Position numbers and translations under genes: made by a program
Notes under the pieces: generated by a model
What the model was told of the DNA's origin: nothing
The model's database searches: none
Seen by the model: the letters and a program-made list of their open reading frames with translations, nothing else
In this document: piece by piece, positions 1 through 48,728 of the stretch
Layout of the letters: every line of letters begins with the position of its first letter
Position numbering within the stretch: the first letter of the stretch is position 1
Source of the DNA: a virus
IMG/VR virus record: IMGVR_UViG_3300020442_001032
Location: 1-48,728 of that record
DNA: 48,728 nucleotides
Direction: 5' to 3' (one strand)

Positions 1-359
1 GTTCGCCAATCTTTCTCTTGGGGTCTGACTTCACCAGAAACTTCATCGTACTTCCGTCCACTGGCATGATTAGCATAGCGACGGGCTCTCGTAAAACCCA
101 TCTCCAGGAATTTCCTTGCCATGTCCATACCAATGAAGTCCCGTTTGGTTTTAAATCCAAGGAACATTTTGTATATCGTAGCAGAAGAGTTGCGAGCAGC
201 AGCTTCATCTACAAATCTCCAGTGAGCACAAATATCGTTTGTATAAGGGCGTACCAATAGAACCCCTTGTTCTCCCCTTCCAATACGATAAAGTTTACGA
301 GTTTCTTCATCTGTAAAGTCAAGGTTCTTGTAATCAAGTTCATAATCAAATTCTTTCAT
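1..359 (-). CDS. DUF4385-family protein (3' end cut by window)
   Basis: The frame reads MKEFDYELDYKNLDF at its start and stays open to the window edge, giving 119 residues. The segments YRIGRGEQGVLL, AHWRF and GFTRARRYANHASGRKYD match what I know of the DUF4385 family, which is common in cyanophages and some bacteria and has no established function. It is rich in aromatic and charged residues with no membrane segment or signal peptide. Its ATG overlaps the stop of the upstream small gene (TAATG), suggesting translational coupling. The family assignment is by pattern memory; the reading frame itself is clear. Confidence 0.8.
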   Translation of the reverse strand, partial: MKEFDYELDYKNLDFTDEETRKLYRIGRGEQGVLLVRPYTNDICAHWRFVDEAAARNSSATIYKMFLGFKTKRDFIGMDMARKFLEMGFTRARRYANHASGRKYDEVSGEVRPQEKDWR

Positions 360-541
360 TAGTCTAACTCCCAACAAGTAGAACGTGCCAACTCTGGATT
401 CTCTTGTAGTGCTCTGTGAACATGTCCATGAACATCTTGTTCTAAAGTATGATGTGCTTTGGTGTGAACGAATTCAATTACACCAAGAGATCCACATACA
501 ATTAGATTTATAACAGTGAGAGGGTGGAAAAGGTAGCGCAT
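359..541 (-). CDS. small single-TM hypothetical protein (60 aa)
   Basis: The protein begins MRYLFHPLTVINLIVCGS, with a hydrophobic segment at about residues 7-27, followed by a His-rich stretch (HTKAHHTLEQDVHGHVH) and a Cys near the end. I do not recognise a family. The ATG sits directly after the U-tract of the terminator of the upstream gene, so there is no room for a free Shine-Dalgarno sequence. A longer start 27 bases upstream would translate the terminator stem itself and is less likely. The stop overlaps the ATG of the DUF4385-type gene. Confidence 0.6.
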   Translation of the reverse strand: MRYLFHPLTVINLIVCGSLGVIEFVHTKAHHTLEQDVHGHVHRALQENPELARSTCWELD

Positions 542-567
542 AAAAAAAGGGGGACCGAAGTCCCCCA
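541..567 (-). terminator. rho-independent terminator with TTCG loop
   Basis: On the minus strand the sequence reads GGGGGAC-TTCG-GTCCCCC followed by seven T. This is a perfect 7-bp GC-rich stem closed by the very stable UUCG tetraloop, a textbook intrinsic terminator. It lies about 35 bases downstream of the beta-barrel-like gene and ends transcription of that gene. The last T is the base immediately before, or part of, the next gene's start region. Confidence 0.92.
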
Positions 568-600
568 TATTATAACACAGATTTAACTATGTGCAGTGAA

Positions 601-972
601 TCAGAAGTTGTACTTAACGCCCAACTTACCACCAAGACCGAGGTCATCGAAGACCTCATCTTCAGCCGTGATGAAGGAGAGTTCACCGTATGCAGAGAGG
701 GCTTCCGACACAGGAATACCAAGGCCAGCCTTACCAGAGAAGCGAGTGCTGTTCTCGGCACCATCAGCAGCGACGATAGCAGGGCCACCTTGGACGTACC
801 AAGAAGCAGTTCCAACTTCGCCTTCGTAGCCAACGTGAACGTCGGTCGTAGCGCCAGTGTAGTCATCGCCAGTCCAAGAAGCATTAGCTTCCACGTTTAC
901 GTATGGACCTGCCAGTGCAGCACCAGCGAAGAGGGGAGCAGCAGCAACGGCTGCAAGTGCAGATTTAAACAT
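601..972 (-). CDS. secreted outer-membrane beta-barrel-like protein
   Basis: A 123-residue protein with a clear signal peptide: basic MFK, then an Ala-rich hydrophobic core to about residue 21 with an AGAALA-like cleavage site. The mature part alternates polar and hydrophobic/aromatic residues (YVNVEANASW, VHVGYEGEVG, ASWYVQGG, GVKYNF) and ends in Phe, the usual C-terminal signal of outer-membrane barrels. Its length would allow only about 6-8 strands. A role in the host outer membrane is inferred; a virion role is the main alternative. It has its own late-type promoter, a structured leader, an AAGGTAAG ribosome site and a strong terminator, so it is a single-gene transcript. Confidence 0.72.
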   Translation of the reverse strand: MFKSALAAVAAAPLFAGAALAGPYVNVEANASWTGDDYTGATTDVHVGYEGEVGTASWYVQGGPAIVAADGAENSTRFSGKAGLGIPVSEALSAYGELSFITAEDEVFDDLGLGGKLGVKYNF

Positions 973-1122
973 AATTCTTACCTTTTAGTTACTTGCGGAG
1001 TGATTACCCGCAGATGAATAGGGACTCGACTTGTCCCGTTAAGTTTTGTTTGTGATACTCAAAACCTAGCTCAAATTTGCGGAATTCGGTTCGTTACACT
1101 TCGTAAGCGTCCTTACGAATGA
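973..1122 (-). promoter_or_regulatory. structured 5' leader of the beta-barrel-like gene
   Basis: The long gap between the barrel gene and the glycosyltransferase holds no convincing ORF. Between the late-promoter-like box and the ATG the minus strand can form three hairpins: a perfect 8-bp stem (arms 1100-1107 and 1112-1119, loop of 4), a 5-bp GGGAC/GTCCC stem (1021-1037) and a TGCGG/CCGCA stem (994-1012). The ribosome site AAGGTAAG precedes the ATG. The first hairpin would lie at or very near the transcript 5' end. The remaining part, 1132-1305, shows only AT-rich sequence and a weak inverted repeat. Confidence 0.5.
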
Positions 1123-1123
1123 G

Positions 1124-1131
1124 TATTTATT
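1124..1131 (-). promoter_or_regulatory. T4-type late promoter box (AATAAATA)
   Basis: AATAAATACTC on the minus strand differs by one base from the T4 late consensus TATAAATA. It is the only such box in the gap upstream of the beta-barrel-like gene, and the same box recurs before other structural genes in this window. Confidence 0.6.
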
Positions 1132-1279
1132 GTAACATTTCCTTCAGATTCTGTCAAACTATAACTGAATCCTTTGAAAAGTTAATGGTTGCAGTGGAGT
1201 TACGAATAACTGATACAACCTATAAGAAACACATATCTATCAACCCTACAGACCAAAAAATGGCCAGAATTTTTTTTGC

Positions 1280-1301
1280 AGCTTTTTTGAAACAAAAAGC
1301 T
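1280..1301. repeat. AT-rich inverted repeat downstream of the GT25 gene
   Basis: An 8-bp perfect inverted repeat (AGCTTTTT / AAAAAGCT, 6-base loop) lies a few bases past the stop of the sugar operon's last gene. Neither strand has a proper T-run directly after the stem, so a terminator role is possible but weakly supported. Confidence 0.35.
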
Positions 1302-1305
1302 AATT

Positions 1306-2133
1306 TTACTGGAGAGCTGATTGGGTTGCTTCTCTGTGTTTCTCTTCTAATTCTTGTCCTGCGATCCTACCATTGTAAGGATCGAAGTTTGTGATCATAT
1401 CCAGAGTCATATCAGAACCACGGGTCTCCCACAGTTCTCTCAGACCATTGTGACTGCCTCTATGGAAAATCTCAATGTGTTCTGGGTGGATTGAACTTCC
1501 CAATTCTATCTTATAAAGTAAAATTGGGCAAGCATATGAAGCACCTGAGTTGTAGATAAGATCATCAGCAACTGGACGGGGCTTCACACCGTTGTCCAAA
1601 CGATACATATCACCTCTGCAATGGAGATCGATAAGTTTCTTGGCGTGGTGACGGGTGATTACATAACATGCAGTGGAGAAATCATTAATGAATCTGCGAT
1701 GAATATTAACATGCAGTTCTCCAGGGCAGATGATAGCCAACTGTACCACGTCCCAATCGTATGGAACCCTAGACATAAACTGACGAAAAGTAAATGTCCA
1801 GTATCTAGCGATATTAATATCGCAATCGTCTTCCATGATGACTGCATATGGATCGTCAGTCTCTTCATAGAAGTGTTTGATAGCTTTGAGATGCGATGTG
1901 ACACAGCCAATCTCACCTGAAGAAACACTGTCAGGGTACTTACCCTTAAGAATTTCTCCTAGGTCACTACCTTCATTAGGTCTGCCATCGTAGGCAGAAA
2001 TTCTAGTATAGTCGGTGATCTCCCAGTAGTCAAGTTGTTCCTTACACCAGTTCCACCTATCAGGTTCACCATCAAGATTGATGATGTATGGCTTAAAGCC
2101 TTTCAGTTTGTATGCTGATTTATTCTTGTCCAT
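1306..2133 (-). CDS. GT25-family glycosyltransferase
   Basis: Family 25 glycosyltransferases transfer galactose or glucose to LPS or to hydroxylysine. Visible hallmarks are YIINLDGEPDRW near the N-terminus, GEIGCVTSHLKAI, and AVIMEDDCDI (the acidic metal-binding segment), in the family order. Length of about 275 residues fits. I use the ATG giving MDKNKSAYKLKG rather than a TTG three codons upstream. The start lies inside the end of the upstream 2OG-oxygenase-like gene, which implies coupling. It is the last gene of the sugar operon. The acceptor (host LPS or a phage protein) cannot be read from sequence. Confidence 0.85.
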   Translation of the reverse strand: MDKNKSAYKLKGFKPYIINLDGEPDRWNWCKEQLDYWEITDYTRISAYDGRPNEGSDLGEILKGKYPDSVSSGEIGCVTSHLKAIKHFYEETDDPYAVIMEDDCDINIARYWTFTFRQFMSRVPYDWDVVQLAIICPGELHVNIHRRFINDFSTACYVITRHHAKKLIDLHCRGDMYRLDNGVKPRPVADDLIYNSGASYACPILLYKIELGSSIHPEHIEIFHRGSHNGLRELWETRGSDMTLDMITNFDPYNGRIAGQELEEKHREATQSALQ

Positions 2134-2626
2134 CAATATCAAAAAAGAATACTTGTGTAAGTCTACTTGTTTCTAGAGTATCTCCAAAACCAGGAAGAAT
2201 ACTCCTATGATACAACACTCTGCCGCGATATGCAACCAGCCTATTGTACTTATTACCAACCGCAATGTTCATGTCACTATCAACCCCGTCATATATTCCA
2301 GTCCCAGAATCAATCGGAGCATCTGGAGTTAAGTAAAGGACCGCAGCCCATTCAGCATCGGTATCCTTATGTACATAAGTCTCAGTACCCTCCTGACAGG
2401 ACTGGAAACAGAAGGTATCGTTTTTCCAATACCATCTGACCTTACCATTAAGTGCCTTGCTTAACTTAGATTCTATCTCAGTTTGTAAGGATCCACCAAG
2501 ACCTTTGGTTGATCTAACACCAGGCACTCTCTCATCATATCGATCATAATCGAAACTGAGAGCAATATGTCTGATCTTATCTGGATCATCTAAGAAATTA
2601 TCAATAACAATTAGATTTTTATCCAT
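2120..2626 (-). CDS. 2OG-Fe(II) oxygenase-like protein (DUF6445 type)
   Basis: A 168-residue protein with the facial-triad pattern of 2-oxoglutarate/iron oxygenases: H86-x-D88 in YVHKDTD, a distal H140 in RVLYHRS and R155 in ETSRLTQVFFFD as candidate 2OG anchor. The opening NLIVIDNFLDDPDKIR is typical of DUF6445-like proteins in marine phages. Such enzymes hydroxylate proteins or small molecules; the substrate is unknown. It overlaps the GT11 gene upstream and the GT25 gene downstream by a few codons, so it is firmly part of the glycan operon. Confidence 0.75.
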   Translation of the reverse strand: MDKNLIVIDNFLDDPDKIRHIALSFDYDRYDERVPGVRSTKGLGGSLQTEIESKLSKALNGKVRWYWKNDTFCFQSCQEGTETYVHKDTDAEWAAVLYLTPDAPIDSGTGIYDGVDSDMNIAVGNKYNRLVAYRGRVLYHRSILPGFGDTLETSRLTQVFFFDIDGQE

Positions 2627-3468
2627 TGCGGGCAGTATAGGTCAGAGGTATCTTTATCTGCATAGTCAGGACCGAACCAAGTCTTAGGTGCAACTACCTT
2701 ACCTCTACCGTTCTGCAACCATGCACCCCACCAAGAGAGGGAAGAGTTGGCAATGATAGCACCGCTGCATAGACTCATGATACAGAGGTCTACGAAGGGT
2801 TCCCAGGACCCGTCTGCATACTTCTCAGTGGGTTCAGAGATAAGGAAACGATCATCATCAAAGAGAGACTGTTCCGCTGCCCACTCAGGAGAGTCTGAAC
2901 AAATAACAACTGGTTGATCCTCAGGAAACTCCTTCAGAGCTTCCTCGTAATAGGCCAACGGTTGTGGTGGATGTTGCGACGAGCATTGCGTGTACGACCA
3001 CTTAAATCCCCTAGCATCGACGAGGTTAGGATCACCCCGACGAACGTGAAGAAAGATAGGCGGCGAATCCAACGAATCAATAAGTTCTTGGCAAGGTTTG
3101 AGGATTGAATCATGGAAGGTAAAGTCTCTTCGGATGTCCATCTCAATGTTTTTGAAATACTTCTCACTCTGGAAGAAACCAAACAGACTTACGTCATTAG
3201 GACACATTCTGTGTAGTTCTTCGTCGAAGTGATAGTGTTTCTCAATGACAACAGGAGCATGTCCATTGTCAAGTTCTTTTAAATTACTCGACGTTACACT
3301 AGGCAACGTGAATGCTCTATGTAGGCTATAATTGTCTACACGTCTTGAATCGAAAGGTGGAATACCGAATTCATATCCACGCATTGCAGCGATACCTCGC
3401 ACCGCAGCATACTGAAACATTTGGTTACCTAGACGACCTAGGTTACCCATTTGATTAAACGCTAGCAT
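2611..3468 (-). CDS. GT11 alpha-1,2-fucosyltransferase-like protein (copy 1)
   Basis: GT11 enzymes move L-fucose from GDP-fucose to a galactose hydroxyl. The N-terminal GNLGRLGNQMFQYAAVRG, the central PIFLHVRRGDPN (HxRRxD nucleotide-binding motif) and the C-terminal SGAIIANSSLSWWGAWLQ are the three family landmarks, all intact, in 285 residues. One of three GT11 paralogues in the operon, overlapping both neighbours by about five codons. Donor sugar may be GDP-L-fucose or, given the GME-like enzyme encoded upstream, GDP-L-galactose; this is inference. Confidence 0.88.
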   Translation of the reverse strand: MLAFNQMGNLGRLGNQMFQYAAVRGIAAMRGYEFGIPPFDSRRVDNYSLHRAFTLPSVTSSNLKELDNGHAPVVIEKHYHFDEELHRMCPNDVSLFGFFQSEKYFKNIEMDIRRDFTFHDSILKPCQELIDSLDSPPIFLHVRRGDPNLVDARGFKWSYTQCSSQHPPQPLAYYEEALKEFPEDQPVVICSDSPEWAAEQSLFDDDRFLISEPTEKYADGSWEPFVDLCIMSLCSGAIIANSSLSWWGAWLQNGRGKVVAPKTWFGPDYADKDTSDLYCPQWIKI

Positions 3469-4291
3469 TGAGTTCCTTCCCCCTATTTTTAATGTAGTCT
3501 AGTGTTGAATAATATTTTGTAAGAGATTCCTTATCCTGTCTACGAATCCAATTCCAGAGACGATCATTGTCTTGGAACTTAGGATTGTGGTAGTGAGAAT
3601 TAAATGTTCTACCATGTTCAAAATGATAGATGTCATCAACAACTCTACCTACTTTAAATCCAAACAGGTTGAGGCGGTAGTAGAACTCACAGTCTTCTGC
3701 ACCCCAAGAAATAAACTCTTCATTCCACATACCAGCAGACACTTCTGCTGACTTAGTAATCATCTGTCCCCATCCAATAGAGGAAGGGATACGAACTTTG
3801 TTATCCGTAAGAACATCAAAGTCAAAGTCACTACCGTCATGAGACGACAAGAACTTATCTAGAAGTTGATCTCCATAGTTAACCGCCCACTGATAGATGC
3901 CACACCCAAAAGGATAAACTGCATCCGAACCCTCCTTTGTAATGGAGTGGTAAGCAAGTTCATGACTGTTCTTGGGTACAACAACATCAACATCATGATT
4001 GTACACAATAGGAGTGTCTGCTGCAACACAAAGATCATTCAGAATCCTAGTCTTATGAAAGAACTTTTCTTCACTCTGTTCAAAAATGAGTTTAAGTTGA
4101 CTTGTATCTCCAACGTACTTTTTAATTTGAGGTAGAGCACTCTCAGTAAAATGAGACTGTGTATCTACCTCTTTCACCAAGACCTTTGCCTCAGGAAAGT
4201 TTTTTAGAATATAAGTTACAGAAGTAATAACATTACGGAGACGGTCATCCGTCTCAATTCTGCAAGGTAATAGGTATGTTAAGTCTTTCAT
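3455..4291 (-). CDS. glycosyltransferase, GT2/GT27-like (GT-A fold)
   Basis: A 278-residue protein opening with LTYLLPCRIETDDRLRN, a common start of GT-A glycosyltransferases. VYNHDVDVVVP carries a DxD metal/nucleotide motif, and FISWGAEDCEFYYRLNLFG is the galactosyltransferase C-terminal signature (W-G-x-E-D-x-E). Donor and acceptor are unknown. Its start shares bases with the stop of the upstream gene, and its end overlaps the start of the first GT11 copy. Confidence 0.82.
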   Translation of the reverse strand: MKDLTYLLPCRIETDDRLRNVITSVTYILKNFPEAKVLVKEVDTQSHFTESALPQIKKYVGDTSQLKLIFEQSEEKFFHKTRILNDLCVAADTPIVYNHDVDVVVPKNSHELAYHSITKEGSDAVYPFGCGIYQWAVNYGDQLLDKFLSSHDGSDFDFDVLTDNKVRIPSSIGWGQMITKSAEVSAGMWNEEFISWGAEDCEFYYRLNLFGFKVGRVVDDIYHFEHGRTFNSHYHNPKFQDNDRLWNWIRRQDKESLTKYYSTLDYIKNRGKELNASV

Positions 4292-4830
4292 TATGATGGT
4301 CCTGGTGGTGGTTCTTGTAAATAAACATTTCCTGAAATGGTTTCTCCTTCGTTGCCACTCATAACAAAGTGTTCAATCCATGAAGGAAATATAATTATGT
4401 GGCCTGATGGTATGATTGGAACAAAATCCATAGGAATAGTGTTCATATACATCCCCCATTGATTCATGATAGTTTTCCTGGCAGGATTCATAAAGACTGT
4501 TCGCGAATGTTCGACAGACTTATAGATTATAAAACTCCATTGAGCACCAGAATGTATATGTGGATCCTGCCAATCATTTTTCTCATACCTATTCCTCCAT
4601 GTTTGACCTATCCAAAAAGGATCATTAGAAAACCTACCAATACATTCACCAATAATACCATGAAGGTACTCATATGATTCTTGAGTAAGTTCATCCTTCC
4701 TTAACGTGGTAGGAATTCCACTCATAAACGATGGACTAAACTCAGCATCTTCATCTCTAAATGATACCTTATCTAAGTCAATCTCTTGAATGAAACAGGG
4801 AGTATGAAATGCAGGAATTGGTTCGCTCAT
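4291..4830 (-). CDS. 2OG-Fe(II) oxygenase-like protein
   Basis: A 179-residue cupin-like protein with DPHIHSGAQWSFIIY (H91, H93) and HIIIFPSWIEHFV (H154), the layout of the 2OG-FeII_Oxy_5/TIGR02466 group. The Arg expected near the end to bind 2OG is not seen (ETISGNVYL), so catalysis is less certain than for the related genes in this window. It sits between two GT genes with start/stop overlap on both sides, arguing for a role in glycan or glycoprotein modification. Confidence 0.68.
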   Translation of the reverse strand: MSEPIPAFHTPCFIQEIDLDKVSFRDEDAEFSPSFMSGIPTTLRKDELTQESYEYLHGIIGECIGRFSNDPFWIGQTWRNRYEKNDWQDPHIHSGAQWSFIIYKSVEHSRTVFMNPARKTIMNQWGMYMNTIPMDFVPIIPSGHIIIFPSWIEHFVMSGNEGETISGNVYLQEPPPGPS

Positions 4831-5753
4831 TCTGGTTTAATAAACGATGGATCATTATGAACCTTAGTCCATCGAGATGGAATGAGATCCTTCATATCAT
4901 AGTGAGCATAAGCAGGTCCAAACCAAGGGTCGGGAGCAACAACTGTCCAAGTTTTTTGGACAGAATTCTTACCCATCTTATCACCACTTTTCTGCAACCA
5001 TGCACCCCACCAAGACAATGATGAGTTAGCAATGATAGCACCGCCACACAGTGTCATAAGACAGAGGTCAATGTAAGGTACAGATGCACCATCACCAAAC
5101 TCTTCATAAGAAGCATCAGAGAAGTAAAATCTATCTCCCTGCAACCAGTCCTGTTCTTTGCACCAGTCAATAGTATCTGATACAACTACAACATTCTTAT
5201 CTTCTGGGAATTTTTGTAGTGCTTCTAGGTAATACTCTTTCTTACAGATAGGATGATACTCTTGAACCATCTGGTAAGACCACTTCTCTCCACGTCTACC
5301 AGTCACATTAGGATTACCTCTGCGAACATGTAGAAAAATAGTGTTGTCCTGTCCGCCAATTTCGTCAATAAACTCTTGGCAGGGTTCAAGATATTCTTTC
5401 TTGAACGTAAAGTCATCACGGATATCACAGGAAATACTTTCAAAGTATCTCTCAGTCTGATAATTACCTGAGAAATTAGTATTATCCTCACACTCATTGT
5501 AGATCTTCTCATTGAATGCCAGGTCCCTATAGACTTCCTGTTTATGGAAGAAGGGTTCACCTTGGTTCTCTGGTTTGCAACCGTTCAATTCAAACGCTTC
5601 AAACAAACCATAGTTGTCAAGTCTGTCTGCATCAGGGCCAGGAATAACCCAGTCAAATCCACGGTTAGCAGCGACACCACGGACGAAAGCATACTGGAAC
5701 ATTTGATTTCCCAGTCTACCTTCATTACCCATTCCTTGAAATGAAATAGCCAT
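4827..5753 (-). CDS. GT11 alpha-1,2-fucosyltransferase-like protein (copy 2)
   Basis: A 308-residue paralogue of the other GT11 proteins: GRLGNQMFQYAFVRGVA at the N-terminus, TIFLHVRRGNPN in the middle (HVRRGN, Asn in place of the last Asp) and GGAIIANSSLSWWGAWLQ near the C-terminus. It carries a small insertion after that last motif (KSGDKMGKNSVQKTW) compared with copy 1. Its stop overlaps the next gene's ATG. Confidence 0.87.
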   Translation of the reverse strand: MAISFQGMGNEGRLGNQMFQYAFVRGVAANRGFDWVIPGPDADRLDNYGLFEAFELNGCKPENQGEPFFHKQEVYRDLAFNEKIYNECEDNTNFSGNYQTERYFESISCDIRDDFTFKKEYLEPCQEFIDEIGGQDNTIFLHVRRGNPNVTGRRGEKWSYQMVQEYHPICKKEYYLEALQKFPEDKNVVVVSDTIDWCKEQDWLQGDRFYFSDASYEEFGDGASVPYIDLCLMTLCGGAIIANSSLSWWGAWLQKSGDKMGKNSVQKTWTVVAPDPWFGPAYAHYDMKDLIPSRWTKVHNDPSFIKPE

Positions 5754-6613
5754 TATTTACTCCAATCTAAAGTTTGCCAGTATGCAGGTACAATCTGACT
5801 TGTATCAAGATGTTCCATTGCGGATCCAAACCACTTCTCTGGGTTCGGTGCAATGACATTGCCTCTACCGTTCTGTAACCATGCACCCCACCAACTAAAT
5901 GAACTGTTGGCAATGATAGCACCAGAACATAGAGACATGAGACACAGATCTACCTGAGGCAGAAGAGTGTTCTGTAGTTGACCAGTGCCATCACGATTCT
6001 GATATGGATACCTACCGTTGTCTTCGTTGAACAAGAACCTATCTTGTTTGAAGAACGATTGTTCCTTACACCAATCAAGATCATCAGTAAAGACAAAACA
6101 AGGAGTGTCTTCACTCCAGAAACTTAACGCCTCCTCAAAAAATGATATCGGGAGGATGGGGTGATACTCTTCCCTTCCGATGTTGTCAGACTGGCGAACA
6201 TGCAAGAAAATAGGAGGAGTGTCCAGACTATCAATAAAACCTTTACAAGGTTCCAAGTAATCTTTTCTAAAGGTGAAGTCCTCACGGATCTCATCAGCAA
6301 TGTGAACAAAGTAATTCTCTGTCTGCATATAGGCATCAATGTTGACGCCATCTGTACAGTAGAAAAGACTCTCGTCAAATGCGTGAGTCTTCTCATTGAT
6401 TGTCATCGCATCATTGAAACCAATGTTCTCTGGTTTGCAATGAACCATCTCAAAGGTCTCAAAGAGACCATAATTATCACGGTGATTACAATCTTCTGGA
6501 GGAATCATCCAGTTGTAATGATTGTAATTAGCAATGCCTCTAAGGGAAGCATACTGAAACATTTGATTACCCAAACGTCCATTGCTTCCCAACCTATTAT
6601 AACTAATCGTCAA
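5753..6613 (-). CDS. GT11 fucosyltransferase-like protein (copy 3, TTG start)
   Basis: A 286-residue GT11 paralogue with GSNGRLGNQMFQYASLRG and SGAIIANSSFSWWGAWLQ. The central motif reads FLHVRQSDN instead of HVRRGD, so the second conserved Arg is Gln. The start is a TTG that overlaps the TGA of the dehydrogenase gene upstream (TTGA). It is supported because the N-terminus MTISYNRLGSNGRLG lines up with MAISFQGMGNEGRLG of copy 2 and no ATG is available before the first motif. Whether the changed motif alters donor use is unknown. Confidence 0.83.
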   Translation of the reverse strand: MTISYNRLGSNGRLGNQMFQYASLRGIANYNHYNWMIPPEDCNHRDNYGLFETFEMVHCKPENIGFNDAMTINEKTHAFDESLFYCTDGVNIDAYMQTENYFVHIADEIREDFTFRKDYLEPCKGFIDSLDTPPIFLHVRQSDNIGREEYHPILPISFFEEALSFWSEDTPCFVFTDDLDWCKEQSFFKQDRFLFNEDNGRYPYQNRDGTGQLQNTLLPQVDLCLMSLCSGAIIANSSFSWWGAWLQNGRGNVIAPNPEKWFGSAMEHLDTSQIVPAYWQTLDWSK

Positions 6614-7761
6614 AGGTCAATCCTCCAAGTTGGTTCATAAATCTCGGCTTCATTTCTGACAAAGATGATGCGATCATCATACTTGTCATATAGATCATCA
6701 GCATACTTTTCAATAACATCAGAGATGTCCTGAACATATACTGTGTATCCTCTTTCCAGAAGATCTGTTACGAGTCTATACCTTGGACTCTCTACAACCA
6801 TATCAGATCCTTTCTTGAAAGCAATGCTCTCGATACAATATGGGAGATTGTCAACGTTCTGTTCGATACAATAGTTACAGATAAACTCTGCATGTGTATC
6901 ATTGAAGTCATCCGTGACCTTAGGGAGACTATACTGTAGACCAACTCTATCAGCATAGTGCCCTAAAGCACGGTTGTCTCGGGGCAAACAAGGGCCACCG
7001 AAGCCTAACCCGTAACGTAGATATTTAGAACCGATTCTAGAGTCGTCTCCAATAGAACTGAGGATAGAATCAATCTCATTTCCACACCCTGAGTTGTATA
7101 GGATTTGTCCCATCATGTTGGCATAACTGATCTTGTATGTAAGGAAACAGTTGATACCAATCTTTGTAATCTCTGCCGCAGTGCGAGACATTTCATGGAA
7201 CCTGACAGGAGTGTCTTGAATATCCTCAAAGATACCCTTGATAGTATCAAAACCTTCTTCATCTTCACCACCACAGAGAACCATGTCTGCGGTTTTCATG
7301 TCATTAATAATAGTACCCTGAGCAATAAACTCTGGGTTATAATAAACCCGAATACCTCTGGAAGACAGAGCCTCTGCAAACTTGTCAGAGTATCCAGGGT
7401 TAGTAGTGCAACCAATCACAAAGATCTTTCCCTCTAGATTAGGGAAGTTGACAAGATCTTCTAGTACATCATCAACATAAGAACAATCGTAACTGCCATC
7501 CTCTAGTGAGGGAGTAGGTACGAAAGTAAAAATAACATCAGATCTCTTGATGACCTCAGAGTTAGAAGTTGTGGCAGTCAACTTAGTTGTCCGCATCAAC
7601 ATGTCTTCTACTTCTGGTTCATTAGTGTAGATCTCTTTGTTAGTAAGTCCAGAGATATACTTTGAGTTAATGTCAGATACAATTACATCATGACCAGCAT
7701 CTTCACACAGCAGTGCAAAGCAGAGACCTAACCTGCCTGCACCAATCACACCAAGTTTCAT
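6610..7761 (-). CDS. ugd: UDP-glucose/GDP-mannose 6-dehydrogenase family
   Basis: These enzymes oxidise a nucleotide sugar to the uronic acid in two NAD-dependent steps. Seen: Rossmann motif VIGAGRLG at residues 5-12, VIFTFVPTPS, YNPEFIAQGT, the helix AAEITKIGINCFLTYK and catalytic C258 in GFGGPCLPRD. Length of 383 is slightly short of the usual 390-450. UDP-glucose versus GDP-mannose as substrate cannot be decided from these motifs. NAD demand may explain the NAD+ synthetase gene immediately upstream, whose stop overlaps this ATG. Confidence 0.88.
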   Translation of the reverse strand: MKLGVIGAGRLGLCFALLCEDAGHDVIVSDINSKYISGLTNKEIYTNEPEVEDMLMRTTKLTATTSNSEVIKRSDVIFTFVPTPSLEDGSYDCSYVDDVLEDLVNFPNLEGKIFVIGCTTNPGYSDKFAEALSSRGIRVYYNPEFIAQGTIINDMKTADMVLCGGEDEEGFDTIKGIFEDIQDTPVRFHEMSRTAAEITKIGINCFLTYKISYANMMGQILYNSGCGNEIDSILSSIGDDSRIGSKYLRYGLGFGGPCLPRDNRALGHYADRVGLQYSLPKVTDDFNDTHAEFICNYCIEQNVDNLPYCIESIAFKKGSDMVVESPRYRLVTDLLERGYTVYVQDISDVIEKYADDLYDKYDDRIIFVRNEAEIYEPTWRIDL

Positions 7762-8522
7762 TATTCCTCCAAAAGATACGTGGGAATGGGATCAATCTTA
7801 TGTCTATTTTGTGTATAGAACTTCTGCAATACTGGAAGAGCTGGACCTGAACCAGTTTCCATTGCCTCTTCTAGTTGTTCATAGGTTGCACCAATCTGAT
7901 CTTCATCAGTGCGACCATCATCCCACAGACCATCTGTGGGTTTAGCGTCAATAATCTCAGGAATTACTCCGAGGAATCGTCCGAGTTCTCGGACTTCTGT
8001 TTTGTAAAGGTCAGCAATTGGAGCAATGTCAATGCCACCATCACCGTACTTAGTATAAAAACCGATACCATAGTCTTCTACTTTGTTGCCAGTACCAACT
8101 ACAAGACCACCAACAGATTGTGCAATCTGATAGAGAGTCATCATGCGGAGGCGGGACCGACTATTCGCCTTCGCAAGATCGTTGATAGCATACTCCACAC
8201 CACACTCATCACCAATAGTAGAAACAAACTTACCAAAAGTTTCAGAGAGATCTACCTTGAGAACTGTGACGTTTTCATATGTCTTTTCCAACCAGAACAG
8301 ATGAGCATCGGAAAGAGTTTCTTGTTCTAGTTTCTGATTGATCGGCATACCCACAGCATAGACAGGCAGACCAGTCTTTGCTGCAAGTGTGGACGCAACA
8401 GCAGAATCAATTCCACCCGATACACCCACAACAAATCCATTTAATTTATTCTGATCATTATACCTACACAACCAACCGACTATATTACATGTCAGTTTTA
8501 GATAATCTGTAATACGGTTCAT
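7761..8522 (-). CDS. nadE: NH3-dependent NAD+ synthetase
   Basis: NadE converts nicotinate adenine dinucleotide to NAD+ using ATP and ammonia. The PP-loop GVSGGIDSAVAST (about residues 33-45), RSRLRMMTLYQIA, GTGNKVEDYGIGFYTKYGD and the following GDGGIDIAPIADLYKTEV are family hallmarks. At 253 residues it is the short form without a glutaminase domain. It lies between heme oxygenase and the NAD-dependent sugar dehydrogenase with overlapping starts and stops. It would raise NAD supply for the several Rossmann enzymes of the operon; this link is inference. Confidence 0.93.
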   Translation of the reverse strand: MNRITDYLKLTCNIVGWLCRYNDQNKLNGFVVGVSGGIDSAVASTLAAKTGLPVYAVGMPINQKLEQETLSDAHLFWLEKTYENVTVLKVDLSETFGKFVSTIGDECGVEYAINDLAKANSRSRLRMMTLYQIAQSVGGLVVGTGNKVEDYGIGFYTKYGDGGIDIAPIADLYKTEVRELGRFLGVIPEIIDAKPTDGLWDDGRTDEDQIGATYEQLEEAMETGSGPALPVLQKFYTQNRHKIDPIPTYLLEE

Positions 8523-9199
8523 CGAAAAATAAAGCCAAAGAGTACATTGAGGAAGGATCGGATACCATTACTATCCTTAGTGATCTCATCGAACATATAC
8601 ATGTTCAATCTAAAAGCATAGTTAGCTTCTGCTACCAGTGCATTGACCTGAGACTCTGACAAATCAAGAGAGTCTAGTCTTTCTCTATATTGTTTTTTAA
8701 ATTCTTTAGTGTCTGAAATCTTTTTGAATCCATAGAAAGCAAGACCCTGTTGATCCAAGTTCAATGCCTTCTGTGCAATATTCTTAAGGATCTGTCCACC
8801 AGAAAGATCTCCAAGGTATCTGGTGTAGTGATGTGCAATAAGAAGATAAGGTTCTTCCTTTGCAATCTCTCTAATACGATGGACATATGTATCTGTGGAT
8901 GGACACTTCTTATCAGCCATCTCACGTCTCCAACATGGACCATAGAAGTACCTAAGATCCAAACCAATAGAAGACTCTCTATGAAGTTCATCCATAACAA
9001 TAGGACCAACAAGAGGATCTTCTCTCAACTTATTCAGTTCTTGTTCCATGGCATCATAGACGTAGTATAGGTTAGAAAGTAGTTGGCTATAACTATCTTT
9101 ACTAACCACACCCTTTAGAAACGATGCGACAAAGTTTGTATTCTCCGCCATGGAGTGGGACTCTTTAGTCCCAGTTTTCAATGCACTACTCAGTTTCAT
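8519..9199 (-). CDS. ho1: heme oxygenase
   Basis: Heme oxygenase opens heme to biliverdin, CO and iron using ferredoxin, the first step of phycobilin synthesis in cyanobacteria. The start MKLSSALKTGTKESHSMAEN contains the proximal heme ligand (H15). YYVYDAMEQEL, AHHYTRYLGDLSGGQIL and the C-terminal NYAFRLNMYMFDEI match cyanobacterial HO1. Length of 226 is slightly shorter than host forms. Cyanophages often pair this gene with a bilin reductase; none is visible in this window. It overlaps the methyltransferase gene upstream and nadE downstream. Confidence 0.95.
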   Translation of the reverse strand: MKLSSALKTGTKESHSMAENTNFVASFLKGVVSKDSYSQLLSNLYYVYDAMEQELNKLREDPLVGPIVMDELHRESSIGLDLRYFYGPCWRREMADKKCPSTDTYVHRIREIAKEEPYLLIAHHYTRYLGDLSGGQILKNIAQKALNLDQQGLAFYGFKKISDTKEFKKQYRERLDSLDLSESQVNALVAEANYAFRLNMYMFDEITKDSNGIRSFLNVLFGFIFR

Positions 9200-9974
9200 C
9201 CTCTTTCCTTGTAGCTAGAATGACTGTGTTCTCATAGTCACGTCCAACGTCGAAGGTAAACTCCTCCTTGATACGATCAATGAAAACATTATAATGGTTA
9301 TCATTAAAATTGACAAGGTTATAGATGATGTATGCATACTTAGCGTTCTGAATAATCAGATTAAAATATGCCATCTGTGAATCCAAGTCACATTCAGACA
9401 GAGCATAGTTACTAATGAAGAGATCTACATCCTTAATCTCATCCAATTCTGTAGTAGGAATACAGGTAACTTTATCTTTAAGGTCGGGGAACTGATCCAA
9501 ATACTTACGTTGCAAAGCACTGACCTCAGGGAGATCAACTAGAATATACTCATCAAATTCACAGACCATACTGAGAACTCTACACAGTCCACCATATCCA
9601 CCACCAACTTCTACAATCTTACTAACCTCTGCACCATTAAGCATGAATGACATCTCAAAGGTATTCTTCATATACCTGAGAGTTGTTGGAGAGACGGCAC
9701 CATCGAGGCCAGGGTAAGGGAAAGTCTCTGGATTGCCGTACTTATCATTCTCTTTAAAGAGTTCGATGTTTTGTTCGACTCCTTCCTCACTCATCTCCCT
9801 ACAGATGTTGAGATAACATTGTCCTTGATCCTTCAGTACATGTTCTAGAATAGTTTTATACTTAGGGTTAGATTTAAAATTAGCAAAGGCATCATCATCA
9901 GCAACAGCTTCTTTACATGCCTCAAGATATTCAACGGCAATTTGATCTTCTGCCTGCCATCCGCTACGTGTCAT
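9186..9974 (-). CDS. putative sugar O-methyltransferase
   Basis: A 262-residue SAM-dependent methyltransferase: IVEVGGGYGGLCRVL is motif I, followed by EYILVDLPEV and DLFISNYALSECD. The N-terminal helical region and GLDGAVSPTTLRYMKN resemble the putative sugar O-methyltransferase group found in LPS and capsule clusters. The acceptor is probably a sugar of the glycan made by this operon. It overlaps genes on both sides. Confidence 0.78.
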   Translation of the reverse strand: MTRSGWQAEDQIAVEYLEACKEAVADDDAFANFKSNPKYKTILEHVLKDQGQCYLNICREMSEEGVEQNIELFKENDKYGNPETFPYPGLDGAVSPTTLRYMKNTFEMSFMLNGAEVSKIVEVGGGYGGLCRVLSMVCEFDEYILVDLPEVSALQRKYLDQFPDLKDKVTCIPTTELDEIKDVDLFISNYALSECDLDSQMAYFNLIIQNAKYAYIIYNLVNFNDNHYNVFIDRIKEEFTFDVGRDYENTVILATRKEDETE

Positions 9975-10930
9975 AATGGTTTAATCCTCTGAGATCTTTG
10001 TGGGTCTAATTGTACAAAATAATTTTGATAAAGATAGTCTTCTGCGACTCTCATATTCAAAGCAATTTCAAAGTTTTCTTTGATAGCTTCCTTCTTTGAT
10101 TCGTAATACTCGGAAGTCAATTTGTCCCAAGGAATATTATTCCAAGGTTGTCCTTCATCCAAGAAGATAATACCTTCTGGATTAAAATACTGTGCTACAC
10201 CAGCAGTACCATAGTATACAGGAATAGTACCACAAGCAAAGCAGTCAGTCAATTTCTCTGTGAAATAGGTAGGATAGTTTGCATTCTCTACTGCGAAGGA
10301 GAACATATAATCCCTAAGTGCTCTAGACTTTTCCGTAAGAGGAAGTTCTTGAGGAAGTCCCCAACCAAATAGACTATCACCGCCTTCATGTTGAAAGAAT
10401 TGTTCTACTACTTTGAGACGACGCTGGTGTCCCACAGTATATCCTTTGTTAGATGCGACCATTGAGACAAGTTTTGACTTGGGGTAGATGTCTCGATCCA
10501 TAACCCAAGGAGCAGCATTAGAGAGGCAATAAAGAAATTTACCGTCAGGACCAACCTCATCCGTGAGTCTTTGGTCAGCAGTAAAAATGCCATCCACACG
10601 ACTAGCAACAAAATCATAGTTTTCTTCAATGAATTTGTATTGATCTGGAATGATCTCTCTTGATTCTAACAGCCAAATAAATTTTGGCAAGTCGGAGTTA
10701 TCTTCCAGAGCCTTAAGGGCCAAACTATTTACATATAAATTGACGTAACCAGATCCATCATGTACCCATTGAGTATAGACAGATCTGTTATTAGCCGATG
10801 TAGATGGAAGTAGATCGTCGTTACAAATCAGATTGATTGGAAACTTTCTTGAGGCATCAAGTACTGGAACATCAATACCTGTTGGGGATGCGGCCGCCTT
10901 TTCAACAACATCTTTAATTTTATTATCCAT
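9971..10930 (-). CDS. GT10-family alpha-1,3/1,4-fucosyltransferase-like protein
   Basis: A 319-residue protein whose second half has the GT10 C-terminal domain: FSFAVENANYPTYFTEKL, then DCFACGTIPVYYG, then EGIIFLDEG. The family transfers L-fucose from GDP-L-fucose to GlcNAc or glucose. The N-terminal half (KFIWLLESREIIPDQYKF) is the variable acceptor domain. With the three GT11 proteins this makes four enzymes of fucosyl-type families in one operon. Its ATG overlaps the end of the SDR gene upstream. Confidence 0.88.
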   Translation of the reverse strand: MDNKIKDVVEKAAASPTGIDVPVLDASRKFPINLICNDDLLPSTSANNRSVYTQWVHDGSGYVNLYVNSLALKALEDNSDLPKFIWLLESREIIPDQYKFIEENYDFVASRVDGIFTADQRLTDEVGPDGKFLYCLSNAAPWVMDRDIYPKSKLVSMVASNKGYTVGHQRRLKVVEQFFQHEGGDSLFGWGLPQELPLTEKSRALRDYMFSFAVENANYPTYFTEKLTDCFACGTIPVYYGTAGVAQYFNPEGIIFLDEGQPWNNIPWDKLTSEYYESKKEAIKENFEIALNMRVAEDYLYQNYFVQLDPQRSQRIKPL

Positions 10931-11771
10931 AATGAGGTTTCATATCGTTATAGACTTTTTCGATTCCATCTTCGATGGATGTTTTTGGACTCCAGATTTT
11001 TTTAATCGTTTCGTCTGGGACATTACGAGCATCCTTCTGCACCTCGTCTTTGGATGCTGCGGGAACAACTTGAACTTCTTTACCGTCTTTTGCAAAAAGT
11101 CCCTTAATGATTTCTCCAACTGCCAGAATATTTGTACTGACAAAAGAAGTAATATGAAGAGGGTCAAAAGAGGTGAACTTATGATAGTTTTCCATGACCG
11201 CCTCAAGAGCCTCACAGCAATCTTCAGCGTAAAGGAACTCTCTCTGTTCTGTACCATCGGTTAGCATATCAATAGTACCTGTCTCAAATCCCTTCCTGAT
11301 GAAATCAGTAATGACATGAGCCTTGTCCATGTCCTTTTCGATTCCATATACATTCCAGAACTTAACGATCAATCCATTCAGAGACTCAGTATATAGTTCA
11401 CCCATACGTTTCATAACTCCGTATGGAGAGTAACTCATCTGACTCATCTGGGATGATGCAAAGACAAATGGTTTTTTATACTGTTCAAGCAACCCAAAAG
11501 TCTGAGTCATCAGACGAGAATTGTTATCAATAAACCTGAAAGTATGTTGATACTTCTTCAGATACCTAGATCCACCCACATCAAAGGCCAAGAAGAACAC
11601 AAAGTCAGAGTTCTTAATGGCGCGATCTAGATTATGATTAGGGATCTGTGTAAGATCTTCACCAGGATGACGTGCAACGTCAAACGGTACAACTTCATGA
11701 CCTTTCTTAGTAAGATATTCAGCCAGGTATGCACCTACCTGGCCACTAGATCCAAGAATTAGAATTTTCAT
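10923..11771 (-). CDS. NAD-dependent epimerase/dehydratase (extended SDR)
   Basis: Extended short-chain dehydrogenase with Rossmann motif LGSSGQVGAYLAEYL at the N-terminus, FASSQMSQMSYSPYGVMKR containing the catalytic YxxxK, and FWNVYGIE. Sugar-nucleotide epimerase, dehydratase or reductase activity is likely; the exact reaction is unclear. I choose the ATG that forms ATGA with the stop of the upstream methyltransferase gene over a TTG two codons upstream. Confidence 0.82.
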   Translation of the reverse strand: MKILILGSSGQVGAYLAEYLTKKGHEVVPFDVARHPGEDLTQIPNHNLDRAIKNSDFVFFLAFDVGGSRYLKKYQHTFRFIDNNSRLMTQTFGLLEQYKKPFVFASSQMSQMSYSPYGVMKRMGELYTESLNGLIVKFWNVYGIEKDMDKAHVITDFIRKGFETGTIDMLTDGTEQREFLYAEDCCEALEAVMENYHKFTSFDPLHITSFVSTNILAVGEIIKGLFAKDGKEVQVVPAASKDEVQKDARNVPDETIKKIWSPKTSIEDGIEKVYNDMKPHYG

Positions 11772-12355
11772 GCCCAATCAATTACATGTTTAGAACCAAA
11801 GTTTACTAGTCCTGTTCCACTCATGTGACCGACTTCAGTAACATCAATCTTAGGTTCTTCAATAGCATCCCACATGTCTTGAACTTCAGGCCAAGCAGGA
11901 CCAATGTCATCGAGGAGAAGAATTCCTTTCCAACCTTTCTCTTCTAGGAACTCCATCATCTCCACTTCCTGAACACCATCATGGGGATCTACATCAATCA
12001 TGATGATAGAGATCTTGTCCCACTCAAGCGTCTCATCCTCTCGGAAGTCTTGAATCTTGAAGGTGATGTTATCTTTTTCAATCTGACTTGCACCTTGTTC
12101 AACCAGATCATAACTAATGACCTTATTGGTTTCGTTATAAGACAGTGCCAGTGCAGACCCACCGTTACGTGTACCTACATCCAGAATGTAGGATTGATTG
12201 AAGAACGTAGAAAGATATCCATAGAGACGATACTCACTCTGTCCCGCAGACAACCAGTCATTAGGGTTGAGAGAGATAGCCTCAAGAGCAGAGTGATCTA
12301 GATTCTGTACGTCTTCCTTGTTGATTTTAATAGTTTTCTTAGTGACCTTACGCAT
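11768..12355 (-). CDS. class I SAM-dependent methyltransferase
   Basis: A 195-residue protein with motif I YILDVGTRNGGSALALS, VISYDLVEQG (acidic end of strand 2) and ISIIMIDVDPHDG, as in the Methyltransf_24/CmcI-like group that methylates sugars or small molecules. The final third contains LLLDDIGPAW. Its stop overlaps the next ATG and its start overlaps the end of the GME-like gene, so it probably acts on the same sugar pathway. Confidence 0.75.
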   Translation of the reverse strand: MRKVTKKTIKINKEDVQNLDHSALEAISLNPNDWLSAGQSEYRLYGYLSTFFNQSYILDVGTRNGGSALALSYNETNKVISYDLVEQGASQIEKDNITFKIQDFREDETLEWDKISIIMIDVDPHDGVQEVEMMEFLEEKGWKGILLLDDIGPAWPEVQDMWDAIEEPKIDVTEVGHMSGTGLVNFGSKHVIDWA

Positions 12356-13409
12356 TTACCAATTCCTTTTGTGACGAAGTTTCAACCGCTTTGCGGGATT
12401 TAATTTGTTCAGAGATCCAAGCATAAGTCTTGGCGATACCCTCTTCTAGGGTCTGACTGTAGTCCCATCCAAGTTTTTCGCGGATGAGATCATTGTTAGA
12501 GTTACGACCACGAACACCAAGAGGTGCATCGAGTTTATGGTTCTTAGTAATAACCTTACCAGATACCTTGGCAGCAGTGGCAACTAGTTCATTAATAGTT
12601 ACCATCTCCTCAGAACCAATATTAACTGGTCCCATGAACTCACTGTCCATCAGACGGCGGGTTGCTTCAATACATTCATCGATGTACAAGAAGGATCTAG
12701 TTTGTAGGCCATCTCCCCACACCTCAATAGCTCCACCCGTCTCAGGGACGTAGGCGACCTTTCTACAAATTGCTGCGGGAGCCTTCTCACGTCCACCTTC
12801 CCAAGTTCCCTCAGGTCCAAAGATGTTGTGATAGCGAGCAACCCGAACAGGAATATTATAGTTACGGTTATAAGCAAAGTAGACACGTTCAGAGAAAAGT
12901 TTCTCCCATCCATATTCGGAGTCTGGGTCTGCTGGGTATGCGGATTCTTCACGGCAATCAGGGTTATCAGGGTCCAGTTGATTACGTTCTGGGTACATAC
13001 AGGCAGAAGAACTGTAGAAGATCTTCGTCTTATTACAACCCCTGATCTGATTAGCCTTATGAACTGCATCCAAAACATTCAAGTTAATGGAAGCAGAATT
13101 ATGCATAATATCTGCCGAGTGTTCATCAGTAAAGATGTATCCTGCACCACCCATATCAGCAGCGAACTGATAGATTTCATCGAAGGTATCCTTACCAACC
13201 TGCACCAGTTTTCTGACTGCCTCTGCATCCCTAAGATCATCTCTTCGGAATTCATCTGCTGCAGACTCAGAGAACTCAGGGTACTTAATATCAACGCCGC
13301 GAACCCAGTACCCTTCGGACTTGAGGCGTTTTACCATGTGACTCCCAATAAAGCCACCAGCACCAAGCACCAGTGCTGTCTTCTGAACTGTCATAGAATC
13401 GTTAATCAT
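12348..13409 (-). CDS. GDP-mannose 3,5-epimerase-like SDR
   Basis: GME converts GDP-D-mannose to GDP-L-galactose (and GDP-L-gulose); it is best known from plant ascorbate synthesis. The protein has Rossmann GAGGFIGSH at 16-24, FAADMGGAGYIFTDEH (matching the GME loop around the active site), C137 in SSSACMYPE, Y166 and K170 in SEYGWEKL, and NIFGPEGTWEGGREKAP, a stretch I know mainly from GMEs. Cys, Tyr and Lys of the GME active site are all present. Length of 353 fits. GDP-mannose would come from the host. An alternative ATG five codons in (MTVQKTALVLG) is possible. Confidence 0.83.
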   Translation of the reverse strand: MINDSMTVQKTALVLGAGGFIGSHMVKRLKSEGYWVRGVDIKYPEFSESAADEFRRDDLRDAEAVRKLVQVGKDTFDEIYQFAADMGGAGYIFTDEHSADIMHNSASINLNVLDAVHKANQIRGCNKTKIFYSSSACMYPERNQLDPDNPDCREESAYPADPDSEYGWEKLFSERVYFAYNRNYNIPVRVARYHNIFGPEGTWEGGREKAPAAICRKVAYVPETGGAIEVWGDGLQTRSFLYIDECIEATRRLMDSEFMGPVNIGSEEMVTINELVATAAKVSGKVITKNHKLDAPLGVRGRNSNNDLIREKLGWDYSQTLEEGIAKTYAWISEQIKSRKAVETSSQKELVNA

Positions 13410-13416
13410 TACGTTG

Positions 13417-13424
13417 TATTTAGT
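13417..13424 (-). promoter_or_regulatory. late-promoter-like box before the GME-like gene
   Basis: ACTAAATA on the minus strand, including the stop codon of the upstream SDR gene. The same variant occurs before two structural genes in the window. It is only 7 bases from the first ATG, which would leave almost no leader, so the box may be coincidental. Confidence 0.25.
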
Positions 13425-14172
13425 GGGGTTGTGGATCGTTCACATCAAGGATATCAATGGTCGGAAACCAACCCATTTCTCTCATCTTTGTAGTGTCGGC
13501 AACCAATTCATCAGGTTCATGAGGAGTTTCTTTCTTTATAGGTAGGTGTCCCTGACCCATAATTTGTGCCAACTCTAGTACCGATGTAGATTTTCCAGTA
13601 CCAATATCAATAGTACCACAATAACTACTTGGAATCAAATATGCAATGGCTCTACACACATCAGAAACATGAATCCAATCACGTCTATGATTTGTAAGAT
13701 ACCCAGCAGTATTATCTTTTAACATTCGGTAAAGCATATCTTCCCGACTGTCTTGTTCCGCCCACACATTGAAAAATCTCATCCCAACACTGTTAGGAGG
13801 AGCCATGGCTTCATTTACTTTTTTAGTAGTGGCATATGGATTCCTCCACCACTCATAAACACCAGCAGAACTGGCATATAATAGTCGGGTTTCAGTGTCC
13901 CTGCAATAATCAAAAATAGGTTTGGATTTTTCTACATTATTTTCCCAGAATGTTTCTGGATCATCAATACTATCCCTTAGATTTGCAAAGGCAGCAAGGT
14001 GAATAACACAATCAAACTTTGGAGTAAAAAGATCTGCATACTCATTGAAGTTAGCAATATCACATGGAAAATCTAACCCAACAACATTCTCTCCAAGAGC
14101 AAGTTCATACTTAAGATGATACATGAGAGCCTTACCAATAAAACCCTCACTACCTGTTACTAAAATCCTCAT
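13420..14172 (-). CDS. NAD-dependent epimerase/dehydratase (extended SDR)
   Basis: Rossmann motif VTGSEGFIGKALMYHL, CVIHLAAFANLRDS, LLYASSAGVYEWWRNPYATTK with catalytic S/Y/K, and RDWIHVSDVCRAIAYL are all typical of UDP-glucose 4-epimerase-type SDRs. At 250 residues it is shorter than the usual 310-340, mainly in the C-terminal substrate domain, so the substrate cannot be guessed. It lies one base before the plastoquinol oxidase gene's stop, within the same operon. Confidence 0.83.
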   Translation of the reverse strand: MRILVTGSEGFIGKALMYHLKYELALGENVVGLDFPCDIANFNEYADLFTPKFDCVIHLAAFANLRDSIDDPETFWENNVEKSKPIFDYCRDTETRLLYASSAGVYEWWRNPYATTKKVNEAMAPPNSVGMRFFNVWAEQDSREDMLYRMLKDNTAGYLTNHRRDWIHVSDVCRAIAYLIPSSYCGTIDIGTGKSTSVLELAQIMGQGHLPIKKETPHEPDELVADTTKMREMGWFPTIDILDVNDPQPH

Positions 14173-14173
14173 G

Positions 14174-14677
14174 TCATTTAATAATTTGGATGGCGTTCAA
14201 TAATTCTTCTCGATGATTAATCTCATCATTCATTATTTCTTCAATTTTAACATCATCAGGATGATCTTTCAAGTATTTACTGTATGTGTGTGCTGCATGG
14301 TCTTCTACTTCGTAGGACAGATGGTATGCAGACTTAGGAGCCATCCAGTAATAAACCACATTGACCCAATAATAGATAAGTACGAGGTGTCTGGCGACAA
14401 AGCGATCCACCCAATAAGCATTACCGCCCCTGCTCTCCATATACTCCAGATGTTCTGTTTCATTGACTGATTGTGCGAAGTGTTCTTTCATCAAGTAAAG
14501 ATGTTCTGGTCCACGTAGGCCTAGACTTTCTCTAAGATGCAACACACTCAAAAAAGCAAAATAGGGTGCTCGAGCAATCTCCTCAAGCACCCAAAATCTT
14601 TGAAAGTCTCTCCCACGATATAAGAAATCCAGTATTGCAACTGTAATCTTAAGAACTACCGTGTTAAATGTCTTCAT
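14174..14677 (-). CDS. ptox: plastoquinol terminal oxidase (alternative oxidase family)
   Basis: PTOX oxidises plastoquinol with O2 in thylakoid membranes and relieves over-reduction of the photosynthetic chain. All di-iron ligands of the alternative oxidase family are visible: E32 in LEEIARAPYF, E73 and H76 in NETEHLEYM, E125 in EVEDHAAHTY, and E152/H155 in NDEINHREEL. WVDRFVARHLVLIYYW is also typical. At 167 residues it is compact, as cyanophage versions are, and has no signal peptide. It overlaps the 2OG-oxygenase-like gene upstream by four bases. Confidence 0.93.
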   Translation of the reverse strand: MKTFNTVVLKITVAILDFLYRGRDFQRFWVLEEIARAPYFAFLSVLHLRESLGLRGPEHLYLMKEHFAQSVNETEHLEYMESRGGNAYWVDRFVARHLVLIYYWVNVVYYWMAPKSAYHLSYEVEDHAAHTYSKYLKDHPDDVKIEEIMNDEINHREELLNAIQIIK

Positions 14678-15363
14678 GCGTCCATTGAATCCATGTACTG
14701 TTTGTCATTTAGCCCTGCTGTCTGTACTTGTGACAACCCAATGGATCCTTGATACCATCCAGTCGCAATGTACTTATCAGACATAGGAGGGTTACCTCTA
14801 TGTAGATGAGTATAACTCCCAGGCCAAATTACGACAGTACCTTTAGTTGGTTTTATCTTCAATCCCTGATAGAGAAACTCAGTTTCTCCACCATCTTCAA
14901 CATCATTCAAGTAAACCATCCAAGCCATGGTTCTTGTGTTGAGGTTCCAATTAATGTTCTCCCCATGGAACAAATGATACCCCTCAGTGGGTTTCGTATG
15001 CTGCATCAAACATACAGAACTAACATAATTAAAGTTAGTCAAGTAAGGATACTGATTAATATAAACTCCCAAACACTGATTTACAAAACCCATCAAGTCC
15101 CTAGCTTCTCCAGGAGAGAATGCATCAAGACAGATTTGTTTATCCTTTACATGTGTATAATTTCTGGGGATGACTTGTTGAGCTTCATTCATGTAATTAA
15201 TAAGATAATCACAGAAGTCGGGGTTTACAGCTCCCCTATAAATTCCAATAAAGTCAGTGTGTTCGGGTTCAATATTGATACCCATGGGTTCATGATTCAT
15301 AATTGATTTGTATGCTCGCCACTTATTTTTGACTGAAATAAGAAACAGGCGGGGTAACCCCAT
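14674..15363 (-). CDS. prolyl-4-hydroxylase-like 2OG-Fe(II) oxygenase
   Basis: The double-stranded beta-helix core is visible: GYHLFHGEN (iron-binding His/Glu), AWMVYLNDVEDGGETEFLY, then KGTVVIWPGSYTHLHRG with the distal His and SDKYIATGW at the end. This arrangement is frequent in marine phages. Acceptor unknown; protein or sugar hydroxylation are both possible. I use ATG MGLPRLFL; a GTG two codons upstream and an ATG 21 codons downstream (MNHEPMG) are alternatives. The core starts only at about residue 30. Confidence 0.8.
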   Translation of the reverse strand: MGLPRLFLISVKNKWRAYKSIMNHEPMGINIEPEHTDFIGIYRGAVNPDFCDYLINYMNEAQQVIPRNYTHVKDKQICLDAFSPGEARDLMGFVNQCLGVYINQYPYLTNFNYVSSVCLMQHTKPTEGYHLFHGENINWNLNTRTMAWMVYLNDVEDGGETEFLYQGLKIKPTKGTVVIWPGSYTHLHRGNPPMSDKYIATGWYQGSIGLSQVQTAGLNDKQYMDSMDA

Positions 15364-15378
15364 CCGCACCAGTCGGCA

Positions 15379-15386
15379 TATTTATT
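15379..15386 (-). promoter_or_regulatory. late-promoter-like box (AATAAATA)
   Basis: AATAAATA on the minus strand, overlapping the stop codon of the upstream gene and 16 bases before the ATG of the prolyl-hydroxylase-like gene. It would allow late transcription of the sugar operon from PTOX onward. Support is the sequence match only. Confidence 0.4.
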
Positions 15387-15843
15387 GTCCATCCGACGAG
15401 GACTTAATGTTACCAGCAACTACTATTCTACCATCACAATGGTTCTCTGGAACAGAGTGTGGTTCATCTGTAAAGATGACACACATTCCATCATGAGGTT
15501 GAACAACATATCCACTAAAGTCTAATGGGGAACTGCCTGGAGGAGCAGAAACATAATAAACAAATGAATATTGACTAGTACCATGTCTATGTTCACGGGC
15601 ATAATCACCGTAATTATATACGGCACCCCATAATTGATACTTTGATGTATCTTTATCTAGAGACAGTTGATCTAGAACCCAATCTTTTAATTTAATAAAT
15701 GGTTCGGGATATGTATTATACCCCGTATGTTTTTCAACTACAAGATTGGTTGATTCTTCTTTGCTGTTGGGAAGAAAGTCTATCCATGATTTTAATTCCT
15801 CATTTAAGGAAGCACTATCAGGATAGTCAATGATATTAATCAT
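15382..15843 (-). CDS. 2OG-Fe(II) oxygenase-like protein
   Basis: A 153-residue cupin-like protein with YAREHRHGTSQYSFVYYV (HxH pair) and CVIFTDEPHSVPEN (distal His), followed by DGRIVVAGNI with an Arg in the position of the 2OG anchor. It fits the small 2OG-FeII_Oxy_5-like group. The start MINIIDYPD is chosen because its ATG overlaps the stop of the upstream zinc-ribbon gene (TAATG); a longer start would extend into that gene. Confidence 0.7.
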   Translation of the reverse strand: MINIIDYPDSASLNEELKSWIDFLPNSKEESTNLVVEKHTGYNTYPEPFIKLKDWVLDQLSLDKDTSKYQLWGAVYNYGDYAREHRHGTSQYSFVYYVSAPPGSSPLDFSGYVVQPHDGMCVIFTDEPHSVPENHCDGRIVVAGNIKSSSDGQ

Positions 15844-16094
15844 TACCAGAATCCTAAAGGACAAGTAGTACCACCAAATCTAACCTTGGTTGCCATGAAA
15901 CAACCACACTCTAAGCATCTGTTACTATCGGAATCATAACGTCCACAAGAGCGACAGATTTCCATCCTAGCATCGATGAGTTCATCTTCAGCCATGACAG
16001 AACCTGATTTAGCATAATGTCTAATAACATCAAAAGCAGCCTTGCTGAATGAGGCAGCTTGTACAGTTATCTTTGGTAGTTTTTTCTCGTCCAT
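15843..16094 (-). CDS. small zinc-ribbon protein (DUF6171-like)
   Basis: An 83-residue protein with a C-terminal four-Cys (plus one) cluster: RMEICRSCGRYD, then NRCLECGCFMATKV, then TTCPLGFW. This C-x2-C...C-x2-C-x-C...CPxG(F/K)W pattern matches DUF6171-type proteins found in many phages; function unknown, metal binding likely. The N-terminal half is helical and basic. First gene of the tightly packed sugar operon. Confidence 0.75.
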   Translation of the reverse strand: MDEKKLPKITVQAASFSKAAFDVIRHYAKSGSVMAEDELIDARMEICRSCGRYDSDSNRCLECGCFMATKVRFGGTTCPLGFW

Positions 16095-16134
16095 ATTTTA
16101 AAGGGGTACACTCCCGACCAGGGCGCTTTTAGAG

Positions 16135-16779
16135 TCATCCCGAGACTCTCAAGTAGTTAGTTGTACCGCCAAACTCACCATCAATAACATAATTAAATGG
16201 GATACAATAACGTGGCAGGTCACTTGTAGATGGACCTACAGAATGCATTAACCATGAAGGGAAGATGACAATCAAATCATCTTCCAATTTCTGATCAAAC
16301 CATATCTTATTATGTATTCCTAATTCTGCAATGTCATACTCATGCTCATTTGTTTTCCATGTAGGATACAAGGTAACAAAGTGCAGGTACTCTCCAGAAT
16401 CTTTAGGTACGGAAGGATAGTAAACTCCTGAGAAGATACTATTACTATGGTTATGTTCATGACAGGCATCTCCCATCATTTGTTTTGTTGACCAAGAGTC
16501 ACTCCTTCTTAGTGAGTGTCTCTCATCCATAACACCGAGGAATTCATGTACAAAACTTTCCATATTGTTATGGATAAGATCCGCAACCTCAGTCAACTCA
16601 GGACAAGAAAGAAGATCTATGACTGTAGTGTTCCAGCCATCAGATCTTCCATACATATCTTCGCCTTTTTCCCAGCCCACACTCTCAAGGAAATCAATAA
16701 TCTTAAGTCTAGAGATAGTACTTAGACCTAATTTATTTGTCCATATAGGAGTTGGAAATACTAGGTTTACTTCAGGCAT
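16135..16779 (-). CDS. 2OG-Fe(II) oxygenase, TIGR02466-like
   Basis: The start VNLVFPTPIWTNKL is the usual opening of this phage family. Iron and co-substrate residues are visible in ACHEHNHSNSIFSGVYYPS (His pair), LIVIFPSWLMHSV (distal His) and DLPRYCIPFNYVI (Arg). Length of 214 is normal. The substrate is unknown. Its ATG overlaps the stop of the upstream small gene. Confidence 0.83.
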   Translation of the reverse strand: MPEVNLVFPTPIWTNKLGLSTISRLKIIDFLESVGWEKGEDMYGRSDGWNTTVIDLLSCPELTEVADLIHNNMESFVHEFLGVMDERHSLRRSDSWSTKQMMGDACHEHNHSNSIFSGVYYPSVPKDSGEYLHFVTLYPTWKTNEHEYDIAELGIHNKIWFDQKLEDDLIVIFPSWLMHSVGPSTSDLPRYCIPFNYVIDGEFGGTTNYLRVSG

Positions 16780-17009
16780 TAATCAATGATTCCTTCGTTA
16801 TAAAGATCCTCCGAGATAAGTTCCAGAACAAGTTCATAATCATCTTCGGGATCGTTGTAGAATTGTACACCTTCGTTTCTATAGAATCGAAGAATCTTCT
16901 TATAGATTTTAGGGTGTCGATGGTCAATGTCAACCTCTCTGTTGACTGCTTGTTCTAGTAGTGAAATTTGGGTCTTGAACTTTGAAATAAACGAACTAGA
17001 CGTGGACAT
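16779..17009 (-). CDS. small hypothetical protein (76 aa)
   Basis: A charged, helical protein starting MSTSSSFISKFKTQ and ending in a very acidic tail (NDPEDDYELVLELISEDL). No family recognised. The ATG is chosen because a near-consensus host-type promoter lies just upstream of it; a longer TTG start 17 codons earlier would place the promoter inside the gene. Probably an early gene. Confidence 0.6.
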   Translation of the reverse strand: MSTSSSFISKFKTQISLLEQAVNREVDIDHRHPKIYKKILRFYRNEGVQFYNDPEDDYELVLELISEDLYNEGIID

Positions 17010-17031
17010 TTCTCTGATTGTTAACGTGTAT

Positions 17032-17060
17032 ATTTTACAGTCGTACCAATGGTTTGTCAA
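17032..17060 (-). promoter_or_regulatory. sigma70-type early promoter
   Basis: TTGACA (17060-17055) and TAAAAT (17037-17032) are separated by exactly 17 bases on the minus strand: a perfect -35 and a 5/6 -10 element. Transcription would start about 20 bases before the ATG of the 76-residue gene. The -35 overlaps the stop codon of the upstream 56-residue gene. This suggests recognition by the unmodified host polymerase. Confidence 0.75.
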
Positions 17061-17227
17061 GGACCATCATCATGATCCCATAGGTGTCTAAGGTCATCGT
17101 CAGCAGGCATAGCAACGACACCTTTTCCGTCTGGATGACGGACTAAAAAGCTTTCTTTATTTTGTTCGATCCTATCCATGTAAGAATCGAAATTTTTTTC
17201 AAATTCGGCAAGAGTCAATTCAATCAT
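17057..17227 (-). CDS. small Phd/YefM-antitoxin-like protein (56 aa)
   Basis: A 56-codon ORF: MIELTLAEFEKNFDSYMDRI then QNKESFLVRHPDGKGVVAMP and an acidic C-terminus. The N-terminal strand-helix with L-x-E-F-x-x-N-F-D-x-Y, followed by a short hairpin with an R-H-P-D-G-K turn, resembles the DNA-binding half of Phd/YefM antitoxins. No toxin gene is adjacent. It could be a small transcription regulator. The assignment rests on pattern only; the ORF is convincing because it fits tightly between the tRNA and the promoter of the next gene. Confidence 0.55.
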   Translation of the reverse strand: MIELTLAEFEKNFDSYMDRIEQNKESFLVRHPDGKGVVAMPADDDLRHLWDHDDGP

Positions 17228-17246
17228 AAGTGGAAATATGATTAAT

Positions 17247-17319
17247 CGGGACGATAGGATTTGAACCTACGGCCGCCCGCTCCCAAAGCGGGTGCTCTAC
17301 CAAACTGAGCTACGTCCCG
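17247..17319 (-). tRNA. tRNA-Pro (anticodon TGG)
   Basis: A 73-base cloverleaf on the minus strand: acceptor CGGGACG/CGTCCCG, D-arm GCTC/GAGC, anticodon stem CCCGC/GCGGG around TTTGGGA, and T-arm GTAGG-TTCAAAT-CCTAT. The anticodon TGG reads proline CCA and related codons. No CCA end is encoded. Confidence 0.95.
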
Positions 17320-17321
17320 TT

Positions 17322-17340
17322 AAAAGCCAGTGTGACTGGC
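17322..17340 (-). terminator. hairpin with T-run between small gene and tRNA-Pro
   Basis: GCCAGT-CAC-ACTGGC followed by TTTT on the minus strand: a 6-bp perfect stem and short T-run. It ends the 52-residue gene 9 bases past its stop and lies 2 bases before tRNA-Pro, so it may act as a leaky terminator or a processing signal. Confidence 0.55.
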
Positions 17341-17349
17341 ACTTTTGTA

Positions 17350-17508
17350 TCAAGGGTGAAGTTTTAGATCTTCATCCTTGAATTTTTGAAGTAATCTTTG
17401 ATGTTTTGTACCAGGGAAATCAATTTGTTCTCCTCTGGCAATAGTGTACGATGAGGCTTGACTCAGTACTTGGATTAAGTACTTAACTTCGTCGGGACTT
17501 AATTGCAT
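17350..17508 (-). CDS. small hypothetical protein (52 aa)
   Basis: A 52-codon ORF starting MQLSPDEVKYLIQVLSQA and containing IARGEQIDFPGTKHQRLLQK. It looks helical and soluble; no family recognised. Its ATG follows immediately after the TAA of the peroxiredoxin-like gene (TAAATG), which is strong positional support, and a hairpin with T-run follows its stop. Confidence 0.65.
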   Translation of the reverse strand: MQLSPDEVKYLIQVLSQASSYTIARGEQIDFPGTKHQRLLQKFKDEDLKLHP

Positions 17509-18111
17509 TTATGCGGGTGCAGCAGGGTCAACTAGAGTAGAAGCATTAGCTTCATCAATTCGTGACTTTTGATTTCTATGTTTAAGATTAGCAATCATAG
17601 TTTCAGGTTTCATCTCGTTATATAGATCACCAGAAAAATTATGTCGTTTATCATTAGCCAGATCCCACTCTTCTTCCCAATTTTTAAGGACAACGGCATC
17701 TTCTGAAACCCAGGCACTTCTCCAACAACCTACGTTCTCTCCTTTATCCCAGCGACGTACAACATATGTGCCACTGGATAAACCAAACGTACCTTCAAGG
17801 CGTAATGCAAAAGCAGCATTTCCATCTGGGATTGGTTTCAGTTTTTTAATTTTCATAGACTTGAACCATGCATCTACCACATAAGGTGAAGCAAGAACAA
17901 GAACATAAATTTCATCAAGATCGCCAGCGGCTTTAATATCTTCATATGACTTTTCCCAGTCCTTTACCATCTGAGTATCGATGGGATTAAAAGGACTGCT
18001 AACTCCCAGAACAAGGATGGACTTATCTTTGAAGAGATTATAAATTGGTTTTCTAGTAACCTTCTTCTTGGTATTCAGGAAGAAGACTTCACATTCTGGA
18101 ATCTCAAACAT
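17509..18111 (-). CDS. peroxiredoxin-5-like protein lacking the catalytic Cys
   Basis: A 200-residue protein whose core matches the Prx5/AhpE-type thioredoxin fold: SILVLGVSSPFNPIDTQMVK aligns with the VPGAFTPxC loop, DEIYVLVLASPYVVDAWFK with the VNDAFVxxxW helix, and IPDGNAAFALRLEG with the following DGNGxF segment. The position of the peroxidatic Cys is Asp45 (or Ile44) and the helper Thr is Asn42. The only cysteines are near residues 7 and 129. It is therefore unlikely to be an ordinary peroxidase. The C-terminal 50 residues are an unrelated charged tail. Confidence 0.68.
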   Translation of the reverse strand: MFEIPECEVFFLNTKKKVTRKPIYNLFKDKSILVLGVSSPFNPIDTQMVKDWEKSYEDIKAAGDLDEIYVLVLASPYVVDAWFKSMKIKKLKPIPDGNAAFALRLEGTFGLSSGTYVVRRWDKGENVGCWRSAWVSEDAVVLKNWEEEWDLANDKRHNFSGDLYNEMKPETMIANLKHRNQKSRIDEANASTLVDPAAPA

Positions 18112-18151
18112 AATTTTTCTCGTTAATTTAGAATAATCTTAGAGTATATAT

Positions 18152-18355
18152 TCAGTTTAATTCTTCCATAGATTCAAACTGTTCATCTAGATTATAAAGC
18201 AATCTATAATCGTCTGTCAAGATGTAATACCCTACGATTTTACTACCATCATCTGTCCAACCATAACCCTTTACATTCTGTTTTGAGCCATCAATTGTCA
18301 AAAATTTGTTTTCGTTTGCTAGATACGAATGGTAGCGTTCGTCCAAATTAATCAT
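18152..18355 (-). CDS. small hypothetical protein (67 aa)
   Basis: Starts MINLDERYHSYLANENKF; the middle GYGWTDDGSKIVGYYILTDD suggests a small beta-rich protein. No known family recognised. Its ATG overlaps the stop of the upstream zinc-binding-type gene, so the two are probably co-translated. Confidence 0.6.
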   Translation of the reverse strand: MINLDERYHSYLANENKFLTIDGSKQNVKGYGWTDDGSKIVGYYILTDDYRLLYNLDEQFESMEELN

Positions 18356-18600
18356 CGTTCTTCAAAATTAAGTTTCCTGATCCTTCGCTTGCGGCGAGCC
18401 TCTTGGTATTTTAGGTCATCAGCTGTAAGAATTCCGTTAGATTTAACAATATCTTTATAATTCAGTAATACGACTTCACTTAAATCGTTAGCCGTTACTG
18501 AATCTTTGGATACTATCATCCTATTGGAACACCCACAGCTCTTGATCCTTGATGAACTAGTGAGTTCAGACCCACATAGTTTACACCTTGCTGCTAACAT
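18352..18600 (-). CDS. small zinc-ribbon-like protein (82 aa)
   Basis: N-terminal AARCKLCGSELTSSSRIKS followed by CGCSNRM gives four or five cysteines that could bind one zinc. The C-terminus is a basic helix (YQEARRKRRIRKL). This combination suggests nucleic-acid or protein binding. An AAAGGTAAC ribosome site precedes the ATG. Function unknown. Confidence 0.65.
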   Translation of the reverse strand: MLAARCKLCGSELTSSSRIKSCGCSNRMIVSKDSVTANDLSEVVLLNYKDIVKSNGILTADDLKYQEARRKRRIRKLNFEER

Positions 18601-18623
18601 TTTCTGTTACCTTTAATACAACT

Positions 18624-19310
18624 TTATAGTTGGACCCAGCAAGAAGGATTAGTTACACAGAACTCATTATCTCTTTCATCCGCCTCAACAGTAACGTTGA
18701 GATCATAACTCACAGAATACCTAGGAGTACTTCCAGAGTAAAGTTCCACCTCATGTTGTAAAGCTGAAGGGAATAGGATTAATCGATTTTGTATAGCTCT
18801 ATACTTAACCACAGACATGTTCAACTTATTATTATCATTATATCTGAGTGGCAAATTTCCTAAGATTTCATTAGGCGATTTAAAAGCTATCTTACCACTG
18901 TCATTACCTTCTTCTGTCTGAATATAAAAAACGGCACTGAAATTTGCATTAGAATGGTTATGCTCATAAACTGATCCGCCGTCTTCTATGACTACTGGCC
19001 AAGACTTTTGGACATGATATGAAAATCTTTGAGATGGAACTCCTAATTTCTCTAGGAATTTATCTAAATGATAATTAATCTGTCTGTTTAACCACTGGAA
19101 AGGTTTTTGTGATGCAATCTGATTATCACCATATACATCTCCAGTGAGATTAGGCCTCGCTATTTCAGTAAAATCTTCGCCAGGTTTAGCTAGGTTAGAA
19201 AATTTATCCTGATGAAAATTAATTAGATACTGAGCCATCATAGCAGAATCTTTATCACTCGGATTAAGATCTGCATAGTATATAGGAGTTGGAAACCAAG
19301 TTTCAATCAT
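18624..19310 (-). CDS. 2OG-Fe(II) oxygenase, TIGR02466-like
   Basis: Begins METWFPTPI-like (MIETWFPTPIYYADL), the family opening. VYEHNHSNANFSAVFYI provides the His pair, LILFPSALQHEVEL the distal His and STPRYSVSYDLNV the Arg. 228 residues. Overlaps the following oxygenase-like paralogue upstream by four bases, so two related oxygenases are translated together. Substrate unknown. Confidence 0.82.
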   Translation of the reverse strand: MIETWFPTPIYYADLNPSDKDSAMMAQYLINFHQDKFSNLAKPGEDFTEIARPNLTGDVYGDNQIASQKPFQWLNRQINYHLDKFLEKLGVPSQRFSYHVQKSWPVVIEDGGSVYEHNHSNANFSAVFYIQTEEGNDSGKIAFKSPNEILGNLPLRYNDNNKLNMSVVKYRAIQNRLILFPSALQHEVELYSGSTPRYSVSYDLNVTVEADERDNEFCVTNPSCWVQL

Positions 19311-19864
19311 CTTTCAAAAACTATATTAAAGGCTACACAGATGCGTGTACTATCAGTGGTATTAATTTCGACTCCATGATGTAACCATCCAGGAAACAGT
19401 ACAATCTTACCTATCTCTGGAGATTCCTCATGAATCATAGACTTCTGTCTATAGGCTGGACTAGACAATAATCCTGGTGTTGGGCAAATGAAGAATAAAT
19501 TTCCATCATCTCCTGAAGTATCGTAATAGTATACCCCAGAAATATCTACATGTCCATGCTCATGAATGTGACAAAAGTTTCCTTTCTTATATAGAGCAAC
19601 CCAAGAAGATTCAATTTGATATGGTCTAATTTCAAATCCCAAACTAGCACAATATCTTTCAACATGTTTATCAATCTCTTTCTGAAATTGAGGACAATGT
19701 TCTAAGATATTTTCCTCAAAGGTAGGATCAGAAAGATAAACATGCAACTTATCAGTCATCTCCAAGTCTAGATCATGACAAGCAATCTGGATCTCAGTTT
19801 GAGTCCTGACTAGGTTATCAATCTTTGAGGTATAGATTGGAGTAGAGAATAAATTAGTAATCAT
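19307..19864 (-). CDS. 2OG-Fe(II) oxygenase, TIGR02466-like
   Basis: A 185-residue paralogue: MITNLFSTPIYTSKI at the start, CHIHEHGHVDISGVYYYD with an unusual run of His at alternate positions, KIVLFPGWLHHGVEI and DSTRICVAFNIVF. All residues needed for Fe and 2OG are present. Its ATG is two bases from the 3' end of tRNA-Val, so it probably shares the tRNA transcript. Confidence 0.82.
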   Translation of the reverse strand: MITNLFSTPIYTSKIDNLVRTQTEIQIACHDLDLEMTDKLHVYLSDPTFEENILEHCPQFQKEIDKHVERYCASLGFEIRPYQIESSWVALYKKGNFCHIHEHGHVDISGVYYYDTSGDDGNLFFICPTPGLLSSPAYRQKSMIHEESPEIGKIVLFPGWLHHGVEINTTDSTRICVAFNIVFER

Positions 19865-19866
19865 AT

Positions 19867-19937
19867 GGGAGATACAAGGATCGAACTTGTGACAATCTCG
19901 GTGTAAACGAGGTGCTCTACCGCTGAGCTAATCTCCC
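19867..19937 (-). tRNA. tRNA-Val (anticodon TAC)
   Basis: A 71-base cloverleaf on the minus strand: acceptor GGGAGAT/ATCTCCC, D-arm GCTC/GAGC, anticodon loop TTTACAC, T-arm ACAAG-TTCGATC-CTTGT. The anticodon stem has one C-A mismatch at its outer pair. TAC reads GUA/GUG valine codons. Confidence 0.93.
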
Positions 19938-19942
19938 GAGGC

Positions 19943-20013
19943 TCCCAAGGCTGGATTTGAACCAGCGACCAGCCGATTAACAGTCGGCGGCTCTGCCACT
20001 GAGCTACTTGGGA
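19943..20013 (-). tRNA. tRNA-Asn (anticodon GTT)
   Basis: A 71-base cloverleaf: acceptor TCCCAAG/CTTGGGA, D-arm GCTC/GAGC, anticodon stem GCCGA/TCGGC around CTGTTAA, T-arm GCTGG-TTCAAAT-CCAGC. Its 5' end overlaps the stop codon of the small gene just upstream. Confidence 0.95.
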
Positions 20014-20201
20014 TTGTTCTTTTCTTCTTTAGCGGTTTTGAAATAGAGTTTATAATATCTCTTTTTCATTTTATCAATGGTGTTCATGTCTTCTTCAAAT
20101 CCCATGTACTTGAGATGTTGGTAAGTACCTTCCATCTCGCTTATGAGTAGAAGAAGATTGACTCCTGTTACGGGTCTTCCACCAAATGTATAGTTGTCCA
20201 T
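20004..20201 (-). CDS. small hypothetical protein overlapping tRNA-Asn (65 aa)
   Basis: Starts MDNYTFGGRPVTGVNLLLLI and continues as a charged helix rich in Lys (KMKKRYYKLYFKTAKEEK). The stop TAG lies within the first ten bases of tRNA-Asn, so 5' processing of the tRNA would cut off the stop codon from the message. No family recognised. It sits inside the tRNA cluster between tRNA-Gly and tRNA-Asn. Confidence 0.6.
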   Translation of the reverse strand: MDNYTFGGRPVTGVNLLLLISEMEGTYQHLKYMGFEEDMNTIDKMKKRYYKLYFKTAKEEKNNPK

Positions 20202-20218
20202 AAGAAGTAAAAGGACAA

Positions 20219-20289
20219 GCGGGTGATCGGACTCGAACCGACGACAGTCTGCTTGGAAGGCAGAAGCTCTACCACTGAGCTACACCCGC
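20219..20289 (-). tRNA. tRNA-Gly (anticodon TCC)
   Basis: A 71-base cloverleaf: acceptor GCGGGTG/CACCCGC, D-arm GCTC/GAGC, anticodon stem TCTGC/GCAGA around CTTCCAA, T-arm GTCGG-TTCGAGT-CCGAT. TCC reads GGA/GGG glycine codons. Confidence 0.95.
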
Positions 20290-20290
20290 A

Positions 20291-20312
20291 TATGAATTAC
20301 ATGTAATTCATA
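20291..20312. repeat. perfect 22-bp palindrome between two tRNAs
   Basis: TATGAATTACA followed by its exact reverse complement TGTAATTCATA, with no loop. It fills almost the whole spacer between tRNA-Leu and tRNA-Gly. As RNA it would fold into an AT-rich hairpin; as DNA it is a symmetric protein-binding type site. Confidence 0.85.
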
Positions 20313-20314
20313 AT

Positions 20315-20395
20315 GTCGATGAGAGGACTTGAACCTCCACGAATAAATTCACTGGAACCTAAACCCAGCGCGTCTACCAATTCCGCCACATCGAC
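20315..20395 (-). tRNA. tRNA-Leu (anticodon TAG)
   Basis: An 81-base class II tRNA with a variable arm: acceptor GTCGATG/CATCGAC, anticodon stem CTGGG/TCCAG around TTTAGGT, T-arm GGAGG-TTCAAGT-CCTCT. TAG reads CUA and related leucine codons. Confidence 0.94.
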
Positions 20396-20399
20396 GAAC

Positions 20400-20472
20400 G
20401 ATTCAGGTAGGACTCGAACCTACGACCGACTGCTTAGAAGGCAGTTGCTCTATCCAGCTGAGCTACTGAACC
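20400..20472 (-). tRNA. tRNA-Arg (anticodon TCT)
   Basis: A 73-base cloverleaf: acceptor GGTTCAG/CTGAATC (one G-T pair), D-arm GCTC/GAGC, anticodon stem ACTGC/GCAGT around CTTCTAA, T-arm GTAGG-TTCGAGT-CCTAC. TCT reads AGA/AGG arginine codons, which AT-rich phages use more than their hosts. Confidence 0.95.
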
Positions 20473-20484
20473 AATAAAAGAGAA

Positions 20485-20922
20485 TCAGAAACGATTCTCA
20501 GAGCCACCTAGATGACCGTCAAGGAAGTTTTCAGAACCTCCAGGAGGGTTGAGTTGTACAGTTGTTTTTCCGTGGTTCGTAGCAATATTATACATCAACT
20601 CATGGATATTGTCAGGTTCTTTTGAGGTATTCTGTTGCATTTCTTCTTCAACAATTCTCTGTTGTTCTACCTGATACTCTCGTTGTTTTTCTGAGAGAGG
20701 AATAGGGTCCCCGAAGGCACCACTAAACCACTCATCTTCAGGACATACAACAGGAGCAGGAACTCCAGTGTACTCAGGCATCAACCACCACCCATCATGG
20801 GGGTCATCATTAATATGTTCGTAGTCTTGTTCAAACTCTTTGCAGTCTACTGTATCTTCATCAACTGCACACTCTAGTTTATCTTCGTTCTTGAATAGCT
20901 TATCAAAAATTTTCTTGATCAT
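20485..20922 (-). CDS. acidic hypothetical protein (145 aa)
   Basis: Starts MIKKIFDKLFKNEDKLECAV, then an acidic region with DDPHDGWWLMPEYTG and PEDEWFSGAFGDPIP, a Gln/Glu-rich helix and a Gly/Pro tail (NPPGGSENFLDGHLGGSEN). It resembles uncharacterised proteins of cyanomyoviruses. No signal peptide or membrane segment. Its ATG overlaps the stop of the lysozyme-like gene. Confidence 0.65.
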   Translation of the reverse strand: MIKKIFDKLFKNEDKLECAVDEDTVDCKEFEQDYEHINDDPHDGWWLMPEYTGVPAPVVCPEDEWFSGAFGDPIPLSEKQREYQVEQQRIVEEEMQQNTSKEPDNIHELMYNIATNHGKTTVQLNPPGGSENFLDGHLGGSENRF

Positions 20923-21506
20923 GCCTTTACCAATTTCTTAGTGTACTCGTATGCATAAGTTTCTCGTTTCCCTTCAATACCCCATCCCAACCAATAGTAA
21001 GCAGGAACCATGTATTGGGAGACAGTTTGTCCACTGCCCTCAAACATAGGCAGGTAGCGTTGGAAGACGTTCTCGTTAATCATGTAACGAGTTTGACATT
21101 GTAGGGTGCTAGGATCACATCCATACTTGGATGCAAAGCTACCTAACCCCAGATAACGGTTCGTAGAGGTCCACTGAATGAGCCCGTAACCACCCCGATG
21201 ACAATCAGAGTAAGGAACTCTAGCACCTCCCTCACATATATTGGCATGGAAAAGAGACTCTTGTTTAATATTCCCAAGAATTGTTGAAAGGGCATTACGA
21301 TCTGTAATTCTAGTCTTAGTCTGCAACTCTTCCAAAACATATTGTTCTGAAGGAGAACAATCAGGACACTTCCAATTTGGAGAATATGGTTGTGACTCGA
21401 TCTGTTGTACTGGCAGATATTTTTCAGTATCTTCTGGCAACCGAGACGCAACAACAGTGGTTGGAACAATTGCCAACGCACCCAAAGCATAAAGAAATCG
21501 TTTCAT
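20919..21506 (-). CDS. secreted phage tail-lysozyme-like protein
   Basis: Begins with a signal-peptide-like MKRFLYALGALAIVPTTVVA. The domain from about residue 65 has STILGNIKQESLFHANICEG with a candidate catalytic Glu83, then GGYGLIQWTS, the pattern of the phage tail lysozyme family that cleaves peptidoglycan. Six cysteines after the signal peptide could form disulphides outside the cytoplasm. A role in cell-wall degradation, as signal-peptide endolysin or virion enzyme, is likely. Confidence 0.75.
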   Translation of the reverse strand: MKRFLYALGALAIVPTTVVASRLPEDTEKYLPVQQIESQPYSPNWKCPDCSPSEQYVLEELQTKTRITDRNALSTILGNIKQESLFHANICEGGARVPYSDCHRGGYGLIQWTSTNRYLGLGSFASKYGCDPSTLQCQTRYMINENVFQRYLPMFEGSGQTVSQYMVPAYYWLGWGIEGKRETYAYEYTKKLVKA

Positions 21507-21510
21507 TGAA

Positions 21511-21657
21511 TCAATTGTTTACGGAAGGTTTTTTGTCTAGGAGTGACTTATGTTCCTCGTAAAGAGAAACCGCATCTTCGAGTCTACCATCGTTGACCAA
21601 TTCATGCAAGCGATCTACTAGTAGATCACGCAACATCTCCTCTTGAGTCTGATCCAT
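21511..21657 (-). CDS. small hypothetical helical protein (48 aa)
   Basis: MDQTQEEMLRDLLVDRLHEL followed by VNDGRLEDAVSLYEEH: a short amphipathic, TPR-like helix pair. The ATG is chosen because AGGAAGG stands just upstream; a longer start would run back into the nuclease-like gene. Overlaps that gene's end by about ten codons and stops four bases before the lysozyme-like ATG. Confidence 0.6.
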   Translation of the reverse strand: MDQTQEEMLRDLLVDRLHELVNDGRLEDAVSLYEEHKSLLDKKPSVNN

Positions 21658-22114
21658 GGAAATAATCCTTCCTGAAATAACGGCTGAGAACGTTACTATT
21701 ATAGAACTTGGGGTCTCCCGTGTCAAGCGCTTCTGTCAGTACGTTATTTATAAAGAGTTGTCTGGTTTCCTCATAGTTGACTCGTCCTTTAGAAGTATGG
21801 AGCGATATGATCTCTCTCCTAAAGGCATCATTCCCAATCCTACGGCGTTCTTCATTAAGTTCGTCACTACTTCCGTAGTATTTTTTCCAGTCGCTTTCAG
21901 ATTTAACTCTCCGATTTTTACCTCTAGGCTTTCTAAACTGGTAGAAGTATTTTCTGCCAATGTATTGTCTTCCGTTCTCAGTGTTTGTAATACGGTAGAC
22001 GAAACCGAAGAAATCACCAATATCATCAGAAGTGAAAGCTGTACCTTGATATAACCAGGGGTTTTGATAGCCCCCTTCACCCACTCTGGATTCTTCATTC
22101 AATTTTTTAATCAA
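21626..22114 (-). CDS. GIY-YIG-like nuclease
   Basis: A 162-residue protein with FGFVYRITNTENGRQYIGRK, i.e. a GIY variant (FVY) and YIG spaced as in GIY-YIG nucleases, followed by DWKKYYGSSDELNEE and RREIISLH, which occur in phage-encoded homing-type or restriction-like members. A free-standing homing endonuclease is the likeliest role; no intron is visible. The start is TTG with an AAGGTAG ribosome site six bases upstream; no ATG exists before the domain. Confidence 0.72.
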   Translation of the reverse strand: MIKKLNEESRVGEGGYQNPWLYQGTAFTSDDIGDFFGFVYRITNTENGRQYIGRKYFYQFRKPRGKNRRVKSESDWKKYYGSSDELNEERRRIGNDAFRREIISLHTSKGRVNYEETRQLFINNVLTEALDTGDPKFYNSNVLSRYFRKDYFHGSDSRGDVA

Positions 22115-22129
22115 ATACTACCTTATATA

Positions 22130-23230
22130 TCAGTCTTTATTTGACACCCACTTACCTTTCTCTTTATCGTATCTTCTTACTTCCCCAGGACGCAATCTAC
22201 CCTTGGCACTCTCAACATCTTTCTTGAATTGTTTCCAATCCTTACCACTCCTGGCAACAGTTTTCCTACCGTACTTTGCTTCTACTTTTTTCTTTGCAGT
22301 ATCCTCGTCAGCCTTTGCATGTCTTTTAATTTTTTCAGCTGCGGATTGATTATCCCATTCTGAAATCATCTCACCGTGTTCTGGTTCAAAACTACAGTTC
22401 CAACGACGACGTGCAGCCTTTCCTCTTTCACCAGTCCAACCTTTAGAACGAGCACAGAAACTCTTTCTACGTTTTGCTGCCTTTGAATCTGGATCTAACT
22501 TAGAAGGTGGAGTAGTCACAGCAGTCTTTAGGTTACCACCTGTACGTCTGTTGTACTTTGCGACACCCTTTGCAGTCATACCTGCACCACTCTCAGTGCT
22601 TCTCTTGTCACCAGACTTCTGGGACATACCACTCATGTCTTCTTTGACCTCTTGCTTACCGTAGGTCTCGCAAGGATCTTTACCACATCCACAGTTCTTT
22701 TTCTCAGGTTTATCGTGGGTGTAACCCTTCTTCTTCATGCGAAGATGATCCTCTTCTGTCTCGGCATCATATCCCTTACCTGTTTTGGGATCATACATCT
22801 TATGAGGTTTGAACTCTTCCTTGACTGCCTTCTTATCTTTCTTCTTAGCAAAGGCTGCCATTGGTCCTTTAGGTTTACCATCTCCTTTATAAAGACCATA
22901 CGCACTTCCTTCACCAAACATTTTTGGTCCTTTACTCTTCTTCTCTGCGGCAGCACGTTCACCCTCAGTCGCACCTTTCTTTGCCAAAGTTCTGATCTTG
23001 GCAAACTTTTGAGCAGTCCTATGTGCTTTCTTATCGATGGTAAAACTTTCTTTCATTTTCTTCTTCTCAGGTAAACCTTTATGTTTGGTTTTAGCAAACT
23101 TCTTTACGTCGGACACGCTGGCGGTGGCAGCAACTTTGGAAACCTCAGGCGAGGGGTTTTCCATTTCCCCTTTTTGAGCCGCTCTAACCATCCCGAAGAA
23201 TCTTTGTTGTTTTTTGGAGACTGCTGGCAT
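22130..23230 (-). CDS. DUF3008-containing basic virion-type protein
   Basis: The N-terminus MPAVSKKQQRFFGMVRAAQK with the following PEVSKVA...SVSDVKKFAKTKHKGLP is DUF3008-like. The rest is low-complexity, Lys/Glu/Gly-rich, with a CxC cluster (KNCGCGKDPCETYG) and RRKSFCARSKGWTGERGKAA, a motif I associate with DUF6321-like phage proteins. Strongly basic; probably packaged with DNA or part of the particle. Lies one base from the stop of the other basic protein upstream, sharing its late promoter. Confidence 0.72.
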   Translation of the reverse strand: MPAVSKKQQRFFGMVRAAQKGEMENPSPEVSKVAATASVSDVKKFAKTKHKGLPEKKKMKESFTIDKKAHRTAQKFAKIRTLAKKGATEGERAAAEKKSKGPKMFGEGSAYGLYKGDGKPKGPMAAFAKKKDKKAVKEEFKPHKMYDPKTGKGYDAETEEDHLRMKKKGYTHDKPEKKNCGCGKDPCETYGKQEVKEDMSGMSQKSGDKRSTESGAGMTAKGVAKYNRRTGGNLKTAVTTPPSKLDPDSKAAKRRKSFCARSKGWTGERGKAARRRWNCSFEPEHGEMISEWDNQSAAEKIKRHAKADEDTAKKKVEAKYGRKTVARSGKDWKQFKKDVESAKGRLRPGEVRRYDKEKGKWVSNKD

Positions 23231-23231
23231 G

Positions 23232-24314
23232 TCAACTACCTAAACCTCTTCCTTTATCATAATTATCTTTACCACCATAACGTGCCATGGTTTCAATATA
23301 GTTTTTGGTTGACGTAAATCCTCTCTTCTTTGCATCTGCTGCTGTGTTATCTTTATCTTTCTTAGCTCTCTGCATCTTAGCAATCTTTCTCTTAGTATCA
23401 CTAGTTTCATTAGGGTTCTTAGCACCCTTCTCTTTCTTCTTACCTTGAGGGTTGATAGCGTTACCTCTACTTGATCTGAGACCTCCTGTCTTTACCAGAT
23501 CCTTACGAACTGCTGCCATAGCAGAACCCTTCATGGTTCCACCTTTCTTAGATTCTTTACCAGTCTGAGGATCCTTACCCTTCTCTTTAGCATAACGAGT
23601 AAGTTCAGATAGAGTCTCAACTGCCTCGGCAATAATCTCTACAGACTTCCATAGATTATTCTCAGAAACATATGTTTCTACTAAGTCATCAAGATCCCAT
23701 CTAGAAACATCATACCCCTCAGTCTCTAGATTCATATACCACTCAGTAAACTTCTCAGCGTGATGTTCTCTTAGAGAAGTTTTATATGTTTCATACTCTC
23801 TTCTATGTCTACCAACAGACTCATCTACAGTCTTTCTACGACCACCACTTGTGGGTTGATCGTGCTGAATAGGTCTATCAGTCTTTTTCTTGGCGACAGC
23901 TCTCTTAGAACCATCAGGATTGATAAAGTCTGAAGGATAGGTTGCTTCCTTAATACCCTTTTCCTTTCTCTTTGCTAATGCCTTAGCAAGAATTCTCTTA
24001 CGTGCTGCAGACTGTTCATCCTTAGGAACGTTAAACATGTCACGATCAGTCTTCAACTTCTCATCAGGTTTGTCATAACCCTCTACCATCTCACTATCTG
24101 GTTCGTATGAACTTTTTTGAAATTCTTTATACAAAGCATGGGCTTCACCATGTCTTCCTTCCTTAGTAGACTTCTTGCTCATATCGAACAACTGTTTCTT
24201 AGAATACTTGTGTCCCTTTAAAACAGAAGACATCGCATCAGAAGACATTCCCTTCTCTTGAAGATACACTTCCTGGTATGCTTCTTGAAGTTTATCGTTG
24301 GAAGATCGGTCCAT
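23232..24314 (-). CDS. basic virion-type protein (360 aa)
   Basis: A Lys/Arg-rich, mostly helical protein: MDRSSNDKLQEAYQEVYLQE at the start, EGRRHREYETYKTSLREHH-like helices in the middle (GRHRREYETYKTSLREHHAE) and a low-complexity basic C-terminus ending YGGKDNYDKGRGLGS. Similar modular pieces occur in cyanophage structural proteins. No enzymatic motif. It is driven by a late-promoter box 27 bases upstream that is divergent from the fibre gene's box. Confidence 0.68.
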   Translation of the reverse strand: MDRSSNDKLQEAYQEVYLQEKGMSSDAMSSVLKGHKYSKKQLFDMSKKSTKEGRHGEAHALYKEFQKSSYEPDSEMVEGYDKPDEKLKTDRDMFNVPKDEQSAARKRILAKALAKRKEKGIKEATYPSDFINPDGSKRAVAKKKTDRPIQHDQPTSGGRRKTVDESVGRHRREYETYKTSLREHHAEKFTEWYMNLETEGYDVSRWDLDDLVETYVSENNLWKSVEIIAEAVETLSELTRYAKEKGKDPQTGKESKKGGTMKGSAMAAVRKDLVKTGGLRSSRGNAINPQGKKKEKGAKNPNETSDTKRKIAKMQRAKKDKDNTAADAKKRGFTSTKNYIETMARYGGKDNYDKGRGLGS

Positions 24315-24340
24315 AAGTAACCATACTATTCTTATATACG

Positions 24341-24348
24341 TATTTATT
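24341..24348 (-). promoter_or_regulatory. late promoter box (AATAAATA), leftward
   Basis: AATAAATACG on the minus strand, 27 bases before the ATG of the 360-residue basic protein. It forms one half of a divergent pair. Confidence 0.7.
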
Positions 24349-24353
24349 AGATC

Positions 24354-24361
24354 AATAAATA
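24354..24361 (+). promoter_or_regulatory. late promoter box (AATAAATA), rightward
   Basis: AATAAATAGAAC on the plus strand, 31 bases before the ATG of the 900-residue fibre-like gene. Only 5 bases separate it from the leftward box. Confidence 0.7.
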
Positions 24362-24391
24362 GAACTACATGGACCCATTACTGTAATCTAA

Positions 24392-27094
24392 ATGGCAAGA
24401 CAGGGAATATTCACTGGATTTACGCCGAATGATGGTCTGGGAGACTCACTTGCCGCTGGTGCGGTTAAGGTTAATGATAATTTCCTAGAAATTTACCAAA
24501 CGTTCGGTGATGGAATCAACCTAAGTGCTAATGCAGGCAGTGCTGGAACTTGGGCAAAAGTAGCTGAGTATGGAATCAGTACAAGTAAGTACGTAGGTAT
24601 AGGAACAGAACTACCAACATCACAATTGCACGTTGCTGGTAATACATTACTAGCAGGTATCACTACAGGAACATTTGTCGGTGATGGATCTGGACTAACT
24701 GGTGTTACTGCTACTGGATCTGGTGTTGTAATTAAAGATAACGGAACACTAATTGGTGTTGCACAAAGTATTAACTTCGGACAAAGACTAGATGTAGGAC
24801 AAGTCTTTGGTGGAAATGTAACTATTGATGCTGTTGATTACGTATCCTACGCAAACCTATCGGGAGTTTCTAGTTACACTGCTATTGCAGGATACTCTTC
24901 CGTCACGGATTACTCTCCACTAGCAGGAGTATCTTCATATACTCCAAATGCAGGTGTAGCAACATATGCACAGTCAGCAGGTATTGTTACTTACGCAGCT
25001 GCATCTGGTGTGGCAACTAATGCTGGTGTATCAGAGTACGCAAAACTGGCAGGGGTCTCCACATACGCAGGTAGTTCTGGAGTATCTACGTTATCTGGAT
25101 ATGCAAGTACATCTGGTATTGCAACAGTAGCACAGAACTTAACAGGAACTCCCTCTATTACTATTGACAATATCAATTCTGCAATTGGTATTGTAACCTT
25201 CCCTGGTCAAGGAAGTAAAATGCGTTTCGACTTTGATGCAACAGGTGATCTACCTGCTGCAACATCGTGGAGAGGTATGTTTGCCTATGCAAATAACCTT
25301 AAGAGAGCATACGTTTCTACTGGAACCACCATGGGTGGTTACAACGGATGGAGACAGATCCTACACCAAGATGAGTATGGAAACTACTTCACTGTAGGTG
25401 TCATCACTGCTTCTAGATTCTCTGGTGATGGTTCTGCACTAACAAATCTACCTTCAACGGACAGTATCTGGAGATCAAACGCTACTGGTATCAATACCCT
25501 TGGCAAGGTTGGTATCGGAACAACCACATGTGTTGAAGCACTGAACATCACAGGTAATATCAACCTTGATGGAAGAATGGATGGTACAGCAACCAACAAC
25601 ACTCTTCCCTTCCTGTGGTCAACATACTCATCTCTACCTCAAGCATCAGATTACCACGGACAGTTCGCACATGCACATGACATGGGCAAAGCATACTTTG
25701 CACATGCTGGAAGATGGGTTGAGTTAGTAGATAGAGCAAATGATGGAACTGTCGGTACATCCACAGACAACTATATCGTAGGTGTAATTACTGCCACAGA
25801 ATTCAGTGGTACTATTAGTGGACTGACAAGTACAGCAAATATCAATACCACTGGTGTTATTACCGCAACCAAATTCGTCGGTGATGGTTCTGGTCTAACT
25901 AATCTACCTGGCGGTGGAGGAGGCGGAGGAGTCGCTGGTGTCGTCGTTCAAGAAGAAGGAAGTACAGTAGGTACGGCAGGAACAATCAACTTTGTTGGTG
26001 CTGGAATGACTGCAACTCTCTCTGCTGGAGTCGCAACAGTTCATGTAACATCTTCTGGAATCCAAGTAGAGACAGATCCAATCTTTGTATCTTCCGCTGC
26101 ATACACAATCACTGGAATCCAAACATCACAGTGGTCAAGTGCATACAGTTGGGGTAACCATGCATCGCAGGGTTATCTATCTGGAAGTAGTAACCTCGGT
26201 GATCTCAATAATGTTTCTAATGGAACACCTTCCACCAACCAAGTTCTGAAATGGAGTGGTTCTCAGTGGGCTCCTGCTGATGAATCAGGAGGAGGCGGTG
26301 GTATTGGACCTAGTGACAGTATCAACACGACGGGTATCATTACTGCTGGATTAATAAACGCTGCAGGATCTGGTGTACCAGCAATCATATCAGATTGGAA
26401 TTCTTCAAAGCATCTCCAGATGAGTACTGGTGACAATGGAGGTGGATTCAATATAACTGATGTAAATTATTTTGCTTTTAATCATCAACCATATGCAGAT
26501 AGAGGAACAAATAATAATTTAACAGAAAGACTTCGTATATCTTCTGGCGGTGCAGCGTTCTCTGGTATTGTAACTGCTTCAAATTTTGTTGGTGATGGTT
26601 CTGGACTGACTGGAGTTGTTGGTTCTGGATCTGGTGTCATTATTCAAAATAATGGAACTCCAGTTGGCACTGCTGGAACAATTAACTTTGCTGAAAACCT
26701 CACAGCAACTACTGTCTCAGCAGGTATTTGTACTGTAACTGCTACTGGTGGAGCAACTACTGGAGTTACAACCTTTACTGCAATCGCTGCTACACCACAA
26801 ACCATTGATACTTGGTCTGCTTCCACCTACTCTAGTGGTGAGTACACACTAACCATTGGAGTTGGAACGTATAGGCAAATGCAGAAATTCATGATTATGC
26901 ATGATGCTGGTGGAGCAGGAGTGACCTCAACTGCATATTATCAAGAGTATGGAATTATGTATTCACCTACTCAGATTGTATCTGTATCCGCAGCATACAA
27001 CGCAGGAAACATCGTAGTTTCTATCACACCAGAACAAGGTATTTCTGGAACCACAACATGTCGTTTCACTAAAACTCTACTGGGAGGCATCTGA
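24392..27094 (+). CDS. tail-fibre-like structural protein (900 aa)
   Basis: The N-terminus GFTPNDGLGDSLAAGAVKVN followed by DNFLEIYQTFGDG is shared with the 1098-residue protein encoded on the other strand. The body is Gly/Ser/Thr/Val-rich beta-type sequence with at least four copies of a module FxGDGSxLT (SFVGDGSGLT-like), often followed by SGVVIKDNGT...INF. A Gly run (about residue 510) and a Trp-rich knob-like section (WSSAYSWGNHASQGYLS) are present. A trimeric virion fibre or baseplate-attached protein is the natural reading. First gene of the rightward late module. Confidence 0.75.
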   Translation: MARQGIFTGFTPNDGLGDSLAAGAVKVNDNFLEIYQTFGDGINLSANAGSAGTWAKVAEYGISTSKYVGIGTELPTSQLHVAGNTLLAGITTGTFVGDGSGLTGVTATGSGVVIKDNGTLIGVAQSINFGQRLDVGQVFGGNVTIDAVDYVSYANLSGVSSYTAIAGYSSVTDYSPLAGVSSYTPNAGVATYAQSAGIVTYAAASGVATNAGVSEYAKLAGVSTYAGSSGVSTLSGYASTSGIATVAQNLTGTPSITIDNINSAIGIVTFPGQGSKMRFDFDATGDLPAATSWRGMFAYANNLKRAYVSTGTTMGGYNGWRQILHQDEYGNYFTVGVITASRFSGDGSALTNLPSTDSIWRSNATGINTLGKVGIGTTTCVEALNITGNINLDGRMDGTATNNTLPFLWSTYSSLPQASDYHGQFAHAHDMGKAYFAHAGRWVELVDRANDGTVGTSTDNYIVGVITATEFSGTISGLTSTANINTTGVITATKFVGDGSGLTNLPGGGGGGGVAGVVVQEEGSTVGTAGTINFVGAGMTATLSAGVATVHVTSSGIQVETDPIFVSSAAYTITGIQTSQWSSAYSWGNHASQGYLSGSSNLGDLNNVSNGTPSTNQVLKWSGSQWAPADESGGGGGIGPSDSINTTGIITAGLINAAGSGVPAIISDWNSSKHLQMSTGDNGGGFNITDVNYFAFNHQPYADRGTNNNLTERLRISSGGAAFSGIVTASNFVGDGSGLTGVVGSGSGVIIQNNGTPVGTAGTINFAENLTATTVSAGICTVTATGGATTGVTTFTAIAATPQTIDTWSASTYSSGEYTLTIGVGTYRQMQKFMIMHDAGGAGVTSTAYYQEYGIMYSPTQIVSVSAAYNAGNIVVSITPEQGISGTTTCRFTKTLLGGI

Positions 27095-27097
27095 TAA

Positions 27098-29314
27098 ATG
27101 ATTAACACAAACAAACCTAAAAATATTCTAGACAGAACAAATCTAACCTTTGTTCCTGAGGGAACAGGAGAAAAAGAATATTATGTTGGATGTTATCAAC
27201 CAGAAGATTGGGATCACATCCATAAAACTCTCATGGAAGATGGAACATTAGAAGATAATATTCCATCTCGTTCTGTAGGATGTGTTAATCCTTGCGATCA
27301 TAGTAAGAAGAGAGCAATTTATATCCTAGATGATGCAGAAGCAGATACTTTGAGGAATGATCCCCGTGTGCATTATGTAAATCTAAACTATGATGCCTAT
27401 CCAGGCACGTTTGCACCTGATCCAGAAATGATTAATACTTCTGTGCAAAGAACTCCTAGATTCCAAAAAAATGTATTAAACTATAGAGCATGGAATACTG
27501 CACCATCTGGTGGCAGACCAGAAACTGCTAGGACTAGTCTAGGATCCACTGATCTCAATAGAACAGGATATCAACTCCTAAGACATACACAATTTGATAA
27601 TCCTTGGGATGCAACAATCAATGGTCTTTCTGGATCAGATCACCAGGTTTTTGAAAGAGATATCTATCAATTAGGTGATGGTACTGGTGTTGATGCAATC
27701 GTTGCTGATGAAGGATATTGGTTAGGTCATCCAGAGTTTGTCCATTGTCCAGGAACAGATCCAGTTGGGTATCAAACAGGAAATGTATTAACTTGGAGTG
27801 GCATTTCTACTACACCAGGAACATGTGGAGTCTTAGATCTAGTTCTAGACGCACCTTACTACATTGATCCAGACTGGTTTAATGCAGACCCAGACAACAG
27901 ATTAACTCAACGTTGGGACGGAACAACTGTTCCCGTGGAATCCGTAGCAAGATCCTGGTGGTCCAACTCTTCGCAGAGATCTGTCGGATTCTCTACTATC
28001 GGAACAGTATCAGATATTAGTTCATCTTATAGTAGACCATATTGCAACGGATCAAATACTGCAAAACCAACAAACAGCACTAACCATGGCACAGAATGTG
28101 CTGGACAAGTATTCGGAAAAAACTATGGTGTTGCATACAACTGTAATCGATGGGTGATTAATGCATATGGAGCTGGATCTGCTGGAATCTCAGCAGGTCA
28201 ATTTGATGTTCAAAAACTATTCCACCTTTATAAACCAAACTACGATAGGCACTCCGCAAATAACGGAAATCAACAAAGAACGGATGGCAAAAACCCAACA
28301 CTAAGTAGTAATAGTTGGGGGTATAGATCTACCTCTTGGAATACCACAGCATACTACTGGTATAGACCTGTAGGAACTGCGGGAGAAACTTCTGGAACAT
28401 CTTATACTTCTGGTTCTCAACCAGACTTTATCGATCTACTAGGTAATTATGGAGACTGGTATAATGGTCCAAGATGTAAGGGAGAAATGGTTGACAATTC
28501 TGCTACTGGTGCGGGAGAAGAATTGATTGAGGCTGGAGTGATTTTTGTTGCTGCTGCAGGAAACTCAAACCAAACTCAAATGTCCCCTGGTGACCCAGAT
28601 TACAATAACTATTGGTCAACATCTGAAAATGGATCACTAGCTAGTTCTACTCATTCTGAATTTGGTCTCAATTGTTATAATACATTCAACCGTAGAGGTT
28701 GGCCACAGTCAATTGGAAAAACTCAGGCAGGACTATCAACGGTTGGATGTGAGTTCCCAGCAATCAATATTGGCGCACTAGATGATCAGATTAGTTCTGG
28801 TGGATATGGTGGACAAGTAACAGAGTATAAGGAAAGAATTGTAAATTATTCTGATAAAGGAACTGGTGTTGATTGTTATGCAGCGGCAGATGATACTCTA
28901 AGTGCAGAGGGTCAGAACGAATCTGATAGTGATTATAATGGAGGTCCATACCAACATCCAGAAACATATACGGGTCTTACTGTCACTGCATACGACGAAG
29001 ACTTTAGTGGAACCAGTTCTGCATGTCCTACTGCTGCTGGATGGCTTACCACTAAACTACAATATAACAGAGAATGGGGTTGGAGAGACATCAAAAACTG
29101 GTTGAAAAATCAATGTGGACCTGCAAATCCAGCCAGATTTTATTATGGTGTAGATGTAGATAGTCTATCTGCAACAGATTTTGCATGGGAAGATGTCCAT
29201 TCAACGCAAACTTCCTGGGCCGATGGTGATTATGCACCAATTGTTATCTGGGATGCACCAACAGGTTCACCTACAGAACCACAAAGACCCGAATTAACCT
29301 TCGGTTCTGAATAA
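27098..29314 (+). CDS. subtilisin-like serine protease (S8 family)
   Basis: A 738-residue protein with the complete subtilase triad: Asp204 in IVADEGYWLGHPEF, His330 in NHGTECAGQVFG, oxyanion Asn489 in FVAAAGNSN and Ser640 in FSGTSSACPTAAG. Residues about 70-97 (KRAIYILDDAEADTLRND) resemble an inhibitor-I9-type propeptide. No signal peptide is evident, in keeping with a virion protein. It is 3 bases from the fibre gene stop and followed by structural genes. Possible roles are maturation of fibre proteins or degradation of host surface proteins. Many Cys are present (more than ten). Confidence 0.9.
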   Translation: MINTNKPKNILDRTNLTFVPEGTGEKEYYVGCYQPEDWDHIHKTLMEDGTLEDNIPSRSVGCVNPCDHSKKRAIYILDDAEADTLRNDPRVHYVNLNYDAYPGTFAPDPEMINTSVQRTPRFQKNVLNYRAWNTAPSGGRPETARTSLGSTDLNRTGYQLLRHTQFDNPWDATINGLSGSDHQVFERDIYQLGDGTGVDAIVADEGYWLGHPEFVHCPGTDPVGYQTGNVLTWSGISTTPGTCGVLDLVLDAPYYIDPDWFNADPDNRLTQRWDGTTVPVESVARSWWSNSSQRSVGFSTIGTVSDISSSYSRPYCNGSNTAKPTNSTNHGTECAGQVFGKNYGVAYNCNRWVINAYGAGSAGISAGQFDVQKLFHLYKPNYDRHSANNGNQQRTDGKNPTLSSNSWGYRSTSWNTTAYYWYRPVGTAGETSGTSYTSGSQPDFIDLLGNYGDWYNGPRCKGEMVDNSATGAGEELIEAGVIFVAAAGNSNQTQMSPGDPDYNNYWSTSENGSLASSTHSEFGLNCYNTFNRRGWPQSIGKTQAGLSTVGCEFPAINIGALDDQISSGGYGGQVTEYKERIVNYSDKGTGVDCYAAADDTLSAEGQNESDSDYNGGPYQHPETYTGLTVTAYDEDFSGTSSACPTAAGWLTTKLQYNREWGWRDIKNWLKNQCGPANPARFYYGVDVDSLSATDFAWEDVHSTQTSWADGDYAPIVIWDAPTGSPTEPQRPELTFGSE

Positions 29315-29320
29315 TAAATA
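29313..29320 (+). promoter_or_regulatory. late promoter box (AATAAATA)
   Basis: TAATAAATAATAG directly after the protease stop codon and 22 bases before the next ATG, which has AAAAGG as ribosome site. Matches the late box seen elsewhere in this window. Confidence 0.65.
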
Positions 29321-29342
29321 ATAGTAAAAGGCGTCATTAAAA

Positions 29343-30080
29343 ATGGGATCTAAGTCTTTCGGAATAAAACAGATGGGTATTGTCGGATCAGGCAATACCT
29401 CTGTCCTCGGATCTAATGCTGATCTAAAACTGAACGCTACTGGACAGGTTGCAATCACCACCAACACTACTGTTTCTGGTGTAGTAACTGCAACATCCTT
29501 TGTAGGTGACGGTTCTGGATTAACCAACCTTCCAGGCGGAGGTGGTTATGGTAACTCTGATGTTGATACACATCTCAATACCAGCAGTGCTTCTTCTGGG
29601 GAGATCCTAAGTTGGAATGGAAGTGACTATGACTGGGTTGCTGATCAGACTGGAGGTGGTAGTGTACCTGCAAACCTCACTGCAACTACTCTAGATGTAT
29701 CTGGTATCTGTACTGCTGGTAGTTTTGTTACCGATCTCATTACTGCAAATGGAACTGGTAGAGGATTCTGTACCAGATATTATGTAACTTCTAACGGTGC
29801 TAGTGACTATCGTTTTGCGGGCCCTGGTATGCCAAACACTATCGCAAATCCTACTCTCTACTTAATGAGAGGATTTACATACATGTTTGAGAACTCTACT
29901 GGTTCTTCACACCCATTCCGTATTCAATTCACAGGAACAACTACAGGTGTTGGAACATATGTCAGTGGAGATCAGAACGGAATACAGATATTTACAATCC
30001 CTCATGACGCACCAGCAAGTTATGAGTATCAATGTACCGCCCACAGTGGTATGAAAGGCACATTTGTAATCCCTAGTTAA
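29343..30080 (+). CDS. structural protein with cupredoxin-like C-terminal domain
   Basis: Residues 1-70 carry one fibre-type module (TATSFVGDGSGLTNLPGGG). Residues about 145-245 look like a cupredoxin beta-sandwich: FTYMFENSTGSSHPFRIQF with His190, then YEYQCTAHSGMKGTF with Cys231, His234 and Met237, i.e. all four ligands of a type 1 copper site in the right order (C-x2-H-x2-M). Similar YxC-x2-HSGM endings are common in cyanophage structural proteins. Copper binding is inferred, not shown; the domain may be only a fold. Confidence 0.7.
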   Translation: MGSKSFGIKQMGIVGSGNTSVLGSNADLKLNATGQVAITTNTTVSGVVTATSFVGDGSGLTNLPGGGGYGNSDVDTHLNTSSASSGEILSWNGSDYDWVADQTGGGSVPANLTATTLDVSGICTAGSFVTDLITANGTGRGFCTRYYVTSNGASDYRFAGPGMPNTIANPTLYLMRGFTYMFENSTGSSHPFRIQFTGTTTGVGTYVSGDQNGIQIFTIPHDAPASYEYQCTAHSGMKGTFVIPS

Positions 30081-30081
30081 T

Positions 30082-30699
30082 ATGTCACCTTTAGCATTTG
30101 GAATCGGTAAATCCCGAGGAACAACATTTGATCCAGCAGTTTTCTACAGTAACTACCTAGTATTTTACTGGAACTGGACGGATGGAAAAGACTTAGATAT
30201 TATTGCAAAATTTTTGTCACCAAATATCGGTGGTGAATGTGGATCCAGAAGAGGTCCATTGTCTACTCCAGGCAATCAAATCACTAATGGTGATGGCAGT
30301 ATTGTATACATGCAATGGGGTGGAGATAATACAGAAGACACAGAAGGTTGGGAAGCAATTTATATTGATATTGCTGCATTGAAACAAGTGCCTGGAGGAA
30401 TACCAAACAATACCATTGAGTTAGATCTCAGAGCCATCTGGTATTCAGAAGTTGGTACTAACCCAGTTACCATCACTGCATCTGGATATGAAGGTGGAAC
30501 AATGTTGTTGGAAAAAGATACTCCCAATGTTCCTGGTTTTGGATTCTTAAACCCCACAGCAAATTCATCTTACATTGATTTCAAAGAAACCAATGGCAAA
30601 GTATTAACTTCTACAAACAGAGAAGACTCTGGACAAAGACTTACAAGAGTATTGATAGACTTATCGGGTCTAAACTTAAGATTTATTGAAGATGATTAA
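30082..30699 (+). CDS. hypothetical structural-module protein (205 aa)
   Basis: Starts MSPLAFGIGKSRGTTFDPAV and contains FYWNWTDGKDLDIIAKF and EAIYIDIAALKQVPGG. It looks all-beta and soluble, without signal peptide. Not recognised. It starts one base after the stop of the cupredoxin-like gene and probably forms part of the same particle structure. Confidence 0.6.
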   Translation: MSPLAFGIGKSRGTTFDPAVFYSNYLVFYWNWTDGKDLDIIAKFLSPNIGGECGSRRGPLSTPGNQITNGDGSIVYMQWGGDNTEDTEGWEAIYIDIAALKQVPGGIPNNTIELDLRAIWYSEVGTNPVTITASGYEGGTMLLEKDTPNVPGFGFLNPTANSSYIDFKETNGKVLTSTNREDSGQRLTRVLIDLSGLNLRFIEDD

Positions 30700-30742
30700 G
30701 GTATCGTGGCGTACATTGTATCATTTTTTTAAAAAAATTAAA

Positions 30743-30750
30743 TATAAATA
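30743..30750 (+). promoter_or_regulatory. late promoter box (TATAAATA, exact consensus)
   Basis: ATATAAATACGCC on the plus strand, an exact match to the T4 late consensus, 23 bases before the ATG of the secreted protein gene. An AT-only stretch (T7A7) precedes it. Confidence 0.8.
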
Positions 30751-30773
30751 CGCCTGAAGGTCTCATTAAGCAT

Positions 30774-31262
30774 ATGAAAAGAGCTCTTGTGCTTCTTGCA
30801 ATGTTAGGATTGACGGCACCCGCACATGCCGATATGACGCATAAGATTAGTTCTAGTGTCCAACTGAATGTCCAGTCTGCTGCTACTCAAGCAACCAGGT
30901 TGGGAAGTTCATATAGCGTATCAGGAAGTGGAGTGGCCACTACTGATGGTTCTACTGCTAATACTATCTCTGCTGGAACAATCACTAGTGGTGTCATGAG
31001 TCCAGGTACTATTGCTGCTACTCAAGTAACATCTGGAAATGCATTCAGCTACTCAGCTACATACACACAGGCTGATGCAGTGCCCACTTCTGCTCCTTCC
31101 GTAGGTGCTGTTGGTAACTTCGGATCAATGACTAGTAATGCTGCTGGTGTTGCTGGTGATCTGGCTGGTACTATTGACACTAAAGGTCTAATGACACTGA
31201 CAGCTGGTGGGGCAGGTACAACTGCTACTGGCCAATTTGTAACCGAACTAGAGGTCAGATAA
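30774..31262 (+). CDS. secreted Ser/Thr/Ala-rich protein (162 aa)
   Basis: Signal peptide MKRALVLLAMLGLTAPAHA with a clean AHA cleavage site. The mature protein is a low-charge beta-type sequence rich in Ser, Thr, Ala and Gly (SSYSVSGSGVATTDG, TSGVMSPGTIAATQ). No enzyme motif. It is followed by two more proteins with export signals, so this small group may act in the periplasm or outer membrane, or be exported before assembly. Confidence 0.65.
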   Translation: MKRALVLLAMLGLTAPAHADMTHKISSSVQLNVQSAATQATRLGSSYSVSGSGVATTDGSTANTISAGTITSGVMSPGTIAATQVTSGNAFSYSATYTQADAVPTSAPSVGAVGNFGSMTSNAAGVAGDLAGTIDTKGLMTLTAGGAGTTATGQFVTELEVR

Positions 31263-31275
31263 GGAGATATATATT

Positions 31276-31746
31276 ATGTCTAGGTTACAAGAAGCAATCG
31301 GTCTTGGATTGATTCTTGGAGTCATGCACGGATTGGTACAACCCGCCCACTCCGTGCCCGTGGTGCCAAACTTCACCCAAGGCTCAATGACCAGCCATAC
31401 AGAAACCACAAGTAAGGTTACTGAAACGATTAATTCTATAGATTATTCAACAGGATGGGAATACTCGGTTTCGGGGGTAGGCGTGTCCAACAACGGGCAA
31501 CCATTGAACCCCAACACAAATACGAACACAGTCACTGTGACTCCACTAGGAGGGATAGAGGGAAGCGTAACAAGCAACAACACCTCAGCAGATTTAACAG
31601 GTTCAAACTTCACACTGACAACACCAGGTGGAGCATTCCAATTTTCACAACATTACCGTGGGCCAGGCGTCACGAATCAGACGGTAATCCAGAGAGTAAC
31701 AGAGGTTACAAGCGTAACCGACACAACAAGTATCTTTACCCAGTAG
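31276..31746 (+). CDS. secreted Asn/Thr-rich protein (156 aa)
   Basis: A strong ribosome site AAGGAGATATATATT precedes the ATG. N-terminal signal: MSRLQEAIGLGLILGVMHGL and cleavage near PAHS. The mature part has many Thr/Asn/Ser (SVSGVGVSNNGQPLNPNTN) and resembles the preceding protein in composition and in the YSVSG motif, suggesting a duplicated beta-type fold. Its 3' half is overlapped in another frame by the next ORF. Confidence 0.65.
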   Translation: MSRLQEAIGLGLILGVMHGLVQPAHSVPVVPNFTQGSMTSHTETTSKVTETINSIDYSTGWEYSVSGVGVSNNGQPLNPNTNTNTVTVTPLGGIEGSVTSNNTSADLTGSNFTLTTPGGAFQFSQHYRGPGVTNQTVIQRVTEVTSVTDTTSIFTQ

Positions 31747-32570
31747 TACTATGTCTAAGTCAACTTGCGATTGTCCCTGCCACACTGGCGGAAAATGTAG
31801 GGGGTGTAAGTGCGACAGCTAACCCTATCGCCAACTCATCAGGCTCGGTAACCAACCAGGCTATTCAGGTTTTACAGGGTCCTTACATTACTAACACATA
31901 TGGCAATGGTATCAGCTGCCAAGGTCCTACTCTTAACGTAACTCCATTCATTACACATGGAAGAAGTTATCAAGAACCATGGAATGATATCTACTATGAG
32001 CCACAATATGATAGTACAGACTTTATTGGTAGAACAATTCAAGTCCAAAAGAACGTAAAGAACTATCCCTGGGAACCTTGGTATGATAATCGTACCAAAG
32101 ACGATGGCACCCGTTGGTTTGAAGATGGTGCAGACATGACCGTCACTGTAGATGAGATTGTAGGGGACGGCATACCAGACAATCCTGGCAGCGTGATCTG
32201 GCAGAAACCAGTTCGCACAGGACAGCAAGATAATTTGTCAACTAATATTGGTTTATCGGCAACTCTCTCATGGCCGTTGGATAATAGTTTACAAGATCGT
32301 TGTAAGAAAGCAGCAGATACACATACAGAATTACAGGCACAACTAGTTGCCAACAAACGCCTCGACTTTGAGATAGCCCGTTTAAAAAATTGTGGCGAAC
32401 TTTTACAAAAAGGCATTTCATTTCACCCCAAGAGCCCATACTATTCCATCTGTGCAGATGTGGTAGTGCAAGGTGTTAATACAATTAGACCACACGTTCA
32501 CTCTATTCCAAGTACCGAAGCTAATGGTACAGCAGAAGACCTAGGAACATTCTCTATAGGTAAACCTTAG
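31455..32570 (+). CDS. secreted conserved cyanophage protein, true start unclear
   Basis: From about 31715 the frame reads as a signal peptide (KYLYPVVLCLSQLAIVPATL then AEN) followed by VSATANPIANSSGSVTNQ and AIQVLQGPYITNTYGNGI, sequence I associate with conserved cyanophage virion or exported proteins. The only ATG in frame lies 290 bases inside the previous gene, and the residues between it and the signal peptide look like an antisense-type shadow (Arg/His/Gln-rich). No ATG, GTG or TTG occurs near the signal. Options are a rare start, a -1 frameshift from the previous gene, or a sequence error. The C-terminal half has paired cysteines. Confidence 0.6.
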   Translation: MGILGFGGRRVQQRATIEPQHKYEHSHCDSTRRDRGKRNKQQHLSRFNRFKLHTDNTRWSIPIFTTLPWARRHESDGNPESNRGYKRNRHNKYLYPVVLCLSQLAIVPATLAENVGGVSATANPIANSSGSVTNQAIQVLQGPYITNTYGNGISCQGPTLNVTPFITHGRSYQEPWNDIYYEPQYDSTDFIGRTIQVQKNVKNYPWEPWYDNRTKDDGTRWFEDGADMTVTVDEIVGDGIPDNPGSVIWQKPVRTGQQDNLSTNIGLSATLSWPLDNSLQDRCKKAADTHTELQAQLVANKRLDFEIARLKNCGELLQKGISFHPKSPYYSICADVVVQGVNTIRPHVHSIPSTEANGTAEDLGTFSIGKP

Positions 32571-33385
32571 TCTTTTTTCTTCTTTTTATGCCATTTAATA
32601 GGTGGTAATCCCTTCTTCTCACGGTATTTGTCTGCTCGAATCTCAGCAGGACTTAACTTGGGAGGAGTTTTACCTAGCAATCCTTGAACCTTCTTTATAA
32701 CTTTTTTAACAACAGGTTTTACCACCTTCAAAAGCATATCAGCGAGAGGTTTTGCAAGGATAGCAGAGGACGTTGCAACAACAGCAATAGAAGCAGTGGC
32801 AGTTACAGCACCTGCTGATGGGATATTACCTACAATCTGTTCTACAACCTCAATCTTTTCAGTAACCTGAATACATTCCTTACCAACCAGTTCATATCCA
32901 GTGACCTTCAAGTCTCCTTTGATATGTCCAACTGGTTCTTTTAATTCTTGGGCCCTCGTTGGGCATTCTACATTACCAGTATCTCCCGTATTAGGTACAG
33001 AAGGAGTTTCTGGTGTTTCTGTTTCTGGGGCTTTGGGTGGTTTAATTGGTGGTGGTTCTTGCTTTTGTTGTGTCAGTTCAAGTCTTGATGCATCATAATC
33101 TATAGGATAAAAAGAGGGTGAACCTGCATCGCAGTACACCCTTGTGCCATCAGGATCATCTTCCTTCAAGGCAGTATTCTTATCACTTTCTTGGTGTGCT
33201 TCAACACAGCCTGGCATGTTGACAACAGGAGTTCCTACCACACTGGTAACAGGTGGATAGATTGGTATTGCCATTGGTGGATTTTGAATCAACCAATCAT
33301 TAACATAGATATTTGGGATATCAATTCGATTAAGTCCGACACTACGAATAGAAATATCCCCTGTACCAATATCAGGTATCTCCAT
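32567..33385 (-). CDS. hypothetical protein with Pro-rich linker and hydrophobic segment
   Basis: 272 residues: N-terminal beta-type region (NRIDIPNIYVNDWLIQNPP), four cysteines, a Pro/Glu linker (EPPPIKPPKAPETETPETP), an Ala-rich hydrophobic segment at about 188-212 and a very basic C-terminus (KVIKKVQGLLGK, WHKKKKKD). Possibly membrane-associated virion protein; not recognised. Its stop overlaps in antiparallel the stop of the rightward module, so the two transcription units converge with no spacer or terminator. Confidence 0.62.
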   Translation of the reverse strand: MEIPDIGTGDISIRSVGLNRIDIPNIYVNDWLIQNPPMAIPIYPPVTSVVGTPVVNMPGCVEAHQESDKNTALKEDDPDGTRVYCDAGSPSFYPIDYDASRLELTQQKQEPPPIKPPKAPETETPETPSVPNTGDTGNVECPTRAQELKEPVGHIKGDLKVTGYELVGKECIQVTEKIEVVEQIVGNIPSAGAVTATASIAVVATSSAILAKPLADMLLKVVKPVVKKVIKKVQGLLGKTPPKLSPAEIRADKYREKKGLPPIKWHKKKKKD

Positions 33386-33551
33386 TGTTACTAAGCCTAC
33401 TAGGAATCAATTGATAAGCTAACTTATCTCTCACAGCATTTATACGATCATTATCATATTGTTGAAAGTTTCCTTTCTTCTCCACCTTTTTATAATAATG
33501 GAGAGCATTATGGATGATCGTAACGTCTTCGATACTCAGGTCGAAGTTCAT
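33372..33551 (-). CDS. small hypothetical protein (59 aa)
   Basis: A 59-codon ORF: MNFDLSIEDVTIIHNALHYY then KKVEKKGNFQQYDNDRINAV and RDKLAYQLIP. Its ATG overlaps the TGA of the upstream membrane-protein gene (ATGA) and its end overlaps the next gene's start by 14 bases, which is strong evidence that it is real. Helical and charged; the pattern is similar to small cyanophage proteins of unknown function. Confidence 0.65.
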   Translation of the reverse strand: MNFDLSIEDVTIIHNALHYYKKVEKKGNFQQYDNDRINAVRDKLAYQLIPSRLSNNGDT

Positions 33552-33808
33552 CTAGGAAGTCCAGGGAGTCCACCACCACCGCCAGGAATACCAATAGCAC
33601 CACCAGTTGCAGAAGGTAGTTCAGGCATTGCAGCATCCATCATTCCAGGAAGGGCACCAGCAACTGCTTCTGTTACTGCTTTGGTAACACGTTCTTTAGC
33701 ACGTTCAGCAATAGCATCACGTTGAAGATAGACAACTGCACCAGTACCGATGATACCAGCAGTTCCTAGAAAGGATAACACTGCTAGTGCATTAATAATT
33801 TTTTGCAT
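33548..33808 (-). CDS. small membrane protein with Gly/Pro tail (86 aa)
   Basis: MQKIINALAVLSFLGTAGII continues to a hydrophobic helix ending at about residue 27 (GTGAVVYLQR), then an Ala/Glu/Lys helix and a Gly/Pro tail (GGAIGIPGGGGGLPGLPR). The ATG is chosen because the longer frame runs through the end of the upstream gene and AGG lies before this ATG. One membrane segment; holin-accessory or virion protein are guesses. Confidence 0.6.
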   Translation of the reverse strand: MQKIINALAVLSFLGTAGIIGTGAVVYLQRDAIAERAKERVTKAVTEAVAGALPGMMDAAMPELPSATGGAIGIPGGGGGLPGLPR

Positions 33809-33812
33809 AATT

Positions 33813-34232
33813 TTATACCTTAGGAGGTGGGTTAGTAGTAGGAGCAATAACCATAGGGGCTTGCTCAATTCTAATGGTCTGAGCAGGAGCAGTGTTAGCG
33901 GCCCTTTCAATTAATTTTTCAAGGTCAGCTTTACTTACTTGTCCAGCACCATTCATTTTCATAGTTCCATCGCCAGACTTCTTAGCAGTCTGGACGCCAA
34001 AAGTCGCTAGCACGCCCGTGAAGACAGATGCTATGAAAGTTGGATCAATCTTTTGTTGGGGAAGACCTGGGATTGTAACATAATTAAGTGTTAAGATCCC
34101 TCCACTCCAGATGAGAATACCCAATCTAACGAGGGTACTCAAAATCATCAGTTGCTCTTCGGAGTCTTCAACTTTATCCTTCAGTTTACCTAAAGGGCCC
34201 TTAGGTTTTTCCTTCTTTAATTCTTCTGACAT
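33813..34232 (-). CDS. two-TM membrane protein (139 aa), possible holin-like
   Basis: A basic N-terminus (MSEELKKEKPKGPLGKLKDK) is followed by hydrophobic segments at about residues 30-55 and 65-82, a soluble helix with KADLEKLIERAANTAP, and a Pro-rich tail. Size and topology resemble phage holins, but no holin family is recognised. Driven by an ACTAAATA late-type box 25 bases upstream and followed after four bases by another membrane protein. Confidence 0.58.
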   Translation of the reverse strand: MSEELKKEKPKGPLGKLKDKVEDSEEQLMILSTLVRLGILIWSGGILTLNYVTIPGLPQQKIDPTFIASVFTGVLATFGVQTAKKSGDGTMKMNGAGQVSKADLEKLIERAANTAPAQTIRIEQAPMVIAPTTNPPPKV

Positions 34233-34256
34233 GTATCATATGGAATCAGGCGATAG

Positions 34257-34264
34257 TATTTAGT
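34257..34264 (-). promoter_or_regulatory. late-promoter-like box (ACTAAATA)
   Basis: ACTAAATACTAT on the minus strand, 25 bases before the ATG of the two-TM protein. The same variant precedes the 1098-residue fibre-like gene. Confidence 0.5.
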
Positions 34265-34268
34265 AATT

Positions 34269-34508
34269 TTATTCACCACCACGAGGATACAGGTGACCCA
34301 CTCCAGGCCTGAATCCTCGTCTATGGTCATATCTATCACTAACGTCTGAAAAATTCAGATCAGTATCTAAAACTCTTACAGTTCCATTTGTAGAAGTAAA
34401 AGTTTGAATACCAACTGCTTGAAAACGATTTGCTATCGTAGCAGCAAATCCAACAATAGCTGGTTGTTGTCCACTAAAAGTGAAATTTGATGAGAGTACT
34501 AGAGACAT
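34269..34508 (-). CDS. small hypothetical structural-module protein (79 aa)
   Basis: Starts MSLVLSSNFTFSGQQPAIVG; middle GIQTFTSTNGTVRVLDTDLN; ends RRGFRPGVGHLYPRGGE. A small beta-rich protein. Its ATG overlaps the stop of the 485-residue gene, so translation is coupled. Not recognised. Confidence 0.6.
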   Translation of the reverse strand: MSLVLSSNFTFSGQQPAIVGFAATIANRFQAVGIQTFTSTNGTVRVLDTDLNFSDVSDRYDHRRGFRPGVGHLYPRGGE

Positions 34509-35965
34509 CAGACAAACCTCGCACAGAAGAGTAGCCCTGAGGTACTATAATTCTGACCATATTGTCCTGTTATAACATAATATTTTTCAGTGGGACTAAT
34601 AGTAATAATATCTCCTGTCTGAATGTTAGTACTAGGAGCTTCATACGTAAAACTAATTAATACAAAATCATCAGGAATATAATAAGGAGCAGGCACGAAG
34701 TTGTAACATAGAGGAATTCCCTTTACAGTCGTATAGTATGGTTCAACTACTGGTTGTTGTCCAGCAGGATTATTACTCTGTTCCAGTTCACCCCATCTAT
34801 GATACACTCTAACATCATCAGCACCGACATAACTATGGTTCTGTCCAGCCGAATAAAAATCTATGTTAGCTACTGGATTCGATCCTCTATAATCATATCC
34901 CCTCATCAAACCTGCTATTCTGTAGTTGCTGGCGTTGCCACCAGAATAATTCAGAAAATTTAAAGTTGGATAACTAGTCCCGCTGACCCATTCAATCTTT
35001 GTAAATCCATCACAATATACGTGATCATAATCTACGAAATCAGGATTAAAGTTATGAAGAATAATAGCATCATAAGTATTACTGTCCAAAGATGTTGAAG
35101 ATTGTGTTGGTTGATTCCAAACAAGGACTGCAAACTTAGGATCAATGCCAGACTTGAATACCCTTAAGTCTAGAGCATATGAATTACCACCACTTACTGT
35201 AATATCTACTCCAGTATAGTTTCCATCAAGAGTACATTCATTTCTAGTATAAGAAGGGGATTGGGAAGTATCCCTGCCTTGTTCGCCAGCAAAGCAAGGC
35301 AAGTAGTTAGCGTTCTGAGAACTAAATGAAGTAATACCACTACTACCTACTTGATATTCTTCTCCACTGACAGGATCAAAATGACCCCAACCATTCCAGT
35401 ATGGACCCGAATTCACCCTAATTGTGGTAGTATTTTGATTCCTAAAAACATGGAACATATTTTCATACTTTTTACCAGGAGCTACTGATAATTTCAACGT
35501 TCCATAATTGTAAGTACTGAGTGGATTTCTATGACTATCATAGAATTTATTAGTAGTCCCTCCAAAACTAACAGTAGAAGGAGCTGTATACACAGTAACA
35601 CCAAATCCTAGTGTAGATCCAGCTACACCAACTGGAAAAGATACATATTCGCCATTAGTAAATCCATAACCAGGATTAGCAACCAGGACCTGATTTGGAT
35701 TACCGTAGTATCTTCTAACATATAACATAAAATCAGTTCCTACACCAGATGTTGACTCTGGTACAGCACCATAATAATGAGTATAAGCAATATTTGCATC
35801 AGCTGGATCGTACTGATACATGTAAGCTTGGATACCTGTAACAATACCAGTTACTTCGGTAGATTCATGCCACCCTAACCATGTGAAGGCACTCTCCAAC
35901 TGAGTGATCACATCACTTTTGCCGTAACCAGCTGCAATTGTATTAACGTAAGTTGAAATAGCCAT
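34508..35965 (-). CDS. structural-module protein (485 aa), unknown
   Basis: A Tyr/Asn/Gly/Ser-rich beta-type protein: MAISTYVNTIAAGYGKSDVI at the start, many aromatic-Gly turns (GPYWNGWGHFDPVSG, YYGNPNQVLVANPGYG) and a conserved-looking C-terminus (DIITISPTEKYYVITGQYG). No signal peptide, no catalytic motif. Position between the fibre paralogue and small virion-type genes and composition suggest a fibre, fibre tip or adhesin component. Confidence 0.62.
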   Translation of the reverse strand: MAISTYVNTIAAGYGKSDVITQLESAFTWLGWHESTEVTGIVTGIQAYMYQYDPADANIAYTHYYGAVPESTSGVGTDFMLYVRRYYGNPNQVLVANPGYGFTNGEYVSFPVGVAGSTLGFGVTVYTAPSTVSFGGTTNKFYDSHRNPLSTYNYGTLKLSVAPGKKYENMFHVFRNQNTTTIRVNSGPYWNGWGHFDPVSGEEYQVGSSGITSFSSQNANYLPCFAGEQGRDTSQSPSYTRNECTLDGNYTGVDITVSGGNSYALDLRVFKSGIDPKFAVLVWNQPTQSSTSLDSNTYDAIILHNFNPDFVDYDHVYCDGFTKIEWVSGTSYPTLNFLNYSGGNASNYRIAGLMRGYDYRGSNPVANIDFYSAGQNHSYVGADDVRVYHRWGELEQSNNPAGQQPVVEPYYTTVKGIPLCYNFVPAPYYIPDDFVLISFTYEAPSTNIQTGDIITISPTEKYYVITGQYGQNYSTSGLLFCARFV

Positions 35966-35971
35966 TGTCGT

Positions 35972-38900
35972 TTATGCCTCCAATTGAAGGATTGTTAGGT
36001 TTGCAGATATAGAGTTGGTGTACCCTGTTAGATTTTTAATTGAAACGTAGATTGTCGTGGAAGCAGGTTCGTCTAAGTTTCCACCCATAACGAATGGAGA
36101 AATAATACTAGTAGTATTAATACCAGTAGAAACAAACTCCGCGATCACTCCACTACCTTGTGCAGGGTCTTCCCCTATACCGCGATTAATATCAGCAGCT
36201 CTAGATGCACTATCAGTATATATTCGTAACCATCCCGCAGTAGATAGTCCGACCTTCATCAATCCATAAGACTTGAATCCAGTAATATCAGTGTTACCGA
36301 TACCATTATTAGGAATAGCAGTTGTAGTTCCTACAACTACCTCTCTAGTTTGTAGAGATCCACCACTAGCGGTGATGGTTGCAATGCCAGTGGCAGAATA
36401 AGTAACGTCTAGACCATCACCAAAGTTTACGGTTCTTGCAGAACCAACATTAATATCATCATCCTCACAAACAATACCAGATCCAGTAGCATTAACATTA
36501 AGTAGATTGGATCCGTCAATCGCTGGCATAGTACCAGTCAATTGTGCCGCAGGAATGTCAGTTAAACCAGATGCAGATCCCTCAAATGTAGTAGAAGTAA
36601 TGACACCAGTTACATTTACACCAGCAGGAGATGAAGTAACTGCGGATCCAACAGATAATGTCTCTGCAATCGTAGCACCTGCATCTACTTGTAGGTTCCT
36701 ATAGATTCTAACAAGTCTGTCTGGTGAAGATCCTGCACTGTAAATTCTCAGTGCATCTTTCTGTACAGCAGGTATTCCTGGATCAGTGCTTCTGAATATG
36801 AAACTACCATCAATACCAGGAGAATCAGTTCCAGTATTAATCTGGAAGATCATTTGATCCTGAGACTGATCATCATGTCTAATCCAACCAGTAGAACTTA
36901 GTTCCAAATACTGGTTATTGACTTTCAGGTTACCTCTAATATCAGCGGCACCCTCTACAGTCAATGGATCAACTGGGTTTGTAGTTCCAATGCCGATATT
37001 CTTAAAGGTATGAATACCAACACCAGTCTCTCTCCAGAACTCAGTGTTACCAGTTACAGTACAAACACCAGCAGAGAAGGAGGCATTAAGATTTGCATCA
37101 AAGTTAATCGTTGCAGCAACACCGATATTGTTACCACTGTTTCTGATTACAATACCAGTACCAGAAGCAACAACACCGATCAGTTGAGAACCATCAATCG
37201 CTGGCATAGCACCAGTCAACTGTGATGCATTAAGAGATCCATAGAAAGATGTTGCAGAAACAACACCAGCAACAGTCAATGCCTCAGTAATGACAGTAGT
37301 TTTAATACCTACATCACCACTAGAGTTAATATATTGTCTAATATTACCAGCGCCGTCAGACAGAACAATATTATTGGATGAAGATCTAATGTCTAGGTCA
37401 TCATTATTACCTTCATACTTACCAATAAGTACGTTGTAAGATCCCAGAGTGATCTGTCTACCAGCTCTCTCACCCAAAGCAATATTGTATTCACCCTGAG
37501 TGACACTATACAGTGCTAGATTACCAATACCAATATTTCTTCCATCTCCACCGTTCATTACGGCTAGGACTTGTTCACCAATACCAATATTGAAACCACC
37601 GCCGCCAGTTGACATCGGTAAGTTACCGATTTTTATATTAGCTCCTGTCGGGGTTTGAATCCTACCAGTAGAAACAGTAACAACACCAACGATATTAGTA
37701 GGACCAACATCAAAGGATCCAGTTATATTCGCATTACCCTTAGCGGTAAAGATCTTAGAAATATCAGGAGCAGTGGTTCCGACACCAACCTTTGCAGTTG
37801 TACCAATACCAACTACACCAGGGTAACCAGAGTTTTGCCAGATACCACCAGCAGCAGTACTAGTTACAGTTACTTCTGTGCCATTCTGAGATAACTCAAT
37901 GTTCTCACCAGCAACAAGGTTGGTAACAATACCAGCTAGTCTAGATCCGTCTCCATAGTATGCACCGTATACAGTGACGCCGAGAGAAACTGTGTCCAGT
38001 CTCTTGGTTCCATTTTGGTATAGCTCAACACTACCGCCAGGTTTGAATACCGCAAGTTTATTATCGTTCTCGTCTACGATCTGAGTATCATGATTTGATT
38101 TAAGTTTAAAATCTGCACCATCAAATGTGATGTGTGCGTTCTCACTGTTACCAAAGATCGCCTTTCTAGCATTGTAAATTCTTAATGCACCACCAGAAGT
38201 GGCAGTGATCTCGACATCACCATGTACTCTCACACCACTAGGACCAGCAGTAGTTCCAATACCCACATTGGATGTGGTGTGAATACCAGTTACTTCTTTA
38301 GACCAATATCCTGTCCCTAATCCAGCAGCAATATCAGTAAATGCAATAGCAACGTTAGTGATACCAGTAATCTTACCAGTAGCATCTACATTGACTTGAG
38401 GTACAGTAGAGGAATTACCATAGGTTCCAAAACTTGCACCAGTCAAGTTGGTCATTGCACCAGCATTACCAAAATACTGCGAAGCAGTGATAACACCAGA
38501 GGTGTTTACATTTGAATTATTCTGTAGGGTGACTGCTTCATCTGCTAGGGTTGCCTTTGGAGCAGTAACCTGTTGTGAGTAAGATAGGATAGACCAACTC
38601 TCACCACCTACACCAACAATCCAGTCACCAGAATAAACACTGGATATACCTGGGTTGGTAAAGGTTGCAATACCAACATTAGATCCGCCTCTGGCGACAA
38701 TAAAATAGTCTCCCGTGACAATGCCAACGGAAGACAAGGTTTGGCCAATTCCAGTATAAGTTCTTCCTTGTCCTACAACTGTGAGAGCAGTAACAATACC
38801 AGCAACAGCATCGTAAAAACCGACGATGTTGAGGTTGGTTCCAAGGGAATTGATCTGGGCCTGTAAGGCACCAGTATCCACAGCTGATGCGATTCCAGTT

Positions 38901-39268
38901 AGACTAGAACCATCGCCATAGAAGGAAGTAGCAGTAACAATACCACCAGCAACAAATCCAGATGCACCAACGACACTGGTAATAAAACCAACGTCATTGG
39001 TGAAGGAGGATAGTGCTGTCGGGGTATTTGTTAGATTGGTGTAATCTAGATAATACGACGGGAGTTGACCATTAAACTTCTGAGAGTTAGTGGAAATGCC
39101 TGCCGTTAATGCAAACCCAGTTTGATTAGGTGGATTAAGTCTTAATCCGTCACCGATTGCAAGATATATTTCATTAAAGTTCGCATTAACTTTTAAGGCT
39201 CCCTGTCTAAGGGTATCCCCAGTGCCGTCATTACTAGTTTGTCCAGTATTAATTAACTGTTTCGTCAT
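35972..39268 (-). CDS. tail-fibre-like structural protein (1098 aa)
   Basis: N-terminus INTGQTSNDGTGDTLRQGAL then KVNANFNEIYLAIGDG matches the 900-residue protein on the other strand. Internal modules repeat FYGDGSSLTGI / YYGDGSRLAGI and AAQLTGTMPAIDGSNLLNV (two copies), each often followed by a GSGIVxxD...VNF strand pair. VGIGTT repeats (at least five) are typical of phage fibre and peptidase-chaperone fibre proteins. The C-terminal 120 residues lack repeats and may form the tip. Preceded by a late-type box. Confidence 0.76.
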   Translation of the reverse strand: MTKQLINTGQTSNDGTGDTLRQGALKVNANFNEIYLAIGDGLRLNPPNQTGFALTAGISTNSQKFNGQLPSYYLDYTNLTNTPTALSSFTNDVGFITSVVGASGFVAGGIVTATSFYGDGSSLTGIASAVDTGALQAQINSLGTNLNIVGFYDAVAGIVTALTVVGQGRTYTGIGQTLSSVGIVTGDYFIVARGGSNVGIATFTNPGISSVYSGDWIVGVGGESWSILSYSQQVTAPKATLADEAVTLQNNSNVNTSGVITASQYFGNAGAMTNLTGASFGTYGNSSTVPQVNVDATGKITGITNVAIAFTDIAAGLGTGYWSKEVTGIHTTSNVGIGTTAGPSGVRVHGDVEITATSGGALRIYNARKAIFGNSENAHITFDGADFKLKSNHDTQIVDENDNKLAVFKPGGSVELYQNGTKRLDTVSLGVTVYGAYYGDGSRLAGIVTNLVAGENIELSQNGTEVTVTSTAAGGIWQNSGYPGVVGIGTTAKVGVGTTAPDISKIFTAKGNANITGSFDVGPTNIVGVVTVSTGRIQTPTGANIKIGNLPMSTGGGGFNIGIGEQVLAVMNGGDGRNIGIGNLALYSVTQGEYNIALGERAGRQITLGSYNVLIGKYEGNNDDLDIRSSSNNIVLSDGAGNIRQYINSSGDVGIKTTVITEALTVAGVVSATSFYGSLNASQLTGAMPAIDGSQLIGVVASGTGIVIRNSGNNIGVAATINFDANLNASFSAGVCTVTGNTEFWRETGVGIHTFKNIGIGTTNPVDPLTVEGAADIRGNLKVNNQYLELSSTGWIRHDDQSQDQMIFQINTGTDSPGIDGSFIFRSTDPGIPAVQKDALRIYSAGSSPDRLVRIYRNLQVDAGATIAETLSVGSAVTSSPAGVNVTGVITSTTFEGSASGLTDIPAAQLTGTMPAIDGSNLLNVNATGSGIVCEDDDINVGSARTVNFGDGLDVTYSATGIATITASGGSLQTREVVVGTTTAIPNNGIGNTDITGFKSYGLMKVGLSTAGWLRIYTDSASRAADINRGIGEDPAQGSGVIAEFVSTGINTTSIISPFVMGGNLDEPASTTIYVSIKNLTGYTNSISANLTILQLEA

Positions 39269-39293
39269 TACCGACAGGGACTAACATATTAAG

Positions 39294-39301
39294 TATTTAG
39301 T
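39294..39301 (-). promoter_or_regulatory. late-promoter-like box (ACTAAATA)
   Basis: ACTAAATACTTAA on the minus strand, directly at the end of nrdB and 25 bases before the ATG of the 1098-residue fibre-like gene. It separates an early/middle gene block from a late gene. Confidence 0.55.
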
Positions 39302-40432
39302 CTACAGTTTAAATCCAGCAAACGAATTCTTTTTGATGTCCTGCTTAATACCTGCAATAACATAGGACTCAACCTCAGTTTCCTGAGGTGCAACCTGTAA
39401 TCCCTTAGAAGAAATCCAGTGTTGTGTCCAAGGTAGAGGATTATTCCTCAATGGCTGATCATAGATTGGATCAATCCCAATAGCCTTCATTCTCTTATTA
39501 GCGATCCATTCAACATATTGTGTTAGAAGTTTATCGTTCAAGCCAATCATACTACCATCTTTGAATAGGTATTGAGCCCATTCTTTTTCTTCTTCAACTG
39601 CATGTTTAAACATGTTAATTACGTTCTCTTGTTCCTCTTTCGCAATCTCTTTCATGTCAGGGTCATCATCATTCTTCCACTTATTCAGAATCTGTTGCGT
39701 TAGAACTAGGTGCTGATTTTCGTCCCTGGCGATAAGAGAAATGATTTTTGCCGATCCTTCCATAAGCTTAAGTTCGCCAAAAGCGAACGAGCAAGCGAAG
39801 GAGACATAGAACCTAATTCCTTCCAAGATGTTGACGTTCGCAACAGCTCGGAAGAGTTTCCTTTTGAGTTCATACAGTTCGGATTGAGCATTCGGAACTC
39901 CCTCAAGATTATGCTCCCACTGATTTCCTGACCCGTAAATCTGTGCGGCTTGAATAAAGTCATCATATGCTTTAGTTACACTCTCAGCTCGGGCGAGTAT
40001 CTTCTGGTCCTCAAGAATGGTGTCGAAGACTTCAGTTGGATCTGGATATACATTCTTGATGATATATGTATAAGATCTGGAATGTATCATCTCCATGAAT
40101 TCCCAAGAAGTCATAGCGGCTTCTAGTTCGGGTAGAGAGCAATAAGGAATGAAAGCCATGCCAGGACCGCGACCTTGTACGGAGTCAAGGAGAATTTGGT
40201 ACTTAAGGTTCGACGTGAAAATATGCTTCTGCTCAGGACGCAATTCCTGATAGTCGGCTCGGTCTTTCTGGAGAGAGACTTCTTCTGGTCTCCAAAAATA
40301 CCCCAATTGTTGTTGTGTAAGTTTTTCAAAGACTGGATATTTGTAAGAGTCATATCTTTGAACTCCCAGTGGAGCACCAAAGAACATAAATTGTTTCTTT
40401 CTATCTACGATATTTTTATTAAAAACTGTCAT
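39302..40432 (-). CDS. nrdB: ribonucleotide reductase, class Ia beta subunit
   Basis: NrdB holds the di-iron tyrosyl radical that drives NDP reduction by NrdA. All signature parts are visible: QFMFFGAPLGVQRYD at the start, NLKYQILLDSVQGR (first iron Asp), FMEMIHSRSYTYII (Glu, His and the radical Tyr), EGIRFYVSFACSFAF and IARDENQHL (second iron set). The ATG giving MTVFNKNIVD is chosen because it resembles T4 NrdB's start; a GTG 17 codons upstream inside nrdA would add an unrelated basic tail. 376 residues, normal length. Confidence 0.94.
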   Translation of the reverse strand: MTVFNKNIVDRKKQFMFFGAPLGVQRYDSYKYPVFEKLTQQQLGYFWRPEEVSLQKDRADYQELRPEQKHIFTSNLKYQILLDSVQGRGPGMAFIPYCSLPELEAAMTSWEFMEMIHSRSYTYIIKNVYPDPTEVFDTILEDQKILARAESVTKAYDDFIQAAQIYGSGNQWEHNLEGVPNAQSELYELKRKLFRAVANVNILEGIRFYVSFACSFAFGELKLMEGSAKIISLIARDENQHLVLTQQILNKWKNDDDPDMKEIAKEEQENVINMFKHAVEEEKEWAQYLFKDGSMIGLNDKLLTQYVEWIANKRMKAIGIDPIYDQPLRNNPLPWTQHWISSKGLQVAPQETEVESYVIAGIKQDIKKNSFAGFKL

Positions 40433-40463
40433 TCCACTTGGTCTACTCTTAGATTTTCTTTCT

Positions 40464-42755
40464 TCAGATCTTACAAGATTCACAATCTTCCTCCTCTACG
40501 GTACTTAATAGACTTTCCAAAGCTTCTTTTTTGTCATCGATACCATCATCACTCTTCATATCATATGTATTTTGATAGTACGATGTTTTCCAACCATACT
40601 TATATGTTTGCAGTAGGTCCTGTGCCATCACAGAAATAGGCACTTCGTTGTCAGGGTAATGTTCTGGGTTATAACTCCAGTTACCACTGATAGCCTGATC
40701 AAAGAACTTCTGCATCACTGCAACTACTTTAATGTATCCACTGTTATCAGGCATTTCCCAGAGCAAAGTATAATTGTTCTTTAGGTGTTGATACCCTGGA
40801 ACAATCTGTTTAAGAGGCCCTTTCTTCGACTTCTTAATGGACAAGTAGTCTCTAGGCGGCTCGATTCCGTTTGTTTCATTTGACACAACGGAACTGCTCT
40901 CTGAAGGCATTTGTGCGGACAATGTGCTGTGTCTGAGTCCGTGTTCCAAGATAGATTCCCTAAGAGAACTCCAATCATGTTGCAACTCCTGATTAGAAAT
41001 TTCGTCTACGTCCTTCTTATATGTATCAATAGGTAGTTGTCCAAGAGCATACTTAGTACTCTTAAACTCAACACACTGTCCCTTCTCTTTAGCAAGTTGA
41101 TTGGAAGACTTGAGAAGATAATACTGGAAACTTTCAGTTAGTTTATGTACCTCGTCCCAGGCGTCCTGTGAGTCGTACTTCAGTCCATTCTTAGCAAGAT
41201 AGTGTGCAAGTCCAATGAACCCGATTCCAAGGGATCTACGTGCAAGTGTGGCAAGTTCTGCCGCCTTGACTGGATATCTCTGATAGTCGATCAGTTCCTC
41301 CAGACCACGAACAGATAGATCACAGAGTTCTTCTAGTTCATCAGTACTCCTAAGTTTACCCACATTGATTGCAGAGAGAATACACAAAGCAATCTCAGAA
41401 TCAATACCATCAATATGTTGCAGTGGTTCTGTAGGGAGAGTAATCTCTTGACACAAGTTACTCATCGTCACTTTATCCGTAAAGGAAGAGTGAGAGTTAC
41501 AATGGTCAATGTTCATGATATAGATTCTACCAGTCTCTGCTCTCTCTTTTAGGAGATCTAGAATAAGTTTCTGAGCTGAGATAGTTTTCTTTGGAATAGA
41601 TCCATCAGATTCATAACGTTGATAGAGATCATCAAACTCGTCAGTGCCAAAAGCATCATAAAGACCTGGGACACTGTGAGGTGAGAATAAGGTGATGTCT
41701 CCATCGGTAATGAATCTTTCGTAGAAGAGTTTGGAGAGTTGGATTGAGTAGTCGAGTTTTCTGACACGGTTATCCTCAGTACCTTTATTGTTTTTGAGGA
41801 CTAGGATGTCTTCGATTTCTTGGTGCCAGATGGGGAAGTGGACAGTTGCGCTTCCACCTCTAATGCCATTTTGAGTGCAGCATCGGACAGTGCTCTCAAA
41901 CTTTTTGAGGAATGGTACAACACCTGTGTGTTGAACTTCTCCGCCTCTGATTTTAGAGTTGATCCCACGGATTCTGCCTGCGTTGATACCGATTCCAGCC
42001 CTCTGTGCGACATATTTGCCAATAGCCATATCACTGCTAAAGATGCTGTCGAGGGTATCATCAATATCAACCAGAACGCATGATGCAAACTGACGAATGG
42101 GTGTTCGGACCCCTGCCATGATTGGCGTTGGGATGTTGATGCGGTGTTTGGAGATTGCGTCATAATACTTTTTAACGTACATCAGACGGTTCTCAGGAGG
42201 GTACTCAGCAAAGATAGTCATTGCGATAAGTAAGTACATGAACTGGGGTGTCTCGTACACCTTACCAGTACTTCTATCTTGTACAAGATACTTATCAACT
42301 ACCTGCCTAAGCCCTGCATAGGTAAAGAGAAAGTCACGCTGATGATCTATGAAAGTATCTAGTTTTTCAAACTCCTCATCAGAGTACTTTGTAAGGATTT
42401 GTGAATCATATACACCCTGTTCTACACACCTTCTTACATGTTCTTTGAGTTCAGGAGTTTCATGAATACCACCGTAAATACTCTTCTTCACTGAGAATAG
42501 AAGTAGTCTAGCAGCAACATACTGATAGTTGGGATGATCAAGATCAATAAGATCAGAAGCAGATCGAATTAGAATTTCTTGAATAGCTGATGTAGAAATT
42601 CCATCATAAAACTGAATGCCAGAATTAATCTCTACTTGACTTGCAGATACTCCAGCAAGTCCTTCACATGCCAGGTCAACCATAACATGCATTTTATCTA
42701 AGTCGAGAGATTCGACTCTACCGTCTCTCTTGACGACCTTGATACCGTTACTCAT
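40464..42755 (-). CDS. nrdA: ribonucleotide reductase, class Ia alpha subunit
   Basis: NrdA reduces ribonucleoside diphosphates for phage DNA synthesis. N-terminal ATP-cone IKVVKRDGRVESLDLDKM; active-site cysteines in QFASCVLVDIDD, SNLCQEITLP (N-x-C-x-E) and SEIALCILSAINVG; C-terminal radical-transfer tyrosines in TSYYQNTYD and the thioredoxin/glutaredoxin-facing pair CESC at the very end. 763 residues. The ATG is backed by AGGAGAA 4 bases upstream. An adjacent nrdB completes the enzyme. No glutaredoxin gene is seen here. Confidence 0.96.
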   Translation of the reverse strand: MSNGIKVVKRDGRVESLDLDKMHVMVDLACEGLAGVSASQVEINSGIQFYDGISTSAIQEILIRSASDLIDLDHPNYQYVAARLLLFSVKKSIYGGIHETPELKEHVRRCVEQGVYDSQILTKYSDEEFEKLDTFIDHQRDFLFTYAGLRQVVDKYLVQDRSTGKVYETPQFMYLLIAMTIFAEYPPENRLMYVKKYYDAISKHRINIPTPIMAGVRTPIRQFASCVLVDIDDTLDSIFSSDMAIGKYVAQRAGIGINAGRIRGINSKIRGGEVQHTGVVPFLKKFESTVRCCTQNGIRGGSATVHFPIWHQEIEDILVLKNNKGTEDNRVRKLDYSIQLSKLFYERFITDGDITLFSPHSVPGLYDAFGTDEFDDLYQRYESDGSIPKKTISAQKLILDLLKERAETGRIYIMNIDHCNSHSSFTDKVTMSNLCQEITLPTEPLQHIDGIDSEIALCILSAINVGKLRSTDELEELCDLSVRGLEELIDYQRYPVKAAELATLARRSLGIGFIGLAHYLAKNGLKYDSQDAWDEVHKLTESFQYYLLKSSNQLAKEKGQCVEFKSTKYALGQLPIDTYKKDVDEISNQELQHDWSSLRESILEHGLRHSTLSAQMPSESSSVVSNETNGIEPPRDYLSIKKSKKGPLKQIVPGYQHLKNNYTLLWEMPDNSGYIKVVAVMQKFFDQAISGNWSYNPEHYPDNEVPISVMAQDLLQTYKYGWKTSYYQNTYDMKSDDGIDDKKEALESLLSTVEEEDCESCKI

Positions 42756-42781
42756 TTGTTCTCCTATTTTTTGTAGAAGAG

Positions 42782-43780
42782 TTATACTCTCTTCCAAGTT
42801 TGCAATTTCAGTTTGGCTTCTAAGCCATGGTAGATGTTTGATTCTACCAGATTCTTAACGTTATGTCCAGCTATGTACATTTCATTGAGATCTTTCTCTC
42901 TAATATTTGAGGGAAAGATCACAACCTTGTGCCCTATCTCGATGGTCTTAGATATCTTAGAGACGATCTCCCTGGACCTGGGCTCGTTGTCGAAGACGAA
43001 GACAAACTTATAATCGAAAGGGCTAAGGTTAACATCACTACCACACATAGCAATAGCATTTCCAATGAAATTGGAGTCAAAGGGTCCTTCCGTGACATAT
43101 ACAGTTTCCGCAGTGTTTATTGTATCCAAACCATATACCTTCGGAGAGTCCTCGTCAAGCATAATAGTAATATATTTTATCTTTGAATCTGATACTAACG
43201 ACCTCCCTTGATATCCTATGATCTTACCCTTTTGTCTCAAAGGAATGATAATGCGTGGCTCGTCCTTTCCTACGTTGTCGAACGTTTGCTTTAGATTGTT
43301 TGTCCACTCCTTGAAGTTCGGGCAGTAGTACAAATCTTCCAACATTTTAATGGAAAATTTTCTACTTTCTTCTAGATATTTTCGAGCGGGATGTGATTTA
43401 TTTAGACTCGCGATGCTTTCTAAATCTGTGATTTCTTCGGGGGTATTGAAGACTGGTTTTTCAAACTCAAACTTAGGTACAGGCGTGTTAGATCTCTTGC
43501 CAACACTACCATTTTTGTACCTCTCAAGTATATATTGAGAGTGAATGATAGGATCTTGATCCTTCAAAAAGTTAGTAAGAGTCCTCGTCACACCACAGTT
43601 GTGACACTTAAAATTATAGTCATTCTTTACTCTGTAAAGATAACCTCTGGCTTTGTTTTTATATTTCTGCGAATCCCCACAATAGGGACACCTAAAGTTA
43701 TATAACCCGTTATTCTTCTTTGCGAACTTTCCTAACCTAGACGATACCAGACTGATGTATTTGCTGTCTACGTGATTCAA
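42782..43780 (-). CDS. 61: T4 gp61-like DNA primase
   Basis: gp61-type primases make RNA primers with the gp41 helicase on the lagging strand. The zinc ribbon is YNFRCPYCGDSQ and FKCHNCGVTRTL (about residues 28-65); the Toprim core includes TVYVTEGPFDSNFIGN and FVFVFDNEPRSRE, with EEGPFD-type Glu and DN acidic pair. 332 residues is normal. The start is TTG with GGAAAC upstream, within the end of the preceding gene; no ATG precedes the zinc ribbon. Confidence 0.88.
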   Translation of the reverse strand: MNHVDSKYISLVSSRLGKFAKKNNGLYNFRCPYCGDSQKYKNKARGYLYRVKNDYNFKCHNCGVTRTLTNFLKDQDPIIHSQYILERYKNGSVGKRSNTPVPKFEFEKPVFNTPEEITDLESIASLNKSHPARKYLEESRKFSIKMLEDLYYCPNFKEWTNNLKQTFDNVGKDEPRIIIPLRQKGKIIGYQGRSLVSDSKIKYITIMLDEDSPKVYGLDTINTAETVYVTEGPFDSNFIGNAIAMCGSDVNLSPFDYKFVFVFDNEPRSREIVSKISKTIEIGHKVVIFPSNIREKDLNEMYIAGHNVKNLVESNIYHGLEAKLKLQTWKRV

Positions 43781-44171
43781 GAGTTTCCGATATCAAGCTT
43801 GATTCCATTGTAACAGAACTAACGTCTGGTGACAACTGTTTGAAAAATCTTTGTCCTATTGGAGATAAGAGAGTACTGATTACTGCAAGAGCACCTGCGA
43901 TACTCCACATCTTTCTTTCCAGCACACGAAGTCTCTCATCAATGAGTCTGATGTCTCTTTCACATCCTTGCTTTATAGCATTAGATTCTTTTTTAATAAC
44001 ATCATTCAAAGCATCCACTTTATCAAACAAGATCTCATCAACTCGATCTTGTTTTTCAAGTTTCTCATTATGAACGGCCAGTAACTGACCCATCTTTACT
44101 GAGTTGTCCTGTAAGGAATCTACAACTCGTTCAAGGCGTTCTAGTAATTTGTCGTTTACTGATTCAGCCAT
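43737..44171 (-). CDS. coiled-coil membrane-anchored protein (144 aa)
   Basis: A long coiled coil (about residues 5-88, heptads of Leu/Val with many Glu/Lys/Arg) followed by one hydrophobic segment, SIAGALAVISTLLSPIG at about 89-107, and a short tail. Resembles phage membrane or holin-associated coiled-coil proteins; function unknown. The end overlaps the primase start by 44 bases. Confidence 0.65.
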   Translation of the reverse strand: MAESVNDKLLERLERVVDSLQDNSVKMGQLLAVHNEKLEKQDRVDEILFDKVDALNDVIKKESNAIKQGCERDIRLIDERLRVLERKMWSIAGALAVISTLLSPIGQRFFKQLSPDVSSVTMESSLISETLESRRQQIHQSGIV

Positions 44172-44350
44172 CTCTTTTCTAGGTCTTTAACCTTTTTAAG
44201 TTTTCTCTTTATTGGTTTGGAGTTCAAAGCTTTATCATAACCAGCGACAGGACCCTCCTCAGGAGCACTAGCAGTCAAACCACCAGTACCAACAGCCATC
44301 ATCTCTTTGACGACTCTCCTAATATTATCGAGTGTTCTATCGGACTTCAT
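44156..44350 (-). CDS. small basic hypothetical protein (64 aa)
   Basis: MKSDRTLDNIRRVVKEMMAV then GTGGLTASAPEEGPVAGYDK and a basic tail (KPIKRKLKKVKDLEKRW). The Gly/Ala/Pro-rich centre is typical of small cyanophage virion or packaging-associated proteins. The ATG is chosen because it overlaps the upstream stop (ATGA) and has AAAGGAAC before it. Confidence 0.62.
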   Translation of the reverse strand: MKSDRTLDNIRRVVKEMMAVGTGGLTASAPEEGPVAGYDKALNSKPIKRKLKKVKDLEKRWLNQ

Positions 44351-44718
44351 AGTTCCTTTAAACAAGTTAAACAAGTATCATCCATAGGTACATCGTGAAG
44401 AGGTCCCCTTGGGTACTCAGGTAATCTACCAAGATATACAATAAAGGTCTTGACTACAGGCCATAGATCTTTATCAATCTTGTAAAACAAGAGAGGAGTT
44501 GCTGCCTCCCCAAACACATTATAGAGAATAATAAAATGGTTAATAAGTAAATGGGCTTTCAAAACGCCAGTTGTTTTGTAACGTTTCAAAAGCCTCTTTA
44601 TCCATTTGAACCTTTTAAGATCTTCTTCAAAATCTTCTTTGGTTACAGCGTGTGGATTCTCGTAATTTTTAATAGCAAAAATGACATAATTATTGTCATT
44701 CAATTCCGTAAACTTCAT
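44347..44718 (-). CDS. conserved cyanophage protein (123 aa, DUF7207-like)
   Basis: Starts MKFTELNDNNYVIFAIKNYE, with RFKWIKRLLKRYKTTG and INHFIILYNVFGEAATPLLF, a pattern I recall from a very common uncharacterised cyanomyovirus protein. Helical; two Cys at the C-terminus (DDTCLTCLKEL). Function unknown. Its stop overlaps the next gene's ATG. Confidence 0.7.
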   Translation of the reverse strand: MKFTELNDNNYVIFAIKNYENPHAVTKEDFEEDLKRFKWIKRLLKRYKTTGVLKAHLLINHFIILYNVFGEAATPLLFYKIDKDLWPVVKTFIVYLGRLPEYPRGPLHDVPMDDTCLTCLKEL

Positions 44719-44756
44719 CCATCAAATAAGTCCAATCATATTATATAGTCAGTTTA

Positions 44757-45347
44757 TCAAGCGGTTACGGTAACACCACCTGCTGCGGTTCCTTGATCAG
44801 AACTAATAGCAACAGCAGAGTCAGAAGCAGTTCCAGCTGCGTCCTTAATAGTAGCACCACCTGGTTTCAGAATATTCTGAGCACCAATTGTTAGTACGTC
44901 ATCTGCATTTGTGGCAGCGTTATCAGCAGCAATTGCAAGAGAGAATACTAGTTCGTTAGAACCTGTTCCACTAGCGTAAACAAGGGTGTGTGGTCCACGA
45001 CCTGTTCCAGAACCTTGGTTACCATTAGTAACTGCAATTGTTGGCGATCCAGTAACAGTAACGGCTTCATTGTATCTAACTCTGACAGAAAGAGTAAATC
45101 CTTCAGACTTATCAGCAGTTGTTGTAATCCATTCAACTTCCGTAACGTCAGCAGCACCAATACCAGTGGCCAATCCACCTACACAGCACAAGATCTCAGG
45201 GGCTGCGTTAGGATTGTCGTTGCCAGTCATCGATGACCCGCCTTCGACAACCCAACCACTTTCGTTAGCGTATACTTCTTTTTTCTGTTCGTCAGTGAGC
45301 CACTTTGGTTTGGACTCATCAGTATCAGTTTTTCCCCAAAGAGGCAT
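44757..45347 (-). CDS. virion-type protein with Ig-like beta region (196 aa)
   Basis: N-terminus MPLWGKTDTDESKPKWLTDE is familiar from cyanophage structural proteins. The C-terminal 120 residues (EGFTLSVRVRYNEAVTVTGS then PTIAVTNGNQGSG) read like an Ig/cadherin-type beta sandwich rich in Thr, Ala, Gly. Adjacent Cys pair at about 54. It is the only gene in its unit, with an exact late promoter 34 bases upstream. Confidence 0.68.
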   Translation of the reverse strand: MPLWGKTDTDESKPKWLTDEQKKEVYANESGWVVEGGSSMTGNDNPNAAPEILCCVGGLATGIGAADVTEVEWITTTADKSEGFTLSVRVRYNEAVTVTGSPTIAVTNGNQGSGTGRGPHTLVYASGTGSNELVFSLAIAADNAATNADDVLTIGAQNILKPGGATIKDAAGTASDSAVAISSDQGTAAGGVTVTA

Positions 45348-45380
45348 GGGCTTGTCTCCAAATTTATATTAACCTAGATT

Positions 45381-45388
45381 TATTTATA
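45381..45388 (-). promoter_or_regulatory. late promoter box (TATAAATA, exact consensus)
   Basis: TTTATAAATAAATC on the minus strand matches the T4 late consensus exactly. It begins inside the T-run of the terminator of the upstream gene. Confidence 0.8.
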
Positions 45389-45416
45389 AAAAAAGAGACC
45401 CCGTTAGAGGTCTCTT
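45387..45416 (-). terminator. rho-independent terminator
   Basis: AAGAGACC-loop-GGTCTCTT followed by a run of T on the minus strand: an 8-bp stem with an 8-base loop. It lies 8 bases after the stop of the 67-residue gene. Its T-run merges with the next late promoter box. Confidence 0.88.
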
Positions 45417-45424
45417 AATGATTA

Positions 45425-45628
45425 TCACTCACCTTCTCGAGCAACCATGGCCTTCTTGACGACTTCAAGGAGTTGATCATCCATGTCAGTCTTAGTCAGC
45501 TTAACCGCTTTACCCAAGATAACAAGACAGATCTCAACCAACTTCTCACCGAGTTCTTCATTCTCTGGAATTTGGTTAACGGCATCTCTGATTACTTTTG
45601 AGGCTAGTGGGAGTAGGAATGCAAGCAT
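45425..45628 (-). CDS. small hypothetical helical protein (67 aa)
   Basis: MLAFLLPLASKVIRDAVNQI, then IPENEELGEKLVEICLVILG and a Lys/Glu helix to the end. The hydrophobic N-terminus could be a membrane-associated amphipathic helix. Seen often in cyanophages near structural genes as far as I recall; function unknown. Confidence 0.62.
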   Translation of the reverse strand: MLAFLLPLASKVIRDAVNQIPENEELGEKLVEICLVILGKAVKLTKTDMDDQLLEVVKKAMVAREGE

Positions 45629-45656
45629 GATATTAAAGCAATGTACAAACTATATA

Positions 45657-46118
45657 TCAATCTACGAGTGTTCCGTGAGCTCTTCTAATTTCTCTCAGAT
45701 CTTCAAAGTTTTTTTGTTTGGTTCCACCATCATATGCCCAAGCATATCCTTGTTCGATCATTGTCTCATTCAAAGATACTTCTGCATCTCCAATATATAA
45801 CCAACCAAGAAGGCGACCATACTTACCCATACCACCAACAAGTTCAGTTCTAATGATGAGATCATCATCTCCCTTGATAGCTCCGTCTAGTTTAGTTTTG
45901 AGCCAATTGGTTGCATCGATTCCAAGTGCTTTCTCTTCCAAATCACGAGTTCTCTTTTCTGGCGTATCCACACCAGCAACTCTGACTCTCTCTTTCTTTG
46001 TAAGATCAAACCCCAAATCAATCGTAACATCAATAGTGTCTCCATCGACAACTCTATTGATCTTAACAACTCTAAAGTTGTAGCAGGACTTCCTGCTGGG
46101 AGGTGTCATAGCTCCCAT
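45657..46118 (-). CDS. staphylococcal-nuclease-like (SNase) protein
   Basis: SNase-fold nucleases cut DNA and RNA with Ca2+. VVDGDTIDVTIDLGF carries the metal-binding Asp, ERVRVAGVDTPEKRT the first catalytic Arg (R46) plus Asp/Glu, LEEKALG a Glu and MGKYGRLLGWLYI the second Arg (R102). The C-terminal half has the usual LN..MIEQGYAWAY motif. 153 residues is full domain length, without a signal peptide. It may degrade host DNA or be a virion enzyme; it lies among structural genes. Confidence 0.88.
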   Translation of the reverse strand: MGAMTPPSRKSCYNFRVVKINRVVDGDTIDVTIDLGFDLTKKERVRVAGVDTPEKRTRDLEEKALGIDATNWLKTKLDGAIKGDDDLIIRTELVGGMGKYGRLLGWLYIGDAEVSLNETMIEQGYAWAYDGGTKQKNFEDLREIRRAHGTLVD

Positions 46119-46120
46119 GA

Positions 46121-46381
46121 TTATGAATATGCAATCTTAGAAGCTTTAACTGATCCACCATTGGCAGAAGCAGAAAGTTTATCACTAGGATCTTTCTCGC
46201 ACTTGATCATCTGACCAGTTCCTAGTGTGAAACTACCGATACCTACATCAGAAGAATCCGATCTAACAATAACCACAGCAGCGCTATGTGCATTGAAGAG
46301 ATGAACAATTGTAGCGTTATCAACGTTAGTAGCGGAACCTAAATTAGTCTCGGCCCCTAAAACTTTAATTGAATAAGTCAT
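46121..46381 (-). CDS. small structural-module protein (86 aa)
   Basis: MTYSIKVLGAETNLGSATNV, then TIVHLFNAHSAAVVIVRSD and GIGSFTLGTGQMIKCEKDPS: a compact beta-type protein similar in style to small decoration proteins of cyanophages. Two bases separate its stop from the nuclease ATG. A late-type box precedes it. Confidence 0.65.
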   Translation of the reverse strand: MTYSIKVLGAETNLGSATNVDNATIVHLFNAHSAAVVIVRSDSSDVGIGSFTLGTGQMIKCEKDPSDKLSASANGGSVKASKIAYS

Positions 46382-46403
46382 TCCTAATCACAGTCTTTAC
46401 TGT

Positions 46404-46658
46404 TTATTTATCCGTATTACCTTCCAACTCATCTGTAAAGCTATTGATAAGTTGAGCTCTCTTCTCCCAAGTATCACCAGAATCAGATCCTTTACATGGG
46501 TTAATACATTGTTCATCGCCATACTTATTACATACCAACCCAGCAAGGTCGTGAGGACATCCTTCCTTACCAGTACTCCAAAACAACTGGCCTTCTACCC
46601 AAGTCGCACCACATTTGGTACATGACTTGACATCCAGGTCTACGTTTTTTTCGGTCAT
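46404..46658 (-). CDS. small zinc-ribbon protein (84 aa)
   Basis: Six cysteines: VKSCTKCGATW near the N-terminus, KEGCPHD, LVCNKYGDEQCINPC later. The CxxC plus C-P-H arrangement suggests one or two zinc sites. Such proteins are common in cyanomyoviruses without a known role. It lies directly after the basic virion-type protein. Confidence 0.66.
   Translation of the reverse strand: MTEKNVDLDVKSCTKCGATWVEGQLFWSTGKEGCPHDLAGLVCNKYGDEQCINPCKGSDSGDTWEKRAQLINSFTDELEGNTDK
46405..46412 (-). promoter_or_regulatory. late-promoter-like box (GATAAATA)
   Basis: GATAAATAAACAG on the minus strand, 24 bases before the ATG of the 86-residue protein; it overlaps the stop codon of the upstream zinc-binding gene. 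Confidence 0.55.
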
Positions 46659-47795
46659 TTAATCAATATCTAGAGTTTTCGGGTAGTTCTTATCACCTGG
46701 CTTTCTCTTTGCCTTTCCTGCCTTTCTTCTGGCATGGATATTATCCCAAAGACCTTTTTTCTCAGAAATAGTCTCCTCTTTCATCGAGTCTGGGTTGATG
46801 ATGATAGTATTCTCACCCGACATAGGCTTTACCATTTTAGGTGCCTTTTCCTTTTTGTCAACTTCCCAGATAAACTCTTCTCTCCAGTTAGAAAATTCTT
46901 CTGTCATACCTTTGTTCCTCTGTTGAATAAGTTTGGCTCTAAGTTTTGGATCTTTTCTTGCGGCCTTTCCTAGATCACCAGGTTTAGATCCTGTCTGTCC
47001 TGCACCAGGAAGTCTCTTCTGTCCTGGTTTTACACCTCTTACAGAGAGTGCAGATGACCTAGAAGGTGGAAGTGCCTTTCTAGCTGGCGCTGAAGTAAGA
47101 GCACGTCCTACAGCACCAGTTCTACCAGTGGTTGAACCAGGCTGTTTTCTAGAGACAGTGGAATTACCTCTCCAAGGATCGGGTGGTTTATTTTTAGTTT
47201 CACCCCTCTTTTTGGCCTGGATCCTTTGTTTAACTGCGTCTAAGGCACGCAATTGTTTGTCTGACGTACCTGTAGACAAACCTCTCTGCTTTTTTCTACT
47301 TTGATTGAACCTCTTCAATCTTCTACCAACTGCGTTACTGACCTTTCTATCTGTACCAGTTGCTTGGATACCTGCTTTGGCAAGAGATCCAAGAGATGAG
47401 AAGAAGTTAGATGTAACTTTCTTAGTAGCTTCAGAACCAGGCTCCTGAGAAGTAATCTTTTGAACTTTAGTATTTCTCAGAGTTGAATCAGCTCTTTTAA
47501 GATCGCCCTGTCTTTGGGCTTTCTTTCTTCTTAGTTTGTCTGCTTGTGATTTTCTTGCATCATCTCTTGCACTCTTAACTCTCTCATCAGCAGCCGCTGC
47601 CAAGGACTTATCCTTGGCACGACCAGCAGCCATGGCTTTATTAGTAGTATTGGCGTTAAAGTATTTGTCAGAATACTTGTCAGATGCATTTTGCATCCGA
47701 GACTTAGCATTCTTACCACTCTTAGAGTTTTGAATGTCTTTGATCTGTTGTTGAGCTAGTTTTCTTTGAGCTGTAGTCAGTTCATGTAAATCCAT
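46659..47795 (-). CDS. very basic virion-type protein (378 aa)
   Basis: Extremely rich in Lys, Arg, Ala, Gln and Ser across residues 1-300 (e.g. RRKKAQRQGDLKRADSTLRN, GRRLKRFNQSRKKQRG), likely disordered and DNA-binding. The C-terminus has a short conserved block: SNWREEFIWEVDKKEK, then KKGLWDNIHARRKAGKAKR and ending GDKNYPKTLDID, a tail I have seen on several cyanophage structural proteins. Probably packaged inside the head or in the tail; no enzyme motif. Confidence 0.7.
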   Translation of the reverse strand: MDLHELTTAQRKLAQQQIKDIQNSKSGKNAKSRMQNASDKYSDKYFNANTTNKAMAAGRAKDKSLAAAADERVKSARDDARKSQADKLRRKKAQRQGDLKRADSTLRNTKVQKITSQEPGSEATKKVTSNFFSSLGSLAKAGIQATGTDRKVSNAVGRRLKRFNQSRKKQRGLSTGTSDKQLRALDAVKQRIQAKKRGETKNKPPDPWRGNSTVSRKQPGSTTGRTGAVGRALTSAPARKALPPSRSSALSVRGVKPGQKRLPGAGQTGSKPGDLGKAARKDPKLRAKLIQQRNKGMTEEFSNWREEFIWEVDKKEKAPKMVKPMSGENTIIINPDSMKEETISEKKGLWDNIHARRKAGKAKRKPGDKNYPKTLDID

Positions 47796-47803
47796 GAATC
47801 ACC

Positions 47804-48728
47804 TCAAACGTCGTTTCCGCCGCCTAATTTATTTTGTGCGGCACCCATTGCAGCACCCTTAGCAGCACTCTTAGCAGCACCAATAGCAACTTTCTTTGCA
47901 AGAACCTTAGCACCAATCGCAAGAGCAGGAGCGATTTCATCTAGAGGTCTTGCAGCAGCAATGTTAGGAGCATGTTTCTTGACCAGTTCTGTTGGATCAA
48001 CAACTACTTCCTCATTCTTCTCAGAGAACTTAACAGCATGATCTTCAATCTGGAACTTGAGTGGTTCTGGTTTTACAACATCAACTGTCTCAATCTCAGT
48101 TGGTGTATAATCTGCAGCGTCCTGAACTAGAACACCACCTGTCTCCTCTTCCTTAACACAGTTAGGAACTTCCTTACCACCTTTCTTCTTGGTTCCCTTT
48201 GCCTTGTAACCATCCCAGCAAGTAGAAGCACCAACGTTAGCGCGTGCTTGCTTCATACCTTCTTCAACAGTAGTCTCTTCTACTTCCACCTCTTCGACTT
48301 GTGGTTTCTTACCAACGTTTCTCATCTTATTATATGCAGCCTCACCTGCTCGATCTGCGGCACCTTGTGCGGCACTTTGTGCAGCCTGTTTGGCAATCAT
48401 CTTACCTGCAACCTTTACAGCAGCTCCAAGACCCTCTTCAACAGAACTAGGGGTAGTCTCTTCATGTTCGATGACGTTACCCTCATCATCTTTTTGATGA
48501 TGTTCCCTCTGAATTTGCCCAGCTGTTTTTGGGATAATTGATTTTAGGGTTTCCATCCTTTTGTTTACAATATCAATATAGTCTTGTGCAGATCCAACTC
48601 CAGCACCTTGTGCAGCACCCTGTTTGGCCATCGCCTTGGCGGCAATAGCTCCCTTACCCTCTTCAATATCAAGGATTCTTTCGATCTCCTCCGCAGTAAA
48701 CTTACCAGTTGCTTCTAGTTCTTCTTTC
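47804..48728 (-). CDS. Ala-rich virion-type protein (5' end cut by window)
   Basis: The frame remains open to the window edge (EELEATGKFTAEEIERILDI precedes the first internal ATG), so the gene starts outside. It has Ala/Lys-rich helices (AAKQAAQSAAQGAADRAGEA), a conserved segment RANVGASTCWDGYKAKGTKK followed by GGKEVPNC, typical of marine phage structural proteins, an acidic middle and a second Ala-rich helix at the end (AIGAAKSAAKGAAMGAAQN). Function unknown; probably structural. Confidence 0.7.
   Translation of the reverse strand, partial: KEELEATGKFTAEEIERILDIEEGKGAIAAKAMAKQGAAQGAGVGSAQDYIDIVNKRMETLKSIIPKTAGQIQREHHQKDDEGNVIEHEETTPSSVEEGLGAAVKVAGKMIAKQAAQSAAQGAADRAGEAAYNKMRNVGKKPQVEEVEVEETTVEEGMKQARANVGASTCWDGYKAKGTKKKGGKEVPNCVKEEETGGVLVQDAADYTPTEIETVDVVKPEPLKFQIEDHAVKFSEKNEEVVVDPTELVKKHAPNIAAARPLDEIAPALAIGAKVLAKKVAIGAAKSAAKGAAMGAAQNKLGGGNDV

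Follow-up and report, generated by a model that had tools for sequence, protein, structure and literature searches.

Phage tails are well known to carry enzymes that cut host sugars. The tail-spike depolymerases of other phages are virion-borne, exchangeable enzymes that act on the host surface and cut polysaccharides. Subtilisin and proteinase K belong to a cellular family of secreted enzymes, and in subtilisin BPN′ the catalytic Asp and His are 32 residues apart. In T4, the long-tail-fibre connector gp9 (1qex) is a free protein.

The closest described relatives of the protease studied here are the cyanophage proteins of phrog_9158, which corresponds to T4-GC 292 in GenBank notes. They include S-SSM7 SSSM7_232, P-SSM2 PSSM2_297 and the S-SCSM2R 'peptidase S8 family' protein, share the family match along almost the entire protein and have the same triad. 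They are annotated as hypothetical or by domain only: most labels read 'hypothetical protein', and the others are S8 family, subtilisin-like and virion structural protein. Our literature searches found no functional description of T4-GC 292 or phrog_9158 S8 proteins. In the text of PMC3037559, the S8 mention is limited to a different peptidase cluster, T4-GC518, in P-HM1 and P-HM2.

We analysed a 48,728-nt viral stretch (the window; IMG/VR record IMGVR_UViG_3300020442_001032), where an S8 protease gene lies between a tail-fibre gene and a gp9-like connector gene (Table 1). S-SSM7 has the same fibre–protease–connector order, and its protease is 64% identical to that of the window. A preliminary description had noted an intact subtilisin-type protease here, possibly tail-associated, that could process fibres or cut host surface proteins such as an S-layer.

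Table 1. Features of the fibre–protease–connector locus (window positions)
Feature	Position	Strand	Basis or remark
AATAAATA, T4-type late-promoter-like element	24354..24361	+	Sequence; 37 nt before fibre start
Tail-fibre gene, 900 aa, first of two-gene unit	24392..27094	+	PHROGs
Fibre C-terminal domain (CTD), eight-stranded beta-sandwich, proposed protease socket	26747..27091	+	AF2, Foldseek
S8 (subtilisin-type) protease gene, 738 aa, phrog_9158	27098..29314	+	Pfam, PHROGs, AF2, Foldseek
Propeptide-like domain, residues 26–96	27173..27385	+	AF2 secondary structure
Catalytic Asp204	27707..27709	+	Conserved family motif
Asp–His insertion, residues 215–313, PYYIDPDWFN motif	27740..28036	+	Relatives' alignment
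Catalytic His330	28085..28087	+	Conserved family motif
Oxyanion-hole Asn489	28562..28564	+	Conserved family motif
Catalytic Ser640	29015..29017	+	Conserved family motif
AATAAATA, late-promoter-like element	29313..29320	+	Overlaps protease stop codon, precedes gp9-like gene
gp9-like baseplate wedge / tail-fibre connector, 245 aa	29343..30080	+	phrog_677, E 2e-42

The protease and its family

The protease ORF starts with ATG and stops with TAA. Its product matches Pfam PF00082 (Peptidase_S8) at E 8.9e-13 (48.6 bits against a gathering threshold of 21.8), as do 38 of 38 aligned relatives, and the phrog_9158 profile at E 5e-127 over residues 24–732. The four catalytic residues follow one another in the motifs VDAIVADEG, NHGTECA, AAGN and GTSSACP, all typical of the family. 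Of 156 relatives, drawn from phage records and from viral or genome contigs, 154 keep the Asp/His/Asn/Ser tetrad, and the other two end at a contig edge and so are incomplete. Hence the catalytic residues are invariant in all complete relatives, down to about 22% identity. Against eight relatives, dN/dS is about 0.18–0.26 (Nei-Gojobori). On these sequence comparisons, the ORF is not a product of chance and is under purifying selection as a protease, which bears out the earlier call of an intact enzyme.

The AF2 model, built from a 38-sequence alignment, has a pLDDT of 79 and a pTM of 0.79. Foldseek matched it to fervidolysin, proteinase K-like enzymes and subtilisins at probability 1.00, and the best 50 of the 233 PDB matches at E≤0.001 are subtilases, so the fold is that of subtilisin. 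The catalytic fold and the Asp-His-Asn-Ser arrangement are shared with fervidolysin 1r6v, 2b6n, 1sh7 and subtilisin BPN′, although identity to the subtilisin and proteinase K structures is only about 11–15% in structural alignments. The profile and fold searches were needed because the single-protein sequence search of the PDB gave one match only, a spurious one to an aminotransferase.

By residues and fold, the protease looks active and would be catalytically competent. An inactive subtilase fold, kept purely as a structural or binding module, would suit the large insertions and a slot that is shared with non-enzymatic adhesin-like proteins (see below). It should, however, lose some catalytic residues, and the tetrad is intact in every complete relative, which makes such a module the least probable of the readings weighed here.

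Residues 26–96, ahead of the catalytic domain, are modelled as beta-alpha-beta-beta-alpha-beta, which at the topology level is the order of S8 propeptides. The I9-like propeptide suggested earlier thus agrees with the model but stays below the Pfam threshold: I9 (PF05922) has no match in N-terminal fragments of the window protein and, in two relatives, only matches of E 0.034 and 0.062 that miss the threshold. Unlike the secreted cellular subtilases, the protease lacks a detectable signal peptide, as previously noted; over the first 60 windows, the best 12-residue Kyte-Doolittle mean is 0.39.

Its Asp and His are 126 residues apart, and the cellular enzymes lack this long insertion. The insertion with its conserved motif is common to the relatives, and the spacing is smaller in P-SSM2 (83 residues) and S-SCSM1 (73 residues). 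Elsewhere in the chain, two relatives (L050:9932-12616 and L069:6131-8827) have about 175 more residues than the window protein between the oxyanion Asn and the catalytic Ser. Some loci hold two S8 paralogues, with a fibre between them in L051 and L052 and next to each other in L072, where the second has an Asp–His spacing of only 45 residues, near that of ordinary subtilases.

The window protein detects at least 19 phage records by tblastn, and more distant queries raise the number to 47, all of them cyanophages or marine single-cell viral contigs. Their hosts include several Synechococcus strains and Prochlorococcus. The search in other cyanomyoviruses proposed earlier thus finds the gene, in several of them already with an S8 or subtilisin-like label. 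As to whether it is a well-described cyanophage component, the gene is known and annotated, while its role lacks a description in the literature found.

A profile-derived scan confirmed 563 viral stretches against five contigs from bacterial genomes, and therefore the family is essentially viral. The five (L155-L159) come from marine MAGs and one Pelagibacteraceae single-cell genome. These appear to be phage contigs sorted into bacterial bins, because phage-type fibre motifs adjoin the S8 gene in at least two of them (L156, L157). A cellular origin was considered and set aside, as no donor is seen beyond these marine MAG and single-cell contigs.

A late-promoter-like unit in the fibre cluster

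The upstream gene matches PHROGs tail-fibre and baseplate-wedge tail-fibre connector families (best E 7e-34). The neighbours described earlier, a fibre-like gene and a cupredoxin-like structural gene, are upheld as a fibre gene and a gp9-like structural gene. The 'cupredoxin' name of the latter's C-terminal domain is annotation only (a relative is named PetE in S-SCSM2R), and this identity is unproven here because the gp9-like protein has no Pfam match.

Across the family, fibre, baseplate or virion structural genes surround the S8 gene in all annotated records examined. Fibre families dominate upstream, in the group of about 40% identity as well, and phrog_677 connectors downstream (33 of 47). 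In most loci, the fibre and protease genes meet with a 4-nt overlap or a 3-nt gap.

The T4 late promoter-like NATAAATA stands about 37 nt ahead of the fibre start, both in the window and in close relatives. Of 47 non-redundant loci, 33 have ATAAATA in the 120 nt that precede the S8-linked fibre gene, while the rate at random positions is 2.6%. Of 67 loci, 54 have the late motif in the last 60 nt ahead of the downstream gene. The loci are related, so these counts are not independent. No late motif was found upstream of the protease start among the loci surveyed. Exact TATAAATA shows no enrichment across the window (3 observed, 2.8 expected); this count alone is insufficient, so the late-promoter reading draws on the conserved position across loci. 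With the motif before the fibre and the downstream gene and none before the protease, the pattern suggests that the fibre and the protease form a single late transcription unit.

In the window, GTATTTATTAGATCAATAAATAG is a near-palindrome of two divergent NATAAATA late-promoter-like elements, at 24348(−) and 24354(+), serving 23232-24314(−) and the fibre at 24392(+). Farther off, at about 2574-15864 on the minus strand, are sugar-nucleotide and glycosyltransferase genes homologous to those of S-SSM7 and Sf-FS3.

The fibre C-terminal domain and the slot behind it

The fibre ends in a CTD of about 100 aa, modelled by AF2 as an eight-stranded beta-sandwich (pLDDT 89). No Pfam family was found for it. 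Foldseek relates it to the phage AM24 tailspike 5w5p and T4 gp9 1qex (E 1.6e-4, TM 0.72); the latter has a like fold at 12% identity, but it is a free connector while the CTD ends a fibre. Of the 148 fibres that precede S8, 111 carry the CTD, and in each of them it forms the very end of the chain. About a quarter of the upstream fibres, the group of about 40% identity, have another domain at this end, and S-WAM2-type proteases lack a CTD altogether, so docking on the CTD cannot be general.

Seen from the CTD side, the association is strong. The window CTD finds 20 phage records by tblastn, 18 of them with the protease and the other two being one phage, S-SM2, and the S-T4 CTD finds 18, all with the protease. 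Among CTD fibres on viral contigs with room downstream, S8 is directly next in 60 of 75, a ratio biased upward because the survey was seeded with the CTDs of protease-linked fibres. By CTD sequence clusters, S8 is next or within 2.5 kb in 25 of 30 (one spurious cluster left out). A strict pairing of protease and CTD was rejected, being broken by S-SM2, other contigs, S-TIM54 and the S-WAM2-type proteases.

The main rival to a host-facing enzyme is an assembly or maturation protease, which trims the adjacent fibre (its CTD, for example) or itself and then stays bound. Such a role would fit the direct co-transcription with one fibre, the strong CTD association, and a protein expressed in the cytoplasm with its own propeptide and no signal peptide. 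Against it, S8 was not detected in the complete S-SM2 genome despite a CTD fibre, nor in nine more CTD contigs, mostly fragments, in a search with a positive control. Cyanophage records with the gp9-like domain number 321 and mostly lack the S8 protease; S8 itself is in 47 records. Moreover, the lectin and Ig fusions of some relatives (see below) suit a tip enzyme better. Hence fibre processing as an obligate role is disfavoured, since both the fibre CTD and the gp9-like neighbour are also found in phages that lack the protease, and maturation is in our judgement unlikely.

Where the protease is missing, the slot after the CTD fibre holds a Laminin_G lectin, an SBBP beta-propeller, a glycine-rich protein or the gp9-like gene alone. 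S-SCSM1 has two CTD-fibre pairs side by side, one with a protease-lectin and one with a lectin-annotated partner. In the latter pair (L096:43829-48295), the second CTD fibre gp143 is followed by gp142, annotated as a ConA-like lectin, in which no Pfam lectin domain was found. Both gp143 and gp142 carry virion-protein tags.

Some CTD loci have a GT11-like glycosyltransferase and then S8 at the slot position. The glycosyltransferase gene stands between the CTD fibre and S8 in L172, L173, L176 and L177 (~5306-6554); it is GT11-like in L172 and has no Pfam match in L173. It is possibly a modifier of the fibre or the host surface.

We tentatively propose, at somewhat less than even confidence, that the gp9-like beta-sandwich at the fibre end is a common socket and that the next gene encodes an interchangeable plug, be it a protease, a lectin, a beta-propeller or a glycine-rich adhesin. 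The protease plug would open or release cyanobacterial surface proteins. We prefer this plug reading to that of a maturation protease, as socket and connector are both present where the protease is missing. The docking of the protease on the CTD is itself a hypothesis, drawn from gene order and the predicted fold.

Probable tail association and proposed function

Two divergent relatives bear on the location of the protease. S-SCSM1 gp144 (1411 aa), whose protease is 22% identical to the window protein, joins S8 to Laminin_G and is tagged '(virion protein)' in GenBank. The 2145-aa 'virion structural protein' of S-TIM54 carries a BD-FAE/carboxylesterase domain, then S8, then Ig and fibre domains. 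Like the window protease, both have S8 with a propeptide-like N-terminal region and lie in a structural gene cluster, but theirs is fused while that of the window is free-standing. The S-TIM54 gene (L006:6998-13435) places two hydrolases on a single structural protein.

The S-SCSM1 record has 47 CDS with the virion tag, as counted by eye over the whole record. PMC9602691 reports 45 S-SCSM1 virion proteins by mass spectrometry and names NMNAT and carboxypeptidase. The tags probably mark mass-spectrometry identifications, because unexpected proteins bear them, among these NMNAT, carboxypeptidase and a translational repressor, and several predicted tail genes do not.

The protease is thus very probably tail-associated, as first suspected, given its operon position, the lectin, Ig and fibre fusions of its relatives and the virion tag on the divergent S-SCSM1 protein. 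By this comparison, it would be located in the virion of the window phage as well. An intracellular protease, acting on host proteins in infection or lysis and placed in the fibre cluster by chance, would account for the missing signal peptide and for an S8 gene that is free-standing in most phages. It sits poorly with the fibre linkage conserved across divergent phages, the late-promoter-like context, the structural fusions and the S-SCSM1 tag, and we regard it as very improbable.

We therefore lean, with modest confidence, to an exchangeable, host-facing fibre-tip protease that is mounted in the tail-fibre complex and cuts cyanobacterial surface proteins. The protease would be made late in infection, on one transcript with the upstream fibre, and would fold using its own N-terminal propeptide. 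It would then take its place in the tail-fibre complex, with the gp9-like beta-sandwich of the fibre C-terminus as the probable mount. As an exchangeable tip enzyme, it would cleave host surface proteins during adsorption or penetration. Both the activity and such a substrate are predictions.

Of the two roles suggested earlier, cleavage at the host surface is the better fit, given the adhesin-like proteins that occupy this slot elsewhere, but an S-layer target has gained no specific support. A more general surface protein would be the likelier substrate, since the hosts of phages with the gene include several Synechococcus strains as well as Prochlorococcus. The family itself was already annotated; its role as an exchangeable protein-cutting tip is the new proposal.

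If this is true, the protease plug would be the protein-cutting counterpart of the polysaccharide depolymerase tail-spikes, a comparison of how they work. To our knowledge, the phage receptors of marine Synechococcus and Prochlorococcus are poorly known. A widespread and conserved tail-associated protease would mean that phages attack the surface proteins of these cyanobacteria too. The CTD-plus-plug pattern may also serve as a handle for locating and comparing the host-contact modules in marine phage contigs.
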